A program made the position numbers and the translations under genes. Shown piece after piece: positions 1 through 64,000 of a stretch of DNA of 64,000 nt (the stretch's first letter is position 1; the number at the start of each line of letters is the position of its first letter). The notes under the pieces are model-generated. The model ran no database searches. It saw only the letters and a list, made by a program, of their open reading frames with translations, and was not told where the DNA came from. Source of the stretch: Crambe crambe (taxonomy: Eukaryota > Porifera > Demospongiae > Poecilosclerida > Crambeidae); the NCBI GenBank assembly GCA_963924555.1, contig OZ004583.1:6772582-6836581 (forward strand), in the 5' to 3' direction.

Positions 1-138
1 GTGGTTTCAATATTGATAATATTATTCTTCCATTTCGCCTCTTTCTCCCCCAAGTTCAACCAGAAAAATATCTACTGAAGGATTAACTCTGCATGCTGGC
101 AATTGCAAAATAATAATAATTATCATTATCATACATAC

Positions 139-662
139 TTCACATGCAGATTTATGTAACTTCTCCTTTTTACAGATTGCCACAAGAATAGCAGCAATAG
201 CAATGATAAATAGTAGAAGAGAGATGAAGGAGGGGATAAATGATGCTATGATGAGGTTATCTCTGTTGGACTGCCATTTTGAATCACATGTGTCTGTGAA
301 TAAAAAGTTTGAACATTCACAGCATGCATAGCATAATTATTTCATTTCAATTTTTGCTATTATCCTTACTTATCTGTGGTCCCACTACAACACCAACTGC
401 AATCCATAAAGAAACAGATACCAACCACAAGAAAACAGCTACTAGCAAGAGGACAAGTGATGCAATCCACACACGTTTAATGCCTGAATAATAATAATAC
501 CAAAAAAATGATTAGCTTATAGGTCTGGAAATCGTGACTTACTTGCAGTGTTACATTTTATAAAAAGTGGTATCAACACAATTACAATGATAATGCCTAA
601 TATCAGAAAAATCACGCCCACAATCAAAAGTCCAATGTTAGTATCAGTCAGATGAACGGCAA
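139..662 (-). CDS. Gene 1 three transmembrane exons
   Basis: Exons 543-662, 370-483 and 139-293 each carry one long hydrophobic stretch: around GLLIVGVIFLILGIIIVIV, SLVLLLVAVFLWLVSVSLWI and the helix following the CDSKWQSNRDN loop. Three passes put the N-terminal Ig/FN3 region outside and the C-terminus in the cytosol. The first two exons are phase 1-1; the third is phase 1-0 and adds a lysine-rich cytosolic start. Confidence 0.8.
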
Positions 663-2493
663 CTATAAGGAAGAAATCATTAAATAGGAATACAAGTCAA
701 CTATTATGAACTTTACCTTCTCCAGTCATGAAACTTCTTCTCGACTGGTAGAAAGTGGAGTTCACCCTCACTTCAAAAAGAAAATAGTACTGAGTGAAAG
801 CCTCCATCAGTGGCAGGGGAGAGGGTGAGTTCAAGACCACATTAAGGTGGTTATCTAAGTTGGAGGAATCCTGGCTGTATTGGACAACACAAGGTCCTTC
901 AGCCAGGATAGAGGAGCAGAGAAGAGTAGTGATACAGTCTTCAAATGTTAGTCTAGGACTTAAAACTGCTGATTGAAGTGAGCTTTCTGTGATAAAATAA
1001 TGAGCTTGACTCAATATCATTATGCAGCTTAGTGTTGTACCTATAGCAGCTGATTCTGCCACATTAGATCGTCCAAAAGTATTAACAGCATAGACAGAGA
1101 CAAGAGAGCTTTGAGTTGAGGAGGAAAAGTTAGTAAAGGAGGTGGCACAGAGATTATTATTGCAGCTATCAGAGCTAACCACCCTCTCTTCCAATCTCCC
1201 CCCTCTGCTATCATTCAGGAATATTGAGTAATTGAGAGAGTTGCCAAAGGAACAAACATCAGATATGGACAAACGCTGAAGGAATTATGAAAATAGAAGT
1301 GATTGTATGTAGCTACATAGAATGATTGTAATAGCTACTTACCTTTACTTGCCGCCAAGTCAATGTCAACTGACTTAATGAATTTTCATCGTTATATGTA
1401 GGAAATATTATAATCTCAGGAATCAATGGAACTAAAAAAAACAACAACAAAAAACAGTGAAACAGTACAATGAATCAATAATTACCTTGTGGGTGGACTA
1501 TGATAGTACTCCTTGGTCCTTCTTGGTTCCCACAGTTTATGGCACTGATATTGAAAGAGTAACGTGTCCCCAGGACCAGTCCAGAGCAGCTATAATCCTC
1601 ACTGGGACTCACCAGTTGCTCACTGGGACAGGAGGAGGGGGTGGGGCTCAGTACTACACAATAGTTTGTCACGTTATTCCCAGAGGAAAAGGAGTCAAAA
1701 GATACTATTACACCTCCAGGAGAGACAACAAGGGAACACTCCAGAAAAGGATATGTGGGAGGGGCTGTACAACAAGGGAACATGCAATGTAAGGGGGAGA
1801 AGCTATAAAGATAATTATTAATATGCATGCATACATCTTTATCATCACCACACCCTTCACACACACGAAAAGGTTCCCACCAAGTAAATAATGGTTCCTG
1901 ACCTATGCATAAATACAGTAACCCTTATTCCACTTTTTGCATGAAGGGTGTGTCATATGTGAGTGTGGGAACATTAAAATTAAGTTTAGTACCAATGATA
2001 TCAATGTGATAGACAGTGCTGTTCATATCAGCTCCATCAGCACACTGGATTGTAGCTCCATTTAAAAACATTGTAGTACTAGTCAATGTAGATTCAATAT
2101 TTATACGAAATTGGTTGCTTATAGATACATTGATGACTAACACCTCGACACCAGGCAAGGAAGGGCTTAGGAGGATACTTCTTGGGAAATTATGTGACGA
2201 TAGAAAGGCATACTCTCCACGATGATCAGTGTCATTCACTCTCACTCTCCATATAAGTGTATTGGGTATATCAGTTCCCACACAAGTGAACTGGATTGGT
2301 CCTGGACAGTTCAATGAAGTGTTGGGCATCAAAGCAACCCCTGTATGAAGAAAAAGGCCTAGCTACATTGCAGTGAAGTTTTCCTGCAACCTAGCTAGTT
2401 ACATTTTACTATAGCTTATTAACCTCCTAAAGTGATCACTGGTGTCCATGATGATATCCAATATCCTAACAGAAGAAAGAATGCGCAATCCAT
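139..2493 (-). CDS. Gene 1: Ig/FN3 three-pass membrane receptor, 3' part off window
   Basis: Cell-surface receptor-like protein of the tandem family. Nine exons are in view: 2424-2493, 1993-2340, 1486-1764, 1343-1431, 1041-1275, 717-1004, 543-662, 370-483 and 139-293. Each is bounded by AG/GT on the minus strand and phases match throughout, giving 566 codons before the model leaves the window. Order: signal peptide, Ig-like domain, two FN3 domains, a cysteine-containing extracellular module, three membrane helices. The last exon ends LHKSACE before a GTATGT donor. In the paralogues the next exons encode FYVE zinc fingers, so a cytoplasmic FYVE tail beyond position 1 is expected but not seen. 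It is closest to gene 3: the Ig exon differs mainly by two added codons. No stop or frameshift was found. The extracellular ligand cannot be read from sequence. Confidence 0.82.
717..1004 (-). CDS. Gene 1 juxtamembrane extracellular module
   Basis: Single phase 1-1 exon encoding about 96 residues with a conserved TFEDC...LLCSSILAEGPC cysteine cluster and a YYF-EVRVNSTFY strand pattern. It resembles a divergent FN3-like fold next to the membrane; I cannot assign a named domain. The upstream intron (1005-1040) is only 36 bases, a multiple of three with no stop, so retention would keep the frame. Confidence 0.65.
1041..1431 (-). CDS. Gene 1 second FN3 domain (two exons)
   Basis: Exons 1343-1431 and 1041-1275. 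The first gives the VPLIPEI start and the LTLTW strand, the second the NYSIFLNDSRGG and VSVYAVNTFGRSN strands typical of an FN3 sandwich. Compared with its paralogues the first exon carries one extra codon before its donor. Confidence 0.75.
1486..1764 (-). CDS. Gene 1 first FN3 domain
   Basis: Phase 1-1 exon of 279 bases, the same length as its counterpart in gene 3. It encodes an FN3 domain: PPTYPFLECS start, VTNYCVVLSP strand, and the FNISAINCGNQEG end. Genes 2 and 4 keep only a relic of this exon. Confidence 0.78.
1993..2340 (-). CDS. Gene 1 Ig-like domain, subtype II
   Basis: Phase 1-1 exon of 348 bases. The two Ig cysteines lie in FTCVGTD and IQCADGAD, with a Trp (LIWRV) about 12 residues after the first, and several N-x-S/T glycosylation sites. 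It is nearly identical to gene 3 except for a two-codon repeat (VR) after LIWR. Confidence 0.75.
2424..2493 (-). CDS. Gene 1 first exon, signal peptide
   Basis: Start ATG at 2493-2491 opens MDCAFFLLLGYWISSW, a short hydrophobic signal peptide, followed by a GTTAAT donor in phase 1 that matches the Ig exon. The sequence parallels gene 3 exon 1 almost residue for residue, which decides the start. Confidence 0.8.
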
Positions 2494-2600
2494 CGATTTA
2501 ATAGTTATCACACCCCAAACAGAAGAAGGGGCGTACTATATAGCGCGGGTATTGTGCGCGCATGCGCATAGGAACACTTGAAGCGCATTAGACGTGTGCT
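2494..2600 (-). promoter_or_regulatory. Gene 1 promoter with NRF1 palindrome
   Basis: The 12-mer at 2557-2568 fits the NRF1 consensus YGCGCAYGCGCR exactly and lies about 65 bases upstream of the ATG, the same spacing as in gene 3. No TATA box is convincing. The non-LTR element begins just upstream on the opposite strand. Confidence 0.5.
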
Positions 2601-2609
2601 GCTGTTGAT

Positions 2610-4115
2610 AAGGGTGGAAGAAAAGATCCCTTTATTGCCAACAACTACTGTGGCATCACCATGAACTCAGTGCTATCGAAGGTCCTCGAGATTCTGGTCT
2701 GGTCAAGAATGGAGGGGTGCCTTGCCAAGGCTGGTTTTCCACACCTCAACCAATCAAGCATGTTGGAGCTGATACCATCTTTGCATCCCAAGAAATGATA
2801 GCAAGGTACATGAAGGGAGGTTCCACTGTGCACATGTGCCTCCTGGACCTCCAAAAGGCTTTCGATAGTGTGGAGTTCCCGGTGCTTCTAGACTGTCTAT
2901 TTTCCATTGGCATCAATGGCAAGACCTGGAGACTCATCAGGAACTGGTATGAAGGAGGAACGTGCAGTGTCCAAGTCGATGGTGCAGTTTCAAAACCATT
3001 CTCCATTGAGAGAGGTGTCCCCCAAGGGTCAGTCCTGTCTCCAACCCTCTTCAACATCATTATGGACCCCCTTCTGAAGTTGCTGGAATCCTCAGGCTTG
3101 GGGCTGTGTGTGAATGGCTTATACGGCGGTGCCTACCTTCATGCAGATGATGTTAGAACCCTCTCTGCCTCGGTGTCCTCTCTCCAGGCCCAGATCAATC
3201 TCGTACTCAGCTTTGCCAGGGAGAACTTTCTGCAGCTCAATCCGAGCAAATGCAAGATTGTATCTTTCAGTCAGGACAACAACATCCAACACCCTGCTTG
3301 CAAAATTGAGGGGGGCAAGTGGAACCGCCAAGTGCCTTGGCTACCAATGGAACCACGACCTCTCTGCTAAGACATCAGTGGAATATAATGTCTCAAAGGC
3401 AAGGAAGTCCTTCTTTGCGTATGGCAGTATGGGCCTCTTCCAGGGAGACTTGTCACCATTATCTGGAAGGCCAATGGTGGACACATGCATCCTACCTATC
3501 CTACTGTATGGTGCAGAGAATTGGTGCCTCTCACAGAACTCGATACAAGTACTATAGACTCCTTCCTCGGACTCCTGAAGTTCCCACAATGGTATTCAAA
3601 CACCCCAGCGTGCATAGCAGCTGGACAGAGATCTGCCAGAGCACTGTGCCTCACAAGGAAATTGAACTTCCTTCAGAAAATCTTGGCAAAAGACACCAAT
3701 GAGGCTGTGAGTGCCCAGACTTTAGCATCACTCTCAGACGACATCAACTCTACCTGCCTAGTTCGGGAATGTAGGGACCTGGTACATTACTTTGGAACAG
3801 ATTTCACATCAGGAAGGAACTGATTCCTGTCCCCACCCATGCGGGACATAAGTTCAAACGATCTTGACCTGCTGTTAGCCAAGCATGAAGGAAGGGCTGA
3901 AATGTCCATCGTGGTGGAGGTGGAGAGTGAAATTGGATGGCCATGATTATGGGACCTCATGCTAGACAACGGTGCCAGGTGCATTGAAGGGCTGAGGAAT
4001 CTCTTACGGGTGATTACATTCCCACCCCATGCCATGCATGCTTGCTCCTTATGTGAGAGAGAAGACATCTGCAGAGACTCCCTGCTCAGCCATGTCCTCA
4101 ACACTCACACCAACT
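2610..4115 (+). mobile_element. Non-LTR (LINE) reverse transcriptase relic
   Basis: Degraded reverse transcriptase in at least two frames. It starts with a 'NNYCGIT...LSKVLE' palm-entry motif near 2640. The 2717-3370 frame holds the palm motifs LDLQKAFDSVEF, GVPQGSVLSPTLFNI and an HADDV version of the YADD catalytic box. After a frameshift near 3320 the C-terminal region (LGYQW..., KARKSFF, ILLYGAENWC) follows to about 3830. The order fits CR1/L2-like elements. It lies antisense to the receptor genes, between gene 1's promoter and gene 2's last exon, and cannot be active as read. The motif set is what I see; the clade is inference. Confidence 0.85.
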
Positions 4116-4129
4116 GCCGGCTCATGTAG

Positions 4130-4390
4130 GATTTTTTTATTACAAATTGATCGCCACAAGCTCTTGTAGAATCTTTCAACAACATTTACTGCTACAATTG
4201 CCTGATTTGGGATGAACCTTAGAGTTTGGCCAGCGAGGCACAAGGGCCATCCAGTCTCTGTTCAATGTGATGACCAGGCCTGTCTTTTGATCTAATCCAT
4301 GCAACTTTTTAAAAAATGAAATCATGCTCTCAAATCTGTTTTTGACCATTTCATGCATATCAGCACTTGCGACAAGGATGAGATCAAGAA
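4130..4390 (-). repeat. Repeat shared with 59640-59800
   Basis: The stretch reading ttacaaatt...cacaagctct...ccttagagtttggccag recurs in the gene 4/gene 3 gap, so the intergenic DNA of both gene pairs shares ancestry or a transposon. Two short minus-strand frames here (4049-4243, 4176-4358) read like fragments of one broken coding region that I do not recognise. Confidence 0.5.
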
Positions 4391-5666
4391 ACTTCTACAA
4401 ACTGATTCTCTGAACATAATTAGCTATTAGCAAAGCTGATAAAAAGAATGGCAGCCATAATAATTATATAGCTAGCTATCTTTATAAGAACAAATATGGC
4501 TGCCGTATTTTGTCCCCCTGGACAATGCCATATTTAGTCCCCTCTAGATATAGAATGTAATTATAGAAAACCATCTATTTCTGCCCGAGTGGTAGCTATA
4601 TGGTACCGTTGGATGAACAGACTGTTGAGCTAACTGTGGTACCCAGAAGAATGAGCTAGTAAGCTGCAAAAAGGTCAATCAGAGAAAAGATAGAACAGTT
4701 TCGAGGCTTCTTGTGAACTCTCTGGATGTGGACAATTTACGGCAGCACAAGACAGAAAATTGCAAATTTTTTTGTCCTCCAGACAAGTTTCAGGACCTCA
4801 CTTACTGATTTGCATTTGGGAGGAACAGAGGGGGTGAGTATGATGACATCAGGAAGAGGGACAGAGAGGTGATGCTGGTGAAGTACTCGGAGAAGTGATT
4901 GCCCAATGCCCAAGTACAAGAGGAGGTGGCAAAGCTATGGGACTGTGTGATGGACTTTGCTGCTGACCATTATAGCTAATACAGATAGAGTAGCTAGAAA
5001 TACAGTAATTGATATGTACTATCAATGATCACTGATCAAATGATAAGTGACAATGGAGGATTAGAGAAAATGAGAAAACCCGTTTATATAACTATGATAC
5101 CCATGTCCAACTGGAATCTGAGTTATGTGAAAATTAAAACACTTATGACAAGTTTAACTAACCTTGCGTCTCTTGATGAGGCACACTTGATCGGATGATG
5201 TGATAGTGCACTTGGTTACATGATGCACTATCACATCACCCTCATGTGCACATTAAAAGACTTTGGCATGTTGTAACTAGCCATTGTGGATATTATACTC
5301 TGTATCTTTACAAATCACATTAGCATGCTTATACACTCAGGGATCTTTAATTATGGCACCATAAGGAAGTCAGTTCTTTCCTTGCTTGCAGCACTCCAAA
5401 AATAGAGCTGTTTGGAACATTGGACTTAGCTAGTTGTTGCCAGAGCTTGTTGTCTGCTCCGACATGAAAAGCCCATGTAGTACCTCCAGTCTGTGTAGTT
5501 GGCTATACCCAGAGACCAAGGGTAGGATATGAGAGAAAATAATTATTCCTGATTCAGAATAATACATATTTTGCATCCACATAGCTATGTTATAGAGTAC
5601 ATAAAAAATTATAAACGATAAGTCAATAATACAGCCTAGTCATTGCATAGCTATTATACTTGACTG
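4391..5666. other. Intergenic, gene 2 to gene 1 side
   Basis: No gene seen. It contains a perfect 14-base inverted repeat at 5197-5210/5224-5237 (gatgtgatagtgca) with a 13-base loop, and the 3' flank of gene 2. The rest looks like unique AT-rich DNA. Confidence 0.5.
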
Positions 5667-5698
5667 TTACACAGTTGTTTCCTCCTTAGAAGAATTAT
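5667..5698 (-). CDS. Gene 2 terminal exon, EETTV end
   Basis: Phase 1 acceptor, then codons for NSSKEETTV and TAA. The last four residues (ETTV) fit a class I PDZ-binding motif (S/T-x-V). Genes 3 and 4 end in the same five residues, though the upstream codons differ. Confidence 0.85.
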
Positions 5699-8600
5699 CT
5701 ATGAAAGATAGTACGATAAAGGATATTAGCTTGGCTCTAAGAATAAGGGCCATATCATTACTTCAACTCTCATTAAAATTAATGACCTATTGCTCATTAT
5801 TATAAACTGCATGTAATTATAACTATGAGCTATAGCTAATTGTTATAGTCAATTAGCTATTAGTCATAACCTTTCTTTTTAGACTCCTTGTGGCACTTAG
5901 GACAAACCATTACAGTGTTTGCACAATATTGAAGATAGGCCTCTTTTTTAGAGCATTTCTCGCAAACAACCTACAGTTATTTATACAATGATAAAACCAA
6001 TGAGTTGTTTATATAGTGATAAAAACAATGTACAGAATAAGTTGTTTGCACTATGATAACTCTAGCCAAAGGGAAGCCCCATAATGAAATAGCAAAGATT
6101 TCAGAAAATGTGGTACCAACCATGGATTATAGGGTCTCAGCAAAACTCACCTTGCCACAAGCCCGACAGTACTCACGAGAAGTGACCTTTTTTTTGCAAG
6201 CATGACACACATTAGGACTATGTATATCCAGCTCTGGTGCTTCTGCTCCAAATGATACTGGAGTAACTGTGGTCTATAAATTAATGTAACAGTTAGCTGT
6301 TGGATTACTAAATATTGTAGCTCACACTCACAATGTTTTAAGTGATATATGCAATGCAGTATTGATGGGATAAAATTATGTAAGACATAGACAGTGTCAT
6401 TCCTGCCACCAAATTTCCCTGGGGGACCCCACATCAAGGTGAAACTGAATTAGGGGTCATTTCGCTCATACAATTCAGCTTCTATCTGTATAGCTAAATG
6501 CAAATCACCTCTTGTTGAGATTTCTCATTTTGACTGTTTGCCACAGATCTTGTGTCAGTGACTTCTACCTGATTGGTGTCATGGGGTGTTTCCTGCATAA
6601 AAATGAATGATTACTGAGCTACAGTCATGCTGAATCATAATCCTTTTTGAAAGTGCATGCATATACATACATGCATACATACATACAACATACATACATA
6701 CTGTACAGCGGGATAATTTTCGGTGGGGATAAAATTTTGGTAATTTCGGTAATCAGTATAATTATATCGAAAAATTTTTCTATCAAAATAAATTAAGCCA
6801 CCATTTAGCCACCGTAGAGATTGTTGTTTTCGTTTGTACATTCAACGTTACGGTGCTTTAACCTTCTGGTCCACTTTCTTCTTAGCTAAACTCCATCAAT
6901 TAAAAAATTGCCACAATTGCGAAGAGGGCTATACCTGAAGCAAGTAGCTATGCAAGCCAAGTGAAAATGGAGATTCAGCAGCTGTGAAGTCCGTAGATAT
7001 TGTTGAGCATTTGCTAAAATAATTGTATCGTACTGAATATAATTCTTCATCTGTATCCTTTGGTGATTAACGAAATATTTTAGCTCCGAAAAAACCCGCT
7101 ATACATTACATGCATACATACATATGTATGTCAACTTCCTAAGAAGGGGTTATTCACTATAAAAAATTAATAGTAGGCTTAAGCTTAAATACAATTGTAA
7201 TGTTTCCCCAACTAAATCAATAGGGATTACCATAATTTTATTGGCAAGCAAAATAACTTAAGCTTATGGATCCAAGGACATCATTCTTGAAAAATTGAAA
7301 TAATTAAGCCACACTGACTAAAGGTTTTAAAGGAAATTTATTACTAGATGCAGTTCGAGGAAGTAGTTACTGAATTATATTATATCATACTATGAGAGGA
7401 AAAACATTTCTTCTAAATGAAAGAGTGATGTAGGCTTGAGTACATGACTATAAAAAGTACGGAAACAATGTAGGGTAGCTTGCTGGCTATGTACTGCATT
7501 TGCTCTGCTAACTGTCACAGAATTGACAAACCCTACATCGCTGCATGGAGTGCATTAATTTTATGCTCTGCTAACTGTCATAAAATTGACATTAATCATA
7601 AATCGCTGCAAGGTGTGGATAACATGGCAGCAGAGATGTAGGGTGTATGTCAACCCACCTTGTTTTCATACTTTTTATAGTCATGTACTCAAGCCTACAT
7701 CACTCTTTCATTTAGAAGAAATTATTAGTAGTGAGCGTGGGTGTTTTGCATGTCAAGCCTACATAGAGAGTGCTACTGCACTCTGATAATTATTGCATAC
7801 TGTACCTTGGATGTATTACCACTTCTTCCTTGAATTTTCTGTTCTTGGTTTTCACTCTCCTTGGGTCCTCCATCCTATAAGCATAGGTTAAGAGGGGGGG
7901 GGGGGGGGGGGGGGGGGTTCCTCCATAATACCCTCGATATGGTGATAAGCCAAACTATAACATACCACAACTGTGGTGCATCTAGCTTATTAATAATATT
8001 TTTCTTAGTAGTTAGTTATACATGAAAGAGAAAAGGTAATGACAGTTACACACTATGCCCATGTTCCAACTTTGTGCATTTGAGATTATGTTCACTGATG
8101 TTGTAGTAGATAGCATACTGAAGTAGGCAGCAAAGCATTAATTTCGCTAGCTATTCATGAAACTATTACAAAGTGAACAGAATAGTTACTGACTGATAAT
8201 TAGCAGCTTACGCTGTAACTAAGTGAGAAATAAATGGAGCAAGCTAAATTCTTGAGTCATAAGTCCTGCACCTATATATCTACATGTACAAGAGAAAAAA
8301 AACATTTTGTACTGCAAAAAAAAAAATTAAAAAAAAAAAAAAATGCAGCAGTGATCGACCTTTGACCCTAGTGCAGAAATGCTGTTTGTGTCTGCTCAAA
8401 TCTGTTAATGTAGGACATGCATGGTCCTGAGATATGTTAAGTCAACAGAATGACGTGATTGGAAGAAAACGTGCATTTGATTCCAATAGCTACTAGCTAT
8501 CCTGAAGCCATGCAGCACAGTAGCTATTTGAAAAGAGTCCTGATTAAAAAAATGTCTTACAAATGTTTTAATAACTTCAATAAGAATTCAATAGAATTAG

Positions 8601-11600
8601 TTCTCATAAAATTAGCTTATGAAACAAACCACCAATGTTTCGACCAGAATACTCTAGCCTTCATCAGGGTGATACAACAGAAACGTTCTAATAGAGCTAC
8701 GCTCGTCTAGTCAACGCACATGCATATCCATAGGCGTATGCATGTGCGTTGTCTAGATAACAAGTATAGTTATATAGAGAACGTTTTTGTGTGCATTTTT
8801 GTATCACCCTGATGAAGGCTAGAGTATTCTGGTCGAAACATTGGTGGTTTGTTTCATAAGCTAATTTTATGAGAACTAGTTCTTATCATGTAAGCTGAGA
8901 AAAATAAGCAGAACTTCAATGCATTGAATGGATAGAGAATGTAAAGTATAAGAGATCCAATGTATATCATAGAAACTCACCTTTTGAGGTTGCTTAGATT
9001 CATCAGATCTTGCGGGGCCACTACCTGTTGATTCAAAACTGGGTGGGTCACGGGGTACTTCCTGAATAAAAAAATGATGCCATGCTAACCATATCCATGG
9101 CAAATCATATTGACACAGAACACTCAAAGGGGAGTGAAGTAAGGATAGTTAGTGGGTGTGCATGGTTATCATAAACCATATTATACACACTGCCATCAAC
9201 TTATCTTTTATTTTAAATAATTTCCCCTATTATTAATAATTATTTTGCTTAGTTTTGTTACCATAGGATTCTCAGATCTTGTGCGGTACTTCCTGTATGC
9301 TAGCCATATCCGCCATGCCAAAAATCAAATCCTAATGCTGTCTGCTGAATCGAATCTTAATGCTGTCAATTAAAAGGGTAGCTCTAGCTCTATAGTTATA
9401 GTAATAATTATAGTTTGTACTTTATGATCACACACCTAAACTCTGATAGTGTGCTGCTATAAGGGGAACATTCTAAAGGTTATTAGTTATCATGACTGTA
9501 GCAATTATTTACTTTGTTCAGTGATCTATTTATATAATGATCAAGCATTGATTACTGAAAAGGTAATGACATACTTCTTCAGTCTCAGATTCTTCAGTCA
9601 CAGTGTTAGCAACTATTTTGATACCTGCATATGGAATGGCAGAGCAATAGTTGGCTAGCTAGAAAGTTGTCATTTTACCTTGATTCTTGCAAATATCATA
9701 ACAGAGAGAACAGACCCTCTGTGCTTTCTTTGGTTCATATGGAAGGTAGGCCTCATTTCGAGAGCATGGTGAGCAAACACACTATGAAATACGTAAAGTG
9801 AAATAAGCACATAATTATGGTTAGCACTGATATTATTATTTCAATCCTTCGCCTGTACAGACAGATGTCTGCAGCCATCATGCATCTGGATCTCAGTCAT
9901 CAGTTTTCTTATGAAAGAGCGGCTTTCTCAAAGATGGGACAATGAGAAAAGCCTTCTGATGATCAGAGAGAGGTTGAGGCCAAGAATTGCATGTCCAAAG
10001 AAGTTCAAATTTAAGTATTATCTTTGGATGCTATTGGCTATTCAGAATTTGTATAGCTAGAAAACTACATGAGATCCAGACTAATGGCAGGGCCAAGCAT
10101 ATAACAAGTAGACATTACTGTACAACTAGCAAGTAGGTAAAACTTAAATTCAAAATTGTCACTAGAAAAATCATAGCAATAAGGGTGCCGATACATCCTA
10201 CCCAGGAACTAACTTTAGAGACATCTAACCTGGACCAAGTTTCTCATACTAAAATAGTATTACACATGTCTGACTCATATACCAACTTTCATAGAGAGAT
10301 TAAAAACAGGACTTACCTTGCCACATGCCCGGCAGTGATGACGTTTCCCCATTCCAGTTGGGTTTTTCTGACAGACCTGACACACTTCAGTATCTGGATT
10401 CCATGTAGGTTTCTCAGTTGCGAATTTTTTTTCAGTAATCTACAACAAAATTAATAGAGTGAAATATAATACATTACTGTGGTGTGCTTCAATTGAATTA
10501 CAACAATTTCATCATTATACAAACATGGAGGAATAGATGAACCAAAACTGATTATTATTAAAGTAAAGTGTTGTAATCAATGATAAGAATAGCCATTCCT
10601 AACTTGCTGATTACGAACAGTAAACACCCCTAACTTGTGATTACCAAAGTTTCACACCTACAGAACCATCCACATGAATCTCCCCTTACAAAACTCCATG
10701 AGAGACATTTTGTTATTCTGATCATAGTCTGGTTTGTGCAGTAGCTAATGATGATTGATAAAAGTTGATTCATAGATTCTTTACCGATATAGTCAGGACC
10801 AGCAGAGCTTGCTCTTAGTCCTTCTTTTGACAGTTTTGTTAGTATTAACAGTGATGTAGGCATACAAAACAACCCAAAAATGTAAAAAAAAATTTCATTT
10901 CAGTTACCCTTTAAACTGGTAAAACTCGTGTCCATAATAATAATAACATTTTTTGTGCGGTGTGCCATGCATTGATGAGTGTTGAGAGATAGGTTTCGGT
11001 TTCTATTTTGAGCAGCTCACCTCATGGGATTTCTCAGTGATTCCATTTTGAGTTTTTGTCTCAGAGTGAGGATTAATTTCCCTAAAAGTATCTGGGTCAT
11101 TGATAACTTCTGGATTGGGTGAGTCTGCAGATGTTTCCTGTACAATAACAAATTAATGTGATGTCATGCTAGCTATAATAATAATGATATGTTCATGTTG
11201 AAAAAAAATAATCAATATGTCCCCTCACTTGATCCTGAAGCTGCTATCATGCTAGCTAACTATAGCTAGATTTTCAGAAACAGAAACAATACTATTTACT
11301 GTCTGTTGACTATCCAATAAAGGATATGAAAACAATCTGATGTTGAGTTTTCATCAATAAAAAGATCAAGAGAAATTTGTGAGCCTCGATCAGCCCTATA
11401 GTGCTACTAGGAGACTGAAAAGACAGAAACTTATAAATATGTTCCACGAATTATTTTAACTATGAAAGTTTTCTTCCTGATTTTCAGTATTTTCACTATA
11501 CAGTTAGCTATTATTATGATGAAGTGGAGCTCCAGTTTATTATTGGAGTTTCAACTTATACATTGGACCTCCTGTGTATCTTGTATCCTAGTTTGGCCTT

Positions 11601-14600
11601 TTGGCCTATTTTTGACAAGTGAAATAATGAACATGACATATAGTACTCTTGTCATGCTAAAGTTTATGAATCCTTTATTCCTACGTAGGAGTTTACCCAT
11701 TTCAAGCTCGGGCAGTGGCTAGTTAATGTATTAAGCTTATTATTCATGATTATCATTAATATAATATCATAGTCCAGTGATTATCGTATACCTTTGGTGT
11801 CTCACTTTTATTACCACTTCCAGGTAACATTATCTTCACTTTATCAATAAGTACTCCTAGAGTTGTTTGTTTTTGGTTTCCACTCTCATCTGGTCTTTCA
11901 TCCTAAATAATCACAAGTAGAATAGATGGTCAGTAGCAACTTTCTACCATTCTATTCACTTAGACATCAAAACTGCTTATCAAAACTTTCACTTATAGAG
12001 CAATCTGACTGGTCACTTACATACTTATGAAATACATGATTATTCAAGTTAAATACATGTGAACGTTGTCTTCCTTTCATTGATATCTCAATTGAGATAT
12101 CCACATGACCAAAATGGAGCATGACATAGCATGTTTATGTGTTTATGTTTTTAGGTCAATTTGATGGTTTGTACGTCAAGTAGTGTTGCTAATTTTATGC
12201 ATACGACATTATGTGCATACCACAAATCATGCATAGATTGATGTTGTGAGTGGGAACTATTTCAAGCAACTCACCTCTTCAGCTGTTCCATTTTGAGTTG
12301 CCTCATAATCTGTGTTAGTGACATCTGTTGGATTGGGTGGGTCTTGGGATGTTTCCTGCATATAAAGGAATGTGATATTATGCTAGCTGTCATGATGATC
12401 AGCTCAAGCTCTATATCCTATATGAGGGAAAAGTGAAATGAAAAAGAAAAAAAAGAAAGTAGGGATGACCATTGCTCAAAAAGTAAGGAAACAAGGGTAG
12501 GGATGAAGGATGGAAATGGGATCAATCTTATCCAGCCAACAATCCCTACATATACGTCCATTACTACGCAATAATCTGAAGCTACCTGATGTATATGTAG
12601 GTGGATAAACAGAACAAAGAATTTCCATCCTTCATCCCTACCCTTGTTTGCATACTTTTTGAGCAATGGTCATCCCCTTGCGCATGTGTATTATTGAAAT
12701 AATGGTAGTTGAATACTGTGCTCCTTTTTCTTCGACTCTTTAGAGGATCAATGAGTAGAATTTGGAGTGGATTTATCCAGAAATACTTGAGTGCTTCGCA
12801 AGATATGGTTGTCTAAGAAGAATAATAACAATAGAGAAGAAGGATCCAGCGATTTACCTGCTTGCTATTATTCTGAATGATAAGCTCCCTCGTCCTGAAA
12901 CTTGGTCTGCACTTTGTAGTAGGCTCTAGTGATAATCATTCACAGTAGCTTTTGTCAAGTCTAAGTGGGGGAACTAGAATTTCTTTTATGCGGCATGCGC
13001 GTCATCCCTACATAGAGAGAGCTATCTTTCTCTCTGATACCCATAAAGCTACAACTTATGTGGAAGTAACTCCTGCCTTTTGTTTATCAATGATTCCTTG
13101 ATCTCTTCGTTCTTCTCTTCCACTCTCATCAGGTCTTTCATCCTATAATAATATTATAATAAGGACCAGTGTGAAAGATAAAACCTAATAGATGGTGCTA
13201 TAAGACATACAACAAACTTATAATCACAGAAATGTAAGTTATTTCGCTTTAATAGTTAATTACATAAAGAACTAGCTACTCCATGCAGCCTGTGCTTCAC
13301 ACCACTGTAGCTACCACTAGTAGTACTGCAAGAAAATATACACACAGACTATAGACACATACAGTATAAGTTTGATAACATAATACAAAACAAAAGTGTT
13401 TCATCAATGTTTAAGGGACCACACTCTAGCTTAGGAACCATGGCATGCACACTACAGTTAATACTATCATTGTTACCTTGGGTCCACTAAAAAAATCAAT
13501 CACTCCTGCCTTCACTTTATCAAATATTCCTGGTTCATCCTAAAATTAATAAAATAGTGTGATAGGTGCTAGCTATAAAAACAACCCATTTTTGGGTTGT
13601 TTTTGCTTGGGGTATTTTGGGTTGTTCAATACACTGTTGAAATTTAAGTTTTTTGTAATCAATGAAGGGTCTATGCTCATGTAGAATGTTAATGTCTCAA
13701 ATGATTCAATTTCTGTGAGTTACTTTTGTATGTGTCTCAGTGCCCTCTGGCATCTCAAATGTTCACTTCCATGCAAGGCCTGTAGTCTTTGATCTCATTG
13801 TTTCTGCCTTTCCTGATGTCTAGCTAATTAATTATCTGACATGACATGCACTGTAAAAAACTGTGTGTGATATTTACACACTGGTGGTGTGTCAATCACA
13901 CAATCTGTTACTTAACGCTAGTTGTGCCCAACACACTTGATCTAGTTGTTATATACACACATTAGTAAGTGTTCACAACACAATAATTATTATCCTTTGT
14001 GCCCTTCCATATATTTTAAAAGACCACAAATTAAAGATTTGTCATGAGAAGTTATTTTCCATCGTCATATAGCAATACCTTCTATAAAGGCTAGTATTAT
14101 TTTCTGGACCCATCAAATTGAAATGTAGTGACAACTATAATCTCTTCAGATCATTTCAATTGAACCCAGAGGTGATCGCCATATACTATAAAACAGCTGG
14201 CTAAATATTAAACTGTGGTATTGCTCATCACATGACATTTGACTAATCAGATGCCTCAAAAACTGCAATATAAAGATCAGTCTGTTAAGACAGCAGATGT
14301 GACAGTTGAGGGTGGAAATCAAATGTAATTCATACTTTCTACTTTTGCAAAAAAGTTCGAAAGGCAAAAATTTTATTGTAAAGCATCAGTCATTATAAAA
14401 GTAAACTTTGACTAAAACGTGTACCTTCAACTGTCACAGTCTGATACTATTCTGTGAATGAATTACATGTGATCGTCATACATTTCTTATAAAATAGGCT
14501 ACTGTTGACTTGGAAAGCTATTGTGCAGAAGTAACTGAACTGGCTCCAAGTTTAATGTTCATTGGACGACTTGGAAATGTCAGAGAAGTCTTTCTTGTTG

Positions 14601-17600
14601 CCGAAGGGAGCCTTATTTCCAAAGTTGAAGCAATTGAAGCACCCTTAGTTCTTCTTGCAGCATATTATTCCTATAATATGTCCTATCCACCAGGACTTGT
14701 CACTTTTTATACATTTCTTGAGTATATCATCTTAGAAAAGAAACCACAAATACTTGGTGGAACATTGTCTAACTTTATTACTCAACTGAGTGTAATTAAT
14801 TAGTTTGGAACTTTGGAACCAACTTGCTGATGCTTGTTATCTTTACTGTTATATCATTTTCTTTATGATCTTTATTAAATTTTACATGAAAATGAAAATA
14901 CACAATTATTGTGTGAACTGCACATTATGATCCTTTAACACAATAGTAGTGGTTGATATTACACAAGGTGCTGTGTGACCTGCACATATTATGTGTGTGC
15001 AGGTCACACACTTATGAACTAGTGTGCAATGAACACATAGAATGAGTGTGATATATGTGGCAAAAATTCCACACTCATTTCTCGTGTTCATATCACACAT
15101 TTTTTTACAGTGTGTGGTCGCTTCTGCTTTACTTTCTGGCTTATAGTCATTAATTTTTACAGCAAGTGAGCAAATATTTCTATAGGCAAATATTTCTATA
15201 GGCTTATATTCATTTGTACTGCAACTCCTTAGATTTTGCTGGTGAATAATGTAAGCAGCTGCATACATAAAAAGCTGTAATGCTTACCATAAAGCACTTG
15301 GATAAGCCTAGAGCCTACAATCCACAATCCACTTAGATAAGCCTAGCACCTACTATCCAGAGAGGCTGTAGAAATCAATAAAGCAATTACAATTGGAGCA
15401 TGCGCATTATTATGGACATGCAGGGAGCTACCATTGCATGACATGTACTTACATACTTACCTACATGTACGTATGCTATTGGAGTGTAGACCTATATTTC
15501 AATGAGTCATGACCTGAGAGTCAGCTCGCTCACCCCACTTGCTGGTTGAATTAGCTATCTAGCACAATTATGTAGCTACATGATAGCTATGCCCAGACTG
15601 AGTCTCCACAGTGCACCACTCTGAGAAACTGGGCATGAGAGGCTGAAATTTTTTTACTGTTAATAAGTAGCTAAATAAGTGAATGAATGAAGTGAGACAC
15701 AGATCAAGTTGTTTTTTTTTTAAGTGTACACATTAAAAAAAATACTGCTTGGATACCAGGGTCTAGTCTCGAACCCAGGCTTTGCTTTTTTCACAGGGTG
15801 GAGGAAAAGTGAAAGGGCATGCGTTTAATTAAATACATTAAAATTGCTTGCATGGTGAGTAATTATTAAAACGTATGTAGCAGTGCATTCTATCAGCTTA
15901 GCTAGCTAGGTGATCCATATTACCATCCCTCTCTAGCTAAGCTTATGGTCAAAAACAAAAGGTAAGACTTGACTCTTCTCGTCTAACCAGTTGGTAGTGA
16001 CACAAACATATCACTTCAAACAGAGAGTGAGGTGAGTTGAACCTAACACAGAAACAGCAAAGCAACAGAACAATAGAACAGTCCTAGGTCTGCCTTTAGA
16101 TCAGCTAGTTGGCAGACCTTTGGTTTCATGCAAGAACAGTTTTTAAAAATGCTGACTCAACTCTCAAAATTACAATGATGTAATTCTTATTACGATTTCT
16201 GTAACAGATGTGCAATTGTACATGAAAATTTAGCGAGTTGATCCCATTGATTATTCGGATGAAGCACATGTGCATGCAATTTAATACCAGGCCCTTTCGC
16301 TTTTCCTCTGCCTTGCAAAAAAAAAAAGGGGGGGCCTGGGTACGAGGCTAACCATAGAGTTGAGCTACCCAGCTACCCCTTTCATGTACTACTGCACAAG
16401 CTCAAATCAAATTTGAATATATTAGAAATTTGATTTGATTTTCACAAGTATAGAATAGATGGTCAGTAGCAACTTTCTATTCACTTAGACATCAAAATTG
16501 CTTATCAAAACTTTCACTTATAGAGCAATCTGATTGGTCACTTACATACTTATGAAATACATGATGCATTCTGATTATTCAAGTTAAATACATGTGAACG
16601 CTGTCTTCCTTTCATTGATATTTCAATTGCCAAAATGGAGCATGACATAGCATGTTTATGTTTTTAGGTCAATTTGATGGTTTGTACGTTGAGTAGTGTT
16701 GCTAATTTTATGCATACAACATTATGTGCATACCACTAATCATGCATAGATTGATGTTGTGATTGGGAACTATTTCAAGCAACTCACCTCTTCAGTTGTT
16801 CCACTTTGAGTTGCCTCAACTTCTGTGTTAGTGACATCTGTCAGATTGGGTGGATCATGGGACATTTTCTGCATAAAAAGAAATGTAATATTATGTTAGC
16901 TATCATGATGATCAGCTCAATCCTATATGAGGGAAAAGTGAAATGAAAAAAAAAATATGTAGGGATGACTATTGCTCAAAAAGTAAGGAAACAAGGGTAG
17001 GGATGAAGGATGGAAATGGGATCAATGTATATCCAGCCAACAATCCCCACATAATTATACGTCCATTACTACACAATAATCTGAAGCTACCCGACGTATA
17101 TGTAGGTGGAGGATATACAGAACAAAGAATTTCCATCCTTCATCCCTACCCTTGTTTGCTTAGCAATGGTCATCCCTACATTTTTTCTTTCATTTTCATG
17201 GAAATATTTTTTCCCTCACTTTTTTCCCCTCTCTTTATGGTTTTGTGTATGTATGCATAAATGCAATCTTCTATGTGCATGCAGGGAGAGATGAAAGAAG
17301 TTTCTTTAGTATGTATAGTTCAATGTTTTTTATCGGCGAGTTAAGGCTTAAAGTGTTGAGCTATACTTGGAGGTCCAGGATGCAGATGAATCTGAAAATA
17401 GAGTCTACCAGTAGATGGATCGGATCTAAAAATCCCCAAGTTGATCAGTAGTCTATGATCTAGCACTACAGCTAGAGCTGAGTAATATTATAATTTGGAT
17501 ATTTAAGATTCAAGATTTATTGGTTTTGAAGCCCAAGGGCACAACCAAATGCACAGATACATAAATAGATAGCTAGATTTATTAGGTCTGAAATGTCAAC

Positions 17601-20600
17601 ATTGTCAGCAGTTAATATGTTGAGAATCATGTTCTCATCAGTGAAAGTGGAGTGATTCCTGATAAAGTGGTGGAAGTAAGGTGGCTTGAGGTCAGTTACA
17701 TCACAATGATGTACACAACTATTACAACTATCACTACTTCACTCCCATGCATGACAGGCTAAGATGAGATATAAAGGGAGTGAAGTAGAAATAGTTAGCG
17801 CATAGTTGGTGATGGGTAAGGGGTTACAACTTTTTTGAACCGCACACAGCCATCCCTACTTTTCTTTTTTATTTAGAATAAATATTTTCCCCCTTTACTT
17901 GTTCATCATCTTTTTTGATGTAATGCTGCATTATTTTATTACAGGCAACTGGATGCTGTGATCCTGCTCATTATAGGCAATTGGATGCTGTGATCCTGCT
18001 ATATTATTTTGCGACTGGATGCTGTGATCCCGCTCTATTATTTCATTATAGGCAACTGGATGCTGTGATCCTGCTATCAAAAGTTAAAGTTCATGTATTG
18101 TAGCTATGTAGTTCACTGGAGGTTTCATCATAATATTGTTTGAGCCGAAATGAGTCTGATCTAATGCTGTCTATACGCCATTTTCATCTGGTTATCATTA
18201 TAATCATTAAACAACTTATTTCAGAAATGGTTCATTCAAATGCTATAATTCTTATACCAATCTACTCAGAAATGACTGCACTACACTTTAACTCGACATG
18301 TTCAAGAATAGCACATCATTTTCAGCTTTCAACCTACAACAAGGCAAACATTTTTATGCCCCGCCCCGTACACGTGATTCTTGGACTTTGACCTCACAAC
18401 TAACTAGTGAATCTGTCATTAGCTTTATCTCTTGATGTTGGTCTCTCGATGCTCAGAGCGTAAACCCTAGGCACTAGTCTGGTTATGAATCAACCCTTGA
18501 TGCAACAGTATATCAGGTACATATCAGTAAAGGCCTTAAAAATTATATACAAAATTAGATCAATGGCAATCTTATTATAAACTGATTTTAGAAGTTGATG
18601 TAAAATTGTTCTCTGCTCTTCATACTTGAGTCCTAGCACATTGAAGGTGTTCTGTCTTCAAGTTAGGAGTTGCTGACTGCAGGAGGTAAGTATTCTAGAG
18701 TTATGAAAGAAATATTAAGTACTACTCTAATAGAACATCCATGCCATCCCTACTTAGAGAGTACTATCGTACTCTCTGATATTGTATGAGCTGAACTGGA
18801 AGGACTAACGCTATCTATAGTTTATATAATAAGACTAATTTCGTATATAATTTTTAAGGCCTTTACTGATATGCTGTTGCATCAAGGCTTGATTCATAAC
18901 CAGACTAGTGCCTAGGGTTTGCATCGAGAGACCATCAATAGACCAACATCAAGAGAGAAAGCTAATGACAGATTCGCTACTCAGTTGCGAGGTCAAGGTC
19001 CAAGAATCAGGTGTACGGGGCGGGGCATAAAAATGTCTGCCATGTTGTAGGTTGAAAGCTAGCAAATTGGAAAATGACGTGTTATTTTTGAACATGTCGA
19101 GTTATAGCGCAGTCAATTTTGAGTATAGTGTGGTATAAAAATTATATGAACCATTTCTGAAGAAAGTTGTTAGATGATGATGATGAACGACCAGATGAAA
19201 ATGGCAATTTAGAAGTTGTTGTAAAATGATACTGCTTTGTCTTCTGCTCTTCATACTTGAATCCTAGCACATTGAAGGTGTTCTGTTTTCAAGTTAGGAG
19301 TTGCTGAGTGTAGGAGGGAAGTATACGGGAGTTATGAAAGAAAATACTAAGTATTAGTCCAATGGGACAATCCGTACTATCGTACTCACTGATTATAGAA
19401 GGGTCAGGGTGAAAGATACAACCTGCTATAAGCAATACAAACTTATAACTTTTGGTAGCTTATTAATCATAATAAGTTAATATCTCTTTAATAGTTACAT
19501 AAAGAACTAGCTACTCCATGCAGCCTGTGCTTCACACCACTGAGATCTTGTGTTTTGGCTTATAATGCTGGAAAAACTACATAGCTGTGGATACATGGTC
19601 TATGAATTAAGTTTGCATACCAAATATTAATTTTATATGTCAAGAAGTGCCTAGAAATGAAGTAGGCAAGTAAAGTTATTGTGGTTGAGAGGTTCTGCTC
19701 AATTTGAGTAGCTCACCTTCGGGGGTTTCTCAGTGGTTTCATTTTGAGTTTCTGTCTTAGAATGAGAATCATCAGGTATGTTAGTGACATCTGTTGAATT
19801 GGGTGGGTCATGGGATGTTTCCTGCATAAAAAGAAATGTGATATATCATGCTAGCTATCATAATCTGATCATATCATTATGCTAAAGGGTCCCACAAGGC
19901 AATATTGATTGATCAGCTTTAGCTCTCTATCCTGTAGCTACCACTAATGAGAATAGCAGCTAATACTGCAAGAAAATATACACACAGACTATAGACACAT
20001 GCAGTATAAGTTTGATAACATAATACAAAACAAAAGTGTTTCATCAATGTTTGAGGAACACGCTCTAGCTTAGGAACCATGAACACTACAGTTAATACTT
20101 TTAAAAATTATCATCATTACCTTGGGTGCCTCACTAAAAATATGATCAATCGCTCCAGCAACTCTAGTAACTCCTGCCTTCACTTTATCAAGTACTCCTG
20201 GTTCATCCTAAAATAATAAAATAGTGTGATTAGTGTGTACCAGAAACTTGAGATGGTGCTAGCTATAAGCCATACTAGCTTATTAACATAATTTTATTTT
20301 CTTTATACATAAAGAGCTACTCCACTCATGTTCTTTGGTTCCAAAGTTTACAAAGTTTGGCTCTAAAGTTTGACGATGCTGGGATAGCTATACATACATT
20401 TATACAATAATTAAGTTTGCATACAATTTCTGTATGTTGAGAAGTGTCTAGACGTATAGCGCAAAATTTTCGTGGTTTTGCATTAATATTGAGGTGTGAA
20501 CCATATAAATTTCCTTATTCTCATGTATTATTTCTTCAAAATCATGAAATCCACAAAAAATTTATCCACGAAAATATCGCTCTATATGGTAGGCAAGTAG

Positions 20601-23600
20601 CTAATATTATTACCAGGTATTATGGACTGCTTGGTCATCATGAAAAGAGGGCTCGATCCCAATGTTCACACACTGATATACATAGGTACACTTAATGATA
20701 CCTCCTTACCTGTATAAGCTCTCTACACTCATTGCCTGGATCTTGAAGTACACCTTCATTCGAATTCTGTTGAGGCTCTTTATGATCAAGAGCTGCACCT
20801 TTATTCTATAACAATAATATCAATACAGTGAGGATCATTCACTCCTGTGTGGTAATAAACTATGTAGCCATTGGTTCTATATTCCTATAGAATGATCCAT
20901 GATAAGTTTAATAATTTGTGACTGCAATGTTCATCATCATCATTATTAATGTCATTATCATTACGTCATTGATTTATGAACATCATCATGATTCATGCTA
21001 GCACATGTACCACATGTTTTTAGTATCTTCACTGATCGGAGCCCTTTAGACACAATAACTGGCAATAAGGATTAGAAAGTGGTGAAAGAAGACTTCTTTA
21101 GTGAACTATGGCAGTAAGAATCAATAGGTGATCCAAGCTTTCTCAGCCAGAGGTGGAAGAATTGGACAAAACGATTTCAGACTTACATAGTCGCCATGAA
21201 TATAACAAATGCCACTCAAAAACAAACACTTCTCTTATATCAAGCTGGACAGTCAACACAGGAAATATTTGAGACACTTTCAGAGCCTGAAACAGTACCT
21301 GAAGGACCAACTGTCCGATATAGCTATGACTACGTATTTTTCACCAAATAAGAATGTGGAATATTTCAATTTCGCCAGGCAGTTCAGTTCAAAGATGAGA
21401 CAGTGGACCAGTTGCCACTCGCACTGTGAGTTTGCCAACGTACAAAATTGCCGTTTGAGAAAGGTTGCTCTACGAGATGTTCTCAGTCTTACAGATTGAA
21501 CTATTATCCAAGGCTCACACCCTAGAGCTAAGTGAATCACAAGCAGCTGGAATGGAGATGTCATTGCCAAAAGGATCTGCAGAATCAGTAAACCAAAGAA
21601 ACGAATGCCAATACCAACCTCACTACGTCAGAGAGAAATATCATTAGCTCACAAAGGTCACCAGGGATTAGTCAAAACAAAAAAACTACGACAGAAAGTT
21701 TTCCAAGATGATGTAAAAAAGATGATTGATGAAATATATTCCATGTCAAGCAAATGGATGAGACAACCGACCTGACCCTCTGCAGATGTCCCCCCTACCA
21801 CCAGAGCCATGGCACACTATCCATGTTGACTTCTGCGGTCCATTTCCTACTGGTGAGTATTTTTGTTGCAATAGACCCTTACTCTCGTTTTCCAGAAGTA
21901 GAGGTTGTACACTCAACATCAGTAAGGACAATAATTCCAAAAATGGACAGAATTTTTGCAACCTATGGTGTTACGAAGTGACAATGGCCCCCCCATTTTC
22001 AAGTGAAGAGCATTTATGCTAGAAAATGGCATGGAACATCGGAGAATAACACCATAATGGCCACAGGCTAAGTCTGAAGTGGAGAACTTCATGAAGCCGA
22101 TAATAAAAGCCATCTGATGCAGAAGGTCGAAATTGGAGGAACAATTTTTTGTTAATTTATCGAGCAACACCTCATTGTACAACTGGATTTTCCCCTGCAC
22201 AATTTTTGTTCAACCGACAGATCAACACGAAACTTCCACAGATGGTGAAGGAAAGTAGTCAGTCAGGAGCGGGTTATGAGGTACAAATCAATGATGACCG
22301 TGCTAAAGAAAAGATGAAGGAACATGCAGATCAGAAGCCCTAAATATGCAAGTGGGAGATTCTGTTCTGATCAAATAAAGGAAGCAAAAAAACAAATTTT
22401 TGACATATTTCGATCCAATTCTGTTCGTGATAGTTCAAAAGAAGGGAACAATGTTGACTGCTATCCAAAATGGAAAGTATGTATGCAGTGTAACCTCGAT
22501 TATCTGCACCTCGTTTATCTGGAACCTGTTTATCCGGATTAGGAAATAGTGATTAATACATGCACTACATGCATGTGTAATGGATTTTAAAGTTATTTTC
22601 TGAGAGTGCTTTGCACAGGCACATAATTAGCAACTGCATAACAACAAGCTACACTGTTTAAGCTGTTAGTACTAGCTTTTTAAAAATTCCAAACAGCCAA
22701 CATAACCTCAACACTATCATTTTAATACTATTTCACTTATCCGGACTAATTCACTTATCCGGCAGCCTGGAAAAAATGCTTGGACAAAGGTGTCCGGATA
22801 ACCGAGGTTCGACTGTACTTGCAATGTTTAAAATCTCAAGCAGATGTCTCAGCTCCCCTTGAGGATGAAGATGACATCTCTGAAGATGATCATCCTGTAA
22901 CTCCAACAGTCAATACACTTACTCCACCAGAAAACCCTGCTAATGCACTATCCAAGTCGAGATCGCAGGTCTGTCAGACGTTTTGAAGAGAATGCTCGTG
23001 ATACTTTACTTACTTACTTAGTTATTGTTATTTGTGTTTTCTCTTCTGTTTGTATGCATTCTTAATTCAAAGGAAGAGGGAGAATGCAATGTTCATCATC
23101 ATCATTATTATTACAGTATTACCGTATAGCCGGAAATATTGATGAAGATTTTAATTGACGCTAAGCATCATATCGCTAAAAATAAACCATCAAAAAGTTG
23201 CATGGTTCACTATATGTACACATGCGCATGTTGCATGCCATTTATTGCATACCACTACATGGCAGCTACCATACTATATGTCTTTGCTGAAGTATATTCT
23301 ACCGAAGGATAATCCAGTCCTGAATCCAGTCCTGCCTGATAAAGACGTATCCCGTGAAGATTTAAAGCTTGTTGGAGAGAAAGTCAAAGAATGTTTGGAA
23401 AGTGATAGGCCTCCCTGGGGTAAATCAGAGGAGTAGCGCCTTGAACCTGTGATAGTGCAAAGCCATCACTGTAAAGAAAGAGAGAACAAGTGGCTGAAAT
23501 TCTTTGAGGGATGCGTCCAACGATTGCAGCCGTCTTAAGAACAGCAACAGCATAAGGATTGTTACTGTTTTCAGTCTCTCTTACAGGAGAACTTGAAAGT

Positions 23601-26570
23601 ATCCATGCTAAATCAATGACAGCTAGCTAGCTGTACACAGCATGCATGCGCAACGCACACGCATTATGTATAGCTAGCTACTGCTTAAAGATAAATTTAG
23701 GAAAAGGAGGAAAAAATTCTCTTTTCTTCAGAGGTATAATCATACCTGCCATTCATAACTTCTGATGTTACATTGACTTGGAATTAATGTACGTAGCTTT
23801 AACAGGTGTACCTAATGATAGTGCTCCTTTTTCATGAATCAATCAATCACCTATATATGTCTCTGAACTCATTAGTATGTGGACTCTGGACAGCTATGTG
23901 TATTGAAACTATGCTCACATGAGATTAGTGGTAGCCAAACCTTATAGCCAAAGCATATATAGCTCCAATCCTTACTTACGTATGAAAGGTAAAGTAAATT
24001 ACACAGTATACACTGATAGTACCTGTTCAGTGATTTGAGGTGGTTTACCACCTGATCCATTTATTTTTTGGTTCTGGCTGTCCTTCTCAATTATTACAAA
24101 TTCTTCCGGAGTACCTTCTTTCTACAATTAAAAGGAAGTTATAGTTAATAGATGCAGTTTTACAATAAAACCTAATGTTGGGGTCCATGGTAGGTTGGTA
24201 TACCAGTGCTACAGGTATAGTAATAAACTACCATTCTACACGCATCTGTCAACCTTGTTGGTGTTTATACAGTCTCTATCAGAGAGTGTGCTAGCACTCT
24301 CTATATAGGGTTGACCTATAAATCTGTACTATTTTCCAGTCTCCAGGTCCACTTCCCACATGACTAAGCACTAAGCCTGGTAGTTCACTTAGAAAAAGCT
24401 ACTCACATTCTAGCTATAGTCTACTACTATTATTGTCTTAAACATTGAACTTTCAATTAATTGCAGCGAGCGAGCGCAGCGAGTGAGCTGACTCTCAGGT
24501 CATGACTCATTGAAATTTTAAAGGTCTACACTCCAAAATGCCTCAGGCATACAGTACAGTACTTACATGTCCCAAAATAGTAGCGCTGTGCGTGTGCATA
24601 ATGCGCATGCTCCAATTAATCAAGCTAGATTGTTTTCTACAGCCTTTTGTCATAGAGGCTCTAGTAAGTGGATTGTAGGCGCTTGTTATCTAAGTGCTTG
24701 TGGTAAGTATTTACAACTTTCTATGTATGGAGCTTCCCGGTTGGAACCACAACTTACATGACTCTTGTCTCTGACAGCAAGCACTGGAGCCTACTTGCTC
24801 ACTGTCAAATGCTGCACATTGCTACATGTATAGTAGTAGTTGTAGAGGCTCTAGCCTGGTACTTTGTTACATAAATCTTCTAAAGAGTTGTTGCTTGCTC
24901 ACTCGCTGTCAAAATTAATAATGTATCAAAAAGTGAATTGTAGGCGCTTGGCTTATCTAAGTGCTTGTGGTAAGTATTTACAGCTTTTAATGTGGTGGAG
25001 CTTTCTGGTTGGAACCACCACTTAATTACATGACTCTTGTCTCTGACGCAATATCAAGCACTGGAGCCTATCATGCTCACTTGCTCACTGTCTAAACTAA
25101 ACAGCAAAGAGTTGTAGCACTAAAGAATACTTGCTTGCTCGCTCGCTGCCAACTGAATGTTGAACATTGCCCTAGTTACTAAGAGATGTGTGAGTACAGT
25201 GGAACCCCTAAATGTGGACTCCCTGAAATGCAAAAACCTCGACACTTTTTCTTGTCCCAACACAATATAAATGTGTATAATTTAACCTCTGAAATAGGGA
25301 CACCTCTCTAATCAGGACACTTTTTGCTGGTCCCAAAGGTGTCCGCATTTAGAGGTTCTTACATACACACCTGAAAGAAGGCAACACTGTCCTGTATCTA
25401 AAGCTCTAATTACTTGCTATACTGACTTCTTGAGTCTTAGCTGACCAAGGGGTTACCCTTGATAGTTCTGTCAAGCTAGCTATATAGCTACTTACTTTAC
25501 TTCTGTGCATCAAAAAAAAATGCTTTTAATAATCATTGCTTCTGCTATCAAAAGTAGAAAAAATAATGTAGATGTATATAGGGATGATCATTATAAACAA
25601 GTTAGTCTTTTAAAAGACTAGGAATGCCTCGGCACAACTTGAGTGCAACCGTTATTATTATTATTAAACTTTCTAAGTAGTGCACACTGAGCAATATGGC
25701 TCATTGTAGTAAGGTGGTATTTACACAGCTAGTATTCTTGTTGTTCAACGCTTTCGAACTGCCGTTTTGAATGGTTATTCTCACGCATAGCTTGATTGAA
25801 GTATGTGTACTGGATTCTTTCATTGTTTCAGTGGAAGCCTCAAAGTCATAGTTCTGAGATTCTCCTTCACCATGGCTCTCTCTTTGGCACTTCAAACGAT
25901 CACTAGTTTGTGTACACTGCAATCTCTGTTGTTTTTGTTCATTGCTGTTGTTTAGTCAGTTCTCTGCATGTCATAATGGGCTTGATTTGTAGCCAAGAAG
26001 CATCAGCACTCTCTTCAGTGTAGAGTTACTGTGTAGTGCTGCGAGCCTGAGCCTGAGTCTGTCTGTTTGTTTGTCCTTATAGAGCTTGTGTTGGATAGCT
26101 AGCTAAAGCAGCTAATGCACATGCTCAATACGCATCATCATTGTTCATTGAACGTGCTACTAATAAGATGTACATACCATGCCATATAGTTGCCTTTGGC
26201 ACTGAGAGTGCCGAGGCAAAAAGTGAAGGTTCAAGGATGAAGTTAAGGATGAAGTTGAATCTCGGGGTACAGTCACAAGGTGTGCCCACATTTGACTTCG
26301 ATCCTTGTTCCTTCACTCTTTAATATGGTCATCCCTATAATTATGAGCGCAAAAACTAAATAAAAAGTGAAGTAGGGATAGCCATAAATTTAGCTGCATT
26401 ATTACTATTCCTATCACTCCTAGCCCTCCTAATTTCAATAACCACACCTATATCACCCAACTTGAATCCCTACTTCACTTCCCCTTCAGCAACAGGTGAG
26501 TCAAGTAACCCCTTACCCGTACCCATCATCAAACTCAAGAACCATTACTAAACCACTATCCCTACTTCAC

Positions 26571-26605
<35 letters not shown>

Positions 26606-29600
26606 ATGAAGCCGGAGAGAAGTAGGAATAGTTTGCTTAAGTTGGGTTATATGTGTGTGGTTATTGAAATTAGGAGGCCTAGGAGTGAAGTATAGGAATA
26701 GGGAGATAAAAATGTACAGCTATACTTTTAGCTTCTATTTGAGTGGTTCCATTTTGATTGTCAGCTGATCCATTTTCAGCAGATGCATTGAGGAAAGCTT
26801 CCTGTACATATTAAATTATTATAGCTACTGAGTTTCGCATGTATCTCACTTAACTGTTTATGTCACATCATTCCTGTCATCCTAATGCAATGAATAGGTT
26901 AGTAATAAATACTGGCATTATACCAGGATGATGATTTATGATATCATTATAGTAATAGGTTACCAACTTACTAGCTACATTTCCCAGCATATTATTATAA
27001 AACTATGCCTACCAACATCACATTCACAACTTACCTTAGGGGTTTTTTCTTGGTATACTTCAAGAAGTCTCTTACTAACACCATCACCCAACTCCTTGTC
27101 CTTGTTCTGCACGATAATAAAGTCTCAATCGATCTCTAGCTCAATCAATGTAGCAATGTTAGTGCTGTATATATGAAACTCAGTACAGTGCTGCATGTAT
27201 GCAATATGCAATGAATTGCACAAAACACCACTGATCCAGCTGTGCACCAATTGGAACAAATGTGACTATTGACCAAAAAATCAAATCAAGACTTAGATAA
27301 AGTCAAAAATTGATGAGGAGAAGTGCATCTCCTAATAATACACCTGGATTCTCAGGATTTTAGATCATAGCTTAGTAGAAAAACCAAGTGATATAAATCA
27401 CTTATACCACTAGTCAGCACTTATCACCCTGCTCTTAGGCACTTATACGCACACTGCATTTTTCACATTAGTTGCCTAGCAACTAGGGCTCGGGATTGGT
27501 CTCGTTGTCTTATATAACATTTCTGATTGATAATATCATCAATCAGTATACTCTTGATTTTCCCCTTATGTCCTCATAGATACAGCTCCTTTGTAAATCC
27601 ACCCATGCAAACTACAATACATTACTTAAAGGCCATGCTAAAGTGTGGTCTCGAGGCACAATAATTATAGCACTCAGCAAAGTGCTATAACTATTACTTA
27701 TCAGTATTATAATAATTTTGTGCATTTGCAAAAATAAATCAATGATGAAAAGGAGGTATTGAGTACAACAGTCTACATTTTGAATAATCTATAAATTGGC
27801 ATGCACGTGCATTCCATATCAGTTTAGTTGACAATAAAGCATACACTCCACATTGTCATTTTGAATGCCTAGCAATCATCAATGCCTGCATGTGCATGTA
27901 CAATGATTGTACAGATGCACTCTATAAAAGAATACAGGTAAGACATGTAGCAACTAACTAATGGCTGTAAAAGATTTAGCAAAATGCACAAGATACATGC
28001 ACTAAACTATTGTAGAAGGAAATAATAGCTATAGCTATTTAAAACACTTCAGCTAGACAGACACAAAGCTCACCTGTAGATGAGTAGGTATAGTAGTGAC
28101 TCTAAGTAGCTAGTGCTTACACACTGGTGTTAGCAGTTTACTGCTATTTGTGTAACCCTTGTTTTCAAACATGAATTAAAAAAAATTTTTTTTGCTTTCT
28201 TTCAGGAATAAAGCCTTTATACAAAAATTGCTACAATTTAGTTAAGGGTGAAATTGAAGCGCTCTAATCACTATTGGATGCGTAGTCGATGTAACAGATA
28301 CACACAGACAGACAGATACATCAATAAACAAATAAAGCACAATAACAAAACAACAAAACATTTATTAGCTTATTGATGGCTAGCTTTATTATGTGAGAGA
28401 TTCTGCTTCGACTCACTTTTTGTTGGGGTTGTTGTTTAGTTGTTCCATCTTGATTGCCATCAGATCCTTTTTTAGTACCAATACCTGTTAGATTGGAATG
28501 GTCACGCGCATGGGAAGTTTCCTGTATAAATAATTATAATGATGCTATATGCTATAGCTATTTTCATAGCCAGAGAGTTTCACTATCTATAGGTAATTGA
28601 TTAAATTGAAAATACCGCACCACATGAATGGCATCCATGCAGTCTACACTTGGCTTCTACTGTATGGTGCTTAATTTTTGAGGAGTGTAATTTTCATAGT
28701 TTTCGCAGATTTAACAAGTAGCACAAAAGTTAAGCTCCACAAAAAATTGAATGGCCACATGCACAATTTGTTCTGCTATTTTTCTAGGACGACTCTAGAA
28801 AAGCAAGTCAGAAATCTTCTTAGGTATACGTACATATCCAACTACTGTTGTCTTTCATCAATGCTACAGATCTTGAAAGTTAGTCAGTTCCGTCGTACAA
28901 AGCAGCTTTTCCATTTGGCTTTGATTATCCATAAACTCAATTCATTGATTACTTCGTGTAAGCCTTGTTTAGATTTTTGTGGAAATAACTTTCGCGGTTG
29001 CATCGCAGGTAAGAGGTACTGTACACACATTCTCTAATAACCACACTCACAGTGTATTCTATTATTATCTGAGGTATTTCCTACATAAAAAGGAATGTGA
29101 TATCATGTATCATAATCAATTAAATCATTTTGCTGCGTATTAAAGGGTCCCTCAAGTAGCTCTATATCCTGTACCCCTGAAATAACTTGAGTGTGCTTTA
29201 GTACTTTATATGTAGGGGATGGCAGGTCAAAGGTCATAACTTCTTTTTCCAGTGTCCTTACTAGCCCCTCGGCCACAGGCCTTCCTTTTTAATTGATGTT
29301 TGCAGAGGGCTTGGTATGCAAAAATATCATAGAAACCATAGAAACCCATCCAAGGAAACACATTCCACACGTTCAAGCACATGTCTTATAGCCTGAGAAA
29401 AAGAAAGGTGTTATGCTGCCAGTGTTGCTACACTTAGCTAACCTAGCAGCAGATAGTATTTGAACTGCTTATCGTTAGCTAGTAAGCTATTAAGTAGCTT
29501 TATTCATCCCTTTAGGCTTAGCTAGATCACAGATAGATCAGCCTAGAATTCTTCGAGAAATCCTTGGTTGAATGTATGGTCATAGCAAGATTAGTCTTTT

Positions 29601-32600
29601 TGTTGTAGCGAAACAGAACAGAAGTTCTTCTGAACAGCTGGTGCCTTGGGTCAATCCAGTAGACTAGCCCAATTGCTTTCTGATGTAGCCAGTCATAGCT
29701 TGCATTGGATCATCATAATTAGCACATTAATGACACATGCCATAATTTATATCATGGAAGAAAAACTACTGATATTGAATGATAATTACTAATAATTATG
29801 CACAACGATAACACAAAATCACACCACTAGCTATAACTAAACACAGCTTAGCTAGCTATTTGGATACTATATAGCTGTAGAAGGTTCACTTTTTATTCAA
29901 TGTTTCCAAAGATGAGTAATCACTCTTAATTGAAGAATTATATGCAGCTTTCTTGTTTGTATTATGGCTGGTATGATCATACACACGTTCTGGTTCCTTC
30001 AAGGAGTAGTTAGGTTAACAAATAATTATTGTCTATAGCAGTTGATTATATCAGAGCTTACCTATAAAATATCACTATTTTGTAACTTTTCATATAGTTA
30101 GCAAAAAATAATTAGTCTTTGCTATGCTTGAATAGAGCTATCAAAATGGAACACAAACCACTAATCCATGCATGCATCTTATTCTTTGGTTGCATATACA
30201 TATATAGCTACTGCTTAAAGATAGATTCTGTTTTCTTCAGAGGTAATTCATACCTCAATTGCATTCATAACTTCTGATGTTACATTGACTTAGAATTAAT
30301 GTACATATAATAGCTTTAACAGGCGTGCCTAATGAAAGTGCTCCTCTTTCATAGATCAATCACCTATATATGTCTCTGAACTCATAAGTGTGTGGTCTCT
30401 GGACAGGTTGGCCTGCTATGTGTATTGAAACTATGGTCACATGAGATTAGTAGTAGCCAAACCTTAGCCAAAGCATACAGCTCCAATCCTTACTTACATA
30501 TGTAAATTACACAGTTATAATCATGCACTGATAGTACCTGTTCAGTAATTTGAGCTGCTTTATCACCTGATCCATTTATTTGTTGGTTCTGGCTGTCATC
30601 AACCATTACGAATTCTTCTGAAGTCTACAATTAAAAGGAAGATAGCTAACAGATGCAGTCTTATAATTAAAACCTAATGTCCAACGACAAATTGGGGTGA
30701 ATTTCAATGGTAGGTTGATATACCATTGCCACAGGCATATGATAAACTACCATTCTACACCATGGTCCAGCATTTGTAAACCTTTCCAGGAGGTGTACGT
30801 AGCATAAGTTATCAATACTCGACCACCTTATTTAATAACCTTCGCTAATTCTTTTTACTCACAGGTAGTGTTGCTCGATGGATCAATAGCAGCTGTAGCT
30901 ATGACTATCTGAAGCTACTGTAGGAATAGCGATCCATTCAGCTAACTGCAAAGAGCTGACCTCAGCTAAACCAATCAGGCTGCTGACACATTAAGTCAAC
31001 TGGCAGTACATAAACTCGACCTGACTATACTAGTTAGTATACGCAATGTCGACCATCCGTATAATCATAATTGTATTATTGTCGACCACAACCACATTGT
31101 CAACCACCAATTGAAAACAGTATTATTAAAGTTGACAAGTTTTTTGAATGAATACAAGGAAGCTTAACTCCGAATATTTTAATTTTTCACAAAAAAATTG
31201 AATATTAATAATGATGATCGACAATAGATAAAGAGTGGTCAAGAATGTGTTGGTCAGTGATTGATTACTTACGCTAAGTGTCAAACATTAATGAGAAGTC
31301 TGATCAGTGAGTTTAATAGAGATGGCGAGCCACTGAAAAACTAGGCTGCACTATGGCTACATTCTACAAGTAAGGGAAAAAGCACTTCATGAAATGAAAA
31401 AAAGATGTAGGGATGACCACTGCTCAAAAAAGTAAGGAAACAAGAAGGATGGAAATGGGATCAATCTTTGTTCTGTATGTCCAGCCAACAATCCCTACAT
31501 ATACGTCAGGTAGCTTCAGATTATAGTGCAGTAATTGCAGCGAGCGAGCGAGCTGACTCTCAGGTCATGGTAAAAAATATATATATCTATGTCTACACTC
31601 CCAAAATGCCCCAGGCGTACGTACGTACGTGTCCCGAATTAGTAGCGCTCTGCACGTCATAATGCACATGCTCCAGTTGTAATCAAACTAGATTGTTTTC
31701 TATAGCCTTTTGTCCTAGAGGCGCTCGGTTTATTTAAGTGAATTGTAGGCGCTTGGCTTATATAAGTGCTTGTGGTTAGTATTTAATACAGCTTTCTATG
31801 ATGGAGCTTCCCAGTTGGAACCACAACTTACATGATTCTTGTCTCTGACAGCAATATCAAGCACTGGAGCCTATCAGCTGCTCACTTGCTCACTGTCAAA
31901 TGCTGCACATTACTATAGTTGGCTCTAGACTTATTTAAGTACTTTGTTACATATGTGACCGGCTCTGGGAAAACCCTCCATCCGGTGAAAATTAAAAAAT
32001 TTTTGTTATGGTAAAATTTATTATCTATGGCCCTTTGGCTCTTTATTGCGCAAATTTCAAAGCTATAGCTTTTATGACGCCTGAGGAACAGCTCTTAGAA
32101 AGATCGAGGTAGCGTCCATTAGCGTTATTGTTTTTTCGAGAAAAGCTGACTAAGCAACGTGAACATTATTCCCGGACATGCCCGTGGACTATTAAATTGA
32201 CGGTGGGTGGGGTTTCGAACTGTAGTTAGTAAGAAGCTAGTTTCTTGCCTTTTGGCTCAAGAAAGGTCCAACCAAAGCTCCGAGAAGAGAAGCAAGGTAC
32301 CGAAGGTAGCGCAGATAGCTTAGTAAGTTCATATTTCCCAGCGCATAAGCTGGAAAGCCTGCCTAAAGTTCAATGAATTTCAGCCTGACTAGAATCTCCG
32401 TGCACGAAGCTTCAATGGCTGACTAGCTAACTTTAGCGCTTCATTTGAAGCCTTTGTACTTGTAGTCCGAGCTCCAAACTTCATCTGTGCTTTGTTCAAG
32501 GATCATAGTTGTCATTTATGCTTAAAAAAATTTTTAGCCAAATTTTGGCACTGCCAACTAAACGTGCTCATATCTGATAATTGATTTTTGCACCGGACGG

Positions 32601-35600
32601 AGGGTTTTCCCAGAGCCGGTCACATATAAACTCAACAGCAAAATCTTCTAAAGAGTTGTAGCACTAACTTGCTTGCTCGCTTGCTGTCAAAATTAATGTT
32701 GCACATTGCCCTAGTATCAGAGAGTGCGGTATAGCACTCTCTATGTAGGGATGACTCGGACGGCCGCGCGCGCCGCCTATAGACTAATACAAAAGTGAAA
32801 TTCTAGTTCTCCCACTTAGACCTAACAAAAGCTACTGTGAATGATTATCCAGCCTACTACAGCCTACTACAATGTGCAGACCAAATTTCAGGACCAGGAA
32901 GCTTACCGTTTCAGAAATACGGCAAGCAGGTAAATCGCTGGATTCTTCTTCTTCTCTATTATTATTATTATTATTCTTAGACAACCATATCTCTCGAACC
33001 ACTCAAGCTACAGCTATGATTTCTGGATAAATCCACTCCAAATTCTACGAACTACGAGAGTCGATGAAAAAGGACGAGAGTCGATGAAAAAGGAGACACT
33101 ATGGAGCACAGCACTCGACTAATTCAATTAGGAAGCCATCTTTTCTATAATACGCATGCGCATGTATTTGATATCCAATTATTCGAAATTATAATATTAC
33201 TCAGCTGTCTCTAGCTAGCTAGCTAGCTCTGGATAATGATAGACTACTGTATCGATTCGGGGATTTAGATTCACCACGGTAGACTCTATTTCAGCATCTT
33301 TGACCTCCAAGTATGGCTCAACAAAACACAACACCTTGACTCGATAATGACTGGGCTGCTAAGCTATTGGAGAACTTCTTTCATCTGTCCCTGCATACAC
33401 ATAGAAGAATGAACTCTATACATAGCTAAAACCATAAAAGAGAGGAAAAAGGACCAGGGACAAGTAAGGGAAAAAGCATTTCGTGAAATGAAAAAAGATG
33501 TAGGGATGACCACTGCTCAAAAAAGTAAGGAAACAAGAAGGATGGAAATGGGATCAATCTTTTGTTCTGCATATCCAGCCAACAATCCCTACATATACGT
33601 CAGGTAACTTCAGATTATAGTGTAGTAATGTGCGTATATGTAGGGATTGTTGGCTGGATATACAGAACAAAAGATTGATCCCATTTCCATCCTCCTTTTT
33701 TCGAGCAGTGGTCATCCCTACATCTTTTTTCATTTTATGAAATGCTTTTTCCCTTACTTGTTATAATAGAGAAGAAGAAGAATCTAGCGATTTACCTGCT
33801 TGCCGTATTTCTGAAACAGTAAGCTCCCTGGTCCTGAAACTTGGTCTGCACATTGTAGTAGGCTCTAGTAGGCTGGATAATCATTCATAGTAGCTTTTGT
33901 TAGGTCTAAGTGGGGGAACTAGAATTTCACTTTTTTTATATTAGTTTATAGGCGGCGTGCGCAGCCGTCCGAGTCATCCCTACATAACATACGCCTTAAG
34001 AAAGAAGGCAACACTGTGAATTACTTGCCAACTATCTATACTGACTTCTTGAGTCTTAGCTGGCCAAGGGGTTACTCTTGATGTTCTGTCAAGCTAGCTA
34101 TATAGCTACTTACTTCACAATAATGACATCCTCAACTTCTGTGGATCGAAAAAAAAAGTTTGCGCTTTAACAATTATTACTTCTGCTATCAAAATTAGAA
34201 AAAATAATGGAAAAAAAGTGTAGGGATGACCATTATAACAAGTTTGTTCTTGATGCCTCGGCATGGGCTATAATGCACTGATTTTGTTGTCGCCGATTTC
34301 TTTTTTTGCAGGTAAATGATCTATCATAATTTCAAAATTAGAAAAAATAATGGAAAAAAGTGTAGGGATGACCATTATAACAAGTTTGTTCTTGATGCCT
34401 CGGCATGGGCTATAATGCACTGATTTTGTTGTCGCCGATTTCTTTTTTTGCAGGTAAATGATCTATCATAATTTCAAAATTAGAAAAAATAATGGAAAAA
34501 AGTGTAGGGATGACCATTATAACAAGTTTGTTCTTGATGCCTCGGCATGGGCTATAATGCACTGATTTTGTTGTCGCCGATTTCTTTTTTTGCAGGTAAA
34601 TGATCTATCATAATTTCAAAATTAGAAAAAATAATGGAAAAAAGTGTAGGGATGACCATTATAACAAGTTTGTTCTTGATGCCTCGGCATGGGCTATAAT
34701 GCACTGATTTTGTTGTCGCCGATTTCTTTTTTTGCAGGTAAATGATCTATCATAATTTCAAAATTAGAAAAAATAATGGAAAAAAATGTAGGGATGACCA
34801 TTATAACAAGTTTGTTCTTGATGCCTCGGCATGGGCTATAATGCACTGATTTTGTTGTCACTGATTTCTTTTTTTGCAGGTAAATGATCTATCATAATTT
34901 GCATGTCATGTAATTATTATTCTATAATTTCAATGATAATTATTATCAATGACTTTCTATGCTGCTTTAGCAAGCTAGCTAAGTTAGTGTTTTAATATGT
35001 AGTCTGGTTTAGAGACTTAGCTTGTGTTGGCTCTTTCTTCTTCCTCAGGACTTTTAGCCTACTTGTGACTTTTTAGCTTATGTTTTTGCTTTCTCTTGCT
35101 GCTTTTATAGATGATTATAAATCTTGAGTTTGCACCCTCTGCACTTGCTATTTTTATGGCTTTCATGTTGGTTTCTTGTTCCCAGTACTTGATTGTTTAC
35201 TTGCCTACTGCCTCTACTTTCGCTGCTTGACTTGCCTACTTGTGGCTATTTAAGGGCTCTCTTGCTGCCTTTTCAGACATCATGAGCTTTGTACCCTCTG
35301 CTCTCACTGTTTATGGCTTTCATGTTGGTTTTCTTGCTCCCAGTACTTTCTCAGATGATCATTAATTTGTCCTTAGATGTTCTCACTAGCTAGCTAACTG
35401 GCTGGCTGAAGAGACATATGTACCATAGTTGCCTCCAGCACAGTGCCGAGGCAGAAAAGTGAAGGAACAAGGATTCCCGGGGCACGGTCACAAGGTGATA
35501 TGCACACATTTCGATTTCATCTCATCCTTGTTCCTTCACTCTTTAAATAAGGTCATCCTTATAATTATACATGACTCTTGCATATGTTTTTTACTTTACT

Positions 35601-38600
35601 CCATGGTGCTATTTACACAACATTGGGCCTATGGTCTTCAGTGTGTAAATAGCACAAAGATCTATGACTTCGTGTACCTTATATGGATGTAAGTAGTTAC
35701 TACATCAGATAGCTACATTGAAACTGAAGCTGCTGGTTTTCAACGTACAGTTAGTAACTTTGTAGTAGAACCATTCTCAGTACTTGTAACAATCTGGGAA
35801 GAAGCAGCTTGTTGAGTAGAGTCAAGCGGTTGCTGAGGAGAAGTAACTGGAGCTGGTTGAGAAGACGTTGGTTGATAGAAACGAGATGAACCAGGACCAT
35901 ACACTTGTATATCACCTATATGTAGAGGAAATAATGTACCCCATCAGTGAACATTATATGATCAATGATTACTATTGAACTCTTATATGGGTACATAATG
36001 ATAAAGCATGGTAACATAAGCATTAGCAGAGGTGGAGAAAGATATTTTGCTTGATTGGGAAGAACTTTCTGTTATTGTATTGATTAAGTGTGTTAGCTTC
36101 AGCACTAGCTAAGGTTTGTCGAATACAGGGTGGAAAATTGGCTAGGGGTGTGGTTTGTGGTAATTAAAATTCAAATCAATTTGTCATCACTGATTGTTTC
36201 ATAGCCATTGAGAAAAAGGAAAGAGAGTTTACATTTTTGGTTGGGCATTTGCCCACTCTGCCCACCCCTCAGAGTCCTAGGGAAATTAGTATAGCCACTC
36301 AATCGATTTCTTTTGTTGCTTATCTAATGAATTTACATACTTCATTGGTCAGAAGAGATCTTTCAAATTGTAGTGATCACTTACCTTTTTCCCTGCATTT
36401 TACATAGCAAGAATCACACACTTTTTGCTTCATCTTCAAATCATATGGAAGGTTTGCTTTGTTGACAGTGCACACTGAACAGAAACACTGTAAAAAATAA
36501 TGTGGTCTCATTATCCTGAAGGTAATCACAATCTATTTTCTATAGACACTTTCAAATCCTCTTTTTCTAGCTATGTACTATTGCTGTACGAAATTTAACC
36601 ATTCAGTTAGAAAGGTGCCTTATATGTACTTATCAATCATGAATAACAATGGAACTATGTAGGATGAGTCAGATCCACTATACACTGCCCCTCTCTTTCT
36701 AAATAAAGCACACAAAACCTGTATAATTATTGTTCTGGACTATCTAGGCAGCAGTGGAATAAAATGTTTGTTATTCTGGTAATAATAATAAGCCCTTTTG
36801 GTTGGCCTAGAATTAAAATTAGCAGTCAACACTAGAGCTAAAGAATGAATTAGTGAGTGTTCACCTTGCCACATGCACCACAGTAGTGAGGTCGATTCCA
36901 CAGAAGATAAGAGAATTTTGATCCACACTGCTGACATTTAGATGCTGGTTCCTGACTAGGTTTGTCATTTCCAAATTTCTGCTGCAAAAGAACAAACAAA
37001 TGCTTACTGCATTCAGGGCCCCCAGGGTTTCACTCTGACAATTGAGAGTTGTGGGTTTGTAATCTTAAGTGCTGAATGAAAGGTTTTATACATTGAGAGA
37101 GCTATTAAAGCAATGTAAGTTATATACATGCACCACTATACTAAAATTGACATACATCAAGGGTATTTTTCTGTTCTTCAAGTTCAATCTGGTTAAGAAG
37201 GAAAAAAAAGAGTTACGTTTAGTGAAAGAGCTAAACTAGAAATTAATAAAGCTGCTTATTATACTAGCCAGCAGGAGGACAATCTGGTTGTGTCCAGGGA
37301 AACTACTATACCTTATTATCATAATGTAGATCCATTTTTTTCTTGGAATGAGCTTTTTTGTAGATGGTAACAGCAATAGCAGTGATAAATAGTAGAAGGG
37401 GGATGAAGGAGAGGATAAATGCTGCTATAATCAGGTTATTTCTGTTGGACTGCCATTTTGAATCACATGTGTCTACAAATTAACATAAACATACCTACAA
37501 ATGAATCTTTCTTTCTAAACCAGCTATTATTGCAGTTGAATATCATTCTTACTTATCTGTGGTCCTACTACACCACCAACTGCAATCCATAAACAAACAG
37601 ACACCAACCACAAAAATATTGGCAAGATGACAAGTGACAACACAATCCACACATGTTTATCACCTGAAACAATTATTATAACAATGAACTTAGAATTTAA
37701 GCTATATCTTTTTAAATCATGACTTACTTGCTCTATCACACTTTCGAAACAGTGGTATCCACACAAGGAAAAAAAGAATGCCTAATATCAGAAAAAATAT
37801 GCCAATAATCAAAAGCCCAATGTTGGCATCAGTCAGATGAACGGCAACTATAAGGAAGAAATCATTCCATCATTATTATAAGCAAGAGCACCACGGATGT
37901 AATTTTACATTCTCCAGTCATGAAACTTCTTCTTGAAATGTAGATAGTTGAGTTTACTCTCACTTCAACCTGGAAGTAGTATTGTGTCAAAGCATCCATC
38001 AGTGGCAGGGGAGAGGATGAGTTCAAGGACACATTCAGGTGGTTGTCAAAGTTCTCATAGGAGGAGTCCCAGCCATATTGGATAATACAAGGTCCTTCAG
38101 CCAGGATAGAGGAGCAGAGAAGAGTAGTAACACAGTCTTCAAACGTCAGTATAGGATTTAAGACCTCCATTTGTAGTGAATTTTCTGTGATAGAATAATG
38201 AACTTGAGTAAAAATCATAATCAGTTGTAAATTAATGTTGTACCTATAGCAACTGATTCTGCAGTATTAGATTGTCCAAAAGCATTGGCAGCATAGATGG
38301 AGACACGATAGCTTTGATTTGAGGACAAGATGTTAAAGGTGGTGGAACAGAGATTATTATCGCAGCTATCAGAGTTAACCACCATCTCTTCCAACCTCCC
38401 CCCTCTGCTATCATTCAGGAATATTGTGTAGTTAAGAGAGTTGTCAAAGGAACAAACGTCAGACATAAGCTGAAAGAAATTTATCAGTAGAGATGACATT
38501 TAAATAGATAATTATGATCATGTACCTTTACTTGCCAAGTCACTGTCAACTGACTTAGTTGATTTTCATTGTTATATGCAGTAAATATTATAATCTCAGG

Positions 38601-39162
38601 AATCAATGGAACTGGAAAAAATTGATAATTGGTTTATTATTATTTTTTGTAGTTGGATAGTGAAGGTGTCTCTGGGTCCCACAGTTGATGATGCTGACAT
38701 TGAAGGATTAACAATTAGACAGAATACTATCATTTAGCTACATGTAATAATTATGATTTCCCAATGCTATCATGTAGTATTAATTAATTTTACCTATGTA
38801 TTGAAAATTTAATGCAATAGCACTCTTTGTGCCTGTGCTTCCACAACTGATATCGTTTCCTCCAAGTATTACTAAGGCAGACAAGTTGGCAGTTAGAGTA
38901 GAGTAGAAATTTCCTCTATCACGATTGCTTACACTGTAGGAAGCATTCATTATCTGAATCATCACCACCTCTCTCCAGGGGGACGATACTAGTGTCTCAT
39001 TGTATGGAAACTGATGGTCAGGGTCATATGGATAAGCAGCTATTATGTCATCATTGATGAACCATCTCAGTGTTGTGGATGGTAGGTCCACAGCAGTGCA
39101 GTTAAATGTCACTTGAGGACAAATCCCAGATGATGATGTATTAGGAGATAATTGAACAGAAG
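5667..39162 (-). CDS. Gene 2: Ig/FN3 three-pass receptor with three FYVE fingers and expanded tail
   Basis: Receptor-like membrane protein with a long cytoplasmic tail. 34 exons were placed by splice site and phase, and their summed length gives 1271 codons including the stop. Extracellular and membrane exons: 38794-39162, 38526-38611, 38244-38469, 37909-38202, 37728-37847, 37553-37663, 37312-37472. Cytoplasmic: 37156-37188, FYVE1, linker, fourteen cassette exons, FYVE2, four more small exons, FYVE3, and the end DNSSKEETTV. The signal-peptide exon was not found upstream. The first FN3 exon is lost. Introns hold many transposons, which accounts for the 33 kb span. The long model could in principle be two genes, but every junction is phase-compatible and FYVE2/FYVE3 match the paralogues' order. 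Confidence 0.72.
5871..6273 (-). CDS. Gene 2 FYVE finger 3 (two exons)
   Basis: Exons 6151-6273 and 5871-5970 supply eight cysteines in four pairs (VCHAC, YCRAC, VCEKC, VCPKC), split by a phase 0 intron after the fourth cysteine. The basic patch is reduced to SREYCRACGK, the WxxD motif is replaced by ELDI, and the RVC motif by MVC. Zinc binding is likely; PI3P binding is doubtful. Confidence 0.78.
6509..6592 (-). CDS. Gene 2 cassette exon, E class
   Basis: 28 codons, phase 0-0, starting ETPHDTNQVEVTD. It follows the E-class pattern ETxxD...VTDT...Q-N with a GTGATT donor. Low complexity, charged, presumably a flexible cytoplasmic linker. Confidence 0.68.
7409..7722. mobile_element. Inverted-repeat element, 52-base arms
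   Basis: Arms at about 7409-7460 and 7670-7722 (ttcttctaaatgaaagagtg... and its complement) are nearly perfect. Inside, two diverged copies of a 'gctctgctaactgtca' segment lie in tandem. No coding capacity, so a MITE in a gene 2 intron. Confidence 0.75.
7806..7874 (-). CDS. Gene 2 cassette exon, D class
   Basis: 23 codons, phase 0-0, starting DGGPKESENQEQK and ending NTSK. It fits the D-class pattern (D-x-x-P-x-E-S-x-N-Q). Its acceptor lies 20 bases from a C24 tract (G24 on the plus strand, 7894-7917), which would act in the polypyrimidine region. Confidence 0.68.
7894..7917. repeat. G24 homopolymer
   Basis: 24 consecutive G on the plus strand, C on the transcribed message. One of five such tracts in the window. 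Confidence 0.9.
8596..8886. mobile_element. Palindromic MITE
   Basis: Arms of about 88 bases at 8596-8684 and 8799-8886 (ttctcataaaattagcttat...ctagccttcatcagggtgat and complement), with a second inner palindrome around gcgcacatgcatat. No open frame of interest. Confidence 0.8.
8981..9061 (-). CDS. Gene 2 cassette exon, E class
   Basis: 27 codons, phase 0-0, EVPRDPPSFESTGSG... ending QPQK before GTGAGT. The DPP core is shared with five other E exons of this gene. Confidence 0.7.
9575..9624 (-). CDS. Gene 2 short exon after FYVE2
   Basis: 50 bases, phase 1-0, encoding GIKIVANTVTEESETEE between CAG and a GTATGT donor. It occupies the position of the Ser/Pro linker that follows FYVE1 and restores phase 0. 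Confidence 0.65.
9679..10439 (-). CDS. Gene 2 FYVE finger 2, canonical (two exons)
   Basis: Exons 10317-10439 and 9679-9781. Alone among the fingers here it keeps all three FYVE signatures: WNPD (the WxxD motif), GKRHHCRACGK (R+HHCRxCG basic patch) and QRVCSLCY (the RVC motif), with all eight zinc-binding cysteines and the LPY turn. By family knowledge this predicts PI3P binding and endosomal membrane contact. The split after CRACGK in phase 0 is the same as in the other fingers. Confidence 0.88.
11021..11137 (-). CDS. Gene 2 cassette exon, E class
   Basis: 39 codons, phase 0-0, starting ETSADSPNPEV and ending TEKSHE before GTGAGC. It is the last cassette before FYVE2 and longer than most E exons; its tail resembles that of 19717-19821 (NxTTEK). 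Confidence 0.7.
11792..11902 (-). CDS. Gene 2 cassette exon, D class
   Basis: 37 codons, phase 0-0, DERPDESGNQKQ...LIDKVKIM...SETPK. It combines the DERPDESG start with the IDKVK core seen at 13477 and 20121. An inverted fragment of this exon sits at 50590-50652. Confidence 0.7.
12275..12355 (-). CDS. Gene 2 cassette exon, E class
   Basis: 27 codons, phase 0-0, ETSQDPPNPTDVTNTD... ending NGTAEE. It is a near copy of 16788-16868, and their flanking introns match too, so exon and introns were duplicated together. Confidence 0.72.
12420..12676. mobile_element. MITE family A copy
   Basis: Shares the inverted ends 'gtagggatgaccattgctca' and 'tgagcaatggtcatcc' and the inner 'gggatcaatct...ccagccaacaatcccta' with copies at 16925, 31375 and 33461. 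Confidence 0.75.
12690..13045. mobile_element. MITE family B copy, inverted and partial
   Basis: Contains 'gcgatttacctgcttgc', 'ggtctgcac..tgtagtaggc', 'gtctaagtgggggaactag' and the hairpin end agagagagctatctttctctctgat. It matches 32726-32975, 33766-33990 and 39475-40000. Confidence 0.7.
13071..13142 (-). CDS. Gene 2 cassette exon, D class (tentative donor)
   Basis: 24 codons starting DERPDESGREER and ending KQKAG before a weak GTTACT donor in phase 0. Without splicing the frame stops a few codons later. The class match is clear, the donor is not, so this exon may be skipped or degenerate. Confidence 0.5.
13477..13539 (-). CDS. Gene 2 cassette exon, D class
   Basis: 21 codons, phase 0-0, DEPGIFDKVKAGVIDFFSGPK. 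It is a shortened version of the exon at 20121-20207. Confidence 0.7.
13849..15113. mobile_element. TIR element with a captured coding piece
   Basis: Ends cactgtaaaaaactgtgtg and its complement ...tttttttacagtgtg form terminal inverted repeats of about 20 bases, with CACAC-rich subterminal DNA. A plus-strand frame lies inside (14510-14803). No transposase is visible, so it is non-autonomous. Confidence 0.65.
14510..14803 (+). pseudogene. Gene fragment inside the 13.8-15.1 kb element
   Basis: 97 codons with a smooth protein-like composition (LAPSLMFIGRLGNVREVFLV, LVLLAAYYSYNMSYPPG, FLEYIIL) ending in a stop. The 'LAAYYxxNxxYPxG' pattern resembles the C-terminus of uncharacterised proteins common in fish and invertebrates, but this is from memory and I would not name it. 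Its N-terminal part is missing, so it looks like a captured 3' exon. Confidence 0.45.
16788..16868 (-). CDS. Gene 2 cassette exon, E class
   Basis: 27 codons, phase 0-0, KMSHDPPNLTDVTNTE... ending SGTTEE before GTGAGT. It arose with 12275-12355 by segmental duplication. Confidence 0.7.
16925..17190. mobile_element. MITE family A copy
   Basis: Same inverted-end structure as 12420-12676 and at the same place relative to the duplicated E exon, so it was carried along by the duplication. Confidence 0.72.
17943..18080. repeat. Minisatellite, about four units
   Basis: Four copies of '(g)gcaactggatgctgtgatcc(t)gct' spaced 36-55 bases apart with ATTATTT-rich spacers. Confidence 0.8.
18174..19208. 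repeat. Large palindrome with diverged arms
   Basis: The left arm (18174-18555) and right arm (18851-19208) are reverse complements with scattered differences, for example gccattttcatctgg against ccagatgaaaatggc at the outer ends. The loop (18589-18780) recurs in direct orientation just outside the right arm (19210-19395), giving an arm-loop-arm-loop layout. Confidence 0.8.
19717..19821 (-). CDS. Gene 2 cassette exon, E class
   Basis: 35 codons, phase 0-0, ETSHDPPNSTDVTNIPDDSH... ending TTEKPPK before GTGAGC. Confidence 0.72.
20121..20207 (-). CDS. Gene 2 cassette exon, D class
   Basis: 29 codons, phase 0-0, DEPGVLDKVKAGVTRVAGAI... ending SEAPK. It may form an amphipathic helix (DKVKAGVTRVAGAIDHIF). 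Confidence 0.72.
20710..20805 (-). CDS. Gene 2 cassette exon, N class
   Basis: 32 codons, phase 0-0, NKGAALDHKEPQQNSNEG... ending CRELIQ before GTAAGG. Confidence 0.65.
21180..22470 (+). mobile_element. Ty3/gypsy-type integrase relic
   Basis: Broken plus-strand fragments of a retroelement integrase lie antisense in a gene 2 intron. They include a zinc-finger-side fragment with RREISLAHKGHQG-like spacing near 21630, the catalytic core start (HVDFCGPFP near 21825 and IDPYSRFPEVE near 21875) and the core end (ATPHCTTGFSPAQFLFNR near 22165-22215). Several frameshifts and stops separate them. No LTRs were recognised. It is an inactive remnant. Confidence 0.8.
22485..22816. mobile_element. MITE with pogo/Tigger-like ends
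   Basis: The outer ends cagtgtaacctcgattatc and gataaccgaggttcgactg are inverted repeats, and 'cacttatccgg' recurs inside. It lies directly behind the integrase relic. An inverted fragment occurs at 40300-40465. The superfamily is inferred from the end sequence only. Confidence 0.65.
23155..23575 (+). repeat. Repeat shared with 54385-54640
   Basis: Both loci share, in the same orientation, 'gaagtatattctacc', 'gtgaagatttaaagc' and 'ctgtaaagaaagagagaacaagtggctgaaattctttgag'. The copy here has a frame reading NPVLPDKDVSREDLKL, which could be a captured coding tail; I do not recognise it. Confidence 0.55.
24023..24121 (-). CDS. Gene 2 cassette exon, T class
   Basis: 33 codons, phase 0-0, KEGTPEEFVIIEKDSQNQK... 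ending PPQITEQ. It and its flanks duplicate the 30538-30624 exon. Confidence 0.72.
24470..25175. repeat. Direct repeats of about 270 bases
   Basis: Two consecutive copies (from 24672 and 24940) of 'attgtaggcgcttg...tctaagtgcttgtggtaagta...ggttggaaccac...catgactcttgtctctgac'. Further copies lie at 31740-31915 and, diverged, at 40520-40700 and 41680-41850. Confidence 0.7.
25198..25362. mobile_element. Small MITE with pogo-like ends
   Basis: Starts tacagtggaacccctaaatg and ends gcatttagaggttctta, an imperfect inverted repeat; the inner part repeats 'gacacttttt'. Confidence 0.5.
26360..26610. mobile_element. MITE with GAAGTAGGGATAG ends and a C34 run
   Basis: Inverted ends gtgaagtagggatagccata and actatccctacttcac enclose about 200 bases; a C34 homopolymer (26572-26605) follows directly. 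A diverged third end lies at 26612-26640. Confidence 0.6.
26718..26801 (-). CDS. Gene 2 cassette exon, E class
   Basis: 28 codons, phase 0-0 if the GTACAT donor is used, EAFLNASAENGSADNQNGTT... The DNQNGTT core matches the E exon at 28417 and gene 3's 51171. Confidence 0.62.
27035..27106 (-). CDS. Gene 2 cassette exon, N class
   Basis: 24 codons, phase 0-0, NKDKELGDGVSKRLLEVYQ... ending KTPK before GTAAGT. Short charged helix-like segment. Confidence 0.7.
27107..28416. other. Gene 2 intron without recognised features
   Basis: AT-rich DNA with no supported exon, TIR element or RNA gene. Confidence 0.5.
28417..28521 (-). CDS. Gene 2 cassette exon, E class
   Basis: 35 codons, phase 0-0, ETSHARDHSNLTGIG... 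GNQDGTTKQQPQQK before GTGAGT. Glutamine-rich end. Confidence 0.7.
29886..29996 (-). pseudogene. Gene 2 possible alternative last exon, damaged
   Basis: Homologue of gene 3's tail exon (51702-51830). From an AG at 29997 the frame gives EPERVYDHTSHNTNKK... SDYSSLETLNKK and a stop. The stretch matching the NPNY motif lies just upstream (PNYS readable) but is preceded by an in-frame TAA, so the full exon cannot be used. A shorter version could still be spliced, because a CTAAC branch-like site precedes the AG. Ordered after the T exon on the message. Confidence 0.5.
30538..30624 (-). CDS. Gene 2 cassette exon, T class
   Basis: 29 codons, phase 0-0, TSEEFVMVDDSQNQQ... ending AAQITEQ. First cassette after the Ser/Pro linker; partner of 24023-24121. 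Confidence 0.72.
31375..31530. mobile_element. MITE family A, left half only
   Basis: Matches the first half of the full element at 33461-33760 and stops near the centre, where another repeat family (from 31540) begins. Confidence 0.65.
31955..32623. mobile_element. DNA element with 33-base TIRs
   Basis: Ends gtgaccggctctgggaaaac...tccggtg match with one difference over 33 bases and are flanked by ATAT on both sides, a possible target duplication. No transposase frame inside. It is inserted in the gene 2 intron within another repeat. Confidence 0.82.
32726..33995. mobile_element. Nested palindromic MITEs (B around A)
   Basis: Outer arms 32745-32975 and 33766-33990 are inverted copies of family B, with a GC-rich tip (gactcggacggccgcgcgcg). 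Between them lies a complete family A element (33461-33760), itself an almost perfect 300-base palindrome. Confidence 0.8.
33461..33760. mobile_element. MITE family A, full length
   Basis: Begins caagtaagggaaaaagcatt and ends with its complement. Both halves contain gtagggatgaccactgctc and gggatcaatcttttgttctg in opposite orientation. It serves as the reference copy for the partial ones. Confidence 0.85.
34191..34901. repeat. 142-base tandem array, five units
   Basis: Units start at 34191, 34334, 34476, 34618 and 34760 (aaaattagaaaaaataatgg). The middle copies are essentially identical; the last carries a few changes (gtcactgatttc). Each unit holds the GTAGGGATGACC motif and 'tttttttgcaggtaaatgat', which looks like a plus-strand acceptor fused to a donor. 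Confidence 0.92.
35749..35915 (-). CDS. Gene 2 Ser/Pro/Gln linker exon
   Basis: Phase 1-0 exon following FYVE1: GDIQVYGPGSSRFYQPTSSQ... rich in S, T, P and Q. A GTACGT donor after KLLT keeps phase 0; if it is not spliced, a TGA at 35740 would end the protein after LLTVR, giving a short isoform with one FYVE finger. Confidence 0.68.
36385..36981 (-). CDS. Gene 2 FYVE finger 1 (two exons)
   Basis: Exons 36865-36981 and 36385-36487. Eight cysteines (KCQQC, YCGAC, FCSVC, VCDSC), the CFCSVCT and NLPYDLKMKQKVCDSCY blocks typical of FYVE. The basic patch is weak (NRPHYCGACGK) and WxxD is absent, so PI3P binding is uncertain. Confidence 0.82.
37156..37188 (-). CDS. Gene 2 micro-exon
   Basis: 33 bases, phase 0-0, IELEEQKNTLD, between the last helix exon and FYVE1. 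Gene 4 has the same micro-exon (61641-61673); gene 3 lacks it. Confidence 0.7.
37312..37847 (-). CDS. Gene 2 three transmembrane exons
   Basis: Exons 37728-37847, 37553-37663 and 37312-37472: helices around GLLIIGIFFLILGILFFLV, VILPIFLWLVSVCLWIAVGG and the one after NTCDSKWQSN. The tail starts YKKAHSKKKMDLHYDNK, a basic cytosolic anchor consistent with the positive-inside rule. Confidence 0.8.
37909..38202 (-). CDS. Gene 2 juxtamembrane module
   Basis: Phase 1-1 exon of 294 bases: TFEDCVTTLLCSSILAEGPC, then YYFQVEVRVNSTIY. The upstream intron is 41 bases and must be spliced, since it is not a multiple of three. Confidence 0.7.
38244..38611 (-). CDS. Gene 2 FN3 domain (two exons)
   Basis: Exons 38526-38611 and 38244-38469: VPLIPEIIIF..., LTVTWQVK, NYTIFLNDSRGG, VSIYAANAFGQSN. 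The only intact FN3 domain in this gene. Confidence 0.75.
38650..38707 (-). pseudogene. Relic of lost first FN3 exon (gene 2)
   Basis: The minus strand still reads FNVSIINCGTQ, matching the YTVSAINCGNQ end of the intact exon, but the front of the exon and both splice sites are gone. Skipping it keeps phase 1. Confidence 0.7.
38794..39162 (-). CDS. Gene 2 Ig-like domain, subtype I
   Basis: Phase 1-1 exon of 369 bases: VTFNCTAVDL and ISCGSTGTK supply the disulfide pair, LRWFINDD the core Trp. Very similar to gene 4, only distantly to genes 1 and 3. Confidence 0.75.
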
Positions 39163-39474
39163 CTAAAAAAAAAATACATGAAGTTTTTCTTCCATGATAT
39201 AAATTATGGCATGTGGAAGCATAATAGTGTATATCAGAGAGTGCACTAGCACTCTCTAAGTAGGGATGGCGGGTCAAAGGTCGTAGGACTGTATAAACTA
39301 AAAACTCTTCTTTCTCTTCTACCCTTACTCTACAGGTTCTCAGAAGGCTACAGTGAATCATTACACCTACAAAGAAGAGAGAAGAATGTTCAAACATCTC
39401 AAATTAATTCGCTAACATACGGGGAAAAAAAACATCTAAAATTGACTTTTGTTCAGTTTATTCATAGTAATATC

Positions 39475-39710
39475 AGAGAGTGCGGTAGCACTCTCTATGT
39501 AGGGATGACTCGGACGGCCGCGCGCGCCACCTATAGACTAATACAAAAGTGAAATTCTACTTCCCCAACTTAGACCTAATAAAAGCTACTGTGAATGATT
39601 ATCCAGCCTACTAGAGCCTACTACAATGTGCAGACCAAGTTTCAGGACCAGGGAGCTTACCGTTTCAGAAATACGGCAAGCAGGTAAATCACTATATTCT
39701 TCTTTTTCTC

Positions 39711-39748
<38 letters not shown>

Positions 39749-40000
39749 TTAGATAACCATATCTCTCAAACCACTCAAGCTACAGCTATGATTTCTGGAC
39801 AAATCCACTCCAAATTCTATGAACTACAATCTTTTCTACTCGTTGATCCTCGAAAGAATCAATGAAAAAAGGAGACACTACGGAGCACAGCACTCGACTA
39901 ATTCAATTAGGAAGCCATCTTTTCTATAATACGCATACGCATGTATTTGATATCTAATAATTATAATATTACTCAGCTATCTCTAGCTCTCTAGCTAGCT
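39475..40000. mobile_element. MITE family B copy
   Basis: Opens with the hairpin atcagagagtgcggtagcac (partner tctct follows), then gtagggatgactcggacggc, and runs through the ATT microsatellite at 39711-39747 to the CTAGCTAGCT region. Same order as 32726-33240. Confidence 0.75.
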
Positions 40001-41629
40001 AGCTCTAGATAATGGACTACACTATCGACTCGGGGATTTTAGATTCACCAATCCAGCTACCGGTAGACTCTATTTCAGCATCTTCGACCTCCAAGTATAG
40101 CTCAACAATAACACAATACCTTGACTCGTTGCTATGCTATTGGAGAACTATTCTTCTTCTATCTGTCACAATAATTCTGCAAACTACTGTATAATTTATA
40201 GATACATGCAATCCTAACAAGCAATACCACAAGTAATTGCAGTGATCCAGCGCAGGGAGTGAGCTGATTCTCAGGTCATGACTCTTTTTAAAGCTACTAC
40301 TAACAGCTTAGAACAGTGTAGTTGTTATGCAGTTGTTAATTATGTGCCCGTGCAAAGCACTCTCAGAAAATAACGTTAGTTAAAATGCTTGTAGTACATG
40401 TATTAATCACATCTAGGGATAATCGAGGTTCCAGATAAACCAGATGTTCCAGATAAACCGTAGGTTATGCGGCATGCTCCAATTGTAATTGATTGATTTC
40501 TACATCACTTTGTTTAGGCTTATCTAAGTGGATTGTAGGCACTAGACATGTCTAAGTGCTTTGTGGTAAGTACTTGGCTTTCTATGCATGCAGCTGCCTG
40601 CCACTTACATAACTCAACAGCAAAGCACAAATGCTCAACATTTTTGGGCAGCAGGCACAAGGCTTATCTAAGTGGCTTGTAGGCACTAGGCTTATCTACA
40701 GTCTACACTAAGAGCCACTATAATTGGGTACTCAGGAATGTACATTATCAGCAACCACAAAACAAACCAGCATGACGGTATGAAGTTTCATAACATTCAC
40801 GTGAACAACTATAATTCTGTCGCTAAAATTATCTGAGACATGAACAACAAAGGATTATGGCACACCACGAAATTCGCAAAGTATCATCACAGTGCCACAC
40901 CTACCAATGACGTTTCTAGGCAATGTTTTGGGAGGAGATGAGCCAGAAAACCAGTTGATATCTCTAATTCTGGACAGGTAGGAGTTACTATGGTAGTATA
41001 ATACTATAGTATTGAGGTCAGGGATGATGTCATCCAAAAATGAAGTGCCACTGACCTTTTGCTGCACGTTGCACAGTCTACTGAAAATTAGGAAAATGGA
41101 CGGAGGCCGTGTAGCAAGGATGTTATAAGCCTAAAGTCATTAGTCATAGAGGGCCAACTATAGTATGCAGTGATACTAGTGGGTCTAATCTAGACTGCTG
41201 TGGAGCTATAAAAGATTTGAAGTTAGTTTTGAGTATGCTAGTTCGTGGTTAAAAAGTGGTGTTTTTGTCACTATTTGTGACCGTGTATCTCGAAGCACGA
41301 AGTAGGATACTGAAAAGTTTCAAAGGTATGTTGAAATATGAAGTATGGACTACCTCTCAGCAAAGAGTCAAGATCAGGAAAGCGTTTGCTGCAACTTGCA
41401 CAGTCAACCCAAGTCACTGCCCTCGAGTAAATTCACCTCTAGAACTGCCTCGTTTTTCGATGGAATATTCAAGTAAAACGTCATTTAAGTGGCGTAGATT
41501 ATAGATCAACTATTATTTTTGTTGTTATTGAAATAAGAAATGATAAAATATGATACAATGAAAGTTATGATATAAAATATAGAGACATATTGAATGAGCA
41601 AAACGTGTCCTATTGCTTAATACAAGCCT

Positions 41630-41653
41630 CCCCCCCCCCCCCCCCCCCCCCCC
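41630..41653. repeat. C24 homopolymer
   Basis: 24 consecutive C on the plus strand, with no inverted repeat around it. Confidence 0.88.
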
Positions 41654-43969
41654 AGTTGTAACCTTTGTACCTTGCTCTTAGCGTAGACTGTCTAAGTGCT
41701 TTGAGGTAAGCATTACAGTTTTCTATGTATGTGGCTGCCTGCCACTTACATAATAAACTCACATCAGGAGTTGAAAGCACACATTAATACCTATCAGCAT
41801 AAAAGCCTATAGGAATACTTGCTCGCTGTGACTCAAATGTTGTACATTGCCCTAGTACATACACTCGAAGTGCACTCTTCAAATTTTGTATTTTGTTATA
41901 GTGAAGAAACCTTTATTTTGGAAATAATACCTATAGTACAACTGAAACTTACATTTTACAATCTGTGAGTTTATAATCACAATCACGATAGAGAGTATAA
42001 ACATCAGATTCTATGTTTAAAATACAGATAATCATAATGATAGCCAGCACATTGCTACTGAATATGATATGTAAACACTGTGGGGCTAGTATAAACAAAG
42101 AGATACTGTCCATTGCAGGTTGGTTGTCAGGAAGGTTAGGGGAATAGGTGGATACAGTTTGTCCTATGGCTTACACAACTGCATGGATTGAATAGGACAT
42201 AAAGGATCAGGTTTCTTAGGTCCTTGTGAGCCACTACCTATTTTTCATTCCTTACAGACAACCATCCTGAAATCTACATGTTATTTTCAACAGCATATAA
42301 ATTACTAAATGCGTACCCTCCAAAAAAAGAGAGAGTCTAGGGACAAAACTACGTATCCCAAGGAATGTACGTTTCAATAATTAATTAAAAGTTGCTGCAG
42401 GATTAGAAAACTGGTTATGTCCCAAGGAAGACCCTGTAATTTTTGGAGGGGTGGCAGCGCCAGACTGACCAATATCATCAGTTAGTTTATAGCAACATTT
42501 ATAAAAAAAAGAACAGCCACGTAATACTGATGATTAGCTATTATTGCCTAACTTTAAAACATGTACCTTGCTACATAACATGTTTACTTGTTTCACACAC
42601 ACTATGATAATACAACTTCCCAACTAAGCTACTTTGACTCTCCTGCATGGAGAAGGAGTTACCCACTGAATTTCTGGATAAAACCATGGAAATTCCCTTA
42701 TGCACAATTTATACGCCCATTTATGGTAAGTATAAATACTATCATGTCATATCTACAGGTGACCTCGGGTATATTTTCAGAGTAGAGATTTCAATAATGA
42801 ACTTCTGTGCATGTAGGTAGCTACCTGGTGCAACAATAGTAGCTATGCAACAGTGAACATTTACAATACAATTGTGTTTCACTCCATACATAATATATTT
42901 GGTGTAGAGATAGTCTAACCAAACACATGCCCAAAGACTATCAGATTTCAAATACACCATTATATAAGACTTAGAGTTAATTTTGATAATCACTTGTCTA
43001 TTAACTAAACTTTGATCTCATGAATACATAGCACATGCACCACACATGTGCTGACTAAGGATAATGAATACTGATAGATAGCAATGAATATGAGTATTTA
43101 CTTAGGGAGTTGACTGACAACAGGTGTATGTCAATAGATCATTGCACGTGATGGTAAACTAAAGGAGTATAACAATAGTGCCATTTTCCCAATTTCTATC
43201 TGATGAGGGTTTATTATTTCAATAATGTACACGTGGCTATCCCTACATATCTATATAGAGATCACTGCTGGGATTTCCCCCACCAAGGGTGTTGCCATGG
43301 CAAGCTTTATGTAGCCATTAGCTACCTCAGAGTTTGTGGATTCTGTAGTAGAAACATGCTAGCTAGCTCAACTGCTTTATAAATGATTGGAAATGGATGA
43401 TACTTTTAAATATCTCCTGCTCATCAGTTATCTGCTCAATATCTGTAATCATTATCGATACTTGCTATAACTGAGGGTTAGCACTTCAGTGCTTTTCATT
43501 GACTTGGTATTGCCTTAGGATGTATGCCTTCAGCCTCTTTATTGGGTGAGCAGGCAATGTGTCATATTGAAATACTATCTTGTTTTTAGCAGAGCTACTT
43601 TGTTCTAAATCCCATGCATTCCATGTATTCATGCAATGCATAGTTATCTCCCGAATACAGCAGCTATTTAAATGGCTTTTGCTCCATCCCTTTGCCCATG
43701 TGTGATTCCTACCTAACCAGGAGAGTCAAGTATAGCGACAGGTTTTCATACAGGGATCTGCATGATAGCACACGAAACATTTTTGCCTATAGCCACACCC
43801 ATTTTTGAATCCACACCTACTTTTCGGTTGAAGAACTATCTTAAGGAAGTAAAAAGTCAGACAACGGTTCTTTGGACTTACACTCCAGCTAGTTGATGCT
43901 GTTACTCAAACAGATGCAGATCAGCTCACCTTGTAGTCTGATATATTTCAGATAGAGTAGGTAATGGTC

Positions 43970-44310
43970 GGCAGTCTGGTGTGCATTATATGGAGTATAG
44001 GCCATATAGTATTACTTTAATGCTCACTTTTTTCAAAGACGGCATGGAATTGAAGGATTTCACTTTTTTATGTGTAATTTTTCAGCTGCTGTGTGCTCGT
44101 AGCTGTTTGAACTGTGGTATGTGCGCTAGCTCCTAGATCAAGGCCTGATGTGCATTATATGGAGTATAGGCCATATAGTATTACTATAACAGGAATGCAC
44201 GTTTTTTTTTTCAAAGATAGCACGGAATGTGTATTTTTTCAGCTGCTGTCTGCTCGTAGCTATTTGAGCTGTGGTAAGTGCGCTAGCTCCTAGATCCAGG
44301 CGTAACAGAC
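43970..44310. repeat. Direct duplication, about 170-base unit
   Basis: 'gtgcattatatggagtatag gccatatagtattact' and 'cagctgctgt.tgctcgtagct' occur twice, at 43980 and 44150. Confidence 0.75.
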
Positions 44311-45129
44311 AAACAGAAAAACGATTACTATAACCCTTGCACATGCGCACTGAGGGTTAATTACTAGTTTCTGGTTCATTGTATGCCTGCTAATTGCGCT
44401 CGCGTGAATTTGAGGACTATGGTTGCGTGCAAACACTTTCAGATCATAATTATGATCTTAACTGGGGAGGCAGTAGCAAAAGAAGTAGAAAAACAGAGGA
44501 CCTCATGCGTGCTGCTGTAAATGCTCTACTAGTTAGCTCCACCAGCCATGCCTTTGATCACTGTAACTGTTATCTCTAAACATTGTATCCTTCTCCCATG
44601 GAAGCTGTAGCAAAATTGAAGCACCAGTAATAGGCAAGATATAAGGATTACTACTTTATGTACACCAAGAAATCATAATGCAACTTCAGAGGAGACTACT
44701 ATTGGAAGTTATTTCGAAGTGACCGCCACAGCCTCAGGTACTGAGGGTCATATCATCTCTCTAAGGCATATCTTGGGCTGATTTTTTTTTTTTTCCAACA
44801 CATACCAAGTAGAAAAAACAGGCAATAAGTCTTATTCATATTTACAATGTATGCTTTTTTTTTTACATTACAGGTGTGTCACCAAGAGAAACTGTCAAGG
44901 CAATAATTATTTTGATCAAAATATTATTTTGTAGCAAGTTAACAGGTGAAAGGTCAGGAAGCACAACTCTACTCTCTCACTAGTGTCCAAGTCACAGATT
45001 ATTGAAGCTGGAAGGCCATAACCTGATAGAAGATAGGAAACACTTCCATAATACAAGCAGTTGATTATGACCTAACTGCTTTTGTCAGCTATTAATACTG
45101 ATGATAGTTAAAGCTGAATAGATACTCAC

Positions 45130-45383
45130 CTGAACCACATAATGCCTGTACACGAGTCTCATCTCTGTCTGCAATCAAGGCTTGCCGCTACAGGAGAAAG
45201 CTAAAGAACTCTGCTTGCATGTGTTCTTAGATTGCATGGTAAAGATCGTCAACTTGGAGACAGTAGTACAATTACCGATGATAGTAGGCCTACAGTTGAC
45301 TAGATACTCACCTGAACCACATAATACCTGTACACACTGCTGCTTAGCAGAGTCTCATCTCTGTCTGTAATCAAGGCTTCCCG
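45130..45383 (-). other. Two exon-like repeats of unknown gene
   Basis: 45312-45383 is a perfect 72-base phase 0-0 frame (REALITDRDETLLSSS...YYVVQ) between AG and GTGAGT on the minus strand. 45130-45187 is a copy with a 14-base deletion. I do not recognise the product; it could be an exon of an unlinked or lost gene, or chance within a tandem repeat. Confidence 0.35.
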
Positions 45384-46734
45384 CTATTACAGAAGAACTC
45401 TGCTTGCATGTGTTCTTAAATTGTATGGTAAAGATTACGGCAGTACAATTTCTGACCTGATGCACTGTCCAAAACAAAGTAGAGTTAGGCGCTCAAGTTA
45501 ATAGCATGAAGAAGATCAAAGTTGCTTTACAGATCCGTGATGGCAATGAAGCGCTGAGGTACTCAGGGAGAAACACGCTTTGATTATTTATTTATTTATT
45601 TATGGATTACATTACGTATTTCTTTTTCTTCTTCTTCTTCTACTTGGTATGTAATATTTATAGCTAGTGCATTTCCAGTCTCTCACTGTTAGTTTCATCT
45701 TTATAGATTATATCAAACAGTATGTTTTTGTTACTCAATGTTTTTGTTAACTTTATGTGTGTCTAGTGCATCTAGTGCATTTCTGGTCAGCTTTTAAAAA
45801 TGTATATATATTTATATGAAAATTGTTGCATTTCCTCCTCTGTGGTTTCGGCTGCCTGCCCGCATGTTAATTGAAAAGGGGAAAGACCAGAAAGACTTGT
45901 TGTGGCCTAAAGCAGTAGAAATGAAAGTGTACACTGCACACCAAGTGTGTGTATATCTAGTGTGCATTTATTTTAGTGTGCATGGCCTTTAAAACTTCTG
46001 TTACAGTGGCATAGTTGTATGAACAATCTAATGTGTCATGACTATTATCTTATTAACACCCACTCTGAATGAACAAGTTAGTAGCTAAATAGTAAATTAT
46101 CATGCCAAGCACATGTGGTTTTCCACGAACCACGCTTACTCAATAAGCAATACACACCATGTACAGGCAAGTTACCAGACACATGCGGTTGGTAAAGGGT
46201 CAGCGTACACAAGACTAAGTCTTATCCTTGACTCTCCTGGTTAGGTAAGAATCACACATGGGCAAAGGGTTGGATTCACCTACTGCGTGCTTGCATGACT
46301 ACCACACATGAATACATGCCTACCTACCCAATGTCTGCCTGTTATTTTTAGCTCTGTGTGTGTGTTATAGCAACTATTAGCTATAATTATTACACACCTA
46401 GTGTGTGCGTATTGGGACATTTAGTGTGCAGTGGTACAGATCCAACAGAGCCAAAATATCAGTCTGAATAATAACAAGTTATATCAGTTATCTCAAATAA
46501 AGCTTGCATGGTTTAGATCTTGGTACCGGTACCGGTGATTAGCATAAGCTTACCTTAAAAGTAATCCTGCCCATGATTATAGATAGTCTGGCGTAGCGGC
46601 TTATAGAGGGAAAAAACTGCAGTCTTGTTTGCTAGACGGCTTCACGGACGGCTAGGTGGCCACGCCTCCACCACACGTGATAAGCGCCCGGCCAAAAAAT
46701 GGGATGCATTTATGTGAAATCGCGCGCGATGGCT

Positions 46735-47020
46735 TACTTGGATCACTACTTTATAGCTACTTCTGACGGTGGAAATCACTGCTTTCACTATGTTAGCTGC
46801 TTTCACGATCACTGCCTTCACTGTGTTCACTAATCACTACCCTCACTGGGATCACTGCTTTCACTGTGATCTAGTCTTGCAAGCCAGCGGTCTGGCTTGC
46901 AAGACTAACTGTGATCGCACACTCTTTAATTAACTTTTTTCATTGGAGTCACCGCTTTCACTGTCAGTGTGTTCACCTTTCACTGAGGTCACTGTGTTCA
47001 CTACTTTTACTGATTCATGG
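46735..47020. repeat. CACTG-rich minisatellite with a 15-base hairpin
   Basis: Irregular repetition of 'gatcactgctttcactgtg' and variants. In it lies a perfect inverted repeat agtcttgcaagccag at 46873-46887 and 46892-46906 with a four-base loop. Confidence 0.7.
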
Positions 47021-47381
47021 AAGCCCCCTCCCCGGGGGCCCCCCTGACAAAAATTATTATCTAATAATAATGTATCACTCTTGTTATTATCTTGTATCAT
47101 TAACATGCTATGATGTAATAGATAGACATGCTCATATGTATGTAGATACTGGAAAAGAATCCATTATAATCCATAGAGTTGGAATACTACACCAAGAAGC
47201 TTTATAGATTATTGCTTGCTGACTCAGCATACTAGCTATAATGTAAAATTGTGACATGCTAGTTAGAAAACAATAACTCTAATAGATACAAGCTATAATA
47301 GATACAGTACACAAGCTATAACACAGAGGCTATAAGTATATATCTATTGTGTAATTTAGCTATAGCTATGTATACGGTTGG

Positions 47382-47422
47382 TTACACAGTTGTTTCCTCC
47401 CTAGATTCCATATGAAGATCAC
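47382..47422 (-). CDS. Gene 3 terminal exon, EETTV end
   Basis: Reads DLHMESREETTV and TAA after a CATAG acceptor, phase 1. Same ending as genes 2 and 4. Confidence 0.85.
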
Positions 47423-50400
47423 CTATGAAAGACAATGTGATATAGCTAGGATCATATTAGCTATGGAACCTCTAATAAAGAAACCTCAGAAATAATGGCA
47501 CCTTGGGGTATTAGCTATCATACCTCGCTCTTGTTCATCCCCCCAGTTTATGCGATCCTTTAGATAAAACTGCATGCAGCTATGACTTAGCAATGTCTTT
47601 AGTTAACCTTTCTTTTCAGACTCCTTGTGGTGGCAGTGAGGACAAACCATCATGTTATTTTCTGAACATTGAAAGTGAGTCTTGCATTTTTCACAAACCT
47701 ACAGAATGAGTTGGTTTAGCATAATAACTCTAAAGAGAACAAATTAGGTCAATTTAAAGCCTACTTGCAGTGCTACCACTCTATATGCCATACAGCAGAT
47801 TTATTGTTTACACAAGGAGCCAACAAGGGAGGAGCGAGGTACTATTCATATCACATCTCAATTGCAAGTGTTAAAAACTTCCTCAATAACATACAGTTGT
47901 AGTGGAATCATTCTGAGGAGTAAGTTTGAGTGACTCGAAATCAGCAAGAGTACTAACTGGATCTTGTCGGGAAGGATGATACACTTCCATTCCTATGTAG
48001 GAAAATAACCAAGTCAATTATACTATTCAGGTTCATTTTCACAACAAACATACTCCCTATAACCTATTAGCTGTATCCATGGTAACAAGGTGTGGCTGCG
48101 AAAGTGGGCAAGGTCAGATAAAATCCCCCCCCCCCCCCCCGATAAAACAATAAAATTTCTAAATGAAACTTAAACTCAGTTATCAAAAATTGCATAAAAT
48201 TCTAGCATTAAATTACATGATAAAAATGTGGAGAGAATTATTGGTAGAGACAATTGATATTATTGTAGCTACTTACTAATAGATGTATACTATAGCTACA
48301 CACATGAAAGGTGCTATGGTTGTAAACATCAGAGAGGATAAAATCTAGATAGCTACTGCCTGAGCACCAAACACTCTGATCATAGCTATAGCTAGTTGGC
48401 TTTGTCAGAATGGTAGCTAGCTATATTGAGCAGAATCTTACGCTGTCACAGTTCAAAGGTAAGCACATGCATGCATGTCACTCATTGCATGACAACAAGT
48501 AAGGGCAGAGCTTGATGTGCCCAAGTGTTTTAGCTTTGAGCTATTTGCTGGACTCAACATCGAACCCGAGTCCAACAAAAAGGATTAACAAAAAGAGAGA
48601 CAGAGAAGTATGGTTCAAAGGTCAATCACTACAGAGAGAGCAACAAACAAGGCACCAGAGACTGAAGTAAGCCTAACTAGCCTGACATCATGACAAAAAC
48701 AGAAGTATAGGCTGGCAAGGGAGCAACATGCAAGGAGCCAGAGACTGCCTAATTAACAAGCAAGGTGCTGATATAGCATGCAGTTACAGATACATGCTGG
48801 TGCAGGCTAGTAGCTACATAATATTTTTTACAATAGATTTTGCTGTAGATGAGTCTGAAAGACAAGTGTAGTGATCACTTACCTTTTTCGATGCATTCTT
48901 TGCAACAAGAATGACACACTCTTTGCTTCATTTTCAAATCGGCTTTAAAGACCGTGCAGGCTGAACAGAAATACTGTAAAATAATGATTAGCTAAAGGTC
49001 TTATTATTACTATGAAGAAGGCGCTATGGTACAGAGTAACTCCATAATTATGGGGAATTGTCCTACTGCAAAATTCATAATTGAAACTTGCTTGATTGTA
49101 ATTCATAATTTGGAGTTTCCAAGATAGGTGTCAAAGAAACACTTGTTATTCTAGCATGCATCAGTTTGTATAGTTAAATTTGTGACAGTACTTGGGAAAA
49201 GGTACCTTTTCATGTAAAACATGTAAAACATTAAAAGCTGTTAAATGCTTATAAAATATTTACAAGCTACAATATAAGATGTAAGATTCAATTAAGTATA
49301 ACTCAGGAACAAAATGGAGTATTAATTTGATTTAAAAGCCATGTAAATCTCCAGATTAAGAGCTTTAGAATGATACCAATAACTCCGTTTTGAATTTCTG
49401 CGTGAAAAGGTACCTTTTTTCCCCAAGTACTGTCACGTTTTATAATTAATGTATGGCTAGTTCACCTTGCTACATGCACTGCAGCGGTAAAATTCATTGA
49501 TTTTCCATGGAACTATAGAGAATTCTGATCCACACTGCTGACATTTATTAGCTTTTTCTTCACTAGGTTTGGAATGTCTGACTTCATCATCTGGCTGCAA
49601 AAGAATAAACATGCTTATTGCATTCAGGGGCACTGGGCATGTCCTGAGTTGTGGGTTTGAAGCCTATTTAATCGAGACCATAGCATATATAGCAAATTTT
49701 CAGTGGATATAGTTTCCATAGGAAGCTTGAGGTTAAATTGAGTGGGATCAAGAGAAGACTATTGCAGCAGCTTGTACATGCACCACTATGTATTTTGGCA
49801 CATAATAGATTTGCATTATCAGTTGGGTTGACAGTTAACACTGTCTAAGGAGTTTGTACTGAAGATCTGAAAATGCATGTCAACGTATCAATCCTGCTAG
49901 CTAGCTAAGTTATAAAAAATAGGTGGTAATGCCATGGTCACAGTTAAATATGACAGTAGCCTTTGTTCTTTGTTGGCTCTCCTCAAATGACCATTAATTC
50001 ACCTGCTTCGTAGCCTCTGCTCTCACTGTTTAAGATCTCTAGTCTTTTTACCTTTTCAAGCTACGTAACACATAGCTACTTGCTACATACCTAAGCTGTA
50101 GTATAAGGTCATAAAGGATGCATATAACTAGCTATATCATTCTAACTATGTATAATAGACAAGTAGGAATGGCTGTGGCATTACCTCCTGATTTTAATAA
50201 CCACACCCATAAGCTACTTTACTCCCCATGAGAGGCCATGGCTCAACAGGAGCACTCATGGGGAGTGAAGTAGCTTAGGTAGCTTAAGTAGTTAGGTTCC
50301 CATTTTTGGTTATGTGGATTATTAGCCTCGTCCCCGGCTCTCGCATGCGCAAGGCTAGTGGATCATGTGATCTCGCTTAAAGCCATGCTATATTATACTC

Positions 50401-53400
50401 GAGAAATAAGTACCACTGAAACTTACCCAATGATGGCATGATATCTCAATTGAAACACAACATTCACATGAATATGAATGCATTCAACTTCAATGTATTT
50501 CACTAAGTATGTAAGTGACCTCTATAAGTGAAGTTTTGATAAGCAGTTTTTTTGATGTCTAGGTGAATAGAATACGACCATCTATTTTACATACTTATAG
50601 GATAAAAGACCAGATGAGAGTGGAAACCAAAAACAAACAACTCTAGGAGTACTTATTGAATGATTCTTATGTGCATGCATCCAGGGGGAAAAGGGGGGGG
50701 GGGGGGGGGGGGGGGGGGTTCAAACAAACTATATTAGATCCACCACTAGCAACTGCAACTATTATCAACCCTTAGACACGCCCTTCATTTTCTACGTGGT
50801 TTGTGATTGAAGTGACATGATGTTTACACATGATACTAGCTATAGGTCATCTATAGTTTAAATAGGCGGTGCTGCGTGGTTCGTTGAGTGCCTGGCCTTA
50901 ATTGCACCGAGAAGTGATTCAACACTATATTATACCGTTCTCCGTCAATCCCATGAAACTGCTAGAAAAGTCTTTCTGTCACTCTGTTACTACGTGCGCA
51001 GGCCTACAGTTTCCTATGGATAAGCAGCTCCTACAATCCATTATCAAGTTTGTGCATGCACAATATGCATGTGCAGGGTGCTACTAATCAGGATAATTAT
51101 TGCATGAGGGATAACTTGATCGTATAATAATTATTGAGAGATTCTATATTTTAAGTAAAATGTAACTTACTTTTTGTTCATTTGCTCCATCTTGATTGTC
51201 AGATGTGCCACTAGGTCCATTGGTACTTAGATTGGGTGGGTCCTACATATATTAAATAGAATGCATGATGTCATAGCTATGTAGAGTTTCACCACAACTG
51301 CACCTAGCTACATAGCTAGATTTCAATGAAACTAGATAGGTACGTAGCTAATCGATTAAAGTACAACTAGATTTTTTTTTTTTTAATTGAATGCAATTGC
51401 TAGAGTGTATACACCTCATGCATGAATAGTCGACATGACTGTAGCAATGTGTGCTTAACTATACAGCTACGTATGACATACTATGCATAGCCTGTATGGA
51501 GTGTTATTAGCACATCAATAAAAAAATGCACAAAAGTAACACAAAATGTCTGTATCACACCACTAGAAAGAAGAAGAACTAAACAGAGCTTAGAACAAGA
51601 GGAATAGAGGTAGCTAGCTAGTTATGTAAAACAAGGAATGGGTGGTAATCTTCACTGTAACAACAGTACTCATTACGCTGTAGAAGGCCACAAAGTTAAT
51701 GTTAAGATGAGTAGTCGCCCACAAATGCTTTCTTGTTTGCACTACTTCCACCATGACTGGTGAGATCGTACACATGTTCAGCTTCCACCATAGAGTAGTT
51801 AGGGTTATTAAATTGCATAGCAGTTGATGTCTAATAATAAAATTTTACAACTTTTAACAAGAAAATACTTAGTCTTTGAAGTGCTTGGAATGGAATAAAG
51901 GAATCAGGAATTTTTATCAGTCTCTCACCCATGAATATCTGACACCGATATATAGTTGAAGCTAATATTATGGCTGTAATGCTGAAAGGATTGAAGTATA
52001 TATAGCCTATGATACACATTCATTTAAGGAAAGAGACCACTATTATTTTGAATGCTTAACAGAATGAAAGTGTTCCCTTTCCAAGATCCAGTCACATTAT
52101 GTCATTGATGTATGCACATGTTAAATATGTGGTCGCACTCACAGTGAATGGCTTTCAGTGCATAAATAGTACAGAGACCTACCTCATCATTTTGCATTGC
52201 AAAAGGTATAGCTACCACATGTAATACATACAGGCTTTGTAGTGGAACCAGTCTTTGAAGAAGAATGTTGAGTAGAAGTAACTGAAGCTGGTTGAGAAGA
52301 AGCTGGTTGATAAGATTGAGAGGGAGGTCGAACACCAGGACCACACACTGCTATTCCTGTGGGGAGGGAGGGAGAAAGATTACTAAGGCTATAACATCAT
52401 CACACAAAAATTATAAGAAATCTTCCAAGAGTCCTCTAAACATTCGGACCCGATAATTTTTTGATCCCCTATAGCTAACTGTTAAATCTGGCTGGACTGT
52501 ATTTTCTAGCTATAGCTGCATAAGAAATCCTTACTTCAAGGTTTACAAAAATTAATCTTGATAGCTAGAATTATAATAGTTGAAAATCCATGCCATTTCT
52601 TTTAAAAAGATGTCCACATGCAGTTTATTGTTGTCCATTTTTTGCTTTAGAAACTCATGCATGTAGAGATCACTTACCTTTTTTTTTACATTCTTCATAA
52701 CAAGTATCACACACTCTTCTTTTTTGGAAGAAGAAATTCTTTGAATAAGGAAGTTCAGCTTTATTGGTAGTGCACAACGAACAGTAACTCTGTAAAAATT
52801 AGTAATCATTGTATTCTGAACAAGGTAGAGGAAAGTAATGTACGGATGACTTACTGTAGATGGTAAAGAGTAAGAATAAGAGGTTTAGAATAATTATACA
52901 AGGACTAAATCAAGTGAAGTTAGTGTGTAGATCCCTTGGTCTCAGTGTCTAACATAGAAATCAATCAGTTGCCTTGGAAATTATGACTGTGCGCATGCTC
53001 AGTACAGAGTGAGATAACTCTATGAGATATAATGGGCAGATAGATGCTCGGCCTATGGCAAGATACTATTGTAACTATATCAAGTATAAATAATATCGCC
53101 ACTATCCAAGTGAGTGAAGCATTTGCCCAGGATCTTAGTCTCTACTCTTGAAATCTAGTTAGGATACATGTACATAGGCTACTTATAGCTAGTATGAAAT
53201 CAGTATATCCTCTGCTACGAATGACTTGAAGGTGCTTTCATAAGTGACTGCCACTGTACTCACCAATAACTGTTAGCCTCGGCCCCAGGCACTCTTTTGC
53301 GACCTGTCTAAAAGAGAGCCTGGTATCAGTTGTGTGCCCAAAATTCTGAGGTTCCGTATATTCTTGGTACACTCCCCGTAAATGGATTTCATTGAAAAAA

Positions 53401-56400
53401 TAATCTGAGTACCAAACAATAAAACCAGCCTAAAGCCTTGTCCCAGGCTCTATTGAAAATAGAGCCTGGTATCAATAATTGTTTGCGCATGTCCAGTTTT
53501 TCCATGTGCATGTTCAGTTTTTCTGTACCATTCACTACTGCCAACATGCACAGAATTGATGTTAATTTTTGACGGCTCTAGAGAGTCTATGGTGCTGTTT
53601 TTGAAGAAGAGGAGTTTTGATACAGCTTTTAAACCACTATGTTGTTAAGCTAAGTGAATGATTACTCTGATTAGCTACATTCTGATCTGTCAATATCCAG
53701 TGTGGATCTCTGGAGCATCTGAAACAGGTGTTTGATCGGTTTCAAGGGATTGGGTGAAGCACATCCTCAGAAATACGGGTTTGCATACCCTGAGGTTCCA
53801 TTCCATTGGACACATACTGAATATTTAATTTTTCTATTAATTGGCTTAGTTTAAAATAAAATCTTGCTACTAGAACTAGGGCTAGGGCTAAATTAGCTAC
53901 TATAATAATTACTGTACTTCACCTTGCCACATGCATCACAGTAGTGACGTGGATTCCCTAAAAAAGATAATTCTGATTGACACTGCTGACATTCGGAAGC
54001 TTTCTTCTTGTTTGGTTCATTATGTCCAAAGTCATCTTTGATTGGCTACAAAAGAACAAACATGCTTATTTCATTCAGAGGTTTCACTATGATAATTGTA
54101 TGACTCCAGAGTTATATGTTTATAGCTAGCCTAGCAATTCAATAGCTGATTTAGTGGAAAGTGTGTGTTTATAGGAGTACTGCAAGTTGAGAAGGCCCGT
54201 GGGCCCAAGGTCACATACCAAGGTGTATAGGCCCTAAATGCATGGCAATTATATTAATTGGTCCAACCTCTCCAGGAGGTGGATATATGATTCATCAACT
54301 TCAAATACATGGTCCAAATTTCTTCATTCTTGACCGTTGAAATGTAGCGCAGTTTAATTAAGTTCGCAATACGTACTTGTGTGCATATTGTTTGCCATTA
54401 ATTGCACACCACTACATGCAGCTGCCACTCTACTGAAGTATATTCTACCAATCCAGTGCTTAGCTCTTTATCTTGTGAAGATTTAAAGCATAGAAAATCA
54501 AAGAATGTTTGGAATCTATGATAGCACAACAAATTGAAGAGCCATTGCATCCATCACTGTAAAGAAAGAGAGAACAAGTGGCTGAAATTCTTTGAGCAAT
54601 GTGTTTAACGATTGCAGCCATCTTAAGAACAACAACACGTCATTCATATTTTTTATGAGGAAATCATTCTGTCAATATTTCCAGCTATATGGTACTGTTG
54701 GTAATTAGAAATAACAACAATAACAAATATCCACAAACATTAACTCTGCATGCTGACAACTGCAAAATTATCATTATAGCTACATACCTCATAACAGATG
54801 GCCACAAGAATAACAGCAACAAATAGAAGGGAAATGAAGGAGAGGATAAATGCTGCAATAATGAGGTTGTCTCTGTTGGACTGCCATTTTGAATCACATG
54901 TGTCTATGAATACTAAGTTTAAATAATTATAACATTTTTGAATATCATCCTTACTTTTTTGTGGTCCCACTACACCACCAACTGCAATCCATAAACAAAG
55001 AGACACCAACCACAAGAAAACAGCTACTAGCAAGAGGACAAGTGATGCAATCCACACACGTTTAGTGCCTGAATACCAAAAAAATAAATGATTAGCTTAT
55101 AGGTCTGGAAAATCATGACTTACTTGCAGTGTTAGATTTTATAAAAAGTGGTATCCACACAATTACAATGATAATGCCTAATATCAGAAACATCACACCC
55201 ACAATCAAAAGCCCAATGTTGGTATCAGTCAGATGAGTGGCAACTATAAGGAAGAAATCATTTTTATAATAATAAACAGGAACACAACAAATGTGAACTT
55301 TACATTCTCCAGTCATGAAACTTCTTCTTGACCTGTAGAAAGTGGAATTTACCCTCACTTCAACCTGAAAGTAGTACTGAGTTGAAGCATGCATCAGTGG
55401 CAGGGGAGAGGGTGAGTTCAAGGACACATTCAGGTGGTTGTCAAAGTTCTCATAGGAGGAGTCCTGGCCATATTGGATAACACAAGGTCCTTCAGCCAGG
55501 ATAGAGGAGCAGAGAAGAGTAGTAACACACTCTTCAAATGTTAGTGGAAGACTTAAAACTTCTGATTGAAGTGAGTTGCCTGTGATAGAATGATTTACTT
55601 GAATAGAAATAATAATCGACATTTGTAAATGTACAATACCTATTGAAATTGAATCTCCACTATTGGATTGTCCAAAAGCATTGACAGCATAGATGGAGAC
55701 AAGATAGCTTTGATTTGAGGAGGAGGTGGTGAAGGAGGTGGAACAGAGATTATTATTGCAGCTATCAGAGTTAACCACCCTCTCTTCCAACCTCCCCCCT
55801 CTGCTATCCTCCAGAAATATTGAGTAGTTGAGAGAGTTATCAAAGGAACAAACATTAGATATGGACAAATGCTGAAGAAATATGAAAATAGAGGTGAAGG
55901 TATATACCTAAAAATGATCGTTATAATTACCTTTACTTGCCAAGTTACTGTCAGCTGACTTAGCGAATTTTCTTCAATATACATAGGAATTAGTACAATC
56001 TCAGGAATCAGTGGAACTGAAAATGACAGCCAAGACAGGTTATTGGCATTAAACCTTGTGAGTTTATTAAGTATGCACCTTGTGGGTGGACTGTGATAGT
56101 ACTCTCAGCCCCTTCTTGATTCCCACAGTTGATAGCACTGACTGTGTAGGAGTAGAGTGTCTCCAGGACCAGTCCAGAGCAGTTGTACTCCTCACTGGGA
56201 CTCACCAGTTGCTCACTGGGACAGGAGGAGGGGGTGGGGCTCAGTACTACACGATAGTTTGTCACGTTATTTCCAGAGGAAAAGGAGTCAAAAGATACTA
56301 TTACACCTCCAGGAGAGATGACGAGGGAACATTCCAGAAAAGGACGTGTGGGAGGAGCTGTACAATAAGGGAACATGCAATGTAAGGGGGAGAAGCTATA

Positions 56401-57205
56401 AAGATAATAATTATTATACTCGATATGATATGCATGTGTACATCCTTATCATCACCACACCCTTCACACACATGAAAAGGTTCCCACCAAGCAAATAATG
56501 GTTCCTGACGTATGACATATGCATAAATACAGTACCCTTATTCCACTTTTTGCATGAAGGGTGAGTGTAGGGAACATTAAAATTTAGTACCAATGATATC
56601 AATGCGATAGACAGTGCTATTCACATTAGCTCCATCAGCACACTGGATTGTAGCGCCAATTAAAAGCATTGCATCACTAGTCAATGTAGATGCAATATTT
56701 ATACGAAATTGGTTGCTTATAGATACATTGATGACTAACACCTCGACACCAGGCAAGGGAGGGTTTAGGAGGATACTTCTTGGGAAAGTATGTGATGGAT
56801 TAAAGGCATACTCTCCACGATGATCAGTGTCATTCACTCTCCATATAAGTGTATTGGGTATATCAGTTCCCACACAAGTGAACTGGATTGGTCCTGGACA
56901 GTTCAATGAAGTGTTGGGCATCAAAGCGATCCCTGCATGAAAAAAAACAAAAAAAAAAAAACAAAAAAAACCTAGCTACATCACAGTGAAGTTTCCCTGC
57001 AACCTAGCTAGCTACATTTTACTATAGCTTATTATTAAGCTATGTATTGAGCTAACTAGCTACTCAGCCTAGCTACTTACTTGAGTCCTGACTATATTGA
57101 CTGACAATCCCAGCTCTAACTAGAAATCTATAGCTAACCTCCTAAAGTAATCATTGGTGTCCATGATATCCAACATCCTAATAGAAGAAGGACTGTGCAA
57201 TCCAT
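47382..57205 (-). CDS. Gene 3: complete Ig/FN3/three-pass/FYVE receptor
   Basis: Best supported gene, 18 exons and 843 residues: 57139-57205, 56591-56932, 56079-56357, 55931-56016, 55640-55871, 55304-55597, 55124-55243, 54955-55068, 54788-54903, 53923-54045, 52678-52789, 52232-52356, 51171-51242, 49466-49594, 48883-48973, 47895-47992, 47608-47698, 47382-47422. All junctions are GT-AG and phase-matched. Order: signal peptide, Ig, FN3, FN3, juxtamembrane module, three helices, FYVE1, linker, E cassette, FYVE2, linker, half FYVE, GDLHMESREETTV. A possible alternative last exon (51702-51830) would give a 712-residue form with one FYVE finger. By family knowledge FYVE domains act at endosomes and an ETTV end can bind PDZ scaffolds; an endocytic receptor role is inference. 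Confidence 0.85.
47608..47698 (-). CDS. Gene 3 half FYVE finger
   Basis: Only the C-terminal half exon is present: VCEKC and VCPHC pairs, then HHKESEKK. No exon supplying the first four cysteines is found between 47699 and 47894, so this finger has four of eight ligands and cannot fold as a normal FYVE. Confidence 0.7.
47895..47992 (-). CDS. Gene 3 second linker exon
   Basis: 98 bases, phase 1-0: GMEVYHPSRQDPVSTLADFE... QNDSTTT before GTATGT. Shares the GxxVYxP start and NxSTT end with gene 2's linker. Confidence 0.7.
48125..48140. repeat. C16 homopolymer
   Basis: 16 consecutive C in a gene 3 intron. Confidence 0.85.
48883..49594 (-). CDS. Gene 3 FYVE finger 2 (two exons)
   Basis: Exons 49466-49594 and 48883-48973. 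Eight cysteines are present (KCQQC, RCSAC, FCSAC, VCHSC), with KMKQRVCHSC retaining the RVC motif. The basic patch has become NEFYRCSACSK and the LPY turn is lost, so lipid binding is unlikely as read. Confidence 0.75.
50440..50652 (+). pseudogene. Inverted copy of gene 2 D exon and intron
   Basis: On the plus strand this matches the minus-strand region 11830-12060 of gene 2: intron, then the start of the DERPDESGNQ exon (here DKRPDESGNQKQTTLG), ending in a stop. It is antisense within gene 3's intron, next to G26. Confidence 0.75.
50693..50718. repeat. G26 homopolymer
   Basis: 26 consecutive G about 40 bases from the end of the inverted exon copy. Confidence 0.88.
51171..51242 (-). CDS. Gene 3 cassette exon, E class
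   Basis: 24 codons, phase 0-0, DPPNLSTNGPSGTSDNQDG... before GTAAGT. The only cassette of this kind in gene 3, against eight E exons in gene 2. Confidence 0.72.
51702..51830 (-). CDS. Gene 3 possible alternative last exon with NPNY/YSMV motifs
   Basis: After a TTATTATTAG acceptor in phase 0: TSTAMQFNNPNYSMVEAEHV, then YDLTSHGG... to VGDYSS and TAA, 43 codons. NPNY fits the NPxY endocytosis/PTB motif and YSMV the YxxPhi adaptor motif, overlapping on the same tyrosine. Its position between the linker and the E cassette means it would replace all later FYVE exons. A damaged homologue is in gene 2. Confidence 0.62.
   Translation of the reverse strand, partial: TSTAMQFNNPNYSMVEAEHVYDLTSHGGSSANKKAFVGDYSS
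52232..52356 (-). CDS. Gene 3 Ser/Gln linker exon
   Basis: 125 bases, phase 1-0: GIAVCGPGVRPPSQSYQPAS... GSTTKP before GTATGT. Counterpart of 35749-35915. Confidence 0.7.
52678..54045 (-). CDS. Gene 3 FYVE finger 1 (two exons)
   Basis: Exons 53923-54045 and 52678-52789. Eight cysteines (ECQQC, YCDAC, YCSLC, VCDTC), the ELPYSKN turn and QKRRVCDTCYEEC with the RVC motif. The basic patch is NPRHYCDACGK; WxxD is absent. Confidence 0.82.
53270..53820. mobile_element. Repeat with CCCAGGC hairpins
   Basis: 'gcctcggccccaggc' and 'ccttgtcccaggctctattgaaaatagagcctgg' give hairpins, and the 'ctgaggttcc' motif near 53350 returns near 53800. It fills most of the intron between the two FYVE1 exons. Similar pieces are at 29270 and 50325. 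Confidence 0.5.
54385..54640 (+). repeat. Second copy of the 23.2 kb repeat
   Basis: Shorter and more degraded than 23155-23575, same orientation, lying where genes 2 and 4 have their IELEEQ micro-exon. Confidence 0.55.
54788..55243 (-). CDS. Gene 3 three transmembrane exons
   Basis: Exons 55124-55243, 54955-55068, 54788-54903: helices around GLLIVGVMFLILGIIIVIV, LVLLLVAVFLWLVSLCLWIA and AAFILSFISLLFVAVILVAI. The third exon ends ICYE, so the cytosolic tail starts almost at the membrane with the FYVE exon. Confidence 0.82.
55304..55597 (-). CDS. Gene 3 juxtamembrane module
   Basis: Phase 1-1 exon, 294 bases: TFEECVTTLLCSSILAEGPC and YYFQVEVRVNSTFY. The 42-base intron upstream is a multiple of three without a stop. 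Confidence 0.7.
55640..56016 (-). CDS. Gene 3 second FN3 domain (two exons)
   Basis: Exons 55931-56016 and 55640-55871: VPLIPEIVLIP, LTVTWQVK, NYSIFLEDSRGG, VSIYAVNAFGQSN. Confidence 0.77.
56079..56357 (-). CDS. Gene 3 first FN3 domain
   Basis: Phase 1-1 exon: PPTRPFLECS, VTNYRVVLSP, YTVSAINCGNQEG. An FN3 domain with two extra cysteines (SSCPSEQ, YNCSG). Confidence 0.78.
56591..56932 (-). CDS. Gene 3 Ig-like domain, subtype II
   Basis: Phase 1-1 exon, 342 bases: FTCVGTD and IQCADGA cysteines, LIWRVND Trp. Differs from gene 1 at few positions. Confidence 0.77.
57139..57205 (-). CDS. Gene 3 first exon, signal peptide
   Basis: ATG at 57205-57203: MDCTVLLLLGCWISWTPM, a typical signal peptide core, then a GTTAGC donor in phase 1. 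Confidence 0.82.
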
Positions 57206-57390
57206 CGATTTGGGTCAGATAATTGTGTCACACCCAGAACAGAAGAAGGGGGCGTAGCTCGGATATTATGCGCATGCGCAAGGTTCATCTCGGCCGGCTG
57301 CGAACTCAAGCACCCAGTCGTACGCCAGCGGAACCGGAAGTCATAGGGCCAGGCCATACAATTTTATTTGCACCGGAAGTTCTTCATTTG
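57206..57390 (-). promoter_or_regulatory. Gene 3 promoter with NRF1 and ETS motifs
   Basis: A perfect NRF1 palindrome (tgcgcatgcgca, 57269-57280) about 65 bases above the ATG, and two accggaagt ETS-type sites (57333-57341, 57372-57380). GC-richer than its surroundings. The ETS sites are absent from the gene 1 promoter, where the reverse transcriptase relic starts. Confidence 0.6.
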
Positions 57391-58463
57391 GAATATTTTC
57401 CTGTTTAGTTAACTTATAATTCCTGCTATAACTCTTATACTTTATACGTATAGCAAGCAAAACACTTCACACGTAGACCTATCTAACTACGTGAAAAAGT
57501 TGTTACTTTCAGATACACGAAGTCACGATCACTTGGAAACAAGTGCCTTGACGGTAGAGGTGCAACTGGATTTTCTGTAAGTGGCCATGACTTAAATTCT
57601 GCACCATCTTTGAGACCATGAACTGAAGTTACACTCATGCAAAATACATTTTGTTCCCAACGGTAGAAAGCGCGCTACACACGCTACAATTTCAGCTGTT
57701 GTTATCAGCCGGTTGCGGTAGACTAGACATGCGTCTCTACCTTTTTTGTATGAACATCCATACCTGACCACAAGGTAATCAGTTGTTGATAATGAATTAT
57801 TAAAAGAGTCAAAATATAGATTATGAGTAGAGATAGGCAAATATGTAATAGCTATCACAGCCACACAAGACAATAGGTATGTGAGCCAGCTTGGGAGTAT
57901 GCCCTGTCTCTCCAGAGTTGCCTCTTGATGCAGCCATCTGCACTGCTGGCCCTGTAGGGTGGATATCAATAAAGTTATGAATATGCCAACACATACCCGA
58001 AGGTGGGCTCATCGGGTTAGTGTACCCCAGAAATGCTAAGTACCAGGGTGTGAAGACACTTCATTTGTAGCCACAAAAATGAATCCACAAAGCATAGCTA
58101 GAGCTATACAGAGCAATAGATGTACCTTCACCAACCCCCATGTGCAAGTCAAACTATCATAATTATGGTGTATAACACCCTAACACCAATATACAGTTGG
58201 TATTTATACATTTAATTGGAACTGCATATGACAAGAAATATGCCACAGGCTTTGCTAATGTATCATCGACAGCCCATTTTCTAAAATTTAGAAAGCCAAA
58301 ATCAAACAAATAAACAACATTCTGAATGGTTGGAGGATATACAACAAAACACCTGGCTACACCCTCAGATGACATTGGCAAAGAACATGTTGACATGTGG
58401 CAACAAGCCGACCAAATTCTATGATTCTGGAACCGCTAGTTAATCATGGGTGGGAAGTAAAGC

Positions 58464-58623
58464 TTACCATTGTAAGGGTTCACTAGCCTCTTGCTGGGTG
58501 TTGTCATCAGAGGGGGAATAGAGATTGTCACAATTCTGGCACTGGCACTCTTCGCCACACTGGGTCTGTTTCCTGAGGCAGCTGCAGCATCTGGTGGAGC
58601 AGCCTGTGATGCATTTGTAACCA
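58464..58623 (-). pseudogene. CXC (Tesmin/TSO1-like) cysteine-rich fragment
   Basis: The minus strand reads YKCITGCSTRCCSCLRKQ, then CGEECQCQNCDN, the spacing of a CXC motif, followed by an acidic tail and TAA. Such motifs end many uncharacterised, often transposon-related invertebrate proteins. An AG lies directly before it, so it may be a terminal exon, but no upstream exon was found. Confidence 0.5.
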
Positions 58624-59563
58624 CTCAGAAGAAGTCATGGACATGATATTTGGAGAAGAGGACGATCAAGGTAATCTGGAGTTGGATGCAAATGAGTCAA
58701 TTAGTGTGAAACAGAGCTAGCTGATGGTGGATACGTGCAAACAAATTTTCTGTTTTCTCCTAGGTTATGAAACTTGGTAGTTACAGTCTTTACTCACATC
58801 TCCGTTATAATATCCGTTGTTCTGTCTAGCCAATGCTGCATAGCATCCTCTTCTGTTCGATCATCTTTGTTTCTAATTGTAGCACATCCACACAAACTAG
58901 TAGTGGTATTTAGGAAAGGCTTAGTCCTGGCATCTAAAACTGGCAATAAAAGATAGAAAGCTTCCTTCAAAGGAGCTACAAACTATCCAAATAATTGTAG
59001 CAATAAGCATCACACCAACAGCATCAGCCAAACACGGACACCTTCCACGCGGTCAAATAGCCATTCTTAATAAAATTATGACGTAATCGTGCAAATAAAA
59101 GTGTGCATGAATTACCACTGGCGTATTAAACGACTGCACCTGCTGCACCTTCTCATAACTCCTTGTGAGGAAACTTTTGAAAAGGCACTATCACTCAGAG
59201 CAATATTGCACATAACTCTTTAGCAAATTATTATTGTATCATGTCACATCACGAGCCTGGTTATTTCATATTATTTTTCTCACTGTAATTTTGGAATTTT
59301 GGAATTGAATGATGGCTCCTCAGATCATGGTCGGGGGAATCTACAATGAAGACTTGAAGGGCCTGCTGGTGACACATGTTATAGAGAAATATGAAGATCA
59401 TCTGAAGTTGAATTTATCCTTAAATAGTGTGATAGAGAAACTGAAACTGCTTGACTTGAACTTTATATGTGTGTTTCATTATTTTTATGTTTGGTAACTT
59501 TTATTTTCACCTTTTTTGTTCAATGCTCCTAGCTGGGCGATTATACATGAACCTTTGAACCTT

Positions 59564-59639
59564 TAAATCCCATCTTGGGCTTTCCCTACTGGTAATTCAA
59601 TTCATCAGTTACCGGTAGGGAAAGGCCAAGATGGGATTT
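59564..59639. repeat. Hairpin with 31-base arms
   Basis: Arms aaatcccatcttgggctttc... at 59564-59594 and the complement at 59609-59639, nearly perfect, loop of 14 bases. Confidence 0.85.
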
Positions 59640-60236
59640 AATTAATTTTGTTATTACAAATTTCGTCACAAGCTCTCAGCCCATCTTTCTACAGTATTTG
59701 GTGGTACTATTGCCACTATTGCCTAATATTTGGGACACGACCTTAGAGTTTGGCCAGCAAGGCATAAGGGCATGCATGGTTCACCAATATACAGCATGAG
59801 GTATAACTCAAGTCTCCTGATACAAAATTAATTCACAGAAGTGCAACAGTATGTCTCAATCACTATAGTAACAAGGGAATAATGCATTATTATAGTATTG
59901 TTCAAAAGCATCCAATTAGCATGTATACTGAAACAGCTTTGTGGTCCATGTGGACCACGAATATACCCTTGTGATAAGTAACTGGGTATCACTATACAGT
60001 TCAATGTCACCTTGATCCAACATGAAAGATGTGATCTCCTAATGCAGTCAGCCAGCATAATAAGGGCAGGATAACTATGCCTAAAGCTTCATGGTAAGAA
60101 CTTATTGTTAGCTTATACTCAGCATAATTATACTATAATTAATATTGTGCACTAGCTACAGAAAACATACATGCAATTAGCTAATATCCATACACATACA
60201 GGGAATAACACACATTGTGTATAGATTATTATACTG

Positions 60237-60280
60237 TTATACAGTTGTTTCCTCTGCATTAGATTTCATATGAAGATCAC
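60237..60280 (-). CDS. Gene 4 terminal exon, EETTV end
   Basis: DLHMKSNAEETTV and TAA after CATAG, phase 1. Confidence 0.85.
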
Positions 60281-63200
60281 CTATGAAAGAAAACGTGATA
60301 AAAAATAATATATCAACTGATAATTAACCACCTGAAAAATAAGGATACCTTAAGGTTTATATCATACTTCCACTCTTGTTTGATAATTATTATGATCCTT
60401 ATAGCAATGTCTAGCTATAATAGTTTTAATAACCTTTCTTTTTGGACTCCCTGTGGCAGTGAGAACAAACCATCACAGTGTTTCCAATACATTGAACATA
60501 AGCCTTGTTTTTAGAACATTTCTTGCAAACAACCTACAGAATGAGTTAATTGGTTCAGTTGTATAGTAGTTATGATAACTCGCCAAACTAGAGAATGTGG
60601 TACCAACTGTGGTAAATAGTTATGTTATGTTAGCAACTCACCTTACCGCATGCTCGGCAATTATTACGAGATTCAGAAGTAACTTTTGTAGTGCAAACAT
60701 AACACACATCACTTTCTATGTCCCATTCAGGTTCTTTGGCTCCAAATAATGCTGGAGTAGCTATGATCTTTATACATAAGTAATAGCATCACTTAATAAC
60801 ATTGACTAGCTGCTAGCTATTTGAAAACTTGCTGCCTTTGTATGTATTGTGAGGTAGTAAAAAGCAATTTGAAATTTTCCACAGTACTTTCAGGCCTCAC
60901 TAGCCAATATTGCAATGCAGACATTAGGTGTGCTTTATCTAGAGTATCGTTATTGAATGTAATTTTGATTTTAGTGGGTCGGTAGGGCCCGAGCAACATA
61001 AAATCTTATTGGTATGGCCTTAATGATGATAGACAGTATACTTATTTCTTATTTTCCAGCTATGTAAAATTGCTATTGTTAGATAGTACGAAATTAACCA
61101 TTCAGTTAGAAAGGTGCCTTATATGTACTTATCAACAATGAAACTGTGTAGAATGAGTCAGATCCAGTATACACTACCCCACTAACCCTCTCTTTCTAAA
61201 TAAAGCACACAAAACCTGTATTATTAAGCAGCAGTTGAATAAAAGGGGAAATGTTTGTTATTCTGGTAATAATAATAAGCCCTTTTGGTTGGCCTAGAAT
61301 TAAAATTTGCAGTCAGAGCTAGTTATAGCTAAAGAATGAATTAGTGTAGTGTTCACCTTGCCACATCCACCACAGTAGTGAGGTCGATTCCACTTGATTA
61401 TAGAGAATTCTGATCCACACTGCTGACATTTAGATGCTGGTTCCTGACTAGGTTTGTCATTTCCAAATTTCTCCTGCATAAGAACAAAACAAATGCTTAC
61501 TGAATTCAGGGTTTCACTCTGACAATTGTCTAGTCCAGAGTTGTGGGTTTGTAATTTTTGAGCGTTGAATGAAAGGTTACATTAGAGGGACCATGAGAGA
61601 ACTATGAGCTACATGCATCACTACACTAAAATTGACACACATCAAAGGTATTTTCCTGTTCTTCAAGTTCAATCTGGTTAGGAAGAAGTCATATGCTTAA
61701 ATATAGATGAATTACATACCTCAAAGAGTACAGTAATCTAAGACTAGCTGAAATGGTCTTAAGTGAAAGAGCTAAACTAAAGCTGCTTATAATACTAGCT
61801 AGTACGTAACTGCAAGAGGCTAGGACAATCTGGTTGTGTCCAGGGAAAATATTATACCTCATTATCACAATGTAAACCCATTTTTTTCTTGAAATGAGCT
61901 TTTTTGTAGATGATAATAATAGTAGCAGTGACAAATAGTAGAAGGGAGATGAAGGAGAAGACAAATGCTGCTATAATGAGGTTATCTCTGTTAGACTGCC
62001 ATTTTGAATCACATGTGTCTACAAATAATTAATTAGCATAAACGTACCTATAAATGAATCTTTCTTTCTAAACTATTGTTTTTATCCAGCTACGTATGTA
62101 TGAATGTTATTCTAACTTATCTGTGGTTCCACTACAACACCGACTGCAATCCATAAACAAATAGACACCAACCACAAAAATACTGGCAAAATGACAAGTG
62201 ACAACACAATCCACACATGTTTATCACCTGAAACAATTATTAATAACAAAGAACTAATAATTAGAATTTAAGTTATATCTCTATAAATTGTGACTTACTT
62301 GCTCTATCACACTTTCGAAATAGTGGTATCCACACAAGGAAAATAAGAATGCCTAATATCAGAAAAAGTAAGCCAATAATCAAAAGCCCAATGTTGGCAT
62401 CAGTCAGACGAGTGGCAACTGTAAGGAAGAAATCATTCCATAATCATTATAAGCAAGAGCACCACGGATGTAATTTTACATTCTCCAGTCATAAAACTTA
62501 TTCTTGAGATGTAGATAGTCAAGTTTACTCTCACTTCAACATGGAAGTAGTATTGAGTCAAAGCATCCATCAGTGGCAGGGGAGAGGGTGAGTTCAAGGA
62601 CACATTCAGGTGGTTGTTAAAGTTTTCATAGGAGGAGTCCAGGCCATATTGGATAATACAAGGTTCTTCAGCCAGGACAGAGGAGCAGAGAAGAGTAGTA
62701 ACACAATCTTCAAATGTCAGCAACCTCCATTTGTAGTGAATTTTCTGTGATAGAATAATGAACTTAAAAATCATAGTCATTTGTAAATTAATGTTGTACC
62801 TATAGCAACTGATTCTGCAGTATTAGATCGTCCAAAAGCATTGACAGCATAGATTGAGACAAGATGGCTTTGATTAGAGGAGGACAAGATGTCAAAGGAG
62901 GTGGAACAGAGATTATTGCAGCTATCAGAGTTAACCACCCTCTCTTCCAACCTCCCCCCTCTGCTGTCATTCAGGAATATTGAATAGTTGAGAGATTTGT
63001 CAAAGAAACAAACATCAGATATAAGCTGAAGGAAATTTATCAGTAGAGATGACAGAAAATTATGATCATGTACTTACATACCTTTACTTGCCAAGTCACT
63101 GTCACTTGACTTAGTTGATTTTCATTGTTATATGTAGGAAATACTACAATCTCAGGAATCAGTGGAACTGAAAAAATAGTCAGATAGGTTACTCATTAAT

Positions 63201-63727
63201 ATTGGTTTATTATATTTTGTAGTTGGTTAGTGAAGGTGAGTCTCTGGGTCCCACAGTTGATGATGCTGACATTAAAGGATTATCAATTAGACAGAATACT
63301 ATCATGTTGCTATGTATGATAATTATGATTTAATTAGACTGATAGTATTAATTAATTTTACCTATGTATTGAAAATTTAATGCAATAGCACTCTTTGTGC
63401 CTGTGCTTCCACAACTGATGTTGTTTCCTCCAAGTATTACTAAGACAGACAAGTTGGTGGTTAGAGTAGAGTAGAAGTTTGCTCTATCACGACTGCTGTC
63501 ACTGTATGAGGCCTCCACTATCTGAATCATCACCACATCTCTCCAGGGGGGTGATGCTAGTGTCTCATTGTATGGAAACTGGTGGGTAGGGATGTATGGA
63601 TAAGCAGCTATTGTGTCATCATTGATGAACCATCTCAGTGTTGCGGATGATAGGTCCACAGCAGCACAGTTAAATGTCACTTGAGGACAAATCCCAGATG
63701 ATGTATTAGGAGATAATTGAACAGAAG
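60237..63727 (-). CDS. Gene 4: Ig/FN3/three-pass/FYVE receptor, frameshifted, 5' exon off window
   Basis: Exons: 63362-63727, 63082-63167, 62800-63025, 62480-62762, 62299-62418, 62117-62227, 61858-62018, 61641-61673, 61357-61473, 60642-60767, 60434-60533, 60237-60280. Order: Ig subtype I, one FN3, juxtamembrane module, three helices, micro-exon, half FYVE, FYVE, GDLHMKSNAEETTV. Exon 62480-62762 lacks 11 bases present in gene 2, which puts a stop a few codons later, so the gene as read cannot make a membrane protein. All other exons are open and well spliced, so the loss is recent, or this is an allele or assembly error. It lacks gene 2's cassettes altogether. Confidence 0.75.
60434..60767 (-). 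CDS. Gene 4 FYVE finger 3 equivalent (two exons)
   Basis: Exons 60642-60767 and 60434-60533: PEWDIESDVCYVC, NNCRACGK, VVCKKCSKNKAYVQC, MVCSHC. Eight cysteines; the WxxD position reads WDIE and the basic patch SESRNNCRACGK, partly degraded. Confidence 0.78.
61357..61473 (-). CDS. Gene 4 orphan FYVE first half
   Basis: KFGNDKPSQEPASKCQQC then NRPHYCGGCGK: the first-half exon of FYVE1, without any second-half exon before the next finger. Spliced in phase 0 to the next first half, it leaves four zinc ligands unpaired. Confidence 0.72.
61641..61673 (-). CDS. Gene 4 micro-exon
   Basis: 33 bases, IELEEQENTFD, phase 0-0, as in gene 2. Confidence 0.7.
61858..62418 (-). CDS. Gene 4 three transmembrane exons
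   Basis: Exons 62299-62418, 62117-62227 and 61858-62018, helices as in gene 2 (GLLIIGLLFLILGILIFLV; VILPVFLWLVSICLWIAVG; AAFVFSFISLLLFVTATIII), then KKAHFKKKMGLHCDNE. Confidence 0.78.
62480..62762 (-). pseudogene. Gene 4 juxtamembrane exon with 11-base deletion
   Basis: Compared with 37909-38202 the segment between the LQMEV codons and the TFEDC codons lacks 11 bases, shifting frame and meeting TGA within the next few codons. The rest of the exon is intact in the other frame (TFEDCVTTLLCSSVLAEEPC). Confidence 0.75.
62800..63167 (-). CDS. Gene 4 FN3 domain (two exons)
   Basis: Exons 63082-63167 and 62800-63025: VPLIPEIVVFP, VTVTWQVK, NYSIFLNDSRGG, VSIYAVNAFGRSN. Confidence 0.73.
63217..63278 (-). 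pseudogene. Relic of lost first FN3 exon (gene 4)
   Basis: Same remnant as in gene 2 (NVSIINCGTQ readable), with the same truncation, no acceptor and no donor. Confidence 0.68.
63362..63727 (-). CDS. Gene 4 Ig-like domain, subtype I
   Basis: Phase 1-1 exon, 366 bases: VTFNCAAVDL and ISCGSTGTK, LRWFINDD. One serine codon shorter than gene 2. The signal-peptide exon should lie beyond 63727; none could be supported up to 64000. Confidence 0.75.
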
Positions 63728-64000
63728 CTAAGAAAATTGATAAAAATTATTCAATATCAGAAGTTTTTCTTCCACGATATAAATTATGGCATGTGGAAGC
63801 ATAATAGTGTATATGTTATTATGATTATAATTACCTTGATTCTGCAATTTTCTATTCATTTGGAAATAGCTATAGCTACAGTAAGCTAGTTTCCTACCTA
63901 TAGCTAGCTTTATATATATTTTTGTTGTCATTAATTTGGTCCTGTAGGTAATGGTTGACAAAACATCGATAGTTGTGTAGAAAAGCTACAGATCTTGCTA

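Follow-up and report, generated by a model that had tools for sequence, protein, structure and literature searches.

FYVE-type zinc fingers usually mark endosomes. FYVE proteins of the EEA1, ZFYVE16 and HRS type are soluble and have no membrane passes; what they have in common with R5, the gene described here, is the FYVE fold. Protrudin (ZFYVE27), which acts at ER-endosome contacts, resembles R5 in spanning the membrane and in carrying a FYVE finger without PI3P signature motifs, lacking all three where R5 keeps RVC, according to the available sections of the sources (PMC9692390, PMC3247280). Unlike R5, it is an ER protein and has a single FYVE domain and four predicted passes, and in the accessible part of the same source it is the single human transmembrane membrane-reader listed with FYVE (PMC9692390). 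Receptors of the Hydractinia Alr family, encoded in the allorecognition complex, are single-pass, unlike the three-pass R5, and the available excerpts on them mention no FYVE tail. The vertebrate paired receptors KIR, LILR and SIRP are also single-pass, and their tails are ITIM or adaptor-binding, not FYVE. Like the family described here on contig C5, they combine like ectodomains and different tails in one cluster, a likeness that does not imply homology. To our knowledge, protrudin has no Ig/FN3 ectodomain and does not belong to a tandem receptor family. A review of invertebrate Ig proteins covers sponge adhesion, and FYVE does not occur in the portion available (PMC11999971). A literature search on such receptors and on sponge receptor clusters, with coverage that excludes most subscription papers, returned no title describing an Ig/FN3-FYVE architecture.

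We analyzed a 64,000-nucleotide window of Crambe crambe DNA (C5:6772582-6836581, in a 143-Mb assembly of 119 contigs). An earlier note on this sequence had described a phase-consistent exon chain forming a receptor of 843 residues. Exon joining and Pfam searches bore out the chain, from its signal peptide through the Ig-like and FN3-type exons to the three hydrophobic segments and the FYVE halves, as well as the single in-phase frame; its length had to be corrected to 825 residues. The gene, R5, runs along the minus strand from 57205 to 47603 in 17 GT-AG exons with matching phases. Its product begins with a signal peptide, continues through an Ig-like part and FN3-type parts to three membrane passes, and ends in two FYVE-type fingers plus half of another:

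57139-57205, minus strand: exon 1, start codon (ATG at 57205) and signal peptide (hydrophobic at 3-21), GT donor in phase 1
56591-56932, minus strand: exon 2, Ig-like domain, C-W-C invariant over six members, with no Pfam match over the cut-off
56079-56357, minus strand: exon 3, FN3 domain 1, fn3 29.9 bits in the whole protein and 25.2 bits alone
55640-56016, minus strand: exons 4-5 (56016-55931, 55871-55640), FN3-like domain 2, with fn3 and IFNGR1_D2 matches below cut-off
55304-55579, minus strand: exon 6, membrane-proximal domain, probably FN3-like, with weak fold matches; the marker exon of the census below
54788-55243, minus strand: exons 7-9 (55243-55124, 55068-54955, 54903-54788), three membrane passes, present in all eight copies
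52678-54045, minus strand: exons 10-11 (54045-53923, 52789-52678), FYVE-type finger 1, Pfam FYVE 46.1 bits
51171-52356, minus strand: exons 12-13 (52356-52232, 51242-51171), linker
48883-49594, minus strand: exons 14-15 (49594-49466, 48973-48883), FYVE-type finger 2, degenerate, Pfam FYVE 26.2 bits
47895-47992, minus strand: exon 16, linker
47603-47698, minus strand: exon 17, with the second half of a third FYVE unit and the TAA stop at 47605-47603

Searched as a whole model against 5.8 billion proteins, R5 returned nothing at E <= 0.001. Long G and C homopolymer runs lie within its introns, at 50693-50718 and 48125-48140.

Exon 2 appears to be Ig-like from its C-W-C pattern and from sub-threshold profile matches, Pfam not confirming the assignment. 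Cys19, Trp30 and Cys97, which make up the C-W-C signature of the Ig fold, are invariant in an alignment of six members. No Pfam Ig family scored over its cut-off, the top one being Ig_3 with 13.1 bits (cut-off 30). Against PDB profiles, 17 of the 18 rows were Ig-containing molecules by name, every one with a sub-threshold E over 0.04, and an AlphaFold2 model built from 4 sequences had a mean pLDDT of 38.7, too poor for use. The Pfam fn3 cut-off of 25 was reached by exon 3 only, at 29.9 bits, with exons 4-5 scoring 15.7 bits. Exons 4-5 (56016-55640) also matched IFNGR1_D2, the model of interferon-gamma receptor D2, with 21.4 bits, short of its cut-off of 28. Exon 6 had no match in Pfam. Its structural model was weak (pLDDT 62.4), and the best PDB matches, none of them at E <= 0.001, were for the most part FN3 domains, from neogenin and from cytokine receptors, so that the exon is probably FN3-like.

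Three hydrophobic segments follow at residues 431-469, 467-504 and 516-548. A MARVEL-like identity for these passes was considered and not adopted, the Pfam score being 15.2 bits against a cut-off of 32.8. Ten of the 12 N-glycosylation sequons in R5 fall within the ectodomain. Three passes after a cleaved signal peptide would place the tail of R5 inside the cell.

Pfam FYVE matched the R5 protein with 45 bits over two stretches (cut-off 27.8). When the fingers were scored singly, finger 1 exceeded the cut-off with 46.1 bits and finger 2, with 26.2, fell just short of it. The nearest solved structure to finger 1 in the PDB was ZFYVE16 (3t7l, E 7.4e-8). Fingers 1 and 2 both retain the eight zinc-binding cysteines in four CxxC pairs, and the RVC motif is kept (RRVCDTC and QRVCHSC). 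The claim that the receptor carries its own endosome-recognition fingers is only partly supported: the zinc-binding cysteines and RVC are in place, but R5 has neither WxxD nor an intact R(R/K)HHCR, the corresponding stretches reading NPRHYCDAC in finger 1 and NEFYRCSAC in finger 2. Protrudin is described in the available part of its source as lacking all three signature motifs and yet binding PI3P in vitro (PMC3247280), so motifs cannot decide whether the R5 fingers would bind this lipid.

The FYVE cassette consists of three exons, namely first half, second half and linker, with phases 0-0, 0-1 and 1-0. A first half for the third FYVE unit, of which exon 17 is the second half, was sought at R5 and not found. 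A FYVE profile search of 214 kb around the window yielded 23 second-half rows and 24 first-half rows, or 22 without two fragments. WxxD and (R/K)RHHCR occur together in 5 of the 22 first halves (6879733, 6783008, 6762130, 6758031 and 6708969), and two representatives of these canonical units scored 51.9 and 70.8 bits with Pfam FYVE. The canonical units lie far from any receptor exon (25 kb in the copy R4) and are candidate members of receptor transcripts. ZFYVE16 (3t7l) is also the best solved relative of the canonical unit beside R4.

The R5 protein ends in ...CPHCHHKESEKKG, followed by TAA at 47605-47603. An EETTV end at 47382, read previously as a PDZ ligand, was rejected, since the frame closes at 47603 and reaching EETTV would need a splice past an in-frame stop; a PDZ-ligand C-terminus is thus not supported. 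The frame also closes near this point in the terminal exons of other copies. Seven of the eight terminal exons of the exon-17 type in the array end within 2 residues of the KG that finishes the finger, and the eighth (6874143) extends 17 residues beyond it. R7, a near-identical copy, has EGTNV in place of the EETTV stretch.

R5 belongs to a tandem family. An exon-by-exon search of 214 kb identified eight copies, R1-R8, within C5:6.69-6.89 Mb, all on the minus strand and all with ectodomain, passes and FYVE exons in this order. Four of them (R3 in part, R4, R5 and R6) lie wholly or partly inside the window, where the elements beyond R5 are:

60432-63727, minus strand: R6, with Ig, FN3, three passes, a FYVE first half (ends 61357) and a terminal FYVE unit (60749-60642, 60530-60432)
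35749-39162, minus strand: R4, Ig exon through FYVE finger 1 and linker
5869-10433, minus strand: FYVE units downstream of R4, candidate R4 members across a 25-kb gap
10433-10317 and 9775-9677, minus strand: R4-side unit with WxxD and KRHHCR
6255-6151 and 5967-5869, minus strand: R4-side terminal FYVE unit
139-2493, minus strand: R3, exons 1-9, its FYVE exons lying outside the window (L017)

The second half of finger 1 was looked for in R6 and not found, and the exon-by-exon search found no exon 3 in R4 or R6. Also absent from the copy models are exons 1 and 2 in R7 and R8, exon 1 in R4, exons 1 and 6 in R6, and exon 2 in R2. Two other features of this part of the window were seen: a tandem array of seven 142-bp units beside the R4 tail (34058-35051), and, between R3 and the R4-side FYVE units, a long open frame on the plus strand (2612-3370) that by eye looks reverse-transcriptase-like (VPQGSVLSPTLFN, YLHADDV).

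Because the first splice-site script had imposed R5 phases on the seven other copies, the test was repeated blind to phase. The best site in the vicinity of each homologous boundary was in phase at 71 of 72 acceptors and at 66 of 70 donors, and two further boundaries had no GT. This pattern indicates that splice phases are kept across copies beyond chance. Sequence comparison pointed to a mosaic origin for R1. Its exons 3-6 are near those of R2 (dS 0.10), and its FYVE part is near R4 and R6 (dS 0.06 and 0), compared to 0.67 to R2. These relationships suggest that pieces have been exchanged between copies. The idea that the passes and FYVE exons of R1 moved as one block was dropped, as exon 7 groups with R4/R6, together with the intron between exons 9 and 10, while exon 8 groups with R5/R7 and exon 9 with neither.

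To place this family in its surroundings, exon 6 was used as a marker across the genome, where it had at least 117 matches, 115 on C5 and 2 beyond the cluster on C9 (G000:C9:2722922 and 2951182). With the C9 rows and one split row omitted, 114 copies lie at C5:6.64-8.15 Mb. Each was assigned the first tail exon met downstream on its own strand ahead of the following exon 6. The tail exons came from 49 FYVE-type places, combined manually, and from 40 rows on C5 among 55 matches to a tyrosine-motif tail exon. By this rule, 14 receptors have a FYVE-type tail (11 of them within 5 kb), 32 a tyrosine-motif tail and 67 no detected tail; one is mixed, a tyrosine exon lying 0.9 kb away from it and a FYVE match 67 kb. 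FYVE-type tails are one of the classes of tail in a large cluster of receptors, a setting that had gone unnoticed in the earlier note. Thirteen matches to the tyrosine-motif tail exon at G000:C13:5845295-5903324 perhaps mark a second cluster with the same tail.

Repeated motifs in the tyrosine tails include NQVYG and EKNxVYG. In one such receptor, L025 at 8.11 Mb, exon 6 is 82-87% identical to that of seven FYVE members, and exon 2 is 74% and 72% identical to those of R4 and R6. The tyrosine tail joins at phase 0 in L025 and at phase 1 in L024, with the junctions read by eye. Also by eye, the tail of L029 has EEEYSxL-like stretches and that of L027 has YDTL, and none was recognized in L028. 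At 7.868 Mb, a terminal FYVE exon is 87% identical to that of R5. By position it was paired with an exon 6 lying 9.7 kb upstream, for which identity is 36%, the pattern that tail exchange would give. Protein searches with exons 3 and 6 singly returned ten and four matches, respectively, on contigs of three different lengths, all resembling the R1-R8 receptor family. One of these matches, P0003, comes from another assembly, where it sits on a 766-kb contig; at best 92% identical to any place found here, it may be an allelic or related-species copy.

The weakest point of the R5 model appears to be the join between exon 9, the last of the passes, and exon 10, the first FYVE exon. In the alternative of two genes, a receptor would end soon after exon 9 and be followed by a FYVE gene with its own start, the two having been duplicated as a pair. 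Read past exon 9 into the intron, the R5 frame gives CYEVCSYNDNFAVVSMQS and then a stop. AATAAA or ATTAAA occurs in this intron in R1 (1), R2 (5), R5 (1), R7 (3) and R8 (3), and R2, R6 and R8 have an in-frame ATG just 5' of the first FYVE exon. The introns of R1, R4 and R6 share a 10-codon open segment with an ATG that ends at an in-phase GT. In the phase-blind test, the exon 9 donor was in phase in only 2 of 7 copies (2 of 5 sites, two copies having no GT). The donors used, which are GTATNN in 8 of 8 copies, lie further on and were found with the phase imposed or, in R2 and R8, set by hand; the far end of exon 9 varies between copies. Against two genes, the acceptor of the first FYVE exon is phase 0 in 8 of 8 copies, a stop directly abuts it in R3, R5 and R7, and in R1 and R4 the stretch from the last stop to the exon contains no in-frame ATG, so five of the eight FYVE parts cannot start there and need an upstream exon. 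No candidate start common to all eight copies was seen among the first six candidates listed per copy. The intron measures 330 bp in R4, 384 in R6, 425 in R1, 593 in R3, 742 in R5, 886 in R7, 1502 in R8 and 3821 in R2. In R3, R4 and R6, it holds no AATAAA or ATTAAA, and a 3' end, a promoter and a start would have to fit into 330-593 bp. We consider an arrangement of two genes unlikely, and very unlikely that FYVE genes are simply interspersed by coincidence within the receptor cluster. FYVE matches concentrate in a single part of this cluster, and 49 of 5000 circular shifts reached the observed ten receptors with a nearby FYVE exon (mean 4). However, FYVE exons lie within 3 kb downstream on the same strand for 10 of the 114 receptors, with none upstream or on the opposite strand, and boundaries and phases are conserved within the FYVE part. 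One gene with an ectodomain, three passes and a FYVE-type tail, presumably expressed as a single transcript, is well supported but not proven.

The main rival to a working FYVE-tailed receptor grants the receptor gene and takes the fingers to be decaying relics with no lipid or zinc function. Finger 2 and the terminal half of R5 are degenerate, the first half of unit 3 is missing from what was found at R5, as is the second half of finger 1 in R6, and for some pairs dN/dS is near or over 1. Across nine comparisons, dN/dS of the ectodomain was 0.31-0.59, and for the FYVE part it was 0.36-1.40 in the comparisons having a value; between R5 and R7, fingers 1 and 2 show 7 replacement changes and no silent ones. 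Constraint on the FYVE fingers thus appears weak. On the other hand, the four cysteines are invariant in 17 of 17 aligned first halves and 17 of 17 aligned second halves, although the profiles used for finding these exons themselves contain the cysteines. The rows omitted from the alignments (5 of 22 and 6 of 23) are near-identical to others except for two broken ones, the first half 6702192, which is cut short, and the second half 6700327, which is missing one cysteine. The frames of the R5 model are open, and the five canonical first halves keep WxxD and (R/K)RHHCR. Weighing these observations, we regard decay as rather improbable.

On balance, we lean toward reading R5 as a type I three-pass receptor gene in a tandem, paired-receptor-like family with exchangeable tails. 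Its Ig/FN3 ectodomain would face outward at the cell surface to meet a ligand, and its tail would be built from the three-exon FYVE cassette. Since the receptor core also occurs with short tyrosine-motif tails, the family can be read as paired receptors whose ectodomains are alike and whose outputs differ. The members with tyrosine tails would use phosphotyrosine signaling. In FYVE-tailed members with a canonical unit, phosphoinositide binding could steer the internalized receptor, or the membrane that it touches, at endosomes or contact sites; a degenerate unit, as in R5, might instead make zinc-finger contacts with proteins or membranes.

A broader scenario, which we put forward tentatively as possible but doubtful, is that more than 100 Ig/FN3 receptors in an early animal have been wired by exon shuffling after the last pass, joining alike ectodomains to phosphotyrosine tails or FYVE arrays. 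The same recognition event could then be signaled at the surface or routed through phosphoinositide-marked endosomes, which would make this an ancient paired-receptor system that has an endosomal arm and possibly serves self/non-self recognition. If true, an Ig/FN3 ectodomain fused to FYVE arrays would be a new coupling of recognition to membrane identity, and a cluster with differing tails on one core would offer a natural experiment on the evolution of receptor outputs.
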